Below are positions 1 to 64,000 of a stretch of DNA of 64,000 nucleotides, piece by piece. The stretch is from Ceratodon purpureus (Eukaryota; Streptophyta; Bryopsida; Pseudoditrichales; Ditrichaceae). The DNA lies in the NCBI GenBank assembly GCA_014871385.1, contig CM026426.1, positions 41,767,779 to 41,831,778 on the forward strand. The letters are read 5' to 3'. Made by a program: the position numbers and the translations under genes. Positions within the stretch are counted from its first letter, which is position 1; each line of letters starts with the position of its first letter. The notes beneath the pieces were generated by a model. That model saw only the letters and a program-made list of their open reading frames with translations, did no database searches and had not been told where the DNA came from.

Positions 1-1230
1 CTATCCAATCTAAACAAATGGAAAAAGTTGAGTATGCGGCAATAGAAGGGTATGTACAGTTACTCACTTAAATCTAGAAATAAAGATGGTCCTCTATGAA
101 ATAAGTGATTGAAGAGCGCTACTAGAGCAAATCAGAAGTGCAATAACTGAAATAGAATGAAGCATGTACCTCGGACAAGATGTTAGTTAGGAAACTTCTT
201 GAGAAAAATTTGGCGCCATAGTTGAATTCAAATTCACCCACCTTGATTAGATTAAAATTCCATCATGACAGCGAGATACTGTTGCCGTTAGAGAACAACA
301 TAAATTCATTATTACACATTCTAAATGTGGCAATTGGACAAGCTGTCACATCAAACATCCAAGACGTAAATGAACATCATGACTTGATGGCCAGATCAAA
401 GGAAATCACGTCATGTCCCATCGCTCGCGAACGTGGTGTGATTGGACAAATGTGACATATGGTCATCCATGCATGGATGGTATATACATGGACATGCATC
501 ATGTACCCATAGGCCGTGACAATTTAGTCTTGAGGGAGGGGGAGGGGGGCGTCCTCAGGGCATACACAGTCCCTCCTGACTTTCCACCTCTTTTCCAACT
601 TTCACTCTCAGAGTTCTTTGTTAATTTCCTCACAACTCCCCGCAGAGTTCGTATTGGCTGCTCGTTTTGTTTTGCTTGTGATTTGTTTTTAGTAGCGCCA
701 AGTAAAGGAGATTACACTCGTCGACAGAGGTAAGCTATCCGGTGACGCTATAGCAACTTTTGATACAAGGTATGTGCTCTAGCCGCTTTTTTCCTGATAA
801 TTCTGTTTTTTTTAGTTTCTTTCTGTTGGTGTTGGGAACGTTGCCCCGTCGTCTATCCACCGATAGGGTACATTGTTCCAGTGTTGTTGGATGTCCGCCT
901 TGGTGGTGTTTCCATCTCTTTATACTCCTTTGTGTTGGTTGATCATTGAAATTAACAAAAAACCTCAGTCAATTAGTGGTTGTGCGATCAAAAAATGACC
1001 GATTCCACTATTGTTTTTGGGATCATAGGGTGAGTGCTATGGTCCTTGCATGTCGCAATATTATAGAGTGGGGCATCACGTGGCTTAAGCAAGACTCTCT
1101 GACCTTTGCCACATTGATATATATTGCAAAATGTGGTCAGTAGAAGATTCTAGGCAAGCCTTGCGTAGATGTTTAAGCGGCCCAGGAATGGTAGTCAAGT
1201 TCTTCAGGTAGCGCCTGCGTCTTTCTTAGA
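1..1230. other. intergenic, no gene recognised
   Basis: Only short frames with no recognisable domain, no convincing start context and no splice pattern that joins them. Moderately AT-rich. I see no repeat, RNA gene or element end that I can support here. Confidence 0.5.
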
Positions 1231-1257
1231 TTGAACTCAATTGACTCAACTATTCCA

Positions 1258-2577
1258 ATGGATGCGATAGGTGTTAACTTGTCGATTAAAACATGCACCC
1301 ACAAATTGTGCAACAACGCCAACGACAAGGGCATGCAAATTCTAACTGGCCACCAAACTAATGTTGAGGACTTTCTTGATTGTTTTGGCTTGGTCACAAT
1401 GGCTAGTGATGAAGTCAACAAGCAGGTGTTGGTTTCTCTATATGATGCACCAAAGTCTCGTGCAAAGAAAAGAAGTGTTCAAAAGTCTGTTGTGGAGGCG
1501 AGAATAGACATCGTCACTTCAGAAACTAGAGAGACGCAGGAGACAGAGGAATTGAAGAGGAAAAGGAAGGAGAAGGGTGCAAGTGCTGTGTGCACAAGCA
1601 CGAAGAGAAAGCCAAACAAGGAGCAAAAAATGAAGAAAAGAAGCAGAGCTGAGTGGAGGCTCTAATTCTTGCAAATTAAAGGTGAATGAGGTTTGAGACA
1701 GCATGGAAATGATGCTGAGGTCTTACGTGAGACGATGATGGAATCAGAACACGTAGAGTCTAAATCAAGTGATCATCAGTCCAATGATGGGATAATTCAG
1801 GAAGATTCAGTATTCGAGGATGGCTTAGACCCTACTGCCGTTGCTGAAAACGAATGTAGAGACGCAATCTCTGACATGTTGGACTCGGTCAAATGTTTCC
1901 TTGAGGACTGTCAAGGAACCAGGCCAGTCATGGGCGTTATCCTTTCCATTGTGGAGTACATGGGGAAAACAATTTTCAAGTCGACATTGGTGTTTAAATT
2001 GAACGGGAACCCATTCCTCTCAAAAGACTGTCTGACGAGAATTAAAAACTCTGTGTACTTCAACAACGTCAAAGATTACTTGTCTACACCTAATTCTAGC
2101 AGTATGTGTCTTATAGGGCTCGGTAGTGACTGCGGGGTTCTCTTCATGCAGCCAAGCGACCTCGATGTTGGATCCGCTGTAAAGGCTGCTCAAAGGAGGA
2201 AGAAAGGCGCGGGAGTCCGACTTGGAACTCCAACTAATGTTTCAGGGGGTGCAGATGTAGGGACGTGGTGGCTAGGTTGTATCTAGAAAATACCCAGTAA
2301 AGTGGGGACTAAATGGGGCTTGTATCGGTATCCCATTGACCTGCTTAATCGAAACTCAACAGCAAAGAAGGTGAGTTCTAGCCCTACCGTGGAACTTTTG
2401 ATGAATTGGTTCAAAAGAGCACCTGGTAGAAATAAACTTAAGTATGATGCAAGAGACACACAATGGATAGATCTCGTCTGGATTATTTCTACCGTTGCTC
2501 TGCCGTTCAACAATAGAACCAATATTTATAGTTTAGAGGAAAATCATAGAACCATTTTAGATGAGTTTGTTGCATGA
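1258..2577 (+). pseudogene. decayed single-frame coding remnant, unknown family
   Basis: One reading frame runs from the ATG at 1258 to 2577 and is interrupted in-frame by TAA at 1663, TGA near 1687 and TAG at 2284. Read through, it would give roughly 440 residues. The first part ends in a Lys/Glu-rich basic stretch. The middle is an ordinary globular-looking segment with hydrophobic periodicity, and the last part contains a Trp-rich region (WIDLVWIIS). I do not recognise the family. Three stops in an otherwise long continuous frame point to a dead gene or TE-derived ORF rather than chance. An alternative is a spliced gene whose introns remove the stops, but I see no good GT-AG pairs at those places. 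Confidence 0.4.
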
Positions 2578-5500
2578 GTGTTACGTGTGGGGATTGGCTT
2601 AGCATGCTCTGTGTATAATGGTGTTGGAGCCGGATTCAGTCGCTTTCCCTCGCAAGTATGTGAGCCGTGATGGCGCTTAATGTCTGCTCAATTTATGTGG
2701 TCACATTTATGCTTACTGTTCTGTGTTCTTCTAATTACTCTCCGACAACCCTGAATGTTTGCTTTTCCGTTTTCAGGTTCTCCCATTGTGCTCTCAAACC
2801 TGCGTGGAGCTTGGGTCTTGCCATTTTCCTCTGAAGGGTACAGGTTCTCATTGCAATTGGTTTTTATTTTTTAAGATAAGATTCTTAAATTTATCAATTC
2901 CTTTTCGCTGAGTTTATGCCTTACATCACTAACTTCCATCCATTAATGGCTCAAATTAGAGGTGCAAATTATCCACTTCTACATATTGCGGTTACGGTTT
3001 TCCATTTTCCGATGCAACCATCTCTCACTACTGAACCAGGTACAAGTCTACTCTTTTAATTCTCATTCTTTGCATTTCATCTAATTCGGTCACACTATTT
3101 AAGGGAACCACCCTAATATTCATTAAATTTGTTCCATGTACCCAAGACTATGTGAGTTGATGAGGACAAGTGAGTGTCAACTTGCGGGATTCTGACCTGA
3201 TGCTTTCTGGGGCTAGTGATTCCATCATGAGCATGCACGGTCGTCAAGGTATGATTACCCTTGAACTTTCCCTAATCACCATTTTCCTAAAAAAGAAGTG
3301 ACTTGAGGGGACTTACCTCTAATCAACATCATTAACCATCGAGCATGGTCGGCTGACATGTAGGATTTCGACGGCTGACAGTCCCGTCACAGCCGTCTTC
3401 TCCATCCTCCCACCTTGTTCTTCTACATAAACCAAGGTATGCAATTTGTTTGCCTGAACTTGCTCGTTTTGTTTCCCATTGCGCTCCTTCGTTGTTGCAG
3501 TTCCAGCTCTCCCGCCCTTTAGTGCTCCCGATCTCTTCTTCCACACTTGCTTTCTTCTGTGTAGACGTTAGAGTTTGCGCCGAGATGTCTGACCTTCGCT
3601 GGATCGTTGAGTGTGCTTCTAAAATCCCAATTTCCTCTAAAACTATATTAATGGTATTCAAGTAGTTAGTCAGTTGGTACATTTTTTAGAATAGTGGGAA
3701 AAAGAAATAGTAGTTAGGAACTTAGAAAAAAAATAAAATAGAACAAAAAGAAAAAATGATTAGGATATGACATGGGGATAGAGTTGATTTTCACAAGAGG
3801 ATGGACATGGATATGTATCCCATGTGCATGTCATGTGAGATGACAAGGCTGAAGATAAGATGCTGGTTAACAGAAGGGCAGCAGACTGCTTCATCAAGGA
3901 GTGAGTTGACTTAGTGTGAAATTTGGATGGTAGGGAGAGAAAGGTGAGAGAAAAATTGTCGTACAACTTACAACCTGGATAGTTTTAGATTTGACTTCCC
4001 TCCAATTCTATATAGGCCGAAGCTCTTCTCCCAATCTTAAGAGAACTTCACCCTACACTTTTCATTAGCACAAGCTGTATTCAACAAGCATTGCATACCG
4101 ATGCACCATGGGTGGTATGTACACTAACATAGACTTACCACTATATCCATTAGTAAAAATCTATTCTTCCATAGCACGCACTTAGAAACAAAATTATCAC
4201 CTTACTAGTTGAGGGCGCACATTCTTTGACAAATCTACTTCGCGGGAAGGTCATAGTTGAATATGATCGCATGATCAAATATTGAGTTCCAAATCCTCAT
4301 CGCTAACATGATTAGAATCTTTGGAAGGATCCAAACCTTTGTTGGGGAGTCCAATCTTAAATCCAAACCAACGTACTTTGACTTTCTTAAGTTGGACCTC
4401 TTCCATTCTCGTAACTTCCACTACCAATTTGTGTTCCCCTAAATTTAAACAACTTCCTCTCTCAATTCACACTCAACTTCGTCAGGACACACAAATTTTG
4501 CCACTGAGTTGCAGCATTTTGGCATATTAGAAGCTCCTAATCAAATCCCTCTTTGTTCATCTAGCCATGGCTCCAAAAGCTCCTACATCAACACCCTTTT
4601 TCCCATCTAGCCATGGCTATAGGGTTTTAGAATTGACATTATTGTTTGATACCTCCATGCTTTATAACTTTGTCCTTTTTGCATTTATTAAGTTGTTCAT
4701 CATACTTTTTGTAATCACTTGAATGGTAAGCGGTAATAGATGTATGATTGCATTTGCCCATTTGTCTATTCCAATTAATGTTTGCCTAATCTCAATTAAC
4801 CTTGTTAATTGACTCAATTGTTTGTATGTTTGTACCATGGTTAGGTTATAATATATGAATAATTGAATCTTTTATTAAGTTTTTGGATGTAGTTGTTACC
4901 ATGAATGAATGTTTAGGATTTACTAAAGTAAGTAATTCATCCGCACATGGCTCATGGAATCTCGCTTATGGCTCATGTGCTCATGATTCTGCGCAGAAGC
5001 TCTAGAATTACTCCATAATTTAAGGATGTATTTTTTCCACGATCAATCTTTGTGAATAATTGTAATCTAATGTAATTTACTAATATCAGAAAAAACACAT
5101 TAGCCATGAGAGTACTTTTTACGCTCATGGCTCAACGCTCACTGCTCGTGTCATAGCCTACCTCAACAAGGTGAAGGAGCTGCTCTATTTGGTAGAAGTA
5201 CTGTAGTAATGAATCATGTAGCTGCAACTCTTGTCAAAGGTTGTCAAACACCTTTAACAAGTCATAATTGGACAGATCTACCATACCAAAGCATACAAAG
5301 TAGCATTGCGATTTGAAGAGTTTAGGTTGCTACCTATGATTTCTAAAGTAGGCTGTCTTATAACCAACCACTTAAGCAATCTGACCTATACAAAAGAAAA
5401 TTATAACCCTATTAAAAATAGGATTTCATGGGGATTATAAAAAATTGCAACATAAATTTTGTGTCTCTATTTTATACAAAATCCCAAAGTGCTAAGTAAC

Positions 5501-6357
5501 TTATGAATCATACTTGATATACTATTCTCCTATGATCAAACTGTTGTGGTTCTATTTTCTCTTGGTGATCAAATCCAAAACCAACCACTATAAGATGCAT
5601 GAACAGAAAACTACTCTTAGCTGTAATCAATCATGCTGAAAATGAAAACTAGCGGCTTACATGCTCCCACTCTGTACTCCACTCCACACCTACCCGTTAC
5701 CAACCGTACATGGACCCTTTATTATTGGGAGTCCCACAAACCAATAAATTCAATTCTAACTCTGGTTGGTTTAGGACAAGTCAACCTAATGGTTTCAAGA
5801 TGGTGGTTAGTATTAGGACAGCCTACCTTAAACCTCTGCTTCTAAGCTGGTGCTGGAATTCCATGCTTGAAACAAGCCAGCTGGCATACCGAACTAAATA
5901 CCTCAGTTTTGAGATGTTGACCCCTCACAAAAAGCTGATAAAATTTCTAGAATTCTCCAATCCCAACAAAGAAGCCTTGAATTAGAGGGCCAACTTGTCG
6001 CCTCAATTTCAACAAGGGACAGCGGATACCATGCTCGTGAAATCTAACAACCGTATTATATGGTCATCGTCCGATTCGGTACATTTTTACTTCACTGACG
6101 TAGTCAGATTAACATATTCTTGTCTCACTGAATATACAACCTTTGGCTCTAGGTTCCACTGTTTTAGAACTGCAAGTACTGAACATGATTAATGACTAGT
6201 TCCTAACTGAATGATTCATGCTCACCTTCTGGCAATATGACATTGGGCAGCACTCAATACTAAATAAACTAGCGTAAAAAAGGATCAGTACTAGACTGTG
6301 CAATGCAAAATTGCAGATCCCAGCTCTACAGCAGCCGTTGCCATCTCCATCGCCACC
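2578..6357. other. intergenic, AT-rich; scattered CATGGCTC words
   Basis: No gene supported. Between about 4560 and 5150 the word CATGGCTC or a close variant occurs several times in loose spacing (for example near 4565, 4609, 4947, 4970 and 5138). This may be a remnant of a degenerate repeat. The right edge borders the stop codon of the minus-strand RMC1 gene at 6358, so the last few hundred bases probably include its 3' UTR and poly(A) region. Confidence 0.45.
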
Positions 6358-9300
6358 TTAATTCCATTGGTTCAAGCGGGAAGAATACAGATTGAAGTCG
6401 GGTGTCTGCTGAAATCCTGACAAAAAATCTAAATAAAATCTAAACACAGACGAGAGCGTCTGATTGTCATTCGTGCCCGCTGCAGCTTCTAGAAACATGG
6501 CTGGAGGTATAGCATCCACCTGCACAACATTGTGAAGAACAGGAGTTCTCTGTAAATTACACGGACACAGCTTTGTAAAGGGTCATAATTTCACATGAAT
6601 GTTACTAATAAAATTATTTCCCATGGACACTTGAGGAATCGATAAGGATATGTAGAGTGTCAATTAGGAGCTCAGACCTTGTTCTGTCGCATGTAACGGA
6701 GGCCTTCAAGTGGCCGCCCATCTTGCAGGAGGAGCTTCACGTAATCAGAGTGTGCATGAAGAAGTCTCAACATTTCCATTCCCAGGTTCCATGTTTCCAC
6801 ATCATTAGCTCCAACATCCAATAATTGCAAAGCAACAGCTCTTGATGGATTGATCAGTTTTCCAGCAACAAACTGTCGAAGCTCGTGATATCTCTCATCA
6901 CGCCCAAGCAATTGGACCAACAAGGCTTGCAGTGCTGATGGCACACGCACATTCTCCCTTGATGTACTGATGCAAGCAGCAAATACAACAGTGCTCCATT
7001 ACTAGATTGTAGATTTCCACAAAGCAAAATCTTTTAGGCTTGCATAAAATTATACATCCGACCAACGCAGAATACCCACTCAACAAAGAAATGTGCAGAA
7101 ACATTTCGATCTCTCATCAATGTGACTCCTGGTTTGACATAGTCGATATATCAAGTATCACGTCCTAACAGCTCAGTACAGTTGCCAGCTTACGTCCAAG
7201 GGCATCCAAAGATAAATGGTTTGACTTGATTACCTGCGCATATACTCTACGATAGTTGAAATCAAAAATGCTGAATCAGTACCCATCTCCTCATCAAGGG
7301 TAAGAAAAACACTTTGCAGCATATCTTCTTGTGAAATAAAAGGTGCAGGCAGTCCCGTCTGAAGCCCCCGTAAACCTGAGCCCAAGAGAGGTGGACTATT
7401 CAACGTTGAGGCCTCCATAATACTTCCTTTGCTTCCCTCCCTGCTTAGAGCCCTGTGTGTTGAAAGTAACGCATTAGTTCATATCTAAAAATACCATGGA
7501 TATGGTACATATGCAAAATCAGTCAGCGATAAAAACCCAGCTGCTGGCTCGGATAAAAAAGCTCTAACCTGCTGCTACTACTTGAAGTTAAATATTGTTC
7601 CCGAGGAGATATAGAGCCTGCCGCATCTTTAATCTCTGAGCTGATAATGCTCTCCGGGTCCGATACAAGGTCCCCATCATCCACTATTTCCTGTATTCTA
7701 GCCTTATCCAAGTCCTTTCCCGCGGGATTGGTAGAAAATTGCAGACCCGCTCCTTGCATTCCAGAAGTTGCAGTCAAGGATGCTGGCAAACACCAAATAC
7801 TCTTCCAAGATGAGTGCCAACTCAGTCACAATATTTGACTAGTCCATAACAATGCGAGACAGTAAATACCTTCAACTAAAAGCTATATCCAGTCAAAAAG
7901 AAAACAGCTGGAGCTATTCTGATTCCGATAAGAGCAAACTTCCACGCTTTCCAAATGCGAAATTCTCCAACATTGAAGGCCCTAAGAAAATTTCCAAAAT
8001 AGACCTGAAACGCACCTTCAGTCTCAGCACTTAGAGTGATCCTCCCCGAAGTCCCTACCCTAGACTTGATTGATTGATAGCCTGAACCATCAGTCCCAGC
8101 TGGCGGTTGTGAAGCCTGAGCATAGAAAGCAGTAACCACTTCCATGGCAGACGCAATCAAGGGTAAAGGGCGATGTTCAATTATCATTGACTTCATCACA
8201 AGCAGTGAGAGCTCCTTGGCCTTCATAATCCAAATCATGGAAGTATCAGTTTTTTGCATGAGTAAAGCAGGAAGCATTAGTATACATGTGTACTGACTTA
8301 TCAAAATTAGAACCGCACCGAAACAGTGTTTTTTCAGAAATAGCCAATAAACATTAAGGCCAAAGAGCGACAGCAGCAGCAGTGACAAATAGCATAACTA
8401 TGATTGAAGAGTTCCGCAAACAACTCAAGGTCCAAGCAAAACAAAAAAAAATAAAAAAATAAAAAAATTCTTTTTTAATAAAAATTTAAAATTTTAATTT
8501 TTAAGAAAATAAAAGAGAAGCAAGAGGTGTAGACGGGTAAGCAAGAATTGATGAGAATCAAACCTTATGAGCTTCAGATCGTCGACGCTGTAAGAACGGC
8601 AGCAATGATGACAAATTTAACGAGCTGGCAGCTACTGCCTGCTTGACACTTAGAACGTTATTAGGTCCCGCAACAAAAAAGGACCCGACCAGTTGAACTA
8701 CAAAATTTCATTGACTTAAACGTCCTTGTGCATATACATGTAAAACGAATCCTTGATCCCCCTCTAGGTCGAGGCCTCACACCTCGTAAAATAATAAAAC
8801 AGGTGATCAAACAGAGTAACACTACGACCAGTTCTGTTATAGCAGGTATGCACACCTCCAGGTCAAGCCGAACACGCCAGAGAAGACCATGCATGTGGTC
8901 CAACACGAGGTCTGGGTTGATGAACACCCAGCCCTCACCATATATTGTTGCCTCCGCAGATGATAAAGTCCTTTGAGAGCCTTTCCCTAAGCCGAAAGAA
9001 GATGAAGGAGGCAAGGGAGGAGCTCCCCTCAAAAGAAGCGGGAGAGGAGAAAAAATCGGACCTTTAGGATCTGTCAAAATGTCGTAAAGCAGAACAACTT
9101 GAGAATCTGTTTGATGGACCATAAGCACATTATCAACTACACTAATTGCCACGTGTGGGGAAAATATAGGCAGCGATCCCTGCAACCATATCAAGCACAC
9201 TTTGTCAGATTCCAACAACTATGCATTTAGGTGGATCAACCAACAGTTTTGAATCAGTTTAGAATGGAAGGTTAGCACTTACAATTACCATTCTCTTCGG

Positions 9301-11668
9301 ACATCACCCATCAAGTGCTACGTAGCAAATCATGATCATACATGTAGTTCACAGGCTATTTTAAACCTCGATCTGGACTGCTGAACATCATGGTTTCCAA
9401 TGACAACCTTTAGATGCAGGTCTTTTGTCTCGAAGTGAGATGCAAGGTTATTACACGGAAAGCAAACGAGAAGAAGCAGGTTCGACTAAATGCGCACAAG
9501 TCCCTGAAAAAGGACAATGAATTGACTAACGACAGGACTCTGAAGGTGCCCTACTCGGTAAATCATGAGCACAAAGTGGACAGAGCAAAGGACCAATTCA
9601 ACCGAGAGGCTTTGCGCGACCCAGAAGCACATCAAAGGTGTAACATCTGAAGTCAAGGAAAAATACTAAATTGCATAAGAAAGTCATGCTTCATTCACTT
9701 CGGTCAGATCGACAAATAGCGGCAGGCCTCAGATTTCTAAATATAAAGCATGGCCATGTTTAGAGGATGCCCAATAATGTGGAAATTATGCACATGCTTC
9801 TTAAGACATCTACCTGAGGTACAACGGCATCCCTGTAGAATCGATACATGTGCAGTTGCAAAGCCACCCTATCCACCTGAACGCAGTAGAGTCTTCCATA
9901 CCTGTCGAAATTTCACGAGCCAGTTGTTTGTCTCTTATCAAAAAGATGGAGAAGTGACGAACAAAATTATTCTGATGACTAATCAAAGCATTATGTTATT
10001 GGAAGAAATAGACTATGTCCAATAATCTAAGTAGCTGCCTATCTTATCGCAATAAGTTGTGAAAATGACACTACCAAAACAGCATCAAAGCTTTTCCAGT
10101 TTAGTTGTGCTGTTCAACATTATGAACTTCTCAATGTTGAGAGTGTTGCAGAAGATACAAACATAACTCTACATCCCATACGCATAAACTCTAAACCTTG
10201 GCACAGAAAATGGTATATAACTTTTCCTGAAGAAACACATTCCTATGAGAAGAATATAGAAAGTCCGAATTGAACATAAATAAGTAGCGATTCTATTAAT
10301 TAGCGCGATTATTTAGTTCACAGCTTCACATACACCTATCAAATATGCAAATAAGCACTTACATGGTAGCTATTCGAATATCTTCAGGAGCTAGCACAGG
10401 CTTGCGATTCGATTCATGTTTGGCCATCGTAACATCGTACTTAGGTAGCCTCACAATCCCTCCTGCGGCAAACTGAGCAGCATAACAATCATATACATAT
10501 TCAGTCATGTTGAGCATCATTCAAAACAAGTAAAAAGCCAAGTCCACTCCCTGCCAATCTTCTATATGAAAAATTTGGGAACTGCGTTTCTTTACCTTGT
10601 CACAATTAAGGTCATGAAATAATACGTGTATAAACCAAGTGAGCCTAAATGTGATCGATGATGATGGATAGATAGACAACCTGAAATCCGAAAAGTGTTT
10701 TGCATTGCATGCCCGACGCAAGCAGCACGAGACGACTCTCGTGCGTGTAGACATACCAGCTAACATTCGCTTTCTTGTACTCCGCCAGTTTCAAGCCATT
10801 CTTACTGAGGTACAGAATGTACATCTCTAGCCCACTGACCCATGCAGACAGATCCAGAGAATGCACAAGAATTCAATTAGTGTCACTTGCAGAAAAGCCC
10901 TACGTTGCCATTAAAATAATGATTTAAGCTTTCAAGATTCAAAAATGTATTAGCAGAGTATGTTGCATTAGCGAACTTACTATTTCGGGTACTTCTTACT
11001 TAGATAAATACCAGTAAAATGATATCATATTAGACATACGGAGCATTTTAATTAGATAAAGGTTTTGTGAACATAAAGATATTAACTGAGTCGTACCTTG
11101 TAGTAACGAAGACAACATCACAGGAAGGGCAATCTGTCCAAAAGAAACCCAGAATCGGATCTGAGCCACTCCTACACTGCTGTCTGAATCCAGTACAACT
11201 CTCTTTGTTCACAAACTCTATCTCTTGATTGGTTCGTTGAATAGCTAATATCTTCCCATCCAACGAATATCTGACTCCTAGAATGGGCCCTTCCTTGATA
11301 TTGGTCACACCAGGTGCCTCTGCAGGCGGGTGTTGATTTGTCGGCCATGAATATACCTGCAAATCATTTTAAACGTCCAGTTATCAATGAAGTCGCAGTT
11401 CTGCAGGAAGATTAAAACAAAGTTAATTTTCATTAAAATAAATTAAATGTCAGATCTCAGAATCTAGCCAAGTTAAGCGAGGAGTGATCACCTTGGTCGG
11501 CGCTGGCACAAGCAGAAGCTTATTGCCATCATCGTACATCACGCCTGCAGCTCCTGGGATGTCGCATCGTAAGGGTGGATACTGGATGTAGGCATGTGAC
11601 TTTGCCCCACCTGCCCCGACACCTATCCCACCCCCTGAGCTCGACGAAGCACCCTCGGTGAACCCCAT
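6358..11668 (-). CDS. RMC1: regulator of MON1-CCZ1 complex (RMC1/Mic1 family), 12 exons
   Basis: Encodes a 755-aa homologue of the Mic1/C18orf8 family (Arabidopsis At3g12010 type). In animals this protein is the third subunit of the MON1-CCZ1 guanine-nucleotide exchange factor for RAB7 on late endosomes; the same role in plants is inferred. Coding exons read in phase are 11668-11492, 11356-11097, 10834-10681, 10472-10363, 9901-9814, 9179-8856, 8638-8564, 8220-8016, 7782-7569, 7452-7234, 6957-6678 and 6519-6358. All introns are GT-AG and the total is 2,268 nt including TAA. Family landmarks are IQYPPLRC near residue 30, YTHESRLVLLASGMQCK in exon 3, SVVDNVLMVHQ in exon 6 and the C-terminal Mic1 helical region in exons 8-12. 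The N-terminus is Ser/Gly-rich, as in the plant family. The start ATG at 11668 fits the family; a 5' UTR intron upstream is possible. No frame lesion was seen. This is the only clearly intact host gene in the window. Confidence 0.88.
8436..8512. repeat. A/T low-complexity tract inside RMC1 intron 7
   Basis: An A-rich then T/A-rich stretch between exon 7 (ends 8564) and exon 8 (starts 8220). Simple sequence, probably without function. Confidence 0.7.
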
Positions 11669-12740
11669 CCTTGACTAGTACGTACTAAATAATATCAATC
11701 ACTTCGTCTTGGCCTGCGCAATCAAGTCAATCATTTTGCAGTCACTAAAATTTAGGGTAAAACATTCATGACAAGTCCTATCACAATGCCCGAAATAGAC
11801 CACGAAAGGTCGCAATAGCTCTTAGTTTGCTTTTGGATCGTACTAAACTAATATAACCCTCGGCCTTTCTCAAACCTAATTAAGCTTAGAGTGTAAGGCT
11901 TGCTCAAGCAGCGGGGCTATTGTCTTGCACATCAGGCAATGACGCAGTCAGTGAGACGCGTCAATTGCTGGTTTATAACTAAGTCGGACCCGAAAGGGCG
12001 CTCCAGAATTTCCAAGAGCTTAGCCCTAGGCCCCAATCTCAAACACAAAAACCCCAAACACCTATTCAATCAATAACAGACATCGCTATCTCAAATTCCA
12101 TGCCAATACGAAACATCAAACTTCAAATTCGGACTAAAGCGGATCACACCACGCCATTCTAACTGCCTAAACAGCACAAACTGTTGCACCTACAAATCCC
12201 GTAGCTCAATGGTTAAAGACTTCCACGCAGATCTGTTTTTCACAGAAAAACAATGAGCAAGTGCTTCTGCTTCTCGCTGAAAGTATCTATACACAAACGG
12301 AAACTCCCAAACTGCAAAAACCCGTGAGCAGCATTGCAAGCATGAACTCTTAGGGGAATTAAAAATTCTGCATCAGCCTACCACGTTCTGAACGCAAACC
12401 TCAAGCGCCAAAAACCCCTTCTCGCACATCCCTTTCGCCACAGCTGGCACTTTGGCCGCGACGCACTGACCGTATTCTTTCATCTGTCGACATGCACACC
12501 CATCGCCCACCGCTCAATCCGCGCACTAAATCAGTTCTCAGATCCAATTCATCGTTTCCAAATGTCCACGAACCCAGAACCGCAACAACAGTGCCTCAGC
12601 TACAGCAACAAACTACATTATGAGCTCGCCGAAACCCACCTCCAACCCATCACTTCCGTTCAAATCAATTTTACAAACCTCCACAAAATTTCACTAAATT
12701 CTTAAAAAACCTACCCAAATTTATTTTTTTAAATTAATTT

Positions 12741-12761
12741 AAAAAAAAAAAAAAAAAAAAA
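12741..12761. repeat. A21 homopolymer
   Basis: Twenty-one consecutive A residues directly after TTAATTT. It may be an old poly(A) insertion tail or simple slippage; I see no target-site duplication to decide. Confidence 0.9.
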
Positions 12762-13040
12762 CTTATTCCTAAACAATTCCAACATCCCGAAAATCAAATT
12801 AACCAAACTCCCTCCGACGCAACCATCACAGCCCACCACAGTCCACAAGAAGCAAAACCATTAATCCTAAAGCATACGCGTATCACCCAGACCCAACAAG
12901 ACCCTCGAACACACTTCAATCAAAATCCAAAAAAACCCCAAAAAACACAGAGGTGGAAGAGGTAATCTCCACGGCGACATTCCACCCAGATGAAGGGCGA
13001 TCAGTGCCCGTGAAGACTCGGATGAGTGACATTGGCAATC

Positions 13041-13072
13041 CAATCTAGTCTAATCTAATCTAAGCTAATCTA
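13041..13072. repeat. short TAATC(T) array
   Basis: About five imperfect copies of TAATCTA/CTAATC in 32 bp. It is a simple degenerate array of the kind common in plant upstream regions. Confidence 0.6.
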
Positions 13073-13250
13073 CCTGGCGATTGACCTTCACAGACTAAGT
13101 AAGTATTATGGTGATGTGGTGATGGTAGTGTGACATTACTTACGGCGGGGTGCAGCGCAGCATGACAATCTTGAAGGGCAACGGTAATTGAGGGCTCTTC
13201 CTGTCACCGGTCATGATTTGGCTCCCTCCTCCGTCCCTCCTCCTCCGATC

Positions 13251-14472
13251 ATTGTCTACTACAATAATTGTCTACTATATTAAGAGAAAATTCTTCATTC
13301 TAAACAAGAGCCGTGTTAAGAAAGACTTGATAGTAATTTTTTATTTGCCATCTCTATAGTAATTAGGCTTCATCTTTAGATTTTTCTTTGGAACCTCTAG
13401 TAGCTTCTCTTGGTTAAGAGTAATTTGTCTTGTAGCTTCTTCGTGGGGCTTCAAAAATGAAAATGTCTTTCCTCCTATTATGAGTTCAATGAGTTTTGAA
13501 CCACTTAGAATGGCGAGCCATGCTGCACATAATTGTACAAAATTGAAGTAGCATTTGGATTTGCAAAAAAATCAAAGGCAACTCTATTGACATAGGGCCT
13601 TTTAGCAAGTGACTTTAGTGTCCATCAGCATTTTTTTGGGATTTTTATTTTGGAGCTTTGGTGTCAACATGTGAAAATTGCGGAGAGAATCATAGGCTTC
13701 CATTCATTTCATATAAGGGAATTTTTTTATTCATTTCAAAAAAATCCTAGAGTTCATACAACATTTTTGGCACTACACCAAGTTTTGCTTAAGCCACTAG
13801 GTGGCACCTAGATGATTCTACATGGCAAATCGAGGGCAACACCATAGGAATTTCAAGAGCATAGTAACTGACTCCTATGCGACTAAAACATGTTTACAAG
13901 GCAACATTGTAAGTTTTGTGTATCTCCCGGCGATGGAAGTTCCAGTACGTCGGTTCACCATTTTTCCTTATATCCCGGATAGGTTGTTCCAAAAATACAA
14001 AAAACAAAGACTGCAAGTAGAGTCAAGCTCTGGCAAACAACATCGAACAAAGGAAAGCATCATCAAACGATGACTGCGACCATTCAGCAGAGGATAAAAC
14101 GACATTGAGCAAAGGCACAGAACATCGACAAAAGGGTTTCATCATCAAGCAAAGGCAAGGACCATCCAACAAAGGCAAGCAAAAACAGTGAGCAAAGGCA
14201 AACAACAAGCACAAAATGAATTCAATCAAGACTCAAGACTCAACATCAAGCAAAGGAAATCAATAAAGATTCAAAACTGTAAATCATTATAAAGAAATCA
14301 GTCAAGACTCAAGACTAAAGACTCATGAGAAACTAGGACTCAGGAGGGGAAGGTCTGGTCAATTGAATTCTTCCATGGTGAAGGCTGGACAGACGTCTAC
14401 CCCACCCTGTTTCATCATTGAGACGCCTACCGAGGAACCTACGAACCTAAAAAAACTGAAAACACGACACAA
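13251..14472. other. intergenic, holds a degenerate GCAAAGGCA array
   Basis: No gene supported. The right part (14037-14250) is built from degenerate units and adjoins the hAT-like remnant. It could be the 3' flank or subterminal region of that transposon, although I find no terminal inverted repeats. Confidence 0.4.
14037..14250. repeat. degenerate GCAAAGGCA-type array
   Basis: AGCAAAGGCA, AACAAAGGCA or close variants recur about eight times, mostly 20-30 bp apart and mixed with CATCRA. The copies are too diverged to define an exact period. Position just downstream of the hAT-like coding remnant is compatible with subterminal transposase-binding repeats; that is inference. Confidence 0.5.
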
Positions 14473-17400
14473 AGATTAGTCTCCCTTCATCACCAAGTTC
14501 TTCCACTCATCATACGCAGCATCATATGGAAAGTCATCAAGGGAGTAGAACTCTTGGGCGTGCATCCCAACCACAAGGAGCATGTGAGTGGACAGGCGGT
14601 TTCGAAGCTTATTTTTTATGAAGCTAAGAGTGGAGAAGGTGCGTTCGTCTTCAACACTCCGGAGGACTGTGACCAGAGCCAATTCCACAACCTTCATGTA
14701 CTCTGACAGCTTGTGCCGGAGTAAAGAGTTAGCCTCGATGCGATGCCAGAGCCGCGTCGGGGGATTCAGTGGGAGATCCTCCTGCATGGCAGCGTGACAA
14801 TTGGCTTTCATAGCAATTTTAAACATGCAGGCCTCTTCGTCTAGCTTTGAGATTGACAAGATCGATGTGGCCTCTTTTCCTTTAGACTTTGGCTTGAGGG
14901 TGGCAAGGGCAACCGGCTCCTAGACAGGTGTGTCCTCAGTTGTTTGGCCCAAAGAGCCCCCCCCCCCCCTTCTTCGGAATGTTGTAAGTTTTCACAAGCC
15001 GATAGTGCTCCTTAATTAAATCGACGTGCTTGTCAAAGTTAGAGTCGGCATTCTCTCGTAGTCAATATTGAGGGTAAACAAACCCGAATGCATCCATGAA
15101 GGATGATGAGGGGAATCGCCCCTCCAGCTCTGAAATCAGCTTCTCAGCTTCCTGTGAGATCCACAGACAGTGCTTTAGGTTAGAGATTGCACATCAATGG
15201 AAGTAGACAAAATGGTAAGTGATTAAATGTCAGAAATTTGGCACAGAAAGTGATTTACAAAATTTTGAATTCCTTACATCTACACAGTTTTTTCACGTCA
15301 TGCACAATACACGCATACACTTCTCTTGTCACCATCTCAATTGTCTGCTTCCCGATTTCTCTATACGTTGGTGGAATATTGTGACCAATTGGTATGAAGT
15401 GGAGGACCTTGGCTGCATCGACGTTCAGATCGAAAGAGCCTTGCATATAGCTCATTGGAATGGCTTCATGTTTCACGCCAACCAGGCCTTTGAAGTCATA
15501 GAACACATCATGTGTAAATGCCATATGATCGTCAAGATAAAACAAAAATACCTCTGAGATGCACATTTGAATTGCAGACACATAGTCGCAGACAAATACG
15601 ACACCTGCTTGAGCAAACTGCATCAGACTGTGTACGCACTTGAGAAGAGGGAACAACCCTGAGAGACCAAGTAAATCTAAAGGACTGTGAGGTGTTCCAA
15701 GTTCTTCCTTGCAATCTCCATAAATTTCTTATTGATCTTTGCTTTGCAGCCCATGCCGTCTTTTACAGGCCGTTCAACATCTGAGGACATCTTCACGATG
15801 AGCGAACGGTATTTGCTCATCACACATTCAGCCAGTGACAACATCAAGATCCACCGCGTTCTCACATACTTATTAGTCTTCAACTCTTTCGATTGCATCA
15901 ACTCCGCTAGCTTGATGAACTCCAAGTGTCTCTTTGGAGATTTGGCAAAAAAAAGTGTGTAGCGACGTCAACATGTCTTCGATGCGCTCCACCACAAGTA
16001 AGGCGCTCAAAGTTCTAACCGCCAAGTTGGTCCTATGAGCCTCCACACGGCACACATTGACCATCGGTAAGACCTCAAGAGCTCCCAAATCAAATTCAGT
16101 TCAAAAATAAAATCCTATAGCTAACATCTACAGCATCAAGCAACAGGCCCCAAACCACATGCTGCGAATGCAAATACGTACCATGCAATGTATTCCGAGC
16201 ATGCGCAGTGCAAAGTTGTATTTGAGTTAATTAACCACTCCATTCTTTTCATTGTGAGATGTACTAATTCTCCATCTACGCAACATTCCACGACATTAGA
16301 AGATTGGAATTTAACCATGCAGCAAGACCAACAACATCAACTACATCACCATCCACAACATTGCACCAACCTCACCAAACAACATAAATAGAATTGACAT
16401 AGGGTGTGAGTTTTACGCACCTGCTCTAAAGGAGGCAAATCGAGACACAAGCGCCACTTCCTTGATGTCGGCTTGGTTCATCAACGCCTTGACAATTACG
16501 CTGGTGAAGTTATCGCTACCTCCACCGTGAACGACGACCTGCTCCAACGACAACAACATCGCCATCCTCTCCCAGTCTTCACAGACATATCCATGGATAG
16601 ATATCCAACTTCGAGTATCCAGCGTTGTGACCTCGTCGCACGTCATAGAAAACAACCGTGCTCTGTCCATAACCTCTTTAGTCTTCAGTTGCACTTGATG
16701 GACAAACACTCTGCCAATGCCCACTTTGCATAGTCAGACTAGTGGCGCTTGGGCAACTTCGGCACGTTCAAAAAGTTCAGCAGCGGTACAAGGGCTGCAT
16801 AACCAAGCAATGGTCTCCCTTCTTGGAGGAGATGTAGAATATTAGCAAATTGCAGCCTTTTCCGCGCTCTCTCATCCTTCACAACTACTAGCTGCTCCGC
16901 CACAGTAACCAAAATTCTTGCTACGCACAGTCTTTCATAATGTAGGTGTTTACAATTCGTTGCCACGTACCACTCGCCTTTTTTTTATCCTCGAAGCCAT
17001 GTCCTTCAATGCCTTCCGCTTTCTGATGTGCTTGACTAGAGTAATCCACTTAGGTCCTATAATCTTGGGCTTACTTGTGATTAGCGAGCACACCAAACAC
17101 TTCACCGACTGGAACAGTACGTCAAAACCACGTCTCCTGGAATTTATGAGTTGCATCACAGTTTTTCCTCGGCACCTTCTCTCGCACGTCCACCTCAAGG
17201 TTGTCACCGAAGAAATCATCCACTTCTTTGACAATGGGCAACTTACCTTTCTATAATCCTCTGCAAACCACAGCTTCATCAACATAAAAATGTTCACGTT
17301 AGTCTCACTATGTCCAATCTCTACGGTCCCGTCCAAGGATAGGACAATCACATTTGCGACAAAGTCCGATGTGCATGGGGCGTTGCATGCGGGAACAGTG

Positions 17401-17615
17401 TCCGCTTGAACAATATGTAGTCTCACAGTAGGGTTGGACCTCCCTTGATGACCTAGAGCCCCCTTCACCTTCCTCTTCCGAGGATTATCACACACTGACA
17501 AGCTCTTACCCGCACTTGAGCACCCCGCGACAGAATTGGAGGTGCTCGACATACTGGACCTATCAAGCAGAATAGTAGGAGTAATCCTAGACGAGGAGGA
17601 TGACGACCAACTCAT
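14473..17615 (-). pseudogene. hAT-superfamily transposase-like gene (ZNF862-like), disrupted
   Basis: Minus-strand pieces appear in the order expected of a hAT transposase. An N-terminal part starts at ATG 17615 and holds a BED-like segment (KCLVC...H) near 17090-17000. Next come a LHLLQEG segment (about 16860-16740), a SMTCDEVTT...SWISIHGYV segment (16724-16413), an AHRTNLAVRTLS...IEDMLTSL segment (16088-15930), a TRWILML segment (about 15860), and the C-terminal dimerisation region VEDERTFSTLSFIKNKLRNRLS (14700-14560), ending at TAG 14473. GT and AG pairs between some blocks (for example a donor near 16420) suggest it once had introns. Lesions include a frameshift at a T-run near 15946, an in-frame TGA near 15070, a C13 tract at 14957-14969 that shifts frame, and frame changes near 17200. 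The catalytic triad cannot be confirmed. Homopolymer shifts could partly be assembly errors. Confidence 0.72.
14957..14969. repeat. C13 homopolymer in hAT-like remnant
   Basis: Thirteen C residues on the plus strand (G on the coding strand). The reading frame before and after it belongs to the same transposase but in different phases, so this run is a frame-breaking slippage site or a sequencing error. Confidence 0.8.
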
Positions 17616-19665
17616 CAGGATCCTGTTGTAGTATCAAAATTGAGAAGATCCTAGAGAAACCATCGCAACCCGACTCTCCAACAACAATCCTAGAAATCGA
17701 AGGAGCGGTATGAAAAGACGACAAACATAAATTACAAACGCAAGTTCAATGATACCGAGATGGAGAGAGCATTGGGCGTTGGTCGCAGCTTGTGAGGCAC
17801 TGCAATCCCCAAGCATTGGTTGTCAGAATTGTGCGAGAGATAAAGAACGCAAAATCGTGTTGTTCAGGCTCCGGATAGTATGCACAGCCCAATTGGTGCA
17901 AATAAACAAAAACCCCAACCCACCATTTCCCCAATGTACAAATACACAATAAAAATAATCTTCTGAATCCCCCTCCCATTTTCGTCCATGACCAACAATC
18001 GATGTTGAGCAAACTGAAGCAGAAGTTTCAAAAGACAAAGGATCTCAAGAAATCCTCAACAATGCCAAACAATGAGCAACCACGCCCTGGTATACATAAT
18101 AATCCAGGCGACATCTAGCCTGATGGTGGTGGACAAAGGTGGTGACAGACAGATGGAGGCAAGGGGTTGGTTTGAAGTCGAATCAAAGCCGCCTGGCTCC
18201 AACCCCACTTCGTCCACTCGACTTTGGTCGCTAGCAGGCACCATCATGGAAATGGCGAGGTAATTCTAATGATTCTCCTAGGTGACGTGACCAGCTTCTG
18301 CAATGGAACGCTGGCAATTGCACCTGTAAAACAAGGTAATTCCTGGCACTGTAACATTTGGATTTTGCCATGTTTTGTATACTTTTCAGGATATATTGGA
18401 ATTTATTTCGCCATTTGGCTTTTATTTGCCAGTAAAAAATACGCTGGTGACCATAGTGACTAGGCTTTAAATCAATATTGAATATTTTAAATTTTAATAA
18501 ACTCAAAGAAGTTTAGTCGAGTTTACGGAATTTATAAAATACATTTGAAAGTATGGAATTGAAACTTATTCATCATCTATATAATTAAATTAGTGTGTCT
18601 TGTAATTTTCAATTGACTTTTAACAAATGTCCCATCATTAAATGCAACATAGACCAAAAAATATATATACAATCTTAAATGTATGGATTTGTAATAAATG
18701 CTAAGAAAGAAAAATATTATCAAAATAAGACTAAAAGATTAAAAAAGATGAAAACAAGATGATTAACATTGAGGCAACAAGTCATAGATATAGAAAATAA
18801 TAGACAAAGGAGAGATATAAAATATGTGGGAGAAGAGAAATGGAAGATATAGGGTGTCAGAAGAATTCAACTTGTCACTACAGAACTAAAAGCTATGAAG
18901 ACTATTAGTAATCTAGAATTGCTTGGGAGCGGGAAGCTATGAGCAATTAGGCGCTCCACGTTTTCCGGTGAGGAGAGTGTTAGGGAGTTAGGCGCTGGAA
19001 GATGTGTGCACAGGCAGCGAAGGACTGGATTTGCTGTGGAGTTTGCTGTGGACATGTTTTGCTTTGCTTCTTGTGAGAGAGATGAGGACATGTGTTGGGT
19101 AGGACTCAAGTGTGTAGAAATCAGATCTAAGACAATGTTTGTGCTGGGGGTTTGATGTTGCAAGTCTTGTAGGGCTAGGACCTGTGTTGGTGCGACGACT
19201 GCCATGAAGCAGGCCACAAACCTCTTACATCTTAGATCCAGTATTCTTACCACTATAGACAGTGCAGAGGAATCCAATGACGCTCTCTCTCAAAAAACTG
19301 GCCTACTCTCTCCAGATCCATAATAATACTTTTGCATATAACAGATTACACATTGAGAGAAGTTCAGTTGATAGTGACTACCGTTACAATCTTAACCATT
19401 TTTCTCACAAACACTGTCTTTCACTCTCTTCCTTACATAGACATAGATAGCTCACTCATCTCACAAACACTCATAGTTGACACATCTCCCTACAGTCACC
19501 CACACCACAGCAGCATATGGCAGCAACTCTCGGATCAGCAGTTCACAACAGCTCCTCGCCGAACAGCAAAAGGCAGCAACTCTTAATAGCAGGACACATC
19601 AACAACTCTTGTATGACTACATCAAGCCAAGAATCTCAACTCCGGGGCGACTTAGCAGCCTCTCA
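17616..19665. other. no gene recognised; leader of the 649-aa ORF at right
   Basis: Left part (17616-18480) has only small overlapping frames on both strands with no domain. From about 18480 the sequence becomes AT-rich. The last about 400 bases before the ATG at 19666 are CA/CT-rich, like a plant 5' UTR. A near-match to the GTCNANTTGAC word (GTCGAGTTTAC, one change) lies at 18516, and half-sites occur near 19470. No terminal repeat of a mobile element was found. Confidence 0.4.
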
Positions 19666-21615
19666 ATGCAAGCTCCACACAGATCTGCAACCATCCAAGA
19701 ACAGCTTCGTGAAGCAGCACATGGAGCACCAAACACCACTCAAGGTAGTTGCAAGCAACAAATCCGACGAACTATGGTGACAACCTGCCTCAGCAACAAC
19801 TGCAATGAGCACAATCTAGAGCAAGATTCGACACCCTCAAGGAGACGCTGGACAAGCATCAACTGCAATAAGCCATCTCCTAAAGAAAAACTTCAACGTC
19901 AATTTGACCAACTGAATGATGCCAAGACCGCCATTTCCAAGCTCTGCACCGAGGAGAGGAATGAGAAGAATAAGCTTAAGGCAGAGTTGGAAAGCTTGAA
20001 GAAGAATCCGCTGGTGAAGGTTGTCAACCCCTCGGATTATGCGACTCTAAAGACCAATAACGAATTGTACCACCGTACTATCGAGGTTGGTAAGAAGCAG
20101 TTGCAGGAGGCCCGGATGGAGAACAGGGCATTGAGAGGAGAACTTTGGAAGGTCGACTTGACATCACCACCAAGTTATTCCCTTTTCCATGCATACGAAT
20201 TGCAAAGGGATAACTGGTTGGCTATGGTGGGGAAAGACAGGGGATGTCTATTGGACAGCGGTGATTTCGATGCGGTATGGGCAGCGTCTAGTAGACATGC
20301 TAATCAGCAGAATCTCATCTGTGAGATGATAGCAAGAGGCGATGTCCAGTTGACCGACCAGAAGAAGTTGTTTCTTCCGATAGGTCACTTGGGAGCTCGA
20401 GTGGTGTTATACTACACCACTCTGGAGGAGCAACTCCAGAAGAGACGTCAACTTGACATGTCGGTGGAGAGTCACAGACTGGTGAAGATGGGCGATTCGA
20501 GTAGACAGGTGGTGGATGTTGCGGAGAAGGTGCCAAGTGAGGAACTCAAGGAGTGGACAGCAACTTTGGAGGGGCTGCTCAAGGAGTTCGATGACCGTGA
20601 TAACATCCTTGTCAAGTTGTCATGTGTGCTGGAGAGGGAGACTTATGCTCAAAGGGGCGAGTTGACCACGGCACACTATGTCTACGGGATGCACAAGGTG
20701 AGACAGCACATCATGGACACCTTGAGAGAGTTGAAGAAGGACCATTTATTCATCACCAGCCATGATCTTCAAGTCGAGTTGACCTTACCTCCACCCACAT
20801 ACAAGGCACCGGGGTGGCTGTCTATTCGAACACCGGTTACAGGATCCCCCTTGACAGTCAAGTACTTGGGGAATTATGCGAGTCTATTTGACAATGAAGC
20901 GGTTTTTCCGCTACCCACGTGGACTGCGATTGAGGGGCTGCTGGAAGATTACGGGCTGTCTCGAAGGGAGGAGCGGTCGTGGGATTTAATTTACAAGGAG
21001 ATTGTCGATGTCAACTGGACTGATGCTGCCCCCGAAGCCGTGAGAACCAATGGACACTTCTGCGATTGTAAGAGGAGGTTCAAGTGGGCTCCAGATAGTC
21101 TAATTGACTCGGTGGAGTATAATTGGCCTCTAATCCCTGGTCAATTTGACACGGCATGGAATTGTGCCACGGCCTATGAGGACTTCTGGCAGATTCACCA
21201 CACACACACCGACCCTGTGTGTTTCCGAGCAGCCATATTTTCCAAGTTTTTAGCTCGGATTTGCAGGGATTTCAAGGTGGTGGTGAATGTGAACCGCTAC
21301 GATGAAAGGAGGCCGAAGTTTTTGATCAATCTCAAGCTCCGTTACCACTCAAGTCGTTGGGGGAGGATGTTGGAAGTCATGGCTATGACTCACTTCCTGT
21401 ACGGGTCTAATGGATGCTTCATCAACGAATTCAGAGGAACTCGGAAAATAGCCATTGATAATTGGCTAACCTTCCAGCATTCAAATAACACTGAATTGCT
21501 TCGGAAGGATGATGAAGTGAGAAGGGAGGTGTCCAAGCTCATGGCACAGCGGATCCAGAAGGAGAGTCATTACGGTGACCAGCACCGTAATCACCACCGA
21601 CGTCATCATGTCTAG
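19666..21615 (+). CDS. 649-aa protein of unknown function with coiled coil, probably TE-encoded
   Basis: Uninterrupted ORF from ATG 19666 to TAG 21613-21615. The frame is open further upstream to about 19477 but has no earlier ATG there. Residues about 1-70 are Gln/Ser/Thr-rich. Residues about 72-162 form a strong heptad coiled coil (LQRQFDQLNDAKTAISKL and onwards). The rest looks globular, with several Trp and Cys residues (CDCKRRFKW near 460) and a His/Arg-rich tail. I recognise no RT, integrase, gag zinc knuckle, transposase or kinase motif, so no function is assigned. At least ten copies of the word GTCNANTTGAC lie inside the coding sequence in all three codon phases, and one overlaps the stop codon. 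More copies fill the 1.7 kb downstream. This suggests that the ORF and its flanks evolve as one unit, such as a mobile element with self-binding sites. No introns are needed. Confidence 0.65.
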   Translation: MQAPHRSATIQEQLREAAHGAPNTTQGSCKQQIRRTMVTTCLSNNCNEHNLEQDSTPSRRRWTSINCNKPSPKEKLQRQFDQLNDAKTAISKLCTEERNEKNKLKAELESLKKNPLVKVVNPSDYATLKTNNELYHRTIEVGKKQLQEARMENRALRGELWKVDLTSPPSYSLFHAYELQRDNWLAMVGKDRGCLLDSGDFDAVWAASSRHANQQNLICEMIARGDVQLTDQKKLFLPIGHLGARVVLYYTTLEEQLQKRRQLDMSVESHRLVKMGDSSRQVVDVAEKVPSEELKEWTATLEGLLKEFDDRDNILVKLSCVLERETYAQRGELTTAHYVYGMHKVRQHIMDTLRELKKDHLFITSHDLQVELTLPPPTYKAPGWLSIRTPVTGSPLTVKYLGNYASLFDNEAVFPLPTWTAIEGLLEDYGLSRREERSWDLIYKEIVDVNWTDAAPEAVRTNGHFCDCKRRFKWAPDSLIDSVEYNWPLIPGQFDTAWNCATAYEDFWQIHHTHTDPVCFRAAIFSKFLARICRDFKVVVNVNRYDERRPKFLINLKLRYHSSRWGRMLEVMAMTHFLYGSNGCFINEFRGTRKIAIDNWLTFQHSNNTELLRKDDEVRREVSKLMAQRIQKESHYGDQHRNHHRRHHV

Positions 21616-23281
21616 TTGACAGTAGCTACAGTGTGTGTGCAAGCTAATCTTTGTATATAATTTTTGAGTCTAGTTGACATAGTGTCTAGTAGACAATGCT
21701 GTAAATGTGAAACTTGCCGGGAGTCAAGTAGACAAAGAGGGGGGCTATGTGAGCTGACTTTTTTTGAGAAAAGTCTCTTTTCAGTAAAAACAGTGTAAAT
21801 AGGACTAAGTTACCATGTCAATTTGATATCCATGTAGATAGTGGCTGTAGAAATCTGGTTGAGAGTCAAATGGACAATAGTGTAGAATTCAGGGGACATG
21901 GCCCTACCTAGAGACACGACTTGTCAAATTGACTCTACGTACAGGCACACCCTTTAGAAATTAAGGCATAACTAGGAATTAAGGAAGAAGAAAGAATTAC
22001 TTCACCACACCACACAACACTGTGTGAGTGATAGTCACATTATGTAAAAAATATAAAAATAGAATTCCATTGTCTAATTGATTGTCAACTTGACTCTAAG
22101 TAGCTCACTGTATAATTGAATCACAATGCTCTTTGTCAATTTGAACTATAGCTTCGATGCACAGTGTATTAATCTGCAGAACTGTAGAATCAGAATGGAG
22201 AATTGGAGCAAGCTGATTACTGTCTAATTAAATTGCAAAGCTTACTGTCAAATTGAAACTGCAGATCTGCTGAACAGTGAATTTATATGTAGTCCATGGG
22301 AGATAGAATGAATAGTTTGATCAAAGGGCTACTGTCTAATTGATAAATTGAATTCAGATTGCTTGCTGCATAATGTCTAGTTATCACTGGTCAAATGGAC
22401 AAGATGGTGGTTTGGTATGCATCCATGGGCATGCATACATTGTCAACTTGACTTGCATGGACCATGTCTAATTGACTTAGTGGAGAATTGGTGAGAGTTA
22501 CAGTGAATGTGGTGACTCACACTGGATACTGTCTAATTGAAATGGATACTGTCTATTTGAAATCGAAGATGCTGATGGAGCAGAGTGAACAGTGGGTGAG
22601 ATTGTCTATTTGAACTCAGAACGAAGGAAAGAGTTACTGAGTGAATAGAAAATAGAAAATATGGAAAATAAAACCAACAGTTTGTCCAATTGACATTGCA
22701 TTGTTGTGAATGGGAATTATGGAAAATGAGAGTTCCATGTGAGTACTGGAACACTGAAGTGAGTATTACTTGATAGTCTTTTAAATTAGATTGGCCATCT
22801 GAAATAGAAGACTGAGAATGACTTGGAGTTTATGGAAGATAGATTGAGTACATTGATGGATAAGAGTGGCATTAATTATTAAGGAGTGATCAGCCTTAGT
22901 GATTATTAGTTCTCATTATAATAAAACTTGAATGTATTCAACTGAGCAATAGTGCAGTCATTGTAATTGAGTAATACAATTGAGAAGCATAGTTGTGATG
23001 AATGGTAGAGTTGGAGTATGATTGAATGTGAATGAGTAGACATGTCTATTTGAAATGCGATGGATGGGAGGAAAAAGATGAAGATAAGCAAGGAGTTGCT
23101 TGAGATAAGTTGATCTATCATAACATATCCCAAAGCATCATTCATAGGCATAAATAGGTTGAACACTAGATTCTAACCTAGTAATGAATGAACTTGCATA
23201 TGCATAATAAATGCATTGTCTAATTGAACTTTGGAAGGGAGTGATGGCAATAAACCGAGAGATGGTACTTGTCAAATTGAA
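19898..23281. repeat. dispersed 11-bp word GTCNANTTGAC, about 34 copies
   Basis: Downstream copies start at 21610, 21668, 21684, 21723, 21817, 21865, 21923, 22072, 22084, 22135, 22222, 22247, 22334, 22375, 22390, 22442, 22466, 22531, 22551, 22604, 22684, 23044, 23218 and 23271. Copies inside the ORF start at 19898, 20152, 20286, 20344, 20447, 20773, 20882, 21010, 21098 and 21140. The word is near-palindromic (GTC-W-A-N-T-TGA-C), with the half sites GTC and GAC most conserved. Sequence between copies is not itself repeated, so this is not tandem duplication. Spacing varies from 12 to over 100 bp. Variants such as GTCTAATTGAA and GTCAAATGGAC are included. Elsewhere in the window I found only one good match (59323). 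Confidence 0.85.
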
Positions 23282-26249
23282 CTCCCATTACCCTTGAACC
23301 AATTGAGAGTTTGGATTACTTGGGTAACATGTGACTTGGGGTAATTAAGACATTAGAGTTATAAAGAGATTCTTTTAAGGAAATACTTTGCATTCTATTA
23401 TTCTTTACTTACTACAGTGACCTTTAGTTACGTTAAAAGCTAAACGAAAAGACCTATTCCCATGACTTACCACTATTTGTAAATTTCACTAATTACAGTA
23501 TGTCTGTTCACCTGCTGGGATCTATTTCATAATAAAAAGTCCAAGTGGATTGCTGGTTTTATTGCAATTGAGAGGAAAAATCAAATGCCCATTTGAAGCT
23601 ATGATGATCATTGCCTCCCTTCTCCTATGTGTTGATTGTCGTTGGTAATGGAGCACCATTGGAGATAACATTGTTTCGGGGTGGTGTAGCTAACCATTTC
23701 TCTGCATGCTGTACTAAGCACATGTCGGACCATTCCAAGTCGTGCCTGATGGTCTGCTCGCGGGAGGGCCCGCCATCACTTACGCAAGGAAGTACTTGTT
23801 GTCTAAGCGAGTTTCTCCATTCGGACTACGAATTCGCGGGTTTGCCAGTGGGGGCGGATGCAGCGAGGAGAAAGAGAGGGAAATATCAACATGCTAGAGA
23901 TGTGTTGAGATCACAGGAGTGTCTATGGATTTGGCTAGAAGCTGTCGGCGTGTTTCAAGAGGACTTTCAGCTCTTGTGTCGCGACATTTCTGCCGTCCGC
24001 CGCCTAAAAACCCGCCTGTAAGCGTCAAACTGCGACCGCGTAGCATTGTTGTAGTTCCAATCTGTGGCAAACTGCACAGGCATTATGCATCCGATCTGCG
24101 TGCACGTTCCCGCAGAATGCGTGGCGAAGAGTAGGGTCGCGCGGATACAGGAAGGTCGGACAATCATGCAGACGCGGACTGGAGGTCGAGAGATTGAACG
24201 AGTGTGGGAGGAGTGTGCATGTGTGCATGCATGATGGTGGAAGTTGGGATGTCGAACGAGGACGACGCCACTCCGCCGGGATAGAATTAGAGATGTTGGC
24301 ATGGTTTCAGAGGAGATGGAAGCTAGAGACGCTGCGTTGGGATCTCATGGTTCTATAAGGGCAAATGCTGGATTCCCTTCTGCGACACGCGGATCTTCCG
24401 GCTTTGCTATGAAATGAAAGGTAGTCAATTCGGAAGACAAACATGAAAGCTCTGAGTCTCACAAAACTACGGACTCTAAGTTTTAACAATATTGCTAGTG
24501 AACGATGCCGTATCTTGGTCAAATGTCCGATATTGTGAACAAACAAGAGGGTTTTTGGCAAGACACTTGATTTTAATAGACGAGGGAGGCGCTGATAATG
24601 ACTCTGGAGCCTACCAATCTCATAATAATTATCTTTGGGTTCCACTTTACATGTTGTCTATATGTGTGCAAAGTATTTTGATAGATTAGTCCCCATTACT
24701 ATTATATTTTTTTCCTGTTAATTACTATGTTTATGTTTCGCTGTTTTAAATATATTGATGGTACCTTCGTAAGGATAGTGCTATTTTGAATGTGCCCCGT
24801 AATTTAAAATCCCCTTTTCTGTTTCGGGGTTTCTGGTATTTATATTCGTTGTGTTTATCCATCTAGTTCGGCTTCTAAGCACACAAACATCTTCCAACCT
24901 TTTTATGGTAGAAAACTAGTTGCGAATGCGTAGTGTTGACAATGAAGATTCTCCTTGTTTAATCGTATAATATTTACTTCTATACTACTTAGAATTCCTA
25001 GCTTGTTCAATGTCCTTCTTTGATTTCAGGGACTTGGATGGCCAATTCGCCTCCAATTCCTCAACATATGTCCTAGGTTTTGAAGATTTGGTGGCAATGG
25101 ATGAGGCTGCTCTCCTTCGCATGTACCTTCGTATCGGATTTCCCATGCTCACAATAGCGGTAGAATGCTTCGGACCTTGTGCTCGGGATGACCTCCCGTT
25201 ACAACCTCCTCTTGGCTTTCCATACACGTTGTTGTCCTTCCACTTGCACTCTTGATAAGCTGAAATGCAGACACCTCCTCCCAACCCTTGTACCTCGTCT
25301 ACACGAATGTCCTTGACTCCACTGCCTGCCTCTGGAGTAGTTTCCTTAATGGTGTTCCCAACCACCTTGTTCAGGTCGAGATTCCAGGTGAGCAAGAACT
25401 CTAAGACCTCATCCTCAAGACTAGTGATGATACATGGATCCATCTTAAAACTAGGAAGGAATTCTCCACACGTACCTGTGGGCTGGATGCATCAAAAGAG
25501 ACTTGTGTTCCCACACCTTCCACTCACATATCATTGCAGACATTGCGCAATCTCATTCGCCATACGCCCTTTACTGGGCTTGGCGGCCTTAGATTGAATC
25601 CACCCGTATTCTGCCTGCTACCCCAATCCGATTGTATCAAGTCATCATTTGTGTGAGACCGGATCACCACAACTTTGAACGGGAGGCCGCAAGTTTGGTA
25701 TCCATTTGGCCAGCATTGTATTCATTGTCTAAGGAGCAATCCGTCTGTCCGGCGTCGGGTAGTTTTTCACAAGGGCCCGGCCCCTGTTTTGCGCTCTAGA
25801 AGAACAATATGATATTTTTTATTCGCCCTTGTAATCAACTATGTCCGCCTTCGCAGCATCTGTGCCCAAGGATCACATCCAACCCTATAGTACGCTCACG
25901 TTCTGGCCGGCAGACCACGTCCGTGCCTTCAATCCGTCGAGGTACCTCATCCAAGTCCGATCACGGTGCGACCGTTGTCCGCCTCGAAATTTAGCTAGTT
26001 TGCCTATCCATGGTTGGTCCTTCTTTGTATATGGGCCACTCTTACTGTGTGCCATTGAACTCCTTCGACAACGTCTTAGATTGCCATGTACAAAGAAATC
26101 TTGTCGCTCTTTTTGACTATGCGGTCACAAATTAAATCTCGTAGGTCGATTGCCATTGACCCCGGTCTCGTCCGACCTCGTCCCCACCACCCTGAACAGA
26201 TCCTCCAACTTCGTTTTCTTGTCCAGGAGTGGCTCGTTCAGGGCCTCAT
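23282..26249. other. no clear gene; ordinary spacer
   Basis: Only small frames. A plus-strand frame at 23611-24021 and minus-strand frames near 24307-24645 show no domain. An ATG-initiated minus ORF at 24985-25443 is listed separately. The right end borders an LTR at 26250. Confidence 0.4.
24985..25443 (-). CDS. hypothetical 152-aa ORF, doubtful
   Basis: ATG at 25443, TAA or TAG stop at 24985. The predicted protein is polar, with an acidic/amphipathic start (LEDEVLEFLLTWNLDLN) and a basic C-terminal third ending in a short Lys/Ser-rich coil. There is no recognised domain. The same strand upstream (25444-25750) contains several stops, so it could be the last readable part of a decayed gene rather than a small gene. 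No promoter or splice evidence. Confidence 0.25.
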   Translation of the reverse strand: MDPCIITSLEDEVLEFLLTWNLDLNKVVGNTIKETTPEAGSGVKDIRVDEVQGLGGGVCISAYQECKWKDNNVYGKPRGGCNGRSSRAQGPKHSTAIVSMGNPIRRYMRRRAASSIATKSSKPRTYVEELEANWPSKSLKSKKDIEQARNSK

Positions 26250-26636
26250 TGGTAAAGGGAGGATTAAACAACTAAACCCTAGCCTTCACAACCCATCAAA
26301 ACCCTACAAAACCCAACATAATTGAATACCTAAACCACTCATACAACGCTAGAAATACACAATTCAAGTAGGAAAGTGAGCCAAAGCTGCATAAAATGGG
26401 TCAAAACAGCCCCTAAACTATAGTACAATAGCTTCTAACAGCTCTTAATCCTCTCTTACTCTAACTGCTCTAATGTAGAATGATTATAAGAAACCCTAAT
26501 CTAGCCTCTTAAACCTCCAAGTCGGCTCTGATAGAATATATCCAGCCGACTGGATGACTGTCGGGGACACGGATGAAAACTGCAAAAAAGCCAATGGAGA
26601 TTAGGGGGGGAGAGATTAAGGTATCTGTGGTTAACA
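26250..26636 (-). mobile_element. LTR of retrotransposon F (same family as D), inverted
   Basis: Reads TGTTAACC...TTTACCA on the minus strand, 387 bp, and aligns along its length with the plus-strand LTR at 29512-29996. On the minus strand it is preceded by a polypurine tract (AAAAAAGGGGATAA), which marks it as a 3' LTR of a minus-strand element whose body lies to the right. The 5-bp flanks do not match at the two family LTRs, so no target-site duplication is assigned. It lacks the extra 25-bp tandem copies of the 29.6-kb LTR. Confidence 0.75.
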
Positions 26637-29511
26637 TTATCCCCTTTTTTGGAGTTCCGTCCTCACAACGCGAGGGACAATGGAAAGATGAGAAAAATAA
26701 AACCCGGCCTAAGAAAAGGAAAGAATAAAATGGGCAATCAAAAAATGAATTAATATTTAAAACAAGTAAACTACAAATACTAAGCCGCAGCCGAATAAGT
26801 GTTGATGGCAAAGGTGATGGAGCCAGTTAGTGGATCGGCTGTGCCAAAGTTGGCTTTGCGCGGGCTGGCTCGTCATCCTCAAGCCATGGCTCAAAATTTG
26901 GGTCGCAGTCTTCAAACCGTTGCAGCCAACGCTGTTGCCAGACAAAATCGGCTCAGTGGGAAGTAAGTGCAATGTCAAGATTTTGATGCTTGGTGGCGGC
27001 ATAGTCGCGGACTGCACGACTCAACTCACCCGGAGGAAGAGTGGAGGAGGCCAACTACAAAGTAAGCCGCTGATTTTTGAGGACAAGTAGTTCAGCCTAT
27101 TGTGGGCGGGCGCTAAATTGCTCCTCCAGCTCTAGACGGCAAAGTGAGGGCTTTGGTTGGGGATGTTGGACAGTGGCAGCGGCTAACAAGTCTTGTAACC
27201 TGCTGACTATAGCATGCTGGATGGTGTTTAATAAGAACAAGGCATCACAAGCTTCAACAAAGGCCTAGGACCAATGTGGAAGATCTGCAATCTGCACGAT
27301 GAGCTCTCTCAAGTGAGACTCCAAAGCAGTAGCTCTACTGTCGCTGGATAGTCGTGTGGCCTCCAACTGACGTGCGGCGGCACGTGCCTTGACAAGGACA
27401 GTTGCCATGGTTGAAATTTGTTCATCAGGATCTGAAAATCGGAAGTAGAGGTGGCGCCCATTGGAAGACTGTCGAGGGAGTCAACGAGACTTCTACCAGA
27501 AGAACCACCTGACTGTTGTCATAGAGGTCGCCTCAGCTGCGGAGTGCCAGCGCAACTACGGCCAGCTGAGTCAGTATGCGGGACCTGAGAGGAACGGGGA
27601 CCAAAAGTGAAGGCCTGTCCGGCTGCAGGTGCAACTGGCACTGTAGGCCAAGTAGTTGGCTATATAAGGCGGTTGGAGGCAACACGCGGGCACCAAGGGA
27701 CGATTTCCCTACCGGTAACGCGGAGATCCCGGTTTATCATGACCTTTGCTGGTGTCAAAGTCGGCGGTGTAACAACCAGTGCCGAGTGCACAAAGCACCC
27801 CGGGGATGATAGTGGCGGCAGTCCCATAGCTCATGATGCGGTAGAGAAGCTGCCGACATGCTCAAGGGGCACTCGCAATAGAGCAATAGCTCGACTTACA
27901 ACTAGGGTCTCAGAACCCGAGGAAACAGCAGCAACCACAGGCATAGGAGTGTCCGAACGTAAGGGGTACCGACAAGATGGAGACCTTGCGCCCATGGACG
28001 GTAGTTCCCGTGGAACAGACTAGGGTGGAGTAAATAGGTCGACATGTTGGCTGCAAAGGCCATGTTGTGTGATACGCCTGCTAGGTCCATCCTCATCAGA
28101 TGATCACTTCTAAGAATGAGACGTTGGTGTAATAAACAGAGCTGAATCGACCAAGTCACTAAATGTAGCTGGCAGGTGGTTGCCGCTCGTTTGACCTCAC
28201 AAGACGAAGCCGACTAGATTTGGAGGCCGTGGGTCGCTGACTGGTGCGCCCTTGTGGCTGCCGTCGAGTGTAGCAACACTGGAAGAAACGGGAAGTGGTG
28301 CAGTAACATCCTCTCGCTCCGGAAACCACAAGGAGAGTATAGCATCCATTACTGGCGCCCCTCGGAGTCGTCTCAAGCTTGGGGCCTTAGAATGAATATA
28401 GACCACATGTTGGCAGAGGTTGGTTAAAACAAAGCGAGACCAGTCGAGAGTCTTCTGTCTGGCTGCAGCCTCCACGGCAGCAAAAATGTGCTCTATCAAA
28501 TCTTTGCTGACAAAGTGAGGGTGCTGCTTGAAACCAATGGCGTTTCCTAACGCCTGAAATTGGACCTGATATGCCGGATGTTATGCCGTGACACAATTGC
28601 CGTCATGCTTGTGGTCATGTGTTCTGAGTCTACACCTAGAGTAACGGCGCTCTTAGCCGTGCACAAGCTTGTGCCGAGCCAAGTCGGCACCCGCTTCAAA
28701 AACCAATGCCGCCCGAATTACAAATACTGTAATTTCAACAGGCTTTTCTCCAACCATAGATCGGATGGGGCCGCCAAGCTCGGTGGCGGGTCAACGTGTG
28801 CCCTTCAAAGGCTATACATACTCGAAGCCCTCGACGAAGTCCAGCAGTAATTTGGTGCGGGGTTCAGGCCAATTAAAGTTAAAAATATTTTTGAGGCTCA
28901 TCTCAGAAGCCCAGTCCTCATCTGCCATTGCTGTCCACGGTGTCTAGTGAGTATAGGGCTCGAATTGGACCTCCCAACAATGATGCAGCTGTCGCGGGAC
29001 ATGAAGGCACTTAGGCATGCGTCCATCTACCGATGTGAGTTTGCATTTGACCCTTCAGCGCTGGACCTCGGACGAGGGCGTGGTAGCTCTTGTCCGCAGT
29101 GTAGGCTCGGAAGGTGGTGCTACTACTAGTCGCACTGCACGTACCGCAATTAGAGCCAAATCAGGTGCAGCAGGTTGATCACCGTTGTTGACTGCAGCTG
29201 CAAGCATCGCTGGTGGCGGTTAGCTTAGTTCCCATTTTTCCATGGATTCTTGGCTAGCAGTGCGATGAAGGAGTCCGCACGCAAAGTAGAGCTTTAAAGT
29301 ACGAAATGAACCGTAGCGTCTTCGTTTACAAGGACGGGGTTGTTGGTGGTGAGCTGAGTCGGCGCTGGCGATGTTAAAGTCGGCCCTGGCAACACACGGA
29401 GCGGGTTCTTGATAGCAGTGCAGTGGAAATTCGAACACATCAGATTTACCATTACTCTCAGTAGAGCACTTTAAATATCCGAGTGAAGAACACAATTGGT
29501 AACATAGAAGG
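26637..29511 (-). pseudogene. retrotransposon F internal region, decayed accessory ORF
   Basis: Minus-strand coding remnants occur without long frames. Around 27420-27080 a coiled-coil-like Ala/Leu/Glu-rich segment is broken by two TAG codons. At 28499-28197 a segment (EHIFAAVEAAARQKTLDW...) has the same pattern of residues as the domain at residues 150-205 of the LTR-encoded ORF of element C: an aromatic/aliphatic helix, then DW, then a second helix. No RT or integrase motif was seen. The word AGTCGGC (AGCCGACT on the other strand) recurs (26519, 27760, 28684, 29355, 29380), tying this body to family D. The expected minus-oriented 5' LTR on the right is missing; a plus-oriented LTR sits there instead, so a rearrangement has occurred. 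Confidence 0.5.
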
Positions 29512-29996
29512 TGTTAACCGGAGATTCTCCAATCTCCCTTATCCTTTTGTTTCCCTTAGCTCCATTTCAGTTTTCATCCTTGTCCCCGACAGTCATCCAG
29601 TCGGCTCGATGAACTCTATCACAGCCGACTTGAATGAACTCTGTCACAGCCGACTGGATGAATTCTGTCACCAGCGGACTGGATGAATTCTGTCACCAGC
29701 CGACTGGATGATTTCTGTTAGTTTTCAGGGGGTTTAAGAGGCAGGTTTAGGGTTTTGGGAGATCATTCTACACTAGAGCAGGTAGGGTCATAGAGGTTTA
29801 AGAGCTTCTAGGAACTGCTGTACCACGTTCTCAGACTGTTTTTGACCCATTTTATGTAGTTTTGACCTCTTTTTGCACTAGTATTGTCATTTCTAGCATC
29901 TTATGAGGGTTTGGAGCAATTAGCTTAGTTGGGTTTTGTTGGGTTTTGATGAGATTGTGAAGGCTAGGGTTTAGTTGGTAAATCCTCCCTTTACCA
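29512..29996 (+). mobile_element. 5' LTR of retrotransposon D
   Basis: 485 bp, TGTTAACC...TTTACCA, followed after one base by a primer binding site at 29998. Homologous in inverted orientation to 26250-26636. Contains a 25-bp tandem expansion at 29606-29723. The element it starts (leader, gag, protease) reads on the plus strand up to 34604, where it is cut by the LTR of element A. Confidence 0.78.
29606..29723 (+). repeat. 25-bp tandem repeat, about 4.5 copies, in LTR D
   Basis: Unit GATGAATTCTGTCACAGCC plus GACTG, with small changes between copies. The related LTR at 26250-26636 has only about one unit, so the array expanded within this family. Confidence 0.8.
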
Positions 29997-29997
29997 T

Positions 29998-30009
29998 TGG
30001 CGACCATGC
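29998..30009 (+). other. primer binding site, TGGCGACCATGC
   Basis: Starts two bases after the LTR end. The same 12-mer lies just inside the 5' LTR of element A (minus strand, 55710-55699), so it is conserved in this family. It begins with TGG as expected for pairing to a tRNA CCA end, but I cannot match it to a primer tRNA from memory. Confidence 0.65.
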
Positions 30010-31814
30010 TTTAGTTCGTACCATGTGATCTTCTACTTGTAGGCTGTTCTACACACATTAGAGTTCCTGAAGTACAGAAATCGGGTCTGCAGAGGTGCAG
30101 CAGTTACTGTCGGGAGTCTTTAGGGGTGCTGAAGTGCTGACACTAAAGTTTCGAGGTACTGAACAGTCCCTGGTTGACTCTGAGTAGTCACTGTAGTGGT
30201 CGATCGAGGTCGGCAAGTGTTGTCCAAGCCACTGGTCGCAACTAATCGGGAGATGATCTGTTGGAGTAGAGGAGAATAGTGAAGGTAAAGAAGTTTCAAA
30301 TGTTTTCAGTGGAGGAAACACTGGTGCACCGACAGATGCAGTCCAGCACGTGTCCAGGGAGCAGTAGCAGCAGATTGGATTTGTTGCGGGCTTGTGGGCG
30401 CAGATGCTGTGAAGATTGAAGGACGAGATTTGCATGCAGTCGACACATGTGAACAGAAGGCTGTCACAACTCGAAAAAGGAGATAGGGCGACTATAGGTC
30501 AGATCTAAACTTCCATTGTAAAAATGGACGAAAGGTAAGTAACCCGAAATTTTAGGATTTCAAATTTCAAATCTCGGATCCGAAAATTTAGGATCTTAGA
30601 GGTTTGAATTTTGAATTTGAGGACCTCAATTTGGGACCTCGATCGGCTTTCCAAACTTTGATTTGAGAATCTCGATCGGTTGTGGGACGTCGTGTTCGAG
30701 ACGTTAGTTGACACTTGGGTCCTGGACTTGAGGTTGGCACATGTCAGAATAGACTGATAATTTGAGTTGCTGAGTGCATTTGGATAGAATGAAAACTCTG
30801 TTTCAAGTACTGTCAGCACTGTTACGAGCACTCTAAGTTTGTAATTATTGGACTGAATTTCCTAAGAGTCAATACAGTTTGAAAAAGGGATAGGAACTAA
30901 TTAGGGGCAATTTTGTAGAACTGCCTTAACCTGTTCGTGGTTGTTAAAAAAATAAATAGAAATTAAAAAATTAAAAAAAGTGTCTGTAAACACTAATTAG
31001 ACCACACAGCCGACTGCTGGGTGGATGAATGCTAAAGTGGCAGGGACTACAAGAACGTAAGTGCAGGAGCCAAGTTTTGGTAGCTAACTGATTGGAGGAA
31101 GACAAGCAGAGCCGACCACAACAGACAAAGAGTAACAACCGCCAAGACTAGGAAGAACACACAGCCGAATGAACGCAGCCGACCAATTACTACAACATCG
31201 CTAGTACGAGCCGTTCACACCCATAGAGGAAAATGACTCAAATGATCTGCAAGCTAAGAGACAAGCTATAGAGAGGTACAAATGCTGGATGCAGCTTGAG
31301 GAGTAGACAACAGAGACGACTTCACCTAAGGTACGTAGCCGACTTAGCTCACATGGCAGTGCAGCTCAACAGGAGGGGGAACTTCTTGACTTGGAGGTCG
31401 AAAAAGGCCATTTCATCATCAGATGGGAGGACAAGGGAGAGCCGATTTGAAAAGGGAAGGCAGTTTGAAAAAGGGGATAGACTGAACAGTCATCCTAATC
31501 AAGCCAACATTCCCTGGAGATATTAGGACAAAGGAAGGACTGCGTCATTCAAAGGGGATTTCTCCACTACAGTGGTTGACTACAATACCTTCAACGTAGA
31601 AGGACGCCAGATGCAGCAAACCTTTGCAGAGCCGACTCAGTGTCCAAGTCAAGCTACTCGCAGAGCTGACTCAGGAGCACAGCTGATGTAGTGGCCAAGT
31701 CATGATATTGGCAGAGCAGACTTTGAGGCAACGCCGACCCAATGGCCAAGTCGAGATGTTGGCAGAGCCGACTTTGAGTCGGAGCCAACTCGGTTACATA
31801 GCCGACCAAAATCT
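30010..31814 (+). other. retrotransposon D leader, non-coding
   Basis: No continuous reading frame. Contains repeated short palindromic text near 30540-30660 (AAATTT, GGATC, CTCGATCGG), an A/T-rich stretch near 30950-30980, and the first copies of the AGCCGACY word (31008, 31110, 31177, 31337, 31630, 31766, 31800). It leads into the gag remnant. Confidence 0.55.
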
Positions 31815-33624
31815 TTGGTGCGCGTGCCGACAACTCCAGAGACATTGCCAGCTGCATTCCCGAAATTGAGGCAGAAGTTGGAGGAAACGAAGAGTCAATC
31901 AGTTCAAGAGCAGCACCTTACTAACCACACCGTAGGTGGCCCTGGTAAGAATGTTCACTTCTTAGACGAGTTCAGACTTCAGGCTGAGTGGGAGCAAGAA
32001 GAAGAGGCCCGAAGGGCAGTTGAAGCATTCAAAAACGACCTGTTAAGTAAGCGAGAGCGGGCCAGACAGCAGCAAACTACACCGTCGGGAGTAGCATCGT
32101 CACTGCAGTGGCCGATGGAGCAGCACCCAACACTACTGGAGACTAAGTTCAACCGTCGTGTTTAGGAGGCAGCACAGCAGTTGGCAGAGCAATAGTCGGC
32201 AGCGCAGCAGTTGGCTTCACAACAGTGGGAACAAGAACAGCTTGAACGGGAGAAGCAGGAACTTGCACAATTGCAGGACCTGTGGAAGGAAGAACAAAAG
32301 AGGCAAGAGCAGGGGCAAATTGAGGGGATCACTACAAGGCCCCCGTATCTATTTACTCCCACACCAGAGATATCGGTGGACATAAGCGCATCTGGACCAC
32401 TTCCAGCAACGACTTCCTTGACAGCACATCAACTTCCAGGATACGTGGATCATCTTCCAGGCAATGTGTACTAGTCTACGCAGCCGACTCAGTTAGCCGG
32501 AGATCCATGGGAATCAGGAGAGCCGACCTTTGGAGGTGAAGTCCCTGGAACTACCCACGTGGGGCGGCCTACAGTCACGCCACGGTTTGCTCAACTAACG
32601 GCTGTAGTACCATCGTAGTTTCCGGAGGTTCAAACGTTGCGCCATCTGTTCTGCACATCCGGGCGCATTATCCAGTGACACCAGTGGTGCATCCCTTGGT
32701 CTTACGAGTAGTCCGCACAGCCGACTTCAGATCAGCTCCTCTACAGCCACCTATCAGCACACGGTAAAAACAGTTATCGTACAGAGCCTACAAGGAGGGA
32801 TGTGATCCTAATGCACATCTCAGGTATTTTGACAAGTGCGCCTGGTTCAATGGTGAGACGGATGAACTGTCATCATCACACTATTTGGGACCACCCTAGT
32901 AGACAAGGCCCAGTGCTGGTTTGATGATTGGCTGGACCATCACTTATACGGCACTTGGGAGGAGGCTAAGGAGGCGTTTAAATTGCGATATAGAGAACAA
33001 GGCTAAGATGAGCAGGTGTACATGACGCTGCGGACTTTCACACAGGGTGAAGGGGAGAAAGTCCAGGACTATTATGAGCGCTTCATGAAACTGGTCAAGT
33101 GTCTTCAAACTGAGGTGGGTGAAGGCTTTAAATTGACGTATTTCAGGGCAGGACTGTTGGATTACTTGAAGGTGACGACCAGCAGTTCTACAGCCAACAC
33201 CTTGACGGAACTGAAGGAGTTAGCACGACGCTGCGAGACTAACTGTACAGATGCTTCAGAGAAGAACCTGTACTTTCAGCCTAAGAGGACAGAGCCGACC
33301 AATAGCCGGTCTACTACCACGCCAGTCCCTACAGTCGGAGCCGACACTGCCAACCGGAGATTTTGCACAGTGTGCAAGAAATTTGGACATGAGGATGGGT
33401 ACTGCTTCTTCAATCCAGCCAACCCCAACAACCGACTTCCCCGATCAGAAGACAAACCAACGATGGGAGTCAACGTCCTCTCCGCTCATGAACAGGCCAG
33501 CAGCTCTGGGAAGCTTGTCAACAGTCGACCTGGGGATATCAAAATGGCAGGTCTAGCAGAAACGAAGCCTGCTACCTCTGCTTGGGCACTGGTCATCAAA
33601 TGTGTAACTGTCCATTACGATTGA
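31815..33624 (+). pseudogene. retrotransposon D gag, decayed
   Basis: An N-terminal Gln/Glu-rich coiled coil (31815-32474) is broken by amber codons at 32163, 32190 and 32472 in one frame. The retrotransposon gag domain follows in another frame (about 32860-33240: WFDDWLDHHLYGTWEEAKEAF, TAA near 33003, then VQDYYERFMKLVKCLQ). A CCHC zinc knuckle, CX2CX4HX4C (CTVCKKFGHEDGYC), lies near 33364. Clear homology to the gag of element A (51931-53199) and the E remnant (57340-57611). The structural protein would package element RNA; this copy cannot make it. Confidence 0.75.
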
Positions 33625-34604
33625 AGTTTCAGCAGTTAGTGGCCTCTAAAAAACACTGTACTCATGCTGTGGGTGTCAATAGTGTGGAGTTGCAGGAGCT
33701 AGAGGTTCTGGAGGTGGCACTTACACTGACCGGAGCAGCCAGGGTGAAGGCTGGTCTACCCTCGGAAGATAAGGAAGTTAACGGGCCGGAACCAAGACAA
33801 CCTGAAACACGGCTTTGCAAGCGCTTCCTTTGCGATGTCCTTTGCACCAACCACGGAGGATCGTACCCAACCTCAGCCTCAAACTGTGGTCCCAACAGTC
33901 AGCCGCCAGATTCTAGAAACACTAATTACAGTGTCGTTTGCAGAACTGCTGGCAATGGCTCCTAACCTTTCACGGTACCTGAAGGCTCAAGTGTTCCTGG
34001 ACTGTAGAAGCAAGCCAACTGAGTTTGTAGACTTGGTCAAGCCCCCCTGACTTGCTGACTTTGTAGAGCCGACTTTGTAGAGCCGACTGCGTATGCCGAC
34101 TTGATCGAGCCACCTCCACCGACTGACCTTGCAGAGCCGAATGCCAATCAAGTTTCACCAAATTTCTCTAGTGATACACTAGTTGTGGGAGCTGTGGATA
34201 TTGATCGGTGTCTTCCCATAAGTTCTGTACAGGTGGGGAATTTGACCTTGGAGAACGTACTGCTCCATGGCGGCTCTGGAGTCAACTCGATTACAGAAGG
34301 GGAGCGGATACGCCTTGGTCTGAAGGCCCCATCTCCAGCCCCTTATCAGCTTTGCATGGCTGATCAGGCAGTAGTCTTGCTACTTGGATTGATTAGGAAT
34401 GTAAGATTTATATTCATGGTATTCCTTACAACATTAGTCTCACTGTTATTTGCAACTAGAAGATAAATGAGGCTTATAGTATGCTGTTGGGCCGACCTTG
34501 GCTGATAGATGCTAAAGTGCTTCATGAGTGGCGTAATCAGTTAGTGACCACTCGAGGGCCTGGTGCAATCAGGACCATTTCCATTAACCAGGAAATGCGG
34601 CCAT
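33582..34604 (+). pseudogene. retrotransposon D protease region, catalytic Asp lost
   Basis: A gag-protease linker (33582-33965) precedes a retropepsin-like domain (34101-34466) with VGNLTLENVLLHGGSGVN. The homologous position in element A reads VLLDGGSG, so the catalytic aspartate is replaced by histidine here. The frame stops at 34466 (TAA), continues in another phase (GRPWLIDA), and is truncated at 34604 by the LTR of element A. RT and integrase are absent because the element is cut here. Confidence 0.72.
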
Positions 34605-34766
34605 TGTGAAAAGAGTATTTTACCTACTCCTTCAAAAATAAATATTGTCCTAAATCTCTCCGAAATCCTACGAAAATTACTCTATCGTCCCGTTGAATCC
34701 TGCCCTAGATCTGAAACTGTCAACCTATATCTACAAAAATTCTGGAAGTATATCTTTAGATCTGAT
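34605..34766 (-). mobile_element. element A 3' LTR, distal fragment
   Basis: Matches 55712-55884 of the other LTR (start TGTGAAAAGAG against TGAGAAAGGAG; shared TACTCCTTCAAAAATAAAT). Interrupted after CTGAT by solo LTR B and resumes at 47751/47756. Confidence 0.8.
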
Positions 34767-34885
34767 TGTTACCCGCTAGGGTAACAAGGCAGCCAGGGAG
34801 TATCAAACTGAAGCCGCGGTTACCAAACAGAAGGACTAGCAGCAGAACTACGAGTAGAAGCAGGAATTTAGGAAGGATATTCTAG

Positions 34886-34892
34886 TATAAAA
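34886..34892 (+). promoter_or_regulatory. TATA box of solo LTR B
   Basis: TATAAAA in a GC-richer context about 120 bp from the LTR start, as expected for the U3/R promoter of an LTR. Confidence 0.6.
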
Positions 34893-35747
34893 GGCGTAGC
34901 GAATAGCAGTTTTGGCTCTCTCTGAATGTTGTATGAAGGCTAGACTTAAGCTTACGAGCTGTCTTTCCGAACTCTGTGTTTTCTCCTTTAATACATACCG
35001 AGGTCACCTGGTTGACACTCGGGCACGAGGCTAAGTCCTTGGCATTCTGCACTCTCACTCTCTCACCCTCGCACCTTTGCTTAGCGTTGGTAGCTCTCAT
35101 AATTTCCCTTTTGAATGATGCCCTATCTGCCTGTCTTCTTTAGCTGTTGCCTAAATATTGTACTTTGTCTGCTTTAACTCAGTCGTCACCCTTGACTGTC
35201 CCTGGGTGTTCTAGGAACAGACTTCTCTAAGTCTACAGTCACGGTTCAACCTGGACACCACGGTCACCAGCCTTCCTCTTGTTCAAGTCTCTCTCTACCT
35301 ATAAGTACCCTGTCTCTAGAGTCGCACTAACTATCCGGTCTCATACCCGCTCGAACTCCTTACCCCCTGTGGAAAGTGATTTCCACGGTTGACACACCGG
35401 AATACTAATTCCGGTAGGAAAATGATAAAAAAATTAAAAATTTTATGTTAGAAATACGGAAGTACTCAGCCTATAAGTAGAACAACCGGTTAAGCCGGTC
35501 GGCTGAATAAATAAGTGACCGGAAAGCCCGCCGGGTGAGATCCGGTCGTCTGCGGTGGAGGAGAGACGGGTACAGTCCATATGACAGAGCCCTGACCCGG
35601 CGGACTTAAGGATAACCACCAAACGGTACAACGCACACGGGGATAATGGCTGCAACCATTAAAACGCCGCCGGTCGCGACCGTCCAATGATGAGGGGCTA
35701 CAACCGTCCGTAATGATGAGCTACGAACGGGTGGGCGCGAGGGCAGG

Positions 35748-35754
35748 TATAAAA
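35748..35754 (+). promoter_or_regulatory. TATA box of element C (5' LTR)
   Basis: TATAAAA in GCAGG-TATAAAA-GGAGG context. The first ATG more than 30 bp downstream is that of the LTR ORF at 35957, giving a predicted leader of about 180 nt. Confidence 0.75.
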
Positions 35755-35956
35755 GGAGGAAGAACCGCCATGCTCCTCCTTTCTCTTTGTCATTTTGTGG
35801 CACGACGGGTCCTTGCGCTCTAAGGCGGAGGGCGCAGTTAGGGTTAGACGGTAGGAGAGAGACGGTGAGACGGAAGTGTTTCCGTTAGGCGAGGGATTGT
35901 GGTGAGGATCGTGCGTGCAGGTGTTACCGGAGAGACGGAGAGGAGGACTTAGCAGA

Positions 35957-37822
35957 ATGGGTAGGAAAGGGAAGGAACCGGCGGCGGAAGGACAGTCGTT
36001 CAGGGTACAACGGGTAATGCCGTTGATACCGGCCGGCGAGAAGGAGAAGGAGCTCCTCCGGACCGCCTTGGAGTCTATGAGATGTGAGGTCCTACTGGAC
36101 AAGGCATGGGGTTGGAAGCTTGCCCTTCCGGCCCAGGAGATCCTCGTCAAGAATCCCGAGAATCGAGGAACCATCCGGGGAGAGCCGGATAAGTGGACGG
36201 CACAACTCTGGAGGGAGACGTATGGTTTCAAGAACTCCGGCGAGGTCTCGACGCCGGAGCCCCGGGACTTCGTACACCGGTATCTCAAGGGGACCGGAGA
36301 TCCGAGAGAAGGATGGGGGCTGGATGACATTGTGGATCCGGAGGCCCGGAGAGTCGTAGGGTTTATGAACCCTATTTTCCATCCGGAAAAGCCCAAACGG
36401 ATCACCAACAAGTGGGCGTCCGTTTTCATTGGGGCCATGATCGGTGAATTCACGGTGGACTGGGGGGTCATGATGAAGACGATAGTTGACCGACAGGTGG
36501 CCAATCTCCGGAAGACCAAGAAGCAGGCCACCTGCCTTCCGTCTTTCCTCATTCACCTCTACCGTACTAAGGGGCTGTTGAGTGCTGAGGAGGTCCGGGA
36601 GTACGATGAGCTCTTAAGCTATCAGCAGTTCGCTGAGCCGGAAGAAGTGTCCGACCAGGACGACGATGAGGATGTTATTGAGGTCTCCCCCACGCCGGCT
36701 AAGAGACCCCGTCCTAGCCCGGAAAAGGGACAGCCATCCGGATCACCTCGGACTCCCGTACCGGCCAAGCGAACCCTGAACACGGAGATCCAACAGCCCA
36801 CCGGACCACCGGAGCACACCGGAGATCCGTATCAGGACTTAGTTAACCTATCGGAGCAGGCGACGACGTATGCCCGGTTCTTACAGTCGACTAGGAAGGC
36901 GGAGGGCCGGTTGGCTAGGGAGGTAATGATCCTTACGGGTTCGGACCGGTTGGAGGATTGCCTGAATATTCTTCGCAAACACCGGGACTTGGCCGGTCTC
37001 CAGGAGAAGCACATGGACCGGCTGGCGAAGTACTGGGAGACGAATCGGAAGCTCGAGGAGGAGGTGCGTGATGCCCGGAAGGATTTCAATGACGCCCGTG
37101 ACCGGTCAGTCGAGGCCATCCGGTCGGTCGCCGAGATCAAGGCCACTTTAGCTCTTCCGGTAGATGTGGCCAATCAGTGCGCCGTTTACCAGGCCTTCCT
37201 GACCCGTCAACCGGATCCGACTATGAAGAATATTATAAAGTTCATGCACGACCGGACGCAGGTGATGAGGGATACATGGATGATGATGAAGAACCTGGTG
37301 GAAGTCCTCGGTTTCGCAGAGGCCGGTCCGTCATCAGGGCCACCGGCAAATCAAGAGGATCCCAGACCACCGTCCCCAACCAGGGAACCGGCACCGGTAC
37401 CACCTCCAGCCTCTCCGATACGGTCGGCCATCCGGCCAGCCCAACAGGAGGTAGGACACCCGCTGGAGGATCCTATTCCGGATACCTTGAGCAGTCTGCA
37501 CACTCTACCCAACTTGGATGGAGTCGAGACTGTTAACCCCGGAAACATTCCTTTGGGACCGGACCAGAGAACACCACCGGTAGATTTTATACCGGTACAG
37601 GGATCTCCAGAAACGCTCCAGGTGGATCTCAGCGCAGTTCCGGTGGCGGCACGATCTCCATCCCCGGCAGTTCAAGTAGACCGATCCCGGAAGTCCAGCG
37701 AACCGTCAGCATCTGCGGCTCCGGAAGAAGACCCCCCGTTGAAGAAACTGAAGCGGGTACAGAAGAAGGAACGGTTGGACGGAACCCGGCACAGTCCCCG
37801 GCTAGATAAGCACAAGGAGTAG
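35957..37822 (+). CDS. LTR-encoded 621-aa accessory protein of element C (intact copy)
   Basis: ATG 35957 to TAG 37820-37822. The frame opens earlier at a GTG, but 35957 is the first ATG after the TATA box. Residues 30-220 form a globular domain with the motif FIGAMIGEFTVDWG near 157-170 followed by LPSFLIHLYRTKGLLS. Residues 226-242 are acidic. Basic stretches at 247-252 and about 593-605 (KKLKRVQKK) look like nuclear localisation signals. Residues 300-400 are predicted coiled coil, and 455-590 are Pro-rich. It has no zinc knuckle, protease, RT or integrase motif, so it is neither gag nor pol. The 28.2-28.5-kb remnant of element F shows a similar residue pattern, hinting at a widespread accessory family in these elements. 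Function unknown; a nuclear role in element control is inference. Confidence 0.85.
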   Translation: MGRKGKEPAAEGQSFRVQRVMPLIPAGEKEKELLRTALESMRCEVLLDKAWGWKLALPAQEILVKNPENRGTIRGEPDKWTAQLWRETYGFKNSGEVSTPEPRDFVHRYLKGTGDPREGWGLDDIVDPEARRVVGFMNPIFHPEKPKRITNKWASVFIGAMIGEFTVDWGVMMKTIVDRQVANLRKTKKQATCLPSFLIHLYRTKGLLSAEEVREYDELLSYQQFAEPEEVSDQDDDEDVIEVSPTPAKRPRPSPEKGQPSGSPRTPVPAKRTLNTEIQQPTGPPEHTGDPYQDLVNLSEQATTYARFLQSTRKAEGRLAREVMILTGSDRLEDCLNILRKHRDLAGLQEKHMDRLAKYWETNRKLEEEVRDARKDFNDARDRSVEAIRSVAEIKATLALPVDVANQCAVYQAFLTRQPDPTMKNIIKFMHDRTQVMRDTWMMMKNLVEVLGFAEAGPSSGPPANQEDPRPPSPTREPAPVPPPASPIRSAIRPAQQEVGHPLEDPIPDTLSSLHTLPNLDGVETVNPGNIPLGPDQRTPPVDFIPVQGSPETLQVDLSAVPVAARSPSPAVQVDRSRKSSEPSASAAPEEDPPLKKLKRVQKKERLDGTRHSPRLDKHKE

Positions 37823-38891
37823 TTTTTAGGATAAGGACCGGATAAAATGGCAGCGACTAACGATGGGGCTCCAGTGCACCCGGCTGCCAATCCGGATAGA
37901 TAGCGGCAGTAACTAGGAATAGAAGGCGGCTACCGGTCCGGGATTCCCGGATCCAAGATCCGGAATTTCTGGATCTCGGTGGACCACTTGGTCGCTTTGG
38001 GAACCGATAGGTTTTAGTATTTAAGTTAGACGTTTTTCCAAGGCCGGGGCCTTGTTTTTTTTGTACGCTGTTTTGTTGTTGCAATTGAGAATATACTTTT
38101 GGATTTGTTGTGTCAACCGGCTGCTGACGGGTCCGTTGCCGTATGGTTTGCGGTTCTATTGTCTTCAGTAGTGTTCTGGAGGAGTGTTGAACAGTAGGAA
38201 GGTCAGGAGAGCGCCCGGAGAGACTGGGGAGGTGTCAAGCGTCGAGTGTTGACGGTTTCCAGTCCCGGAAGGAGCCCGTAGGGAAGGAGAGACGTATTGC
38301 AGCAGGGCTGGTAGTCTCAAGGACACGGAGAGCCGTGTGTACACCGGGATCCGGAAACGGACCGGTCGCTTCCTGTAGATGGGATAAAAGCCGGATGTCC
38401 TACTGCGAACCAATCCGGAAGGGAGATAGTATAGTAGAATACTGTGCAGCCGTAAGGTGATGTCATTGTAGTATGATTTCCGTATCCGTAACCGGCACTG
38501 AGTAGTTATCCGGACCGGTCCCTAGCCGTACGGAAGGATTATTACTCCACTTCTCGGGTGGTAGATAGGAACAGTGGGGTGTCCAGCCACTATAAGTCAC
38601 GGGACGGTGGAAAATCCAGCCACTTGAAAGGATAGACGGATCAGTGGGAACCGGCCACTAGTCTAAAAAGCCGGAAAATAGGAACGAGGCAAAAACTACC
38701 GGATTCGTCCAACCGTCTGTAAGACGGAGTACGGTCGGACACTGGTGGTGATTTCCGTTAAAGTCTAAAAGAAAGAAAACTATAGGTCTTCGAGGGAACG
38801 AACACGGAGTGGTTTACTTTGGAGGGTACTTAGTGTGAATTAAGTGCCTTCCGGAGGAATACGGATACCACGTCGTGCTACATGTGATTTT

Positions 38892-38911
38892 TGGCGCCGC
38901 TGCCGGGGATC
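38892..38911 (+). other. primer binding site, tRNA-Asp type
   Basis: TGGCGCCGCTGCCGGGGATC, nine bases after the LTR end. It matches the complement of the plant tRNA-Asp 3' end with one change (C for T at position 10). This primer is typical of Athila-type elements. Confidence 0.8.
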
Positions 38912-38976
38912 TATATGATTTTCTTTCTCCGGATTTCTACGGTTGTCACTAACCCAAGTCAGGTTGTAGGAAACGC

Positions 38977-40542
38977 ATGAATCCGAATTCTGAGCCGGAA
39001 GGAGTACGGAGGTCTAGTAGAAAGAAGAAGGGTGATCAGGAGACGGAAGCCAGACCATTCGTCACTACTAGATCAGAATTTATTGAAGACACAGATCAAG
39101 AGATAGCTGGGACTTCCGGATCCGGAGGTCAGGGTGGGACAGTACCACCCGGGCCGGTGGCCGGAGGACCGGTAGCGGGTCTTCCTATGGCCCGGACGTT
39201 CTCCAGACTGAAGTATCGGAAGTTCAGGGGCGATGGCCGGGAGGACGTGGACGAATGGCTAAGTGAGTTCAAGGCCACGGCTGCTGCCAACCAAGAGGAC
39301 GAAGCAATCAAGTTACGGTTGTTCCAGGGATTACTCAAGAAGGAGGCACTCTTGTGGTACCAAGAGGAACCGGACAACGTGCGAAGAAGTTGGGGTTTGC
39401 TATCAGATGCCTTCCGGAGGGCCTTCCGGGAGGTAGGAGGAGAAGCCCGAACATTGGGAAAACTTAGTAAAATCCGGATGGAGCCGGAGGAGTCAGTCCG
39501 CCGGTACGGACAGAGGGTTAGGAGTTTAATTCATAAACTAAGTCCCGGAATTGCAAACAGTATCCAGGTAGAATGGTACGTCGCTGGGTTACCCGACCAG
39601 ATGGGGTTCCAAGTAAGGCAGACCCGGCCACAGACTTTACCGGAGGCCATGGAGGCCGCCCAGAACTATGAGAACTCCAAGCAGTCCATACGGCAGTACC
39701 GTAAGGCAGGGAAGACCTCTAGACGTCTTCGAAAGGTCCGGAGGAACCGGGATTCTAGTTCAGAATCCAGTGGATCCAGCTCCGAAGATAGCTCGGAAAC
39801 CGGAAGCAGCAGCAGTGAAGAGGATCGCTCACGACGGAAGGCGTCAGGTAGCAAGGGCTACCGGAAGGACAAAGAACGAACGATAGTCCGAGTAAAGGAG
39901 GAATACCCATCGGAGAAACGGATGATCAAAGATCTGGTGAACAGCATTGAAGAACTTAAAGTCCAGATGGCGGAAGAGAAGAAAGCACGGAAGGCGTTAC
40001 CCACCGTCCGGAACAATGTGTGGTGCACCAACTGCGGGAAACCGGGACATTACAACCGGGAATGCCCACACGGAGCGCCCAAGAGAGTGCAGTTTGTGGA
40101 TGAAGAGGGGTCAGTATTCTTTGCGGAACCTGCTTATGAAGAGGAGGAAGTGGAGATGCTACCGGTTTACCAGGTAAACCCGGCCTATGGTCGTGGACGG
40201 ATGATACAGCCGGTTATCAGACCTCGACCCGGAATGGGCTATCCATCCGGTGGGCATCCGGCCCCGCCGGCACGACCACCCGTCTCAGTGGAACGGCAGT
40301 TTGGATGCTGTTATATTTGTGGAGAAGCCGGTCATTATGCTAACAATTGTCCACACCGAGGAGGTCAAGGCGCACCGTTGGAACTTCCGTGTCAAAACTG
40401 TGGTCAGTACGGCCATAAGTCACCCCAATGCCAACAACCGGTTAGACCTAGGGCTATCTATAAGCAAGTGGAAGAACCTCCACGGGAGCGTACCGGGCTC
40501 AACTACGGTCACAAAGACGGAGTAGAGAATCCGCCAAGTTGA
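38977..40542 (+). CDS. gag: element C Gag (521 aa)
   Basis: ATG 38977 to TGA 40540-40542. It forms virus-like particles and binds element RNA. Residues about 80-235 are the retrotransposon gag (capsid) domain (VDEWLSEFKATAAANQ, LLWYQEE, RRYGQRVRSLIHKL). Residues 245-300 are a Ser/Arg/Glu-rich linker. Three CCHC zinc knuckles, CX2CX4HX4C, lie near residues 350-363, 445-458 and 472-485. It follows the primer site by about 65 bp. The stop is UGA followed by CGG, with the same frame open for another 180 codons. Because the LTR ORF comes first on the transcript, gag translation must rely on splicing, reinitiation or a second start; I cannot tell which. Confidence 0.88.
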   Translation: MNPNSEPEGVRRSSRKKKGDQETEARPFVTTRSEFIEDTDQEIAGTSGSGGQGGTVPPGPVAGGPVAGLPMARTFSRLKYRKFRGDGREDVDEWLSEFKATAAANQEDEAIKLRLFQGLLKKEALLWYQEEPDNVRRSWGLLSDAFRRAFREVGGEARTLGKLSKIRMEPEESVRRYGQRVRSLIHKLSPGIANSIQVEWYVAGLPDQMGFQVRQTRPQTLPEAMEAAQNYENSKQSIRQYRKAGKTSRRLRKVRRNRDSSSESSGSSSEDSSETGSSSSEEDRSRRKASGSKGYRKDKERTIVRVKEEYPSEKRMIKDLVNSIEELKVQMAEEKKARKALPTVRNNVWCTNCGKPGHYNRECPHGAPKRVQFVDEEGSVFFAEPAYEEEEVEMLPVYQVNPAYGRGRMIQPVIRPRPGMGYPSGGHPAPPARPPVSVERQFGCCYICGEAGHYANNCPHRGGQGAPLELPCQNCGQYGHKSPQCQQPVRPRAIYKQVEEPPRERTGLNYGHKDGVENPPS

Positions 40543-40545
40543 CGG
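40540..40545 (+). promoter_or_regulatory. candidate stop-codon readthrough site UGA-CGG
   Basis: Gag ends AGT-TGA-CGG. UGA followed by CGG is an established leaky context in several plant RNA viruses (tobravirus-type readthrough). The downstream frame stays open to 41088. A supporting RNA stem-loop was not worked out. Confidence 0.5.
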
Positions 40546-41088
40546 TTACCGGTGGAACCACGAGGAGAGACCGGCGTGGGTATCCATCAGGTCAGTTCGC
40601 GTAGTTCCACCCGGAGACAGGATTCAGAAAAGAAGAAGAGGAAGTCTGGTGTTCGGACCAGGTCACAGAGGAAAGAGAGTAGCCGACCGGAATCTTCAGA
40701 GACTTCCGGGGAATCAGAGAAGGAGGTGCCCCCGGAGACGGTCCCGGTTGAAAAAGGGGTCAAGACCCCACCAACCATGCCGGACATTGGACCGGAGGTA
40801 ATTGCTGGGTTACCTCAAGTACAGGAGGGCCGGAAGGTGACATTCAGCGAGATTCCGGAAATAATCCAACCGGAGGTCCGGGCGAAAGCCGACAGGTACG
40901 ACATCCTCCAGGATATTCAAGCCCAGCCGGCCAATGTCACCATAGGACAACTGTTACATGATAATCCAAATTATCAGAAGCAGGTTAAGATCTGGGATTC
41001 CGTAACCCGGTACCTGAACAGAAGCCGGATGGAACCGAAGTACCGAACCGACCGCCGGAAGGCAGGAAGGAAGATGACAGGGCCTTAG
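40543..41088 (+). CDS. element C gag-pol linker region reached by readthrough
   Basis: Same frame as gag, 181 codons, ending TAG at 41086-41088. It is Lys/Arg/Ser/Glu-rich at first, then contains DILQDIQAQPANVTIGQLL, a motif that also precedes the protease in element A (PLGQLLQLAP). In A the retropepsin follows within about 60 residues; here no D-[STG]-G motif follows in either frame. The region overlaps the open pol frame (from 40989), so a -1 shift between 40989 and 41088 would join them. No canonical slippery heptamer is visible there. Confidence 0.6.
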   Translation, partial: RLPVEPRGETGVGIHQVSSRSSTRRQDSEKKKRKSGVRTRSQRKESSRPESSETSGESEKEVPPETVPVEKGVKTPPTMPDIGPEVIAGLPQVQEGRKVTFSEIPEIIQPEVRAKADRYDILQDIQAQPANVTIGQLLHDNPNYQKQVKIWDSVTRYLNRSRMEPKYRTDRRKAGRKMTGP

Positions 41089-44000
41089 GAGAAGCAAGCG
41101 TTCCATTGACCTCCGAATGGATTAGAGGACAGTTCGCAGATGGGATAATCAAAACAGGGATATCCGGGTCAAGGACCAGTGACTTACCCTGGTCAGCCCT
41201 TCCGCGGTCCGTAGAAGCGGATGCTAGCGAACCGGTCAAGAATGTGGTAGCACCGGAAGATTACGAAGCAGTGAAAACGGAAGCCGGTAGGACTTTCTAT
41301 TTGGGGAAAGGACTGACGGACCGGGAGCGGGCACAGTATTTGGAACTGCTTACGGAATATGATGACGTCTTCGCCTGGCTTCCATCGGATCTGGTGGGTA
41401 TACCGCCGGAATTGGGCGAACACCACATCGACCTAATGGAGGGAGCGGTTCCGGTTCGCCAAAGGCAGTACCGGCTCAACCCAAAGTACTCCATGATGGT
41501 GAAGGAGGAACTAGATAAATTGCTGGAAGCCGGTTTTATTTATCCAGTGAATAACTCCGAGTGGGTGTCACCGATTGTAGTAGTACCAAAGAAAACGGGT
41601 CCGGATGGTAAAGTCAAAATCCGGGTATGTCAGGATTTCCGGAAGCTGAATGCAGCCACGAAGAAGGATCATTTCCCTTTACCCTTCATCGACATGGTGC
41701 TCGATCACGTGGCCGGTCAGGAATGCTTCAGTTTTCTAGATGGGTTTTCCGGATACAATCAGGTGTCCATCCGGAAGGAGGACCAACTGAAAACTACTTT
41801 TACCACCGATTGGGGTACCTACGCTTTCAACCGGATGCCTTTCGGATTGTGCAATGCTCCCGGAACGTTTCAACGGTTGATGATGGACATATTTCAGGAT
41901 TTCTTAAAACATTTCCTGGAAGTTTTCATTGACGACTTCGCGGTGTTCAGCCGGTGGGTGGAACATCTGGACTATCTCCGGAAAACGTTCCAGCGATGCC
42001 GGGAGACTAAACTCAAGCTCCATCCGGGCAAGTGTTTTTTCGGTATGTTAGCCGGACTATTGCTCGGACACATAGTCAGCCGGAAGGGAATAGCAGTGGA
42101 TGTAGCAAAAGTAATAGTCATGTTGGCCCTTCTTGCCCCCACCAACCTCCGGGAACTCAGAGGATTTCTGGGGTGTGTGGGATACTACCGGAGGTTCATT
42201 GAGAATTATGCCCGGTTGGCAATGCCACTAACGGAGCTGCTCAAGAAGGAAGAAGAGTACCTCTGGACGGAAATCCGTCAACAGGCTTTTGAAGAACTGA
42301 AGAGGCGGTTGGTCACAGCCCCTATACTAGCACCACCGGACTGGTCGAAATCTTTTCATGTCACTCTGGATGCATCCGGTTGGTGTGTGGGAGCTATCCT
42401 ATGGCAATTGGATGACGAGGGCCGGGAACGACCCATCTATTATGCCAGCCGGCAGATGAATCCGGCCGAGAAGAATTACACGACAACCGAACGGGAGGCT
42501 CTAGCCGTCATTTATGCGTGCAAAAAGTTTCGCCATTACCTATTGGGGTACAAAGTCATCTTCCATACGGATCATGACTCGCTGAAGTATCTAGTCAACA
42601 AACCGGATCTGTCCGGAAGGTTGGCCCGGTGGATATTACTTCTTCAGGAGTTCAACTACGAAGTTATTGTCAAATCCGGGAAGTCTAACCTCAATGCGGA
42701 TTTCTTGTCGCGACAACGGGGAAAAGAGAGCAAGGAGGAGATATCTTCAGAGTTTCCGGATGAATTTCCGGAAGAATACCCGGTTGGTACCAGTATACAG
42801 GATATACCGGACCCCCGCGACCTTCCGGTCGTAGGAGAGACGTCTTCCGTCTACCGAATTCAGGAGTACGAAGGGGAGGACCAGGATCTTCAGCGGATTA
42901 AGAACTATCTCCAGACTCAGAGGTATCCGGAAGGCCTGAGTAGGGAGGAGAAAAGTGTGTTTCAGCACCGGGTGGCACCGTACTTTCTGGTCGGGGAATT
43001 GCTTTTCAAGCTAGGGGCGGATGAAAAACTTCGACGCTGCCTAGAACCCATCTATCGCCGGAAGGTCATCCGGGCTCTGCACGATGGACCGGCCGGAGGA
43101 CACTATGCATCCGTCATCACCGTACAGAAGATCCGCGAGGCCGGATACTGGTGGCCACACCTTCACCGGGATGTTCATCAATTTATTAAAGAATGCGATC
43201 CCTGCCAACGGATAGGAGCTCCGGCCGTACGACATCACTGGCCGTTAACTCCCATTGTTCCCCTAGCACCGTTTGAAAAATGGGGAGTGGATTTTATTGG
43301 GCCAATTCAACCTTTAGGCACTCAGAGGCACCGGTACATCATTTTGGCGACGGACTATGCCACAAAGTGGGTAGAAGCCAGGGCCACCCGGAAGAATGAT
43401 GCCGAGACATCCGCCCGGTTCATATTCGAAAGGATAATGATGCGATTTGGCCATCCGTTGGAGATAGTGAGCGACCGGGGAACACATTTCCTGAACGAAG
43501 TGGTGGCCGGTCTGACCAACCAGTACGAGGTCAAACACCGGAAGACCACACCGTACAATCCTAAGGCGAACGGATTGACGGAACGTGCCAACGGAATAAT
43601 CTGTAAGATTCTGACCAAGGTGGTGACCTCACATAAGACGGACTGGGACCGGAAACTGACATCGGCGGTCTATGCGTACAACACGGCGCACAAGAGTACA
43701 ACCGGACGGACTCCGTATTATCTGGTATACGGACAGGAGGTACTTCAGTCCATCGAGACGGAAGTAGAGACGTTGAGGGTACTCGCAGCCAACCACGGAG
43801 ATAAAACGGATGCACTCGACGACCGTCTACAGGTCATCGACCGGATGGAGGAAGACCGGATGGAGGCATTGGAACGGACAAAGGAGGTCCAAGCCAAAAG
43901 GAAGGAAGTGTATGACAAGCGAATCACAACGGATAAAGGAATCGAAGAAGGAGGATTGGTTCTAGTCTATGACAGCCGGTACAAGAATTTTCCGGGTAAG

Positions 44001-44162
44001 TTACATACTCGCTGGATGGGACCGTTCCGGGTTGATAAGATTTATTCCAATGGGTCATTACAACTTTCAGATCTAGAAGGATATCCAATGGATACTAGGG
44101 TGAATGGATCCCGGGTCAAACTGTACAGACCGGATGACGTTCGCGAGGACGCTCACGGGTGA
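40989..44162 (+). CDS. pol: element C Pol: reverse transcriptase, RNase H, integrase
   Basis: Frame open from 40989, with no ATG near its start, to TGA 44160-44162. Numbering from 41106: RT about 110-340 with LDGFSGYNQ (212), MPFGLCNAP (244) and the catalytic FIDD (274-277). RNase H about 415-535 has D422, E463/E465, D489 and D532. Integrase has an HHCC finger (H659, H666, C697, C700) and D729, D790, E826. The C-terminus contains LHTRWMGPFRV and lacks a chromodomain. FIDDFAVF and the neighbouring motifs resemble the Athila branch. All catalytic residues are present and the frame is intact. The lack of a protease domain upstream is unusual. The stop abuts the polypurine tract. Confidence 0.9.
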   Translation, partial: DLGFRNPVPEQKPDGTEVPNRPPEGRKEDDRALGEASVPLTSEWIRGQFADGIIKTGISGSRTSDLPWSALPRSVEADASEPVKNVVAPEDYEAVKTEAGRTFYLGKGLTDRERAQYLELLTEYDDVFAWLPSDLVGIPPELGEHHIDLMEGAVPVRQRQYRLNPKYSMMVKEELDKLLEAGFIYPVNNSEWVSPIVVVPKKTGPDGKVKIRVCQDFRKLNAATKKDHFPLPFIDMVLDHVAGQECFSFLDGFSGYNQVSIRKEDQLKTTFTTDWGTYAFNRMPFGLCNAPGTFQRLMMDIFQDFLKHFLEVFIDDFAVFSRWVEHLDYLRKTFQRCRETKLKLHPGKCFFGMLAGLLLGHIVSRKGIAVDVAKVIVMLALLAPTNLRELRGFLGCVGYYRRFIENYARLAMPLTELLKKEEEYLWTEIRQQAFEELKRRLVTAPILAPPDWSKSFHVTLDASGWCVGAILWQLDDEGRERPIYYASRQMNPAEKNYTTTEREALAVIYACKKFRHYLLGYKVIFHTDHDSLKYLVNKPDLSGRLARWILLLQEFNYEVIVKSGKSNLNADFLSRQRGKESKEEISSEFPDEFPEEYPVGTSIQDIPDPRDLPVVGETSSVYRIQEYEGEDQDLQRIKNYLQTQRYPEGLSREEKSVFQHRVAPYFLVGELLFKLGADEKLRRCLEPIYRRKVIRALHDGPAGGHYASVITVQKIREAGYWWPHLHRDVHQFIKECDPCQRIGAPAVRHHWPLTPIVPLAPFEKWGVDFIGPIQPLGTQRHRYIILATDYATKWVEARATRKNDAETSARFIFERIMMRFGHPLEIVSDRGTHFLNEVVAGLTNQYEVKHRKTTPYNPKANGLTERANGIICKILTKVVTSHKTDWDRKLTSAVYAYNTAHKSTTGRTPYYLVYGQEVLQSIETEVETLRVLAANHGDKTDALDDRLQVIDRMEEDRMEALERTKEVQAKRKEVYDKRITTDKGIEEGGLVLVYDSRYKNFPGKLHTRWMGPFRVDKIYSNGSLQLSDLEGYPMDTRVNGSRVKLYRPDDVREDAHG

Positions 44163-44173
44163 AAAAGGGGTAA
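44161..44173 (+). other. element C polypurine tract
   Basis: GAAAAAGGGG followed by TAA directly before the 3' LTR TG. The purine run ending in GGGG-N-TAA before TGT recurs at the LTR borders of A and F. Confidence 0.8.
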
Positions 44174-44553
44174 TGTGGAAAGTGATTTCCACGGTTGACA
44201 CACCGGAATACTAATTCCGGTAGGAAAATGATAAAAAAATTAAAAATTTTATGTTAGAAATACGGAAGTACTCAGCCTATAAGTAGAACAACCGGTTAAG
44301 CCGGTCGGCTGAATAAATAAGTGACCGGAAAGCCCGCCGGGTGAGATCCGGTCGTCTGCGGTGGAGGAGAGACGGGTACAGTCCATATGACAGAGCCCTG
44401 ACCCGGCGGACTTAAGGATAACCACCAAACGGTACAACGCACACGGGGATAATGGCTGCAACCATTAAAACGCCGCCGGTCGCGACCGTCCAATGATGAG
44501 GGGCTACGACCGTCCGTAATGATGAGCTACGAACGGGTGGGCGCGAGGGCAGG

Positions 44554-44560
44554 TATAAAA
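44554..44560 (+). promoter_or_regulatory. TATA box of element C (3' LTR)
   Basis: Same TATAAAA context as at 35748. It would drive transcription of the second LTR ORF copy and flanking DNA. Confidence 0.7.
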
Positions 44561-44762
44561 GGAGGAAGAACCGCCATGCTCCTCCTTTCTCTTTGTCATT
44601 TTGTGGCACGACGGGTCCTTGCGCTCTAAGGCGGAGGGCGCAGTTAGGGTTAGACGGTAGGAGAGAGACGGAGAGACGGAAGTGTTTCCGTTAGGCGAGG
44701 GATTGTGGTGAGGATCGTGCGTGCAGGTGTTACCGGAGAGACGGAGAGGAGGACTTAGCAGA

Positions 44763-46628
44763 ATGGGTAGGAAAGGGAAGGAACCGGCGGCGGAAGGACA
44801 GTCGTTCAGGGTACAACGGGTAATGCCGTTGATACCGGCCGGCGAGAAGGAGAAGGAGCTCCTCCGGACCGCCTTGGAGTCTATGAGATGTGAGGTCCTA
44901 CTGGACAAGGCATGGGGTTGGAAGCTTGCCCTTCCGGCCCAGGAGATCCTCGTCAAGAATCCCGAGAATCGAGGAACCATCCGGGGAGAGCCGGATAAGT
45001 GGACGGCATAACTCTGGAGGGAGACGTATGGTTTCAAGAACTCCGGCGAGGTCTCGACGCCGGAGCCCCGGGACTTCGTACACCGGTATCTCAAGGGGAC
45101 CGGAGATCCGAGAGAAGGATGGGGGCTGGATGACATTGTGGATCCGGAGGCCCGGAGAGTCGTAGGGTTTATGAACCCTATTTTCCATCCGGAAAAGCCC
45201 AAACGGATCACCAACAAGTGGGCGTCCGTTTTCATTGGGGCCATGATCGGTGAATTCACGGTGGACTGGGGGGTCATGATGAAGACGATAGTTGACCGAC
45301 AGGTGGCCAATCTCCGGAAGACCAAGAAGCAGGCCACCTGCCTTCCGTCTTTCCTCATTCACCTCTACCGTACTAAGGGGCTGTTGAGTGCTGAGGAGGT
45401 CCGGGAGTACGATGAGCTCTTAAGCTATCAGCAGTTCGCTGAGCCGGAAGAAGTGTCCGACCAGGACGACGATGAGGATGTTATTGAGGTCTCCCCCACG
45501 CCGGCTAAGAGACCCCGTCCTAGCCCGGAAAAGGGACAGCCATCCGGATCACCTCGGACTCCCGTACCGGCCAAGCGAACCCTGAACACGGAGATCCAAC
45601 AGCCCACCGGACCACCGGAGCACACCGGAGATCCGTATCAGGACTTAGTTAACCTATCGGAGCAGGCGACGACGTATGCCCGGTTCTTACAGTCGACTAG
45701 GAAGGCGGAGGGCCGGTTGGCTAGGGAGGTAATGATCCTTACGGGTTCGGACCGGTTGGAGGATTGCCTGAATATTCTTCGCAAACACCGGGACTTGGCC
45801 GGTCTCCAGGAGAAGCACATGGACCGGCTGGCGAAGTACTGGGAGACGAATCGGAAGCTCGAGGAGGAGGTGCGTGATGCCCGGAAGGATTTCAATGACG
45901 CCCGTGACCGGTCAGTCGAGGCCATCCGGTCGGTCGCCGAGATCAAGGCCACTTTAGCTCTTCCGGTAGATGTGGCCAATCAGTGCGCCGTTTACCAGGC
46001 CTTCCTGACCCGTCAACCGGATCCGACTATGAAGAATATTATAAAGTTCATGCACGACCGGACGCAGGTGATGAGGGATACATGGATGATGATGAAGAAC
46101 CTGGTGGAAGTCCTCGGTTTCGCAGAGGCCGGTCCGTCATCAGGGCCACCGGCAAATCAAGAGGATCCCAGACCACCGTCCCCAACCAGGGAACCGGCAC
46201 CGGTACCACCTCCAGCCTCTCCGATACGGTCGGCCATCCGGCCAGCCCAACAGGAGGTAGGACACCCGCTGGAGGATCCTATTCCGGATACCTTGAGCAG
46301 TCTGCACACTCTACCCAACTTGGATGGAGTCGAGACTGTTAACCCCGGAAACATTCCTTTGGGACCGGACCAGAGAACACCACCGGTAGATTTTATACCG
46401 GTACAGGGATCTCCAGAAACGCTCCAGGTGGATCTCAGCGCAGTTCCGGTGGCGGCACGATCTCCATCCCCGGCAGTTCAAGTAGACCGATCCCGGAAGT
46501 CCAGCGAACCGTCAGCATCTGCGGCTCCGGAAGAAGACCCCCCGTTGAAGAAACTGAAGCGGGTACAGAAGAAGGAACGGTTGGACGGAACCCGGCACAG
46601 TCCCCGGCTAGATAAGCACAAGGAGTAG
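44763..46628 (+). pseudogene. LTR-encoded accessory ORF, 3' LTR copy, nonsense at codon 83
   Basis: Identical to 35957-37822 as far as I can read, apart from CAA to TAA at 45009-45011 (Gln83 to stop). The change is C to T, as expected from deamination of a methylated cytosine after insertion. Translation from an internal start further down cannot be excluded, since the frame stays open to 46628. Confidence 0.85.
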
Positions 46629-47750
46629 TTTTTAGGATAAGGACCGGATAAAATGGCAGCGACTAACGATGGGGCTCCAGTGCACCCGGCTGCCAATCCG
46701 GATAGATAGCGGCAGTAACTAGGAATAGAAGGCGGCTACCGGTCCGGGATTCCCGGATCCAAGATCCGGAATTTCTGGATCTCGGTGGACCACTTGGTCG
46801 CTTTGGGAACCGATAGGTTTTAGTATTTAAGTTAGACGTTTTTCCAAGGCCGGGGCCTTGTTTTTTTTGTACGCTGTTTTGTTGTTGCAATTGAGAATAT
46901 ACTTTTGGATTTGTTGTGTCAACCGGCTGCTGACGGGTCCGTTGCCGTATGGTTTGCGGTTCTATTGTCTTCAGTAGTGTTCTGGAGGAGTGTTGAACAG
47001 TAGGAAGGTCAGGAGAGCGCCCGGAGAGACTGGGGAGGTGTCAAGCGTCGAGTGTTGACGGTTTCCAGTCCCGGAAGGAGCCCGTAGGGAAGGAGAGACG
47101 TATTGCAGCAGGGCTGGTAGTCTCAAGGACACGGAGAGCCGTGTGTACACCGGGATCCGGAAACGGACCGGTCGCTTCCTGTAGATGGGATAAAAGCCGG
47201 ATGTCCTACTGCGAACCAATCCGGAAGGGAGATAGTATAGTAGAATACTGTGCAGCCGTAAGGTGATGTCATTGTAGTATGATTTCCGTATCCGTAACCG
47301 GCACTGAGTAGTTATCCGGACCGGTCCCTAGCCGTACGGAAGGATTATTACTCCACTTCTCGGGTGGTAGATAGGAACAGTGGGGTGTCCAGCCACTATA
47401 AGTCACGGGACGGTGGAAAATCCAGCCACTTGAAAGGATAGACGGATCAGTGGGAACCGGCCACTAGTCTAAAAAGCCGGAAAATAGGAACGAGGCAAAA
47501 ACTACCGGATTCGTCCAACCGTCTGTAAGACGGAGTACGGTCGGACACTGGTGGTGATTTCCGTTAAAGTCTAAAAGAAAGAAAACTATAGGTCTTCGAG
47601 GGAACGAACACGGAGTGGTTTACTTTGGAGGGTACTTAGTGTGAATTAAGTGCCTTCCGGAGGAATACGGATACCACGTCGTGCTACACCCCCTTGGTTA
47701 CCCCCTGTTGCCCTGATGTCACATCTCCATGGTTACAACCCAGCATAACA

Positions 47751-48379
47751 ATGATACATATTCCTACTCTCCTTGGTCTGATCTACAATACCCACTCTTT
47801 CGAACACCAGATCTACTATACCCACCACGTGAATTAATCAATCTGGTCCCTCAACCACTCATTACTGCAAACCTAAGCATGTATACACAAAGGTAATCAA
47901 TTCCTTTCCTTTGCTCACTATAAATCAGTACATCATCCTGCTCCCTACTGCTAGCACTCCCTAGACCCCCAAGGATCCTCAAACTTTCCTAGCAGCAACT
48001 CTCCTACCGTCCTACAACATATTCTACATATACTAAAATCTGAGAGCTCTAAAGAAAACTCCCAAGGGGAGAAAGAGAGAATGAGCTTCACAGCCCCCTC
48101 CCTCACAACCCCACCCTAAATCCTAGCCGTCGCCTCAAAAACCCTAACCGCCACCCTAAATCCTAACAGTTTTCATCCGACCACCAGACTTCATCCAACC
48201 ACCATATTTCATCCATCTAGCAGTTTTCATCCAAAACTGTCAGTTCATCCAAAACAGAGTTACTGTAGGACAGGACAATAACTTAACAGTTTACTGTCCT
48301 CCTCCAATAACTGCAGTTTTACTGCTCCCCTATAGTTTTACTGCCCGTCTATTCTACTTCTTTAAATCCCCAGTTAACA
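47751..48379 (-). mobile_element. element A 3' LTR, main fragment
   Basis: Aligns with 55880-56507 at high identity. On the minus strand it begins TGTTAACTGGGG after a polypurine tract. The first five bases (ATGAT) are the duplicated target of solo LTR B. A TATAAA at 47919-47924 lies on the plus strand, antisense to the element's genes. Confidence 0.82.
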
Positions 48380-48393
48380 TTATCCCCCTTTTA
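48380..48393 (-). other. element A polypurine tract
   Basis: Minus strand TAAAAGGGGGATAA immediately before the LTR TG, the expected primer for plus-strand DNA synthesis. Confidence 0.75.
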
Positions 48394-48510
48394 GCTTGCA
48401 TCTGCCCTCAGATGCTCATGTCCGGGTTTTATGTAGTTAACCGAAAATACTTAGGTACCAAAAAATCAAAAACAAAATGTCCTACTGGTTTTACAAGTAC
48501 TCTGGCCTAA

Positions 48511-50441
48511 CACTACTATCTAGCCACTGACTGGTGGCGCCCCTCCTGGTGCTGATGCTGGTCCCCCAACTGCTGCCTCTGATCCTGATGCTGGTGGTAC
48601 TAATGGGGTAGTAGGATCAAGACCTATTGGCCCATCAACACCCGAAGTAGTCCCCAAGGCACTGCTCGAAGCTCCCCCCATGTCCCCAAACTGCCCACCA
48701 TCACGCATCTCCTGATCCGCCTCCTCATCTTGGTCATTCTCAAACTAGTAAACAAAAGATGGGTAAGCCTCAACAAACCTCATCAAGTATCTCAAGTACC
48801 TGGCCTGGTCCTCCATGTAGGTCTGGATCTGGTCCAGCACGTGCTTCTTGGAGGTAGACAGCATATGTCTGGTCAACCCCCTAGAAGCCTCAGAAGAGTT
48901 GGCCTCAGCCACCTCCACCCTCTATCTGAGCTGCTGGTTCTCCACGACCAGCTTGTCGAAGTCCTTGAACCTGGCACTAGTCCTGGTCTCCAACTCCATC
49001 CTGCTAGTCCTGACTACCTCTGCCTGGATCCCCTAATCAACCCAAGCCTGTCTCTCCCTCTCCTGGTCTTGCTATATTGCCACCAACTATTGCTGGACTT
49101 GCTGCAGCTGGGCAGTCAACTCCCGAATCTTCTCCTCTTGACTAAGCCTGAAGCTGATAAGGTCTTGGTAGCTTGGGCCAGACCAATCCTTTTGCTCTTG
49201 CAAATCCTGCATACGGGATGCTTGTGCCAATGCCACTTGCAACTGCTGAACCAATAGGCCCACCTCCTTGGTGATACTCACCTGGTCCATTGGTGCTTGC
49301 TGTCCTGCCCGTCCTGAACAGGTTGAGATCCTGGTGTCTACTTGGCTTGTGGGTAAATCCACACTTGGCTCCTCCTGTTGGTCTATAAGATCCTGCTCCT
49401 GAGGCTGGTCCGTCACAACCTGGTCCTGGCGCTGCTCCTCGGACTCCTCTTGAGGCTGGTCTTGATGCTGATCTTGGTGCTGCTCCTGATGCTGCTCCTC
49501 TAATACTCGCTGCTTCTTGGTGGGTGCCAACACTAGAACCATCTCTGGGCAACTGGAAAGCTGTACTAGACTACTCACTTGCCCACCCATCCTCTTGACC
49601 TGGTGTCCTCCTCTAGATCCCTGTGGCATCCTAGCCTGGTCTTTGGATCTTTGCTGCTCTTGTTCTACCGCCTGCTGGTCCCATTTCTCTTGGTCAGTTC
49701 CTTCATTTTTCTCTTTTTTATTCTTCTTACCTCCTCCATCTCTGGTCCACCTTGGCTGGTCCCTGTTTTCTTGGTCCAACCTATCCACTCTCTTTTCTTG
49801 GTCATTTGGACTGATGTCCTCTTGGTCCTACTCCAGACTCGCGTTCTTCTTGTCCTCTATCTTGACTGCTGCCTCATCTTCTTGGTCTCCAACCACTTTC
49901 ATTTGGTCTTCAAGCTCTTGCTCCTAGTCTCCTCTGTTTTAGCAACCGCTCCTACTGAAACCCCGCCTGCCTCCTCCTCTTGCCTGATAGCGCTCCTACT
50001 GCTGTCCCATCTCTAATTCCTCTTTTAGAGGGCTGATTCCCGCACAATACTACTAGCTGCTTCCTTTCTTTCTCTCCTGCCCCTTTTCTAATTACTTCCT
50101 TTCTTTTTTCTTCTTTTTTCTATTATTTTTTTCTCTATTTTGCCCTCATCTCCTTTTCCTAAACTTTGGCCCTCTTCCCACCTGTTCTCCTGCTCGTGCT
50201 CTTTGTCATGTCCCTCCTCATTTTTGCTATCCTGGTCCTCTCTGTTACTCCTCCACTCATCTTCGTCTGCTTCCTGATCCTTGAAAAAACTGTTGACTTG
50301 GTCCTTGAGGCCTGCCCTGTCTTGGTCTGCCTCCAGGTCCTCTCTTCTCTTGCTCTTCTGGTCTTGGTCTTCTCCCTGGTCCTCTCTTGTCTTGTTCATC
50401 TGCTCTTGGTCTTCTCCGTAGTCCTCTCTTGCCTTGCTCTG
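48511..50441 (-). pseudogene. element A third coding region, Gln/Glu/Asp-rich, unknown
   Basis: Between the protease and the 3' LTR. The longest piece (49788-49087) encodes a strongly hydrophilic Asp-Gln/Glu-Gln repeat-like protein that ends in a coiled coil (LSQEEKIRELTAQLQQVQQ). Smaller pieces lie at 50399-50088 and 48708-48520. Frames are interrupted by stops. The DQ and QD dipeptides reflect the GACCAG/GACCAA DNA word rather than an obvious domain. This is where RT and integrase would be in an autonomous element; none is seen. It might be an accessory ORF comparable to that of element F. Confidence 0.5.
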
Positions 50442-51389
50442 CTAGTCATGGTCCTGTGAACCTGCTGTCTGCTTCTCTCTGGTGCCAGCTCTGTCCTGGT
50501 CATCTAAACTGGTCCCTTTCTGGCATGTGTGACCACTATCCCCCTTTTGTTCTTCGACCAGTCCCTTGGTCGAGTACTCTGGTATGGTTGTCGGAAACTG
50601 GTCCAAATAGGCTCTTTCTGCTCCTGCCATTGGCTCCTGGTCTCCATCTTTTTGGGGCAGTGCTACTGTCTCAACGACCACTACGTCCTGCTGGGTGGCG
50701 AGCCAACGTTCCTCCTCTTCATCTGTGAGTCCTTCAGTAATGTTGTAGCAGACCAATACCTTAGGTAAATCTGGTCCAGACTCCTTCTTCTGGCTCACTG
50801 ATACTGTCTTGACAATCCCGTTGCCTTGAATCGTGACCAGATTTCTACCCCAGTCATGATTGACTTTTGCATCAATCAACCAAGGACGACCTAATAGCAT
50901 GCTATACTCCTCATTCACTTTCTTATTCTTGATGACAGCTAGTGTAATCAGATAAGGAACGCTATGGATGTGTACCTTCACATTTCTGATTATCCCTACT
51001 GGTTCCACCACAGTCTGGTGTGCCATCCTCAATCTGTAGGGAGCAGGTTGTGGGTCCTTCAGCCGTAAACGCTTCTGCTCCTCTTCAGTAATGAGATTGA
51101 CACCAGATCCACCATCCAGCAATACCTTGTCCAAGGTCTCGTTGCCAATCTGCACAGTTAACATAGGCAATTCCGTGTCAACATCTACTGCCAAGCTGGG
51201 TATGAGACCTGGTTGACTTCCTTTCCTGGTCCACTGCTCCACCCCAGTCGTTTCTTCTTGACCAGAATCCATACTGGCCCTTAAATCCGGAGACACATGA
51301 GCCTTGACAATCTCAGTCATGTTTGGAGCCAGCTGTAGTAGCTGACCCAAAGGCACAGTGATTGGACTGGCCAATATCCTCCTGCCCAC
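50442..51389 (-). CDS. element A retropepsin-like protease region
   Basis: Open for 315 codons with no clear own ATG, so presumably part of a gag-protease polyprotein. Motif order: a linker with PLGQLLQLAP, then LTVQIGNETLDKVLLDGGSGVNL holding the active-site Asp (here D-G-G rather than D-[ST]-G), then YSMLLGRPWLIDA, the typical C-terminal protease motif. It would cleave the element polyprotein. The frame then runs into a charged tail containing Q, D and E. Of the three protease regions compared in this window, this is the only one with the catalytic Asp retained. Confidence 0.72.
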   Translation of the reverse strand: MGRRILASPITVPLGQLLQLAPNMTEIVKAHVSPDLRASMDSGQEETTGVEQWTRKGSQPGLIPSLAVDVDTELPMLTVQIGNETLDKVLLDGGSGVNLITEEEQKRLRLKDPQPAPYRLRMAHQTVVEPVGIIRNVKVHIHSVPYLITLAVIKNKKVNEEYSMLLGRPWLIDAKVNHDWGRNLVTIQGNGIVKTVSVSQKKESGPDLPKVLVCYNITEGLTDEEEERWLATQQDVVVVETVALPQKDGDQEPMAGAERAYLDQFPTTIPEYSTKGLVEEQKGDSGHTCQKGTSLDDQDRAGTREKQTAGSQDHD

Positions 51390-51607
51390 CAGGTTTGCAT
51401 AATACTGCTCCTGGTCCTCCCTTGTACTGGTCCCTGCACGTACTCCTGGTCCTTGTTGAGCAGTCTTTAAGCTGAATTGAAGACGTTAGAGTCTGGAAAT
51501 CTTGCCCACTCACTCTCTTGTATCTCTGCTTCAGCCATCTCCTGAACTTTAAGTGAGTGAGCAGTCTTGGTCTGCTCTGCTGCTCTGGTCTCCTGCTCCT
51601 CCTTGAG

Positions 51608-53199
51608 CTAAATCTCTTTCAAAGCTTCTAGCATAGAATCCGTAAGCCGTTCATCTTCCTCGATCTGGACCTTCCTTGGTTCTGGTTCCTTAGACTGGTC
51701 TTCAATAGGAGGTAATCCTGCCTTCTTCCTTTGGGCCCTGGTCATATTGGCCACGTCCACTAGGTCCTGCGGCTCATTGAGCCATTCAATTTCCACATTC
51801 GTCACATGGTGGTCCTGCTTCTTCGTTGCCTGGTCCCTTTGTGCTCAAAACTCGTCCCCTTGTGCTCGAAATTGGTCTCCTTGTGCCCGAAACTGGTCCC
51901 CTTGTGCCCAGAACTGGTCCTACTGGGCCTTCAAAGGGCAGTTCTGCCAGTTCCAACTTCTGTGCCTTGATCCACCACACAAAAACAAGATTTTGGCTTG
52001 TCACCATAACTTCCCTGCTGGCCATTACCTGCTCTGGGATTGGGTGGCCTCTGATATCTAGGAGTGTAAACTGCAGCAGGCTTCTGAGTAGACACCACAT
52101 TCACTCCTACTGGTACATCTCCATCTTTCTCAACACTTGGTTCTCTCTGGTTTGCTGGGTTGTACCAGCAGTCACGATCTTTATGGCCCAGCTTCTTGCA
52201 TATGCCACAGACTCTCTTAGAGGCGTCGTGACTTGGTTCCTTCCTGGTTACAGTCGCTGCCTTACTGGTGGTCTCTACCTTCTTGACTTCAATCTTGGTT
52301 GGCTCACCACTTGAATCAGTGCAGTTTTCTTCACACCAAGGAGCAGCAATCACCAACTCTGTTAGGGTCTTGACTGGTGCTACACTAGGCGTAATCTTGA
52401 TGTACTCGAGTAAACCCGCCCTGAAATTAATGATTCGAAATCCTTCTCCAGGATCTGACTGCAGACACTTGATCAGGGTCATAAACATGTCATAGTAATC
52501 CTGCACCCTCTCCCTGTCTGGCTGCTTGAAGGACTTCAACTCCCTGTAAACTGATTCATCGGTTGTCTGGTCCCTATACCTTCTCCTGAAGGCTGCCTTG
52601 ACCTCCTCCCATGAGCAGTAAAGATGACTCTCCTGAAAATTCTCATACCAGGCCCCAACCTTATTCAATAAGGTGGCACCCATCAGGTTGATGATAACCT
52701 GCTCATCAGTTTCCCCATTATGCCACAAAGTGCGCTCAAACTGACGAATATGAGCATCTGGATTTGTACCTTCTTTGTACTTGGAGTATGGCAGTGCCTT
52801 CCTATGTGCCATACTTACTGGTCCTGATACTCGCAGTCCGACTAGTCCTCCAGCTGGTGGATAGATTGGTGGTACGCCTCGTTTGCCCACTGGTGGGTAG
52901 ACTGGTAACACCCCTCGTCTCCCATCCGATGGATACGCTCGTTGAATACCTGGTCTTTTGACTTGTGGGTACATTAGTGGTTCCGGGTATTCTCGATAAC
53001 TGTTGGCCGCAGGGGCCACTAGTACTCCGATTCTTACTGGTGGTCTGGCCCCAATTGATGTTCCTCCAACTACTTCTGCTGGTCTTCGGAACCTGGCACC
53101 TATACTGGGTCCTCCTGTTCCTATGTCTGTTCCTCCTCCTAGCCAGTACCTTAACTGGGATACCTCTAGCTCGTATAGATCACCATTTAGGTGATCCAC
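51608..53199 (-). pseudogene. gag: element A gag domain and linker
   Basis: Main frame 53199-51931 encodes the gag domain (RYRDQTTDESVYRELKSF, VQDYYDMFMTLIKCLQS, GFRIINFRAGLLEYIK) and one CCHC knuckle (CGICKKLGHKDRDC). The linker to protease (51805-51608, MTRAQRKKAGLPP) is in another phase. A 21-bp tandem repeat at 51839-51922 adds 7-residue repeats between them. Close homologue of D gag. Part of the frame changes may be decay. Confidence 0.72.
51839..51922. repeat. 21-bp tandem repeat, four units
   Basis: Unit TTGTGCTCGAAACTGGTCCC plus C, with small changes. In the coding strand it makes a seven-residue repeat (for example PVLGTRG, PVSGTRR). Each unit carries the GGTC/TGGTC word typical of element A. 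Confidence 0.85.
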
Positions 53200-55698
53200 A
53201 TAGGACGTACTTCTGGCAATGGACCTGCTGGTCGAGTCTGGGGTTGGAAGTGGCTTTCTGCTGGTCCCTGGAATATAGTGGTTGCTTGAAGTGGGACTCC
53301 CATTACCTCTCCAGCTCCTGAAGGACCTACTCTTTCATTCTGTACCTCACATTGTTCATATCCTCGCCATAGGTTCCCCTTCTGATGAGCCTGTAGCTTC
53401 TGGCTTTCTTCCCTTAAAACCTCCTGCCACCTAGACAAGGTTGCCTGGCGGTTTGCTTCTTATTTCTCCTCCTCCTTCTTCTTCTAGTCCTCCAGCCTCT
53501 CGGCCTACCGCCACAGGCGCATAGCCTCCTCGCGTAAGAGGTCCTGCTGCATAGCCTCCTGCTTCTCTGCTGCCTGCTTGATCTCTTCCCTCCTTTGAGC
53601 CTCCTGCCAAAATCTAAGGGCTTCCTGCCTCTATCTCTCCTGGTCTTGCTCTTATATCCTCTTGGACTCCTGCCATAACCTCATGGCTTCCTTCATTTGA
53701 ATTTCCTCCCTGTTTTTCTGCTCCCAAGCCTGGATGGTTTCCTTGAACCTGGTGGCTTGTCCTAATTCCTCCATCTGGCGCCTGTACACCTCTTCCATGG
53801 TCTGCTGGTTCCTTTTCTCCCTCTGAGCCTATCTCCTAGCTTGCTGTTGGGCCTTGAACTGATCCAGTTGCCTCCTGTCTTCTTCTTCCTTATCTAGTTC
53901 TGGTCCCTGGAACTGGACTGTCTGCTTCCTTGAGGTCTGCTGTCCCTGTCTGCTGGTCCTGGTCGGGTCTGAAGTGGGTAGTGCTTCTCCTGTGACCCTG
54001 TCTTCACTCTTGAGCTAGTCCTGTTTCTTCTTCAGCGACTCCAGCGTCTCCACCAAGTCCCTTGGTGTCTGTATTCCTGGTCTTGGTGTATTAGGTCGGC
54101 TGGTACTTCTCCTCTCCTCCTCTTGAAATTGGTCGAATGCTACTCCTGTGTCCAGTTGAGGATTCCAACTGTGATGAATGTCTCCACCTCCTGGTCTTGG
54201 AAACTCCCTTCTGCTGGTCCATGGTGATGGCATTGAGCCATCATACTTCCTGATCTCCTCATCCTCCTGCCAGTTCTTGAAACTGGGACGAGGTTCGCCT
54301 TAGCTGATCCTGTCCTCCTGCTTATTCCAAGCAGTGTCTCTTAGCTTGAATTTTCGCCCACCACGTCCATGTCAATCAAGTCCTTGGTCTTTCCTTTGGC
54401 AATGCTCTCCTCCGAGCTGGGCTGCCCATCCATGTTCCCTCCTGGTTCAACTGCTACTCTCTGCTGCTCCCTGAGCTCGTATCTGGCCAGCCTCACTGCT
54501 GCCTGTCTTCTAGCCAATTCTTCCTTGTCCCACCCTTGGTAGCCGCCTTCCAGGTTAGGGCAGTCACTGCTTCTCCTTCCTGGTGCCTTCTGCTGGTGAT
54601 CTTCCGGTATGTCTGCTTCTCCAATAAGTCAAGTCTGTCCCTCCAGGTGAACTCTTGGGTAGGTACTGTGGATCTCTGTCCCAGTCCTCCTCTGGTCGTT
54701 GTGTGCTAGTCCTTCGTACTCCTGGTCCCTGTCAGTACATCCCTTTGCCACCCCATTCTGGTCCTTTGTAGATCTATCAGTAGCTACTCCTCCTACTTAG
54801 GTTGGTCCCAACTACCTTTAGGTTGAAAGTTTTGTCTCTAGACTAGATTTCTACCAGATTTCAGAGCAATTCAGTCTTACAGTTTGTTTCTAAAGGACTG
54901 TCCTCGTTTTCCAGTCCTGCTCGGCTAGTTTTTAGTGAAACTGGTGCAGTTTTTCACACTCCTAGTCCAGTTTGACTGTATTTTACCTGGATCTAGTGAA
55001 TTTTAGGTTCAGTTTCCTTTCCAGACTCCTGTCACTAGTCTCTAGGTTCCTTTCCTCATTTACTCCTGGTTCTCGTTTTTTTACTACCACATTTTTACCT
55101 TAACTTTTTACTACTCCATTTTTTTACCTCAATTTTTTTCTACTTCGTATTTACCTCTCATTTTTGCTGCTTCAATTTTATTGTCTTCACATTTACCTAG
55201 ACAGTAGATCTACGACTGTTTTACTGACTGTTTATTTTTTCACTGCTGCTCAAAAATTCCTCCTACTGTTCATTGCAGTTCAACCCCAAATCACAGGTAA
55301 ACAGCAACTTACCTGGATTTGGTTGACTATCCTCCTTTTGCTGTAGAGCTGTCCTCAGCTCCTGAGATGCGCCTCCCCTCCAGCTTGCTGTTGACTGCTC
55401 CAATTGTATCTTGACTGCACAGGTCCTGCCGTCACTGTTGATTCGCTCCCCATCATTACTCAAAACTGCCACTGTTGCAAATCTGAAAACTGCAAGAGCC
55501 ACATTTGCAGACCTGGTCACTGTAACCTCTGTTGTCACAGATTTGGTTACTGTGACAGTCACTGTCACAAATCTGACACTGCCACTGTCAGATCTACTCT
55601 TGCCCTTCTAGATCGTCACTATACCTACCACTCTTGGACCTGTACGGATCAGGTACTGTCGTGGCGTGTGCAGCTAGAGCCACATGGTTTGAACTCTT
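53200..55698 (-). pseudogene. element A gag N-terminal coil and leader, decayed
   Basis: About 53200-54250 encodes a Gln/Glu/Arg-rich coiled coil in broken frames (for example SRWQEVLREESQKLQAHQKG and DLVETLESLKKKQD). This matches the Gln-rich start of gag in D and E. From about 54250 to 55698 the sequence is mostly non-coding leader, T/C-rich on the plus strand near 55070-55200. An inverted repeat GTGACAG-TCA-CTGTCAC lies at 55552-55568. Confidence 0.5.
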
Positions 55699-55710
55699 GC
55701 ATGGTCGCCA
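55699..55710 (-). other. element A primer binding site TGGCGACCATGC
   Basis: Located one base inside the 5' LTR on the minus strand and identical to the site of element D (29998-30009). The primer tRNA was not identified. Confidence 0.65.
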
Positions 55711-55711
55711 A

Positions 55712-56507
55712 TGAGAAAGGAGTATAATCCTTACTCCTTCAAAAATAAATACTGACCTAAAAGTCCCTGAAATCCTACGAAAACTACTGTATTGTCCCCC
55801 TGAAACTGCCCCAATTCTTGCCTTAGATCTGAAACTGTCCACCTAGATCTACGAAAATTCTCGAAGTATATCTTCGGATCTGATACATATTCCTACTCTC
55901 CTTGGTCTGATCTACAATACCTACTCTTTTAAACACGAGATCTACTATATCCACCAGGTGAATTAACCAATCTAGTCCCTCAACCACTCATTACTGCAAA
56001 TCTAAGCATGTATACAGAAAGGTAATCAATTCCTTTCCTTTACTCACTATAAATCAATACATCATCTTGCTCCCTACTGCTAGCACTCCCTAGACCCCCC
56101 AGGATCCTCAAACTGTCTTAGCAGCAACTCTCCTACCATCCTACAACATATTCTACACACACTAAAATCTGAGAGCTCCAAAGAAAACTCCAAGGGGAGA
56201 GAGAGAGAATGAGCTTCACAGCCCCCTCCCTCACAACCCCACCCAAAACCCTAGCCGTCACCTCAAAAACCCTAACCGCCACCCTAAATCCTAATAGTTT
56301 TCATCCGACCACCAGATTTCATCCATCTGGTAGTTTTCATCCATCTATCAATTTTCATCCAAAACTGACAGTTCATCCAAAATAGAGTTACTGCATGATA
56401 GGACAGTAACTTAACAATTTATTGTCCCCCTCCTGTAACTGCAGTTTTACTGCTCCCCTAAAGTTTTACTGCCCGTCTATTCTACTACCGTAAATCCTTA
56501 GTTAACT
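55712..56507 (-). mobile_element. element A 5' LTR
   Basis: About 796 bp, uninterrupted, aligning with the split 3' LTR. The terminal base is altered (GTTAACT instead of GTTAACA on the plus strand). An antisense TATAAA lies at 56048-56053. It contains the intact target CTGATACATA (about 55880) into which B inserted in the other LTR. Confidence 0.82.
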
Positions 56508-56511
56508 CTTG

Positions 56512-57611
56512 CAAAGCCAAGCAATTGGCTAAATGGCAGTTAGCTAAGCAGCAGCACATGGAATAGGCGCAGAACTAGAGCAAGCCAAAGACACGCCAGT
56601 ACATCGGGCATTTAGAAGCTCTACAGCAGTCTGCACCAACATGAGTGGCTACACTACAGTTTTGACGGGGAGAGCAAGACTCGACTACAAAACAGATTGC
56701 AGCCATGTTTTAGAAGGACTTTAACCGATGTGTCTAGAAGGCAGCTCAAATGTTGGATTCGTAGCAGCAGGAACATGTAAGCAGGAACAAGAGAAACATG
56801 AGCTTACACAGATGCAGGACTCATGGGAGAAGCAACAAAGGAGCCAAGAGCAAGAGCGCACTGGAGGAATATCAACAAGGGTGCCCCATCTAGAGCCGAC
56901 TGTGCGTCGGATTGTCTTAGGACCACTCATTGCAACAGTGACTTCAACCACACAAAGGTTCTTTGAATATTTAGGCGACCTGACAGGTGACGTGTATGAC
57001 ATCAAACAACCATCTCAATCAATATGTTATCTCGAGAAATTTACACAGCCGCTTGTTAGAGACTCAATTTGTGGTCCAACTCATGTGGGCTTGCTTGCGG
57101 ATGCTCAGCCTACTCTAGCACCTCCAAACTATGGTCTTACGGAGCCAACCGAGTAGTGCCACCTCCAACTCATATACGTGCGATTTATCTTGTCACTTTA
57201 ACAAGATATTCGTCAATTGTGCTAGTAGTGCGCACAACCAACTTTACATTTGTTCCTCCACAGACACGAGTCAATGCATAGTGGAAGCAGTTACTGTACC
57301 GAGCATAGAAGAGAGGAAATGACCCAGATGCTCACTTTAGGCATTTTGACAATTGTGCTTGGTTCAATGGAGAGATAGATGAGACTGTCATCATCATCAT
57401 GTTTGGAACAACTCTTGTTGATAAGTCCAAAGATGGTTTGATGATTGGCTAGATCATCACCCCTATTGCACTTGGAAGGAAGCCGAGGCGTTCAAATTGA
57501 GATATAGGGAGCAAGACTGTGATGAACAGGTGTACATGACTCTAAGGACTTCAAACAAGGTGAGGGGGAAAAGGTTCAAGACTATTATGAGAGATTTACA
57601 AAACTGATTAG
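56512..57611 (+). pseudogene. retrotransposon E gag remnant (D family)
   Basis: Starts with the Gln-rich N-terminal coil (56520-56900) and continues with the gag domain (FDNCAWFNGEIDETVI near 57340, then FKLRYREQ...EQVYMTLRT near 57500). A one-base deletion relative to D near 57550 shifts the frame (the D frame reads FTQGEGEKVQDYY). It ends abruptly at about 57611 against unrelated sequence. No zinc knuckle or protease remains. Confidence 0.65.
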
Positions 57612-57764
57612 GTATGCCAAAGAAGCTCAATGCCATCATGCTTTCCATAGGATCCACAGACCCTTGCTTTCTGACTAGGAAATTAGATGGCCTCACTGGC
57701 AAATTTCCCGCCTCCATAGTAATGTCGCGTCCTCCCGGTCTGCACAAGCTCAGCGTAGAAAATG

Positions 57765-58463
57765 CTAGAACAAGTCAATCATATCTTGAATTTGCTCCCT
57801 CAGACACAACAGCGTGAGTTTTTGTGGATTCTCAAGCGCACTCTGCATCTGATTCTTTGCCAAGTCCGCTGCAAACTCGGCCCAGTTGACTTGTGTCTCT
57901 CGTTGATAAAGTAGGACGAGACCTTGAATGAAGATTGTGTCAAATTTGCCATTGTTGGAATGCATTCCACCATACACTCTCTAGAACATGTGCTATGCGT
58001 CCCTTGCTACGTTACAATCAGTCATGAATGTCAAAGATTGACGGCTTCCATTCTTGTTCAAAGGATACGTAGCAAGCAGATCCTCTAGTGGCACACCATG
58101 CTTGTCCTTCATAAGGCTTTCAAATAGAGTCCCTTCAGAACAAAGGCCACCAATGTTCTCAAAGACGTGCTTGTTGTACTTTGCATTCTTAGCCCCGAAA
58201 AGGAATGGCACCCCCTTCAACAACTCTAGAGTGATAGTCTGCGGAAGCTTCCGGAAATCAAAGGGCTCCCGCGATATGGTGAGGTAAATAGAGTGATTCT
58301 CCTCCACGGCCTTTGATGTCGTTGCGAGGTTCACCAATTGCTTAAAAAATCCATCATTGGTATCTGACAACGATGACTCAGGAATAGGAGCTATCCCAGG
58401 AGCTACCCAAGGAGCTAAGATTCTAGCGCTAGAACTCAATTTGAGAGAAGCCACTTGCAGCAC
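57765..58463 (-). pseudogene. ORF remnant with two amber codons, unknown (retroelement-like)
   Basis: One minus-strand frame from 58463 to 57765, interrupted by TAG at about 57993 and 57984, both at places where CAG (Gln) would fit. It encodes about 230 residues ending LVLLYQRETQVNWAEFAADL, a helix-NW-helix pattern similar to the DW motif of the C accessory protein and the F remnant. The start is uncertain because no ATG fits the left end. I do not recognise a named family. Confidence 0.4.
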
Positions 58464-59884
58464 ACAAACGGATGCTTAAATTTGTTTAAGCTAAATGTAA
58501 GAGGCTCCTACTCAGTGCTACTGAAAGCGGTAATTCTCGTTGATGTTTTTAATTAGTATAGATTCACGGCCTCTGATGTGTACGAGTCATAACACTTCAG
58601 ATATGGTCCTTTATGTCTATCCTTATTTTATGCCATCGTTATGCCGTCGTTGATGATATTAAAAAGCTCTAAAGTTTGTGTTATATTATATTTGTAATAT
58701 TTAGATACGCATGACCAAAAACATAGGCTTTTGGAGATTGGAAAAAAGAAGAGAATCTTGATGAACTACGGTATTATAAAGACAATAGCTGCATTTGTTG
58801 GAATGTAAGATGGACCGGCTGGGGCACTCTATGAAGCAAAATGGTCTACTGGACATGAGATCTTAGAAGCACGGTCTACTTAAACCAAGGACATTGACAT
58901 CGTTATAAAAAAGAAGAGTGCATGAGTAGGCATGGTAGTGGAGTGCGCATCATAGGTAGGGGAATAGAAATTGATACGGAGGACATTTGGCTGGTAAAAA
59001 TTCCCCCTCACACAGTCTACAACTTAGCGTCTGCCTAATAATCTACCCACATTCATGCATGGGCAGGGACCGTAAATTCTATATTCTAATTCTAATACTC
59101 TAAGCCTTCCGTCCTAAATCCTACGTCCAAAGATAGTATAGATCATCTTCTTTTTAAAATATTGTCTTCTTTTTAAAATATTATCCACAGAGAATAAGAC
59201 AATTTAAGAGCACAATATGTACATTATATAGTACTCAAATTATTTAGAGAAGTTCACATAATTCAAGCCTATTTAAACATTGATCATTATAAAATTTCAT
59301 AACAATAACTATTATTTTGAATGTCTAATTGAAAAAATAAAAAAATAAAAAAATAGATTGCTCCAAAGTCCCTGTTACAGTAAATAATCACCAAAAGTTT
59401 CAAAAAACTTAAACTTAAATTGAATCAAAAGACATGACCAAATTCTAAAAAGCCCCAAAGGAGGCAAATTGTCCTTTTCAGGTTAACCGCCAAATATCTT
59501 GAAGAACCAAGCATGCATACATTATGTGTTGATCTGTATATCAAGTTTTAAATTTTATTGATATTATTTGTGATGGTGCAATTATTAATTGGTGGTTAAA
59601 TTGACATTCAAAATTGTAATTTGTTTATAGTAATCAAAATCCTTGTAGTATGACAACGTAATGATGTAAGTGCTCAGTCTTGTATTTAAAATGCTAGAAC
59701 AATAACTTGATCCAAGTGAGACGCTTAATTTCTTATATCAACAACAATATCTAATATTCAAATAATTGGTTGTCATTGCTACTCCTAACTGTTTTTTTAT
59801 ATTTTGCTTTTCATGAGGTATAGAAGATTTGTTGATTACAAAAATAGATAGATATGGTGTAATGGTTGGCCATAGTGAGGGTTT
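58464..59884. other. intergenic, AT-rich
   Basis: No gene. One stray copy of GTCTAATTGAA at 59323 and one near-match (GTTAAATTGAC) near 59596. No other structure noticed. Confidence 0.45.
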
Positions 59885-60435
59885 TCAAATTAGACGTCCG
59901 ACCCAGACGTCCCCCGTCCCGAACTTGGCGTCCCCGACGCTCCAGAATTACGTCGTGGTGATAATTTTGCGACCGCGGGGGGGTAAATGTTTTTCCGACT
60001 GTCCGATCAAACGATCCTGCAACGCGGCCGCATCTCGGCCGTCGGATTGCGGGGTTGTCGGCGACAGCCGCCCTTTGATCCGACGGCCACGATGCGGCCA
60101 TTTTGGTCTACTGCGGGCCGTCGGATGTGAGCGGCCCGCGTCGGCCGTCTGATCCCACGGCCGTCCCTGTGGCCGACCACAGGGATGGCCACGTGGTCGA
60201 CCGCGGGATGAGACGGCCCGCGGTCGGCCGCAGCGATCGCGGAGGGCCGTCCGATCGGACGGCCGACCATGGAGACGGCCGCGTCAAGCGACGGGCACGC
60301 GGCGCCATCGCACGACGCGGCCATCTGATCAGGCGGCCCACGCCTTTGGGCGGAGTCGAGCCCGATCGGACGGCTGCTGGGGTCGTAGATCCGACGGCCG
60401 CGGGGATGGCCGTGGGGACGGCCGCGAGGTCGGCT
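59885..60435. repeat. GC-rich island of dispersed CGGCCG/GGCC words
   Basis: About twenty GGCC cores, mostly ACGGCCG, TCGGCCG or GCGGCC, occur within 60020-60433, with no fixed period, in a window that is otherwise AT-rich. It sits just upstream of a TATA box and the kinase-like remnant, so it resembles a promoter-proximal CpG-rich array. Confidence 0.75.
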
Positions 60436-60440
60436 TCTCC

Positions 60441-60452
60441 TATATAATAAAA
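60441..60452 (+). promoter_or_regulatory. TATA box upstream of kinase-like remnant
   Basis: TATATAATAAAA directly after the GGCC island and about 285 bp before the ATG at 60727. Confidence 0.55.
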
Positions 60453-60578
60453 AGCCGCCCTCCTCATTTTTTTATCTTTTTTCTCCCAATTTTGCGAGAG
60501 GCTGCTTGCTACTGGTGGGGGATTCGCTCCTTCTCCGTTGGGCCTTCTTACCGGGAGGAAAGGGGTCACTTTATTCGT

Positions 60579-60603
60579 GGGGGGGGGGGGGGGGGGGGGG
60601 GGG
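60579..60603. repeat. G25 homopolymer
   Basis: Twenty-five G residues in the presumed 5' UTR of the kinase-like remnant. The length is likely unstable or mis-assembled. Confidence 0.9.
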
Positions 60604-60726
60604 ACTTTTCAAATTTTTAAACGATTTTTTTCAAAACCTTTTGGAATTCAATTGCTACAATTATTTTTCGTGGGGATTGAGGGTTCATTTGGAGTTGCGT
60701 ATTCAAGTGCTTGAAGGCCTTCCACA

Positions 60727-61957
60727 ATGCCGAAGAACAAGAAGCAGAAGAATGTGGGGGAATGGGCGGACAAATACGATGACAAACCAAAGTTTATGTT
60801 GCAAGGATTTTGTTACGGAATTCAACGTGGATTTTTACAAGCGGAACACCCTTGCTTCCTTGGACAATTGTTACGTTCGGTATGAAGAAGATGGGCCTAA
60901 GAAATTCAAGTCAGAGATGGAGCAAAAGATAATGGATCTCTTGATGGATCCGCAATGGGATGCGGAGAGACAAAGGCCCGGTTACCTTCATTTCGTGACA
61001 CAACATGCACATGATGCGTTATGGAATGCTCGTGATGCTGTGCTTAAGTATGGAAGGGAGCATCGGGTAGGAGACGAGGCCTTCAAGGATGTTATTTCAA
61101 AGGCAGATTGCTTCCAAAGACTAATGGCGCCCCTGAGCTCGAGAAAGCATCGACGTTGTTGTGTTAAATGGTGGGATTCCCCGATTGAGGGGGAGACGGA
61201 GATCAGCTCACGTAATTGGAATTTGATTGTGCTGACAGACTACGCAATTGTCCATTACTTGGACAAAGAAATTCTGAGAGGTGGTTATGCTACCATACGT
61301 AGGGTTCGTATCGAGGCATGTTCAAGGAAGGCGTTTCGGACTTTTCCGACGTAAGCGTACAAAGCTTATTTGGGCACTGTGTAACATCATAGACGGTGTG
61401 CACAAATATGGTTATCTCCACAATGACTTGTCACCGGACAACATCCTACTTCACTTTCCAGAAGACGAGTCCAAGATCTACATCGGGGTTTGTGATCGGG
61501 GCTTGATGACGAAGATAAATGAGCCAAGAAGGTCGCCTTGGGTTTTTGAGAGTGCCCATCAAATGGAGGAGACTTTGAGAAGGCAATACTGGTGGATCCT
61601 CATGTGGTAAACGTACACAAGGAAAGCCAAGATATTAAAATTATTCCAGATTTGAATCTTGCATCCGAGGATTTCGCAACCGCGAAGATTGCGGCAAAGA
61701 TCAACCGCGGCAACATGTGCACGGCATACCACGAAGCAGAGGCTATAGAAACACGCCATTTTGAGAAAATCGGAGACCTTGATACAGTTTTCGAAGGTTA
61801 TCTTGATAGAGTTTGCAAGAACAACATGGGAACGGTGGGTGGACTCGGACATCTTATTAACCGTTTCAGAGATACATACAAGTGGCCCACTCCCAACGAG
61901 CACTACCGCATGGGTACTAATATGGAAAGGCATATCTACCTTTTTGAATTTCCATAA
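60727..61957 (+). pseudogene. protein-kinase-like gene remnant, several frameshifts
   Basis: ATG 60727 opens a short basic start (PKNKKQKN). The sense frame then switches near 60800 to the frame that reads DFVTEFNVDFYKRNTLASL and on to about 61330. It switches again to a frame with YGYLHNDLSPDNILLHF and IGVCDRGL (61400-61510), and again at about 61592 for the C-terminus (to 61957). The HNDLSPDN and CDRG motifs correspond to kinase subdomains VIb (HRDxxxxN) and VII (DFG), in altered form. A glycine loop was not found. With at least three frame changes it cannot make a full protein as read. An atypical kinase-like family is the best guess. Confidence 0.6.
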
Positions 61958-63227
61958 TTCCATAATGTTTATTTTCTTACCGGACATAGATCACAGTAGT
62001 GAATAGTTATATCTAGATTCTAAACTGTGATAAAATGTTGAAATCTCAATTTTATTAAATCGGTTAATATTTTGTTTATAAAGTTTATTTGAATTTGGTT
62101 CAAATCAGGCTCCATGTACTAAGAATGATCTATTTATACCTCTTATATTCTTTGGAAAAATGAATTCCTCTATACATCCACCTAAAAGTCGATAGTCTCA
62201 ATTCCAATTATAAAAATGATGTGATATGTAACCAATACCCTTTGTAAATTTCACTCTTAGAAATATTGGCAAAACTATACTAAAGTTATTTTTATGAAGA
62301 CTCGACCAAACTACCTGCATAACATGATTGCTAATAAACCCGGGTACAAACTACAAGCTTCTTATATAAATATGGATCCCTACAAAAGGATCATTGATGA
62401 TATTCTTATTAATTTCAAAAATATATATTTGAAAATTAGTGTGGTTACATGTCTTGAGATTTATGTTAGTCCAGGTTAGGGAAATGGTGATGCCTGAGAC
62501 CAAGCAGTGTGGGGTGATCAAGGGAATCCGGGCATTCAAGGAAGTGTGGTAAGGGAATTTGAGCAAAGGACCTGGTTGTGAGAAACAAGGGAGATAATGC
62601 CTAAGTTATAGGAGAGGGGGAGTCAGTCTAAGAAAAGTCACAGTCGTAGGAGTTCCCCTTGAGTGGTCCCTATTTGCCAAGGGCTTCAAGAAATACAAGG
62701 CGAGGTGAAGAGAATACAGTCAAGGAGAAGGGCAGTTAACGTAACAGATACAAGATACAACCAAGCAACCGAGACGTGAAGAGAGACATGGGAGAGTTAA
62801 AGGTAGTGAGACAAGGGTGAGTCAAGGGGGACCATGATGTCCATAGAGTTATAGAAAATCCCTAGGCTCCAAGAGGGGCGAGGCAGGATACATTGGCAGA
62901 GTCTAAGAGTGGCACGGGACTCCAAAAGTGAAGAGTGTCTTCCTCGACTGTCCATTCCTATTAGTACTATCGCCTGACTAGTCCTACGGTGGAACAGTAG
63001 TTAGCACCGCTGATTCTGTCCCTGGTCCTAGCTGGCCTAGCCCCTAGGTACTCTATATCCTCTTTGCCGGGTCTTGCCTTGATGTCTAGGTCTTCCGAGT
63101 CTTCTTTGGTTGCCATGGTATCGCCGGTAACATTTTGCCTCCCTTTCGAGAGTGCAATTTGTCCTCGGATTGCGTAGGTTAGCTACGGGTGCGGCGATGG
63201 GCAGGTCGTCGATCCGGCCGAGTTTCT
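61958..63227. other. no gene recognised
   Basis: 61958-62480 is AT-rich with only short frames. 62480-63000 is purine-rich (GAGA, AGGG) without a frame. 63037-63227 has a short minus-strand basic frame of doubtful meaning, next to the partial ORF on the right. Confidence 0.4.
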
Positions 63228-64000
63228 TCACGCGGCAGCTGGGTGTGACGCCGAGGTGGGGCTTGATCTCCGTAGAGGGCTGCTATGGCTAACAACACCC
63301 CTGTGGATAAGATGATGCAAAGATCTAGATGTAATCGCATGCTGGAATACATTGTATACGGTTTTCCCTAGAAGTCTATTACATGCAGGACATTGGACCT
63401 GCTCGGCCTCGGGATTACTGTAAAGAGCTGCGAGGTCCCGGTTGTCTGCAAAATATGTCTTGACCTCAGAAACCGCGGTCTCTAGTTCTGCCTTGGCGTC
63501 ACTCTCATCACTCGCTTGCTCTTCTAGGCTAAATTCTGTTTCAATTCTTTTTAGGGATTCTTTATGATGTTTGAAAGGTTTGGGTCGGGAGTGTACCATG
63601 GGTGTAGGGGAGCTTGGACCAGCTTGGGTAAGAGGAGCGGCGTGTGGCGATGGCGGGGGGCAGGGTTTGACATCGGTAAGGTGCTCTGGAATGTCCACGC
63701 AATCAACTTGTCCTCCTGTGTGCTAGACTAATAGGCTCGATGGTATTGCCGTGTCGTGGAGAGCATGTGCGGGGAGTTCCATTCCGGGGACAGGGTCTAT
63801 GACCGGGTCTTCCAGCGTCCGTGGTGACATTGCCTCCATGTCGATGCTCTCCCAGTCATGGTCTGATTGATCGAGCTCGAGGGCAACCAAGGCGCTGTTG
63901 ATATAGCTGTCCAAGAATTCGTATGTCGGCTCGGCCTCGGTTGGAGGTGCTGCGAGCAGTAACTGGTAAGCTTGGACAACAATAGTCTTGGCTGCTGCAT
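63228..64000 (-). pseudogene. partial ORF with one in-frame TAG; possible XS-type zinc finger
   Basis: The minus-strand frame is open from the window edge to TAA at 63228, except for TAG at 63725-63723. It encodes at least 255 residues: an acidic N-part (DHDWESIDMEAMSPRTLEDP), a Pro/Ser-rich middle, and a C-part with VQCPACNRLL...YNVFQHAITSRSLHHLIH, a Cys-Cys-His-His arrangement that loosely resembles zf-XS of plant RNA-silencing proteins such as SGS3. That link is weak. The 5' end lies outside the window, so introns, the start and whether the TAG is spliced out are unknown. It could be a gene fragment captured by a TE. Confidence 0.4.

Follow-up and report, generated by a model that had tools for sequence, protein, structure and literature searches.

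The main result is the enrichment of a palindromic word, GTCNANTNGAC, and its confinement to one lineage of Ty3/gypsy LTR retrotransposons, in the window (the whole 64-kb stretch of moss DNA analysed here) and elsewhere in the genome. The reading we favour, and hold to be rather probable, is that the word forms a DNA self-recognition code read by a protein of the element, with the product of an extra gene, ORF2, as the most likely reader, acting like VANC on its own LTR and body.

The earlier note had described an 11-bp near-palindrome in about 34 copies saturating an ORF and its 3' flank. The saturation is real and, against shuffled and Markov sequences, stronger than claimed. The 11-bp word was confirmed, but its fuller consensus is a true palindrome, and copies with at most one mismatch were counted at 38 places (16 + 22). 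Exact GTCNANTNGAC occurs 24 times in the 64 kb, with 22 of these copies at 19898-22694 and the other two, outside the main field, at 18212 and 58844. The originally described word, with up to one mismatch and on both strands, gave 85 matches in the window compared with 16 +/- 5 after shuffling (100 shuffles, largest value 29). The ORF fragment 19888-21615 contains 11 exact sites, whereas 2,000 synonymous-codon shuffles averaged 0.77, the highest having 4 and none reaching 11; the five one-mismatch copies in the ORF were near the shuffle level of 3.4. The copy at 21610 extends beyond this fragment and is additional to the 11. Between 21616 and 23281, 10 exact sites and 21 copies with at most one mismatch were found, whereas 1,000 Markov sequences averaged 0.009 and 0.5. 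Equal density of the word in unrelated DNA, raised beforehand as a possible objection, was not observed, as sampled genomic DNA held 1 exact copy in 170 kb (17 places). Pairs of the word within 1-30 bp numbered 547 genome-wide, and pairs of the reversed pattern 2. From C1:21064056 onwards the word forms a dense tandem array; none of the 69 ORF2 matches listed lies close to it (68 of 132 candidates scored). The claim that the DNA between copies is not repeated was nearly right: flanks in the 3' part share a mean identity of 7/24, about chance, the exceptions being one tandem pair at 22523-22562 and a few duplicated flanks.

Homology to other copies indicates that the window copy is a Ty3/gypsy LTR retrotransposon of which a broken 3' part remains. 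The 3' part of ORF2, from about codon 445, lies at 19889..21615 (+) and represents the last ~56% of a 1,019-codon frame, an extra gene after pol, with its TAG stop at 21613-21615. The 5' truncation junction is at 19888/19889. Upstream of it no homology to the compared copies was found, and 19477..19888 (+) is unrelated sequence outside the element which is open in the ORF2 frame by chance, so the 649/712-aa frame cannot be taken as one gene. Downstream, a short segment at 21616..21747 (+), with a purine-rich tract before the LTR, leads into a 3' LTR of 1,750 bp at 21748..23497 (+; TGTGAGC ... TTACA, the end base being shared by three copies). What had been regarded as a mere 3' flank is thus mostly the element's 3' LTR. 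A TSD was not found for the window copy, the 5' end of which is lost, and the window contained no RNA families at gathering scores and no tRNAs.

The 11 exact ORF2 sites span 19898..21150 (no strand assigned) and start at 19898, 20152, 20246, 20286, 20344 and 20447 (phases 1, 0, 1, 2, 0 and 1), then at 20773, 20882, 21010, 21098 and 21140 (phases 0, 1, 0, 1 and 1). Copies in all three codon phases were therefore confirmed, except that those in phase 2 do not read GTCNANTTGAC, which would contain TGA; in the window ORF and the intact copy their position 8 is some base other than T. The copy over the stop codon was verified as GTCTAGTTGAC at 21610..21620 (no strand assigned), in phase 0 and including the TAG. 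Three exact sites follow in the segment between ORF2 and the LTR (21668, 21684, 21723) and seven in the 3' LTR at 21865..22694, again without strand (21865, 21923, 22084, 22390, 22442, 22466, 22684). The LTR also carries 11 one-sided sites, GTCNANTTGA[A/T], at 21817..23281 (+), in which the changed base is always at position 11 (starts 21817, 22072, 22135, 22247, 22334, 22531, 22551, 22604, 23044, 23218, 23271).

An intact copy of 16,403 bp was identified elsewhere in the genome (C10). It meets the definition of a Ty3/gypsy element by its near-identical TG...CA LTRs, TSD and gag-pol domains in Ty3 order: the LTRs (TGTGAG...TTACA) are 1,758 bp each and 99.94% identical, the 5-bp TSD is TGTCT, and Pfam recognised Retrotrans_gag, zf-CCHC, RVT_1, RT_RNaseH, Integrase_H2C2 and rve, with RT preceding integrase; the protease gave a weak match only (E 0.0044), below the cut-off. 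The moss element is young. ORF2 is an extra ORF in sense orientation, situated after pol and before the 3' LTR, and a 1.6-kb spacer follows pol. The intact copy holds 46 exact GTCNANTNGAC, in the 5' LTR (8), spacer (10), ORF2 (17), post segment (3) and 3' LTR (8), at average distances of 160-220 bp. The leader and gag-pol (8.1 kb, half of the element) contain none, nor do 5.3 kb of DNA outside this copy. In the synonymous-shuffle test the intact ORF2 had 16 sites against 1.0 expected (maximum 5 in 1,000 shuffles), and the 6.6-kb gag-pol ORF 0 against 0.004 expected.

This distribution bears on a reading in which the word is a transposase-like signal, bound not by ORF2 but by integrase or some other mobility protein. 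The word is indeed element-borne and present in LTRs, and CACTA transposases, which use subterminal repeats, offer a parallel. However, within the 1,758-bp LTR the exact sites are found at 117-936 bp, away from its ends, and sites fill ORF2 and the spacer while sparing the leader and gag-pol. We consider a mobility site quite unlikely.

Conservation of the letters was analyzed in an alignment of up to eight element copies. Fixed letters in ORF2 sites never differed (0/1,048), compared with 581/21,522 (2.7%) in the background, and third codon positions within these sites varied in 0/46 columns versus 244/973 elsewhere (p 4e-6). In the post-ORF2/LTR part, 2/96 site columns varied versus 129/1,290 (p 0.006). 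The N positions of sites were variable at 1.4-2.3%. The fixed bases of 10 one-sided LTR sites were conserved too (2/503 letters differ). The fixed bases of the word are under purifying selection at the nucleic-acid and not the protein level, in agreement with the earlier claim, which is borne out by the synonymous shuffles, the invariant third positions and the reverse-translation scan described below. The opposite view, that selection favours recurrent peptides (such as SxLD/VxLT) and the DNA word merely follows from them, is hardly credible. Some sites do coincide with conserved protein positions of the clade (GQFD, SLFD), but one DNA word in three frames encodes three unrelated peptides, the noncoding LTR and spacer bear it as well, the amino acids at shared sites change with the N bases (SQVD/SQFD/SQLD/SQID; CLLD/SQLD/CQLD), and invariant third codon positions contradict it.

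The two halves of the word occur in a strict arrangement. In the field, 22 half-site pairs were at spacing 1 and none at 0 or 2-6, and half-sites alone were not enriched, only the full palindrome with its 1-bp centre. TTGAC is the W-box core and LTRs commonly gather host factor sites; the host being plant-like, a host transcription factor (WRKY, TALE homeodomain or another TGAC-core binder) might drive the element through the word. Against this stand the unenriched half-sites, the strict centre and the lone TTGAC cores, which outside sites are rarer in the field (0.88 per kb) than elsewhere (2.67); moreover, a host factor would not readily explain 17 sites within a coding frame. TTGACY, on either strand, is present in 12/22 exact sites, and the WRKY alternative mentioned in the earlier note is disfavoured, as double half-sites spaced by 1 bp are required. 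A W-box array with singly functional TTGACY was rejected, only full palindromes with a 1-bp centre being enriched. Overall, a host-read word appears unlikely.

The reverse-complement symmetry, the fixed 1-bp centre and the one-sided sites in both orientations in the spacer and ORF2 (position 1, 14; position 11, 15; two elements) argue for double-stranded DNA rather than RNA as the form recognized. If the word instead worked in RNA, where Gag or ORF2 would read it as a scattered signal for packaging, export or translation, this symmetry would not be needed; the mixed orientations (14:15) and the lack of sites in leader and gag-pol, half of the element, also speak against it. The RNA reading agrees with the expected transcription of LTR, spacer and ORF2 and with the single orientation of one-sided sites in the LTR regions (0:15); we judge it unlikely as well. 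That single orientation is not explained by a symmetric dimer alone.

The word is restricted to one clade of ORF2 proteins, also within one host genome. The association with this clade was recovered from proteins alone by a reverse-translation scan of 9,216 palindromes against 100 family proteins, P0001 included. Of 921,600 scores, all of the top five belonged to this word and to the P0001 clade. The 11 clade rows showed 86 encodable sites versus 7.8 expected, and the other 89 rows 55 versus 58.8. The sites occupied 30 distinct alignment positions (8 non-redundant rows), while the runner-up among 256 like words occupied 18. Enrichment was weaker in P0004, P0005 and P0008 than in other clade members, and absent from P0011-P0014, outside the clade. 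The top word of P0004 was ATCNANTNGAT (9 versus 1.2), perhaps a drifting form of the word; a protein search with P0004 matched P0004 only.

What had been predicted for P0003-like elements was then seen in the DNA of a second family of the same genome, L033, which has 29 exact sites in 8 kb (0.09 expected), ranks this word top of the 9,216 palindromes and has no exact sites in its pol end. Its ORF2 is 42-53% identical to that of the window family. In a common alignment only 5 of the 16 and 14 ORF2 sites share a column, so that most sites were gained or lost separately. In 16 kb of a sister family of this genome (L031) no exact site occurs; its pol end, spacer and ORF2 follow the order seen in the motif-bearing families. 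This family was placed just outside the motif clade (SH-aLRT 91, long branches), and no comparably enriched short word, palindromic or otherwise, was found in L031/L032. The other anticipated objection, that homologues of the ORF elsewhere lack the word, did not hold, as the close relatives carry it. The more distant sister family without it delimits the motif-bearing lineage, and the contrast between two ORF2-clade families with the word and a sister of the same gene order without it also speaks against a host factor. The pol end of L033 is 88% identical in nucleotides to that of the window family and that of motif-free L031 73%. Since pol similarity parallels that of ORF2, descent alone cannot tie the word to ORF2 over pol, and this parallel is in accordance with the integrase reading. 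No relatives were confirmed in viral contig and genome contig collections.

Neither the window ORF (E 0.1) nor the intact ORF2 (E 0.05) matched any Pfam family, and no DNA-binding domain or VANC-type DUF1985/DUF287 was recognised in them; for other ORF2 family members the comparison covered the 25 commonest of 70 weakly matching Pfam families. The C-terminal half of ORF2 has a conserved Cys/His set. P0001 had no PDB match at E 1; family profiles gave weak PDB matches, mostly to coiled-coil chains (best E 0.007), and another family profile matched one chain at E 1.2. PF20167, sought as a sign of kinship with Athila ORF1, was weakly matched in 9/32 full-length homologues (best E 2.3e-4), scoring 18.5 in P0036 and 20.8 in P0084 with a cut-off of 45, and did not match the intact ORF2. 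Distant members of the ORF2 family matched Transposase_32 weakly, a family linked with sunflower Athila ORFs in one account (PMC11728184).

Self-recognition of the VANC type remains the best reading of the word, while the element itself is neither a VANDAL/MULE nor a CACTA transposon, the types first offered for comparison, but a Ty3 LTR retrotransposon. Both DNA transposon types were ruled out by the LTRs, 5-bp TSD and gag-pol, and for CACTA also by sites not limited to the ends. VANC anti-silencing proteins act in Arabidopsis VANDAL (MULE) DNA transposons (PMC5735166). As in the excerpts on that system, a TE-encoded protein is presumed here, and a short family-specific word is dense in the encoding element and rare elsewhere (PMC5735166, PMC10398659). 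The same excerpts describe related VANDAL families with different words, for which protein-target coevolution was proposed, and a VANC21 motif, YAGTATTAY, found mainly in noncoding DNA and spreading by tandem repeats. In contrast, the moss host is an LTR retrotransposon, and its word is an 11-bp palindrome within the coding frame of the presumed reader, common to ORF2s only 42-53% identical.

Among retrotransposons, the element resembles Athila/Tat (OTA) as a Ty3 element with no recognised chromodomain, long LTRs, and an extra ORF and noncoding DNA between pol and the 3' LTR; the excerpts on those elements describe no self-word (PMC6317226, PMC7264820). The Physcomitrella lineage Phygy is described as short, with coding sequence across nearly its whole interior (PMC6317226). 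Retand extra ORFs are reported as antisense, with a predicted DNA-binding TRP28 domain and in flowering plants only, and the excerpt names no target word (PMC11963269); the moss ORF is sense, with the target word evident and the domain not. Among papers containing the literal word in any of six spellings, none of the excerpts concerned a recognition motif of such kind, and the matches listed for like systems included no such word in a retrotransposon.

Accessory transactivators act on retroviral LTRs, and foamy virus Tas/Bel1 acts on the LTR and an internal promoter. By analogy, ORF2 may be comparable as a 3' accessory product with LTR sites and a promoter inside the element, although the moss sites also fill the gene itself and the internal promoter is only guessed.

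In the proposed mechanism, the Ty3/gypsy element would write the GTCNANTNGAC code into both LTRs, spacer and ORF2, sparing leader, gag and pol. Some protein would bind the word in double-stranded DNA, with a dimer probably occupying the two half-sites, and this protein would be encoded by the element, most likely as the ORF2 product. Coating of LTR, spacer and gene body at many sites could pick out element copies from host DNA and keep them transcribable, by countering silencing and/or activating transcription in trans; the spacer is possibly ORF2's own promoter. Our confidence falls from dimer binding to double-stranded DNA, through an element-encoded reader (likely ORF2), to anti-silencing or activation. 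A more specific version, in which an ORF2-encoded sequence-specific DNA binder of non-VANC origin marks and de-silences its own provirus through a palindromic code that dictates part of its protein, is given somewhat less than an even chance; the code in that version comprises LTRs, internal promoter and ORF2's own reading frame.

Excerpts of two accounts call it unclear or unknown what the additional ORFs between pol and the 3' LTR do in plant retrotransposons, and treat regulation by DNA binding as conjecture (PMC7264820, PMC11963269). In the moss element the presumed target can be read from the sequence, is under selection that can be measured, and is bound to a lineage, in that two families about 50% apart have it and a sister family of the same genome does not; therefore, the role of such ORFs is open to test. 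If true, the reading would carry TE self-recognition beyond DNA transposons into LTR retrotransposons and give one additional ORF of a plant LTR retrotransposon a function. ORF2 also illustrates clearly how a reading frame can be composed around a DNA code.

The scan, which finds a DNA word from proteins alone, is usable for seeking other such codes. Two further palindromes were weak leads, just above 40 column-shuffled nulls: TCANTNANTGA in clade C (12 rows; 18 positions versus 6.9, z 5.1, highest null 4.2) and GACNATNGTC in clade D1 (13 versus 3.8, z 4.4, highest null 4.0). The GACNATNGTC signal in clade D1 is in part a conserved DYG position.

The window copy of the element is the broken 3' part of an LTR retrotransposon, with a fragment of ORF2 (an extra gene between pol and the 3' LTR) at 19889-21615 and the 3' LTR at 21748-23497. 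A 649-aa ORF had been taken as one gene in the earlier note. However, alignment to other copies begins only at 19888/19889, and therefore the 649/712-aa frame consists of a truncated ORF and unrelated upstream sequence to which it is joined by chance. At least 69 matches to the ORF were detected in the same genome (68 of 132 candidates scored), at least 58 of the match rows, window included, showing 80-100% identity, some of them being pieces of one copy. A frame of 1,019-1,020 codons without internal stop was present in at least 30 of these rows. The more distant matches among those listed were one row at 51% and ten at 40-43%. Three copies shared their terminal base (...ACYAATTACA).

A complete copy of 16,403 bp was identified on contig C10. 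Its LTRs (1,758 bp, 99.94% identity) displayed TG...CA ends and were flanked by the target site duplication TGTCT; the primer-binding site was TGGCGCCGCTGCCGGGGA, which we take to resemble tRNA-Asp. Gag and pol share a single 2,193-codon frame, which was followed by a 1.6-kb spacer, ORF2 (1,019 codons, stop to stop) and the 3' LTR. Pfam searches of two gag-pol pieces (E 0.05) matched gag, zinc knuckles, RT, RNase H and integrase; a chromodomain was not found in these pieces. The element is thus a Ty3 LTR retrotransposon, and in its layout it resembles Athila. It is neither a VANDAL nor a CACTA element, the two kinds with which the earlier note compared the spread of the word. A tandem satellite with a period of ~150 bp starts directly after the 3' LTR (from ~393 of the C10 locus L029), so this copy sits within or adjacent to a satellite array.

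The 11-bp palindrome GTCNANTNGAC, spelled GTCNANTTGAC in the earlier note, occurred in 22 exact copies in 19898-22694 and in two more in the rest of the 64 kb. When one mismatch was allowed and both strands were counted, GTCNANTTGAC was found 85 times in the window vs 16 per window in shuffles. The coding part held 11 exact copies vs a mean of 0.77 and a maximum of 4 in 2,000 synonymous-codon shuffles, and all 11 peptide positions of P0001 (the window ORF protein) that permit the word carry it in the DNA. The reported saturation of the ORF and its 3' flank is thereby upheld, as is the expectation that other DNA is less dense, since 17 sampled places of the genome (170 kb) contained one exact copy.

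In the C10 copy, exact sites were distributed as eight in the 5' LTR, none in the leader or gag-pol, 10 in the spacer, 17 in ORF2, three in the segment after it and eight in the 3' LTR; the 5.3 kb analyzed outside the element had none. Among 9,216 gapped palindromes GTCNANTNGAC ranked first from spacer to 3' LTR (38 vs 0.08 expected), while the top palindrome of leader and gag-pol was a different word (6 vs 0.28). The intact ORF2 used the word at 16 of the 18 peptide positions permitting it.

Conservation was analyzed in eight aligned copies (seven loci and the window), or seven for the first six ORF2 sites, which lie upstream of the break in the window copy. Across the 17 sites in ORF2, none of 1,048 letters at fixed bases differed vs 581 of 21,522 in the background; because the copies are related by descent, letters are not independent, and it is safer to rely on counts of columns. 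Of the third-codon-position columns, none of the 46 within sites was variable vs 244 of 973 (p 3.6e-6). Among fixed columns of the post-ORF2/LTR part, 2 of 96 were variable vs 129 of 1,290 (p 0.006), a count including one site found in just two of the eight copies. The N positions (1.4-2.3% variable) were nearer the background (2.1-2.7%).

Lone half-sites were not enriched, and the centre was always 1 bp. The fields of two elements contained 52 copies with a single mismatch, 44 of them altered at an outermost base. Such changes in spacer and ORF2 of the two elements were divided 14:15 between the ends, a pattern independent of orientation and consistent with recognition of dsDNA. Those in the LTR regions (the 3' LTR of the intact copy, which corresponds to 21748-23497 of the window, and 5765-8000 of L033, a second word-bearing family) were divided 0:15, all at position 11 on the + strand. 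This polarity possibly reflects shared descent of the LTR sites or directionality in how sites are arranged at the promoter.

The inheritance of the word was followed in a set of 100 family proteins, including P0001, by counting from protein alone, for each palindromic word, the peptide positions able to encode it. The top five of 921,600 scores were all GTCNANTNGAC (P0007, P0002, P0001, P0003 and P0009). The P0001 clade (11 rows) had 86 encodable positions vs 7.8 expected, with weaker enrichment in P0004, P0005 and P0008, and the remaining 89 rows had 55 vs 58.8. The clade formed one side of a single branch (SH-aLRT 100) in a 59-row tree that included the 9 of 11 members long enough to enter and drew a program warning of long branches. 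Where positions were shared, the encoded residues differed according to the word's N bases (SQVD, SQFD, SQLD, SQID; CLLD, SQLD, CQLD). The top reverse-translated word of P0004 was ATCNANTNGAT (9 vs 1.2), one outer base pair from that of the clade, possibly a drift of the code. In clade P0053-P0068, positions encoding TCANTNANTGA, a similarly laid-out palindrome, were weakly overrepresented (18 vs 6.9); this could represent a diverged code or coiled-coil composition.

From the protein scan, elements like P0003 were predicted to carry the word. L033, the 51% row from the same genome, is 64-70% identical to P0003 and 42-53% to ORF2 of the window family. In its 8 kb the word ranked top of 9,216 palindromes, with 29 exact sites vs 0.09 expected: none in the pol end, six in the spacer, 15 in ORF2 and eight after it, so that an ORF homologue carries the word as the earlier note had anticipated. 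When both families were placed in a single alignment, just five ORF2 sites fell in the same column as a site of the window family, indicating that most were gained or lost separately. No exact copy was detected in 16 kb of L031 and L032, from the 41-42% family, which order pol end, spacer and ORF2 likewise in the same host genome; both were placed immediately outside the clade (SH-aLRT 91). Presence of the word in L033 and its absence from L031/L032 within one host is not what a reader provided only by the host would predict. Pol ends were graded likewise (88% nucleotide identity to the window family for L033, 73% for L031), and therefore descent alone cannot choose between ORF2 and pol as partner of the word.

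The word is under selection, lineage-bound and confined to LTRs, spacer and ORF2. A dimeric, element-encoded reader would bind it, most likely the ORF2 product, because the word tracks the ORF2 clade and crowds ORF2's own gene. Such a reader would act by anti-silencing and/or transactivation, a role inferred by analogy with VANC21, which is described as binding YAGTATTAY clusters in VANDAL21 and stripping methylation from the whole element (PMC5735166; PMC10398659); the likeness to VANC proteins is one of inferred function only. No DNA-binding domain was recognised in ORF2. Cys/His residues kept in the C-terminal half of 32 family members (C838, C841, C873, H884, H887, C892 and C906, P0004 numbering) possibly form a metal site.

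Outside the window, at C1:21064056-21064798 and beyond, GTCNANTNGAC recurs at intervals of 25-34 bp, with one longer gap, in a dense tandem array far from any ORF2 match among the matches listed. This array could have arisen by tandem expansion of the VANC kind in a different family, or could be an unrelated repeat.

The window lies on C6, a 110.5-Mb contig of the 362.5-Mb assembly (151 contigs), and this contig is probably the V chromosome. The 13 large contigs among 17 queried comprised this one and twelve of 16-29 Mb (sum ~356 Mb). The U and V sex chromosomes of Ceratodon purpureus are each described as >100 Mb (PMC8000587). The window also contains a second element of the Ty3 type (35368-44473), which has gag/pol ORFs and identical repeats of 300 nt spaced 8.8 kb apart. 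Its 98% identical relative adjoins an ORF2-bearing copy on C8, the homology of which stops at their junction. Direct repeats at 47752-56489 (90-93% identical, 8.1 kb apart) are likely LTRs of an older element. At 26247-29999, inverted repeat arms of 75-81 nt, 77-85% complementary, lie ~3-3.6 kb apart.
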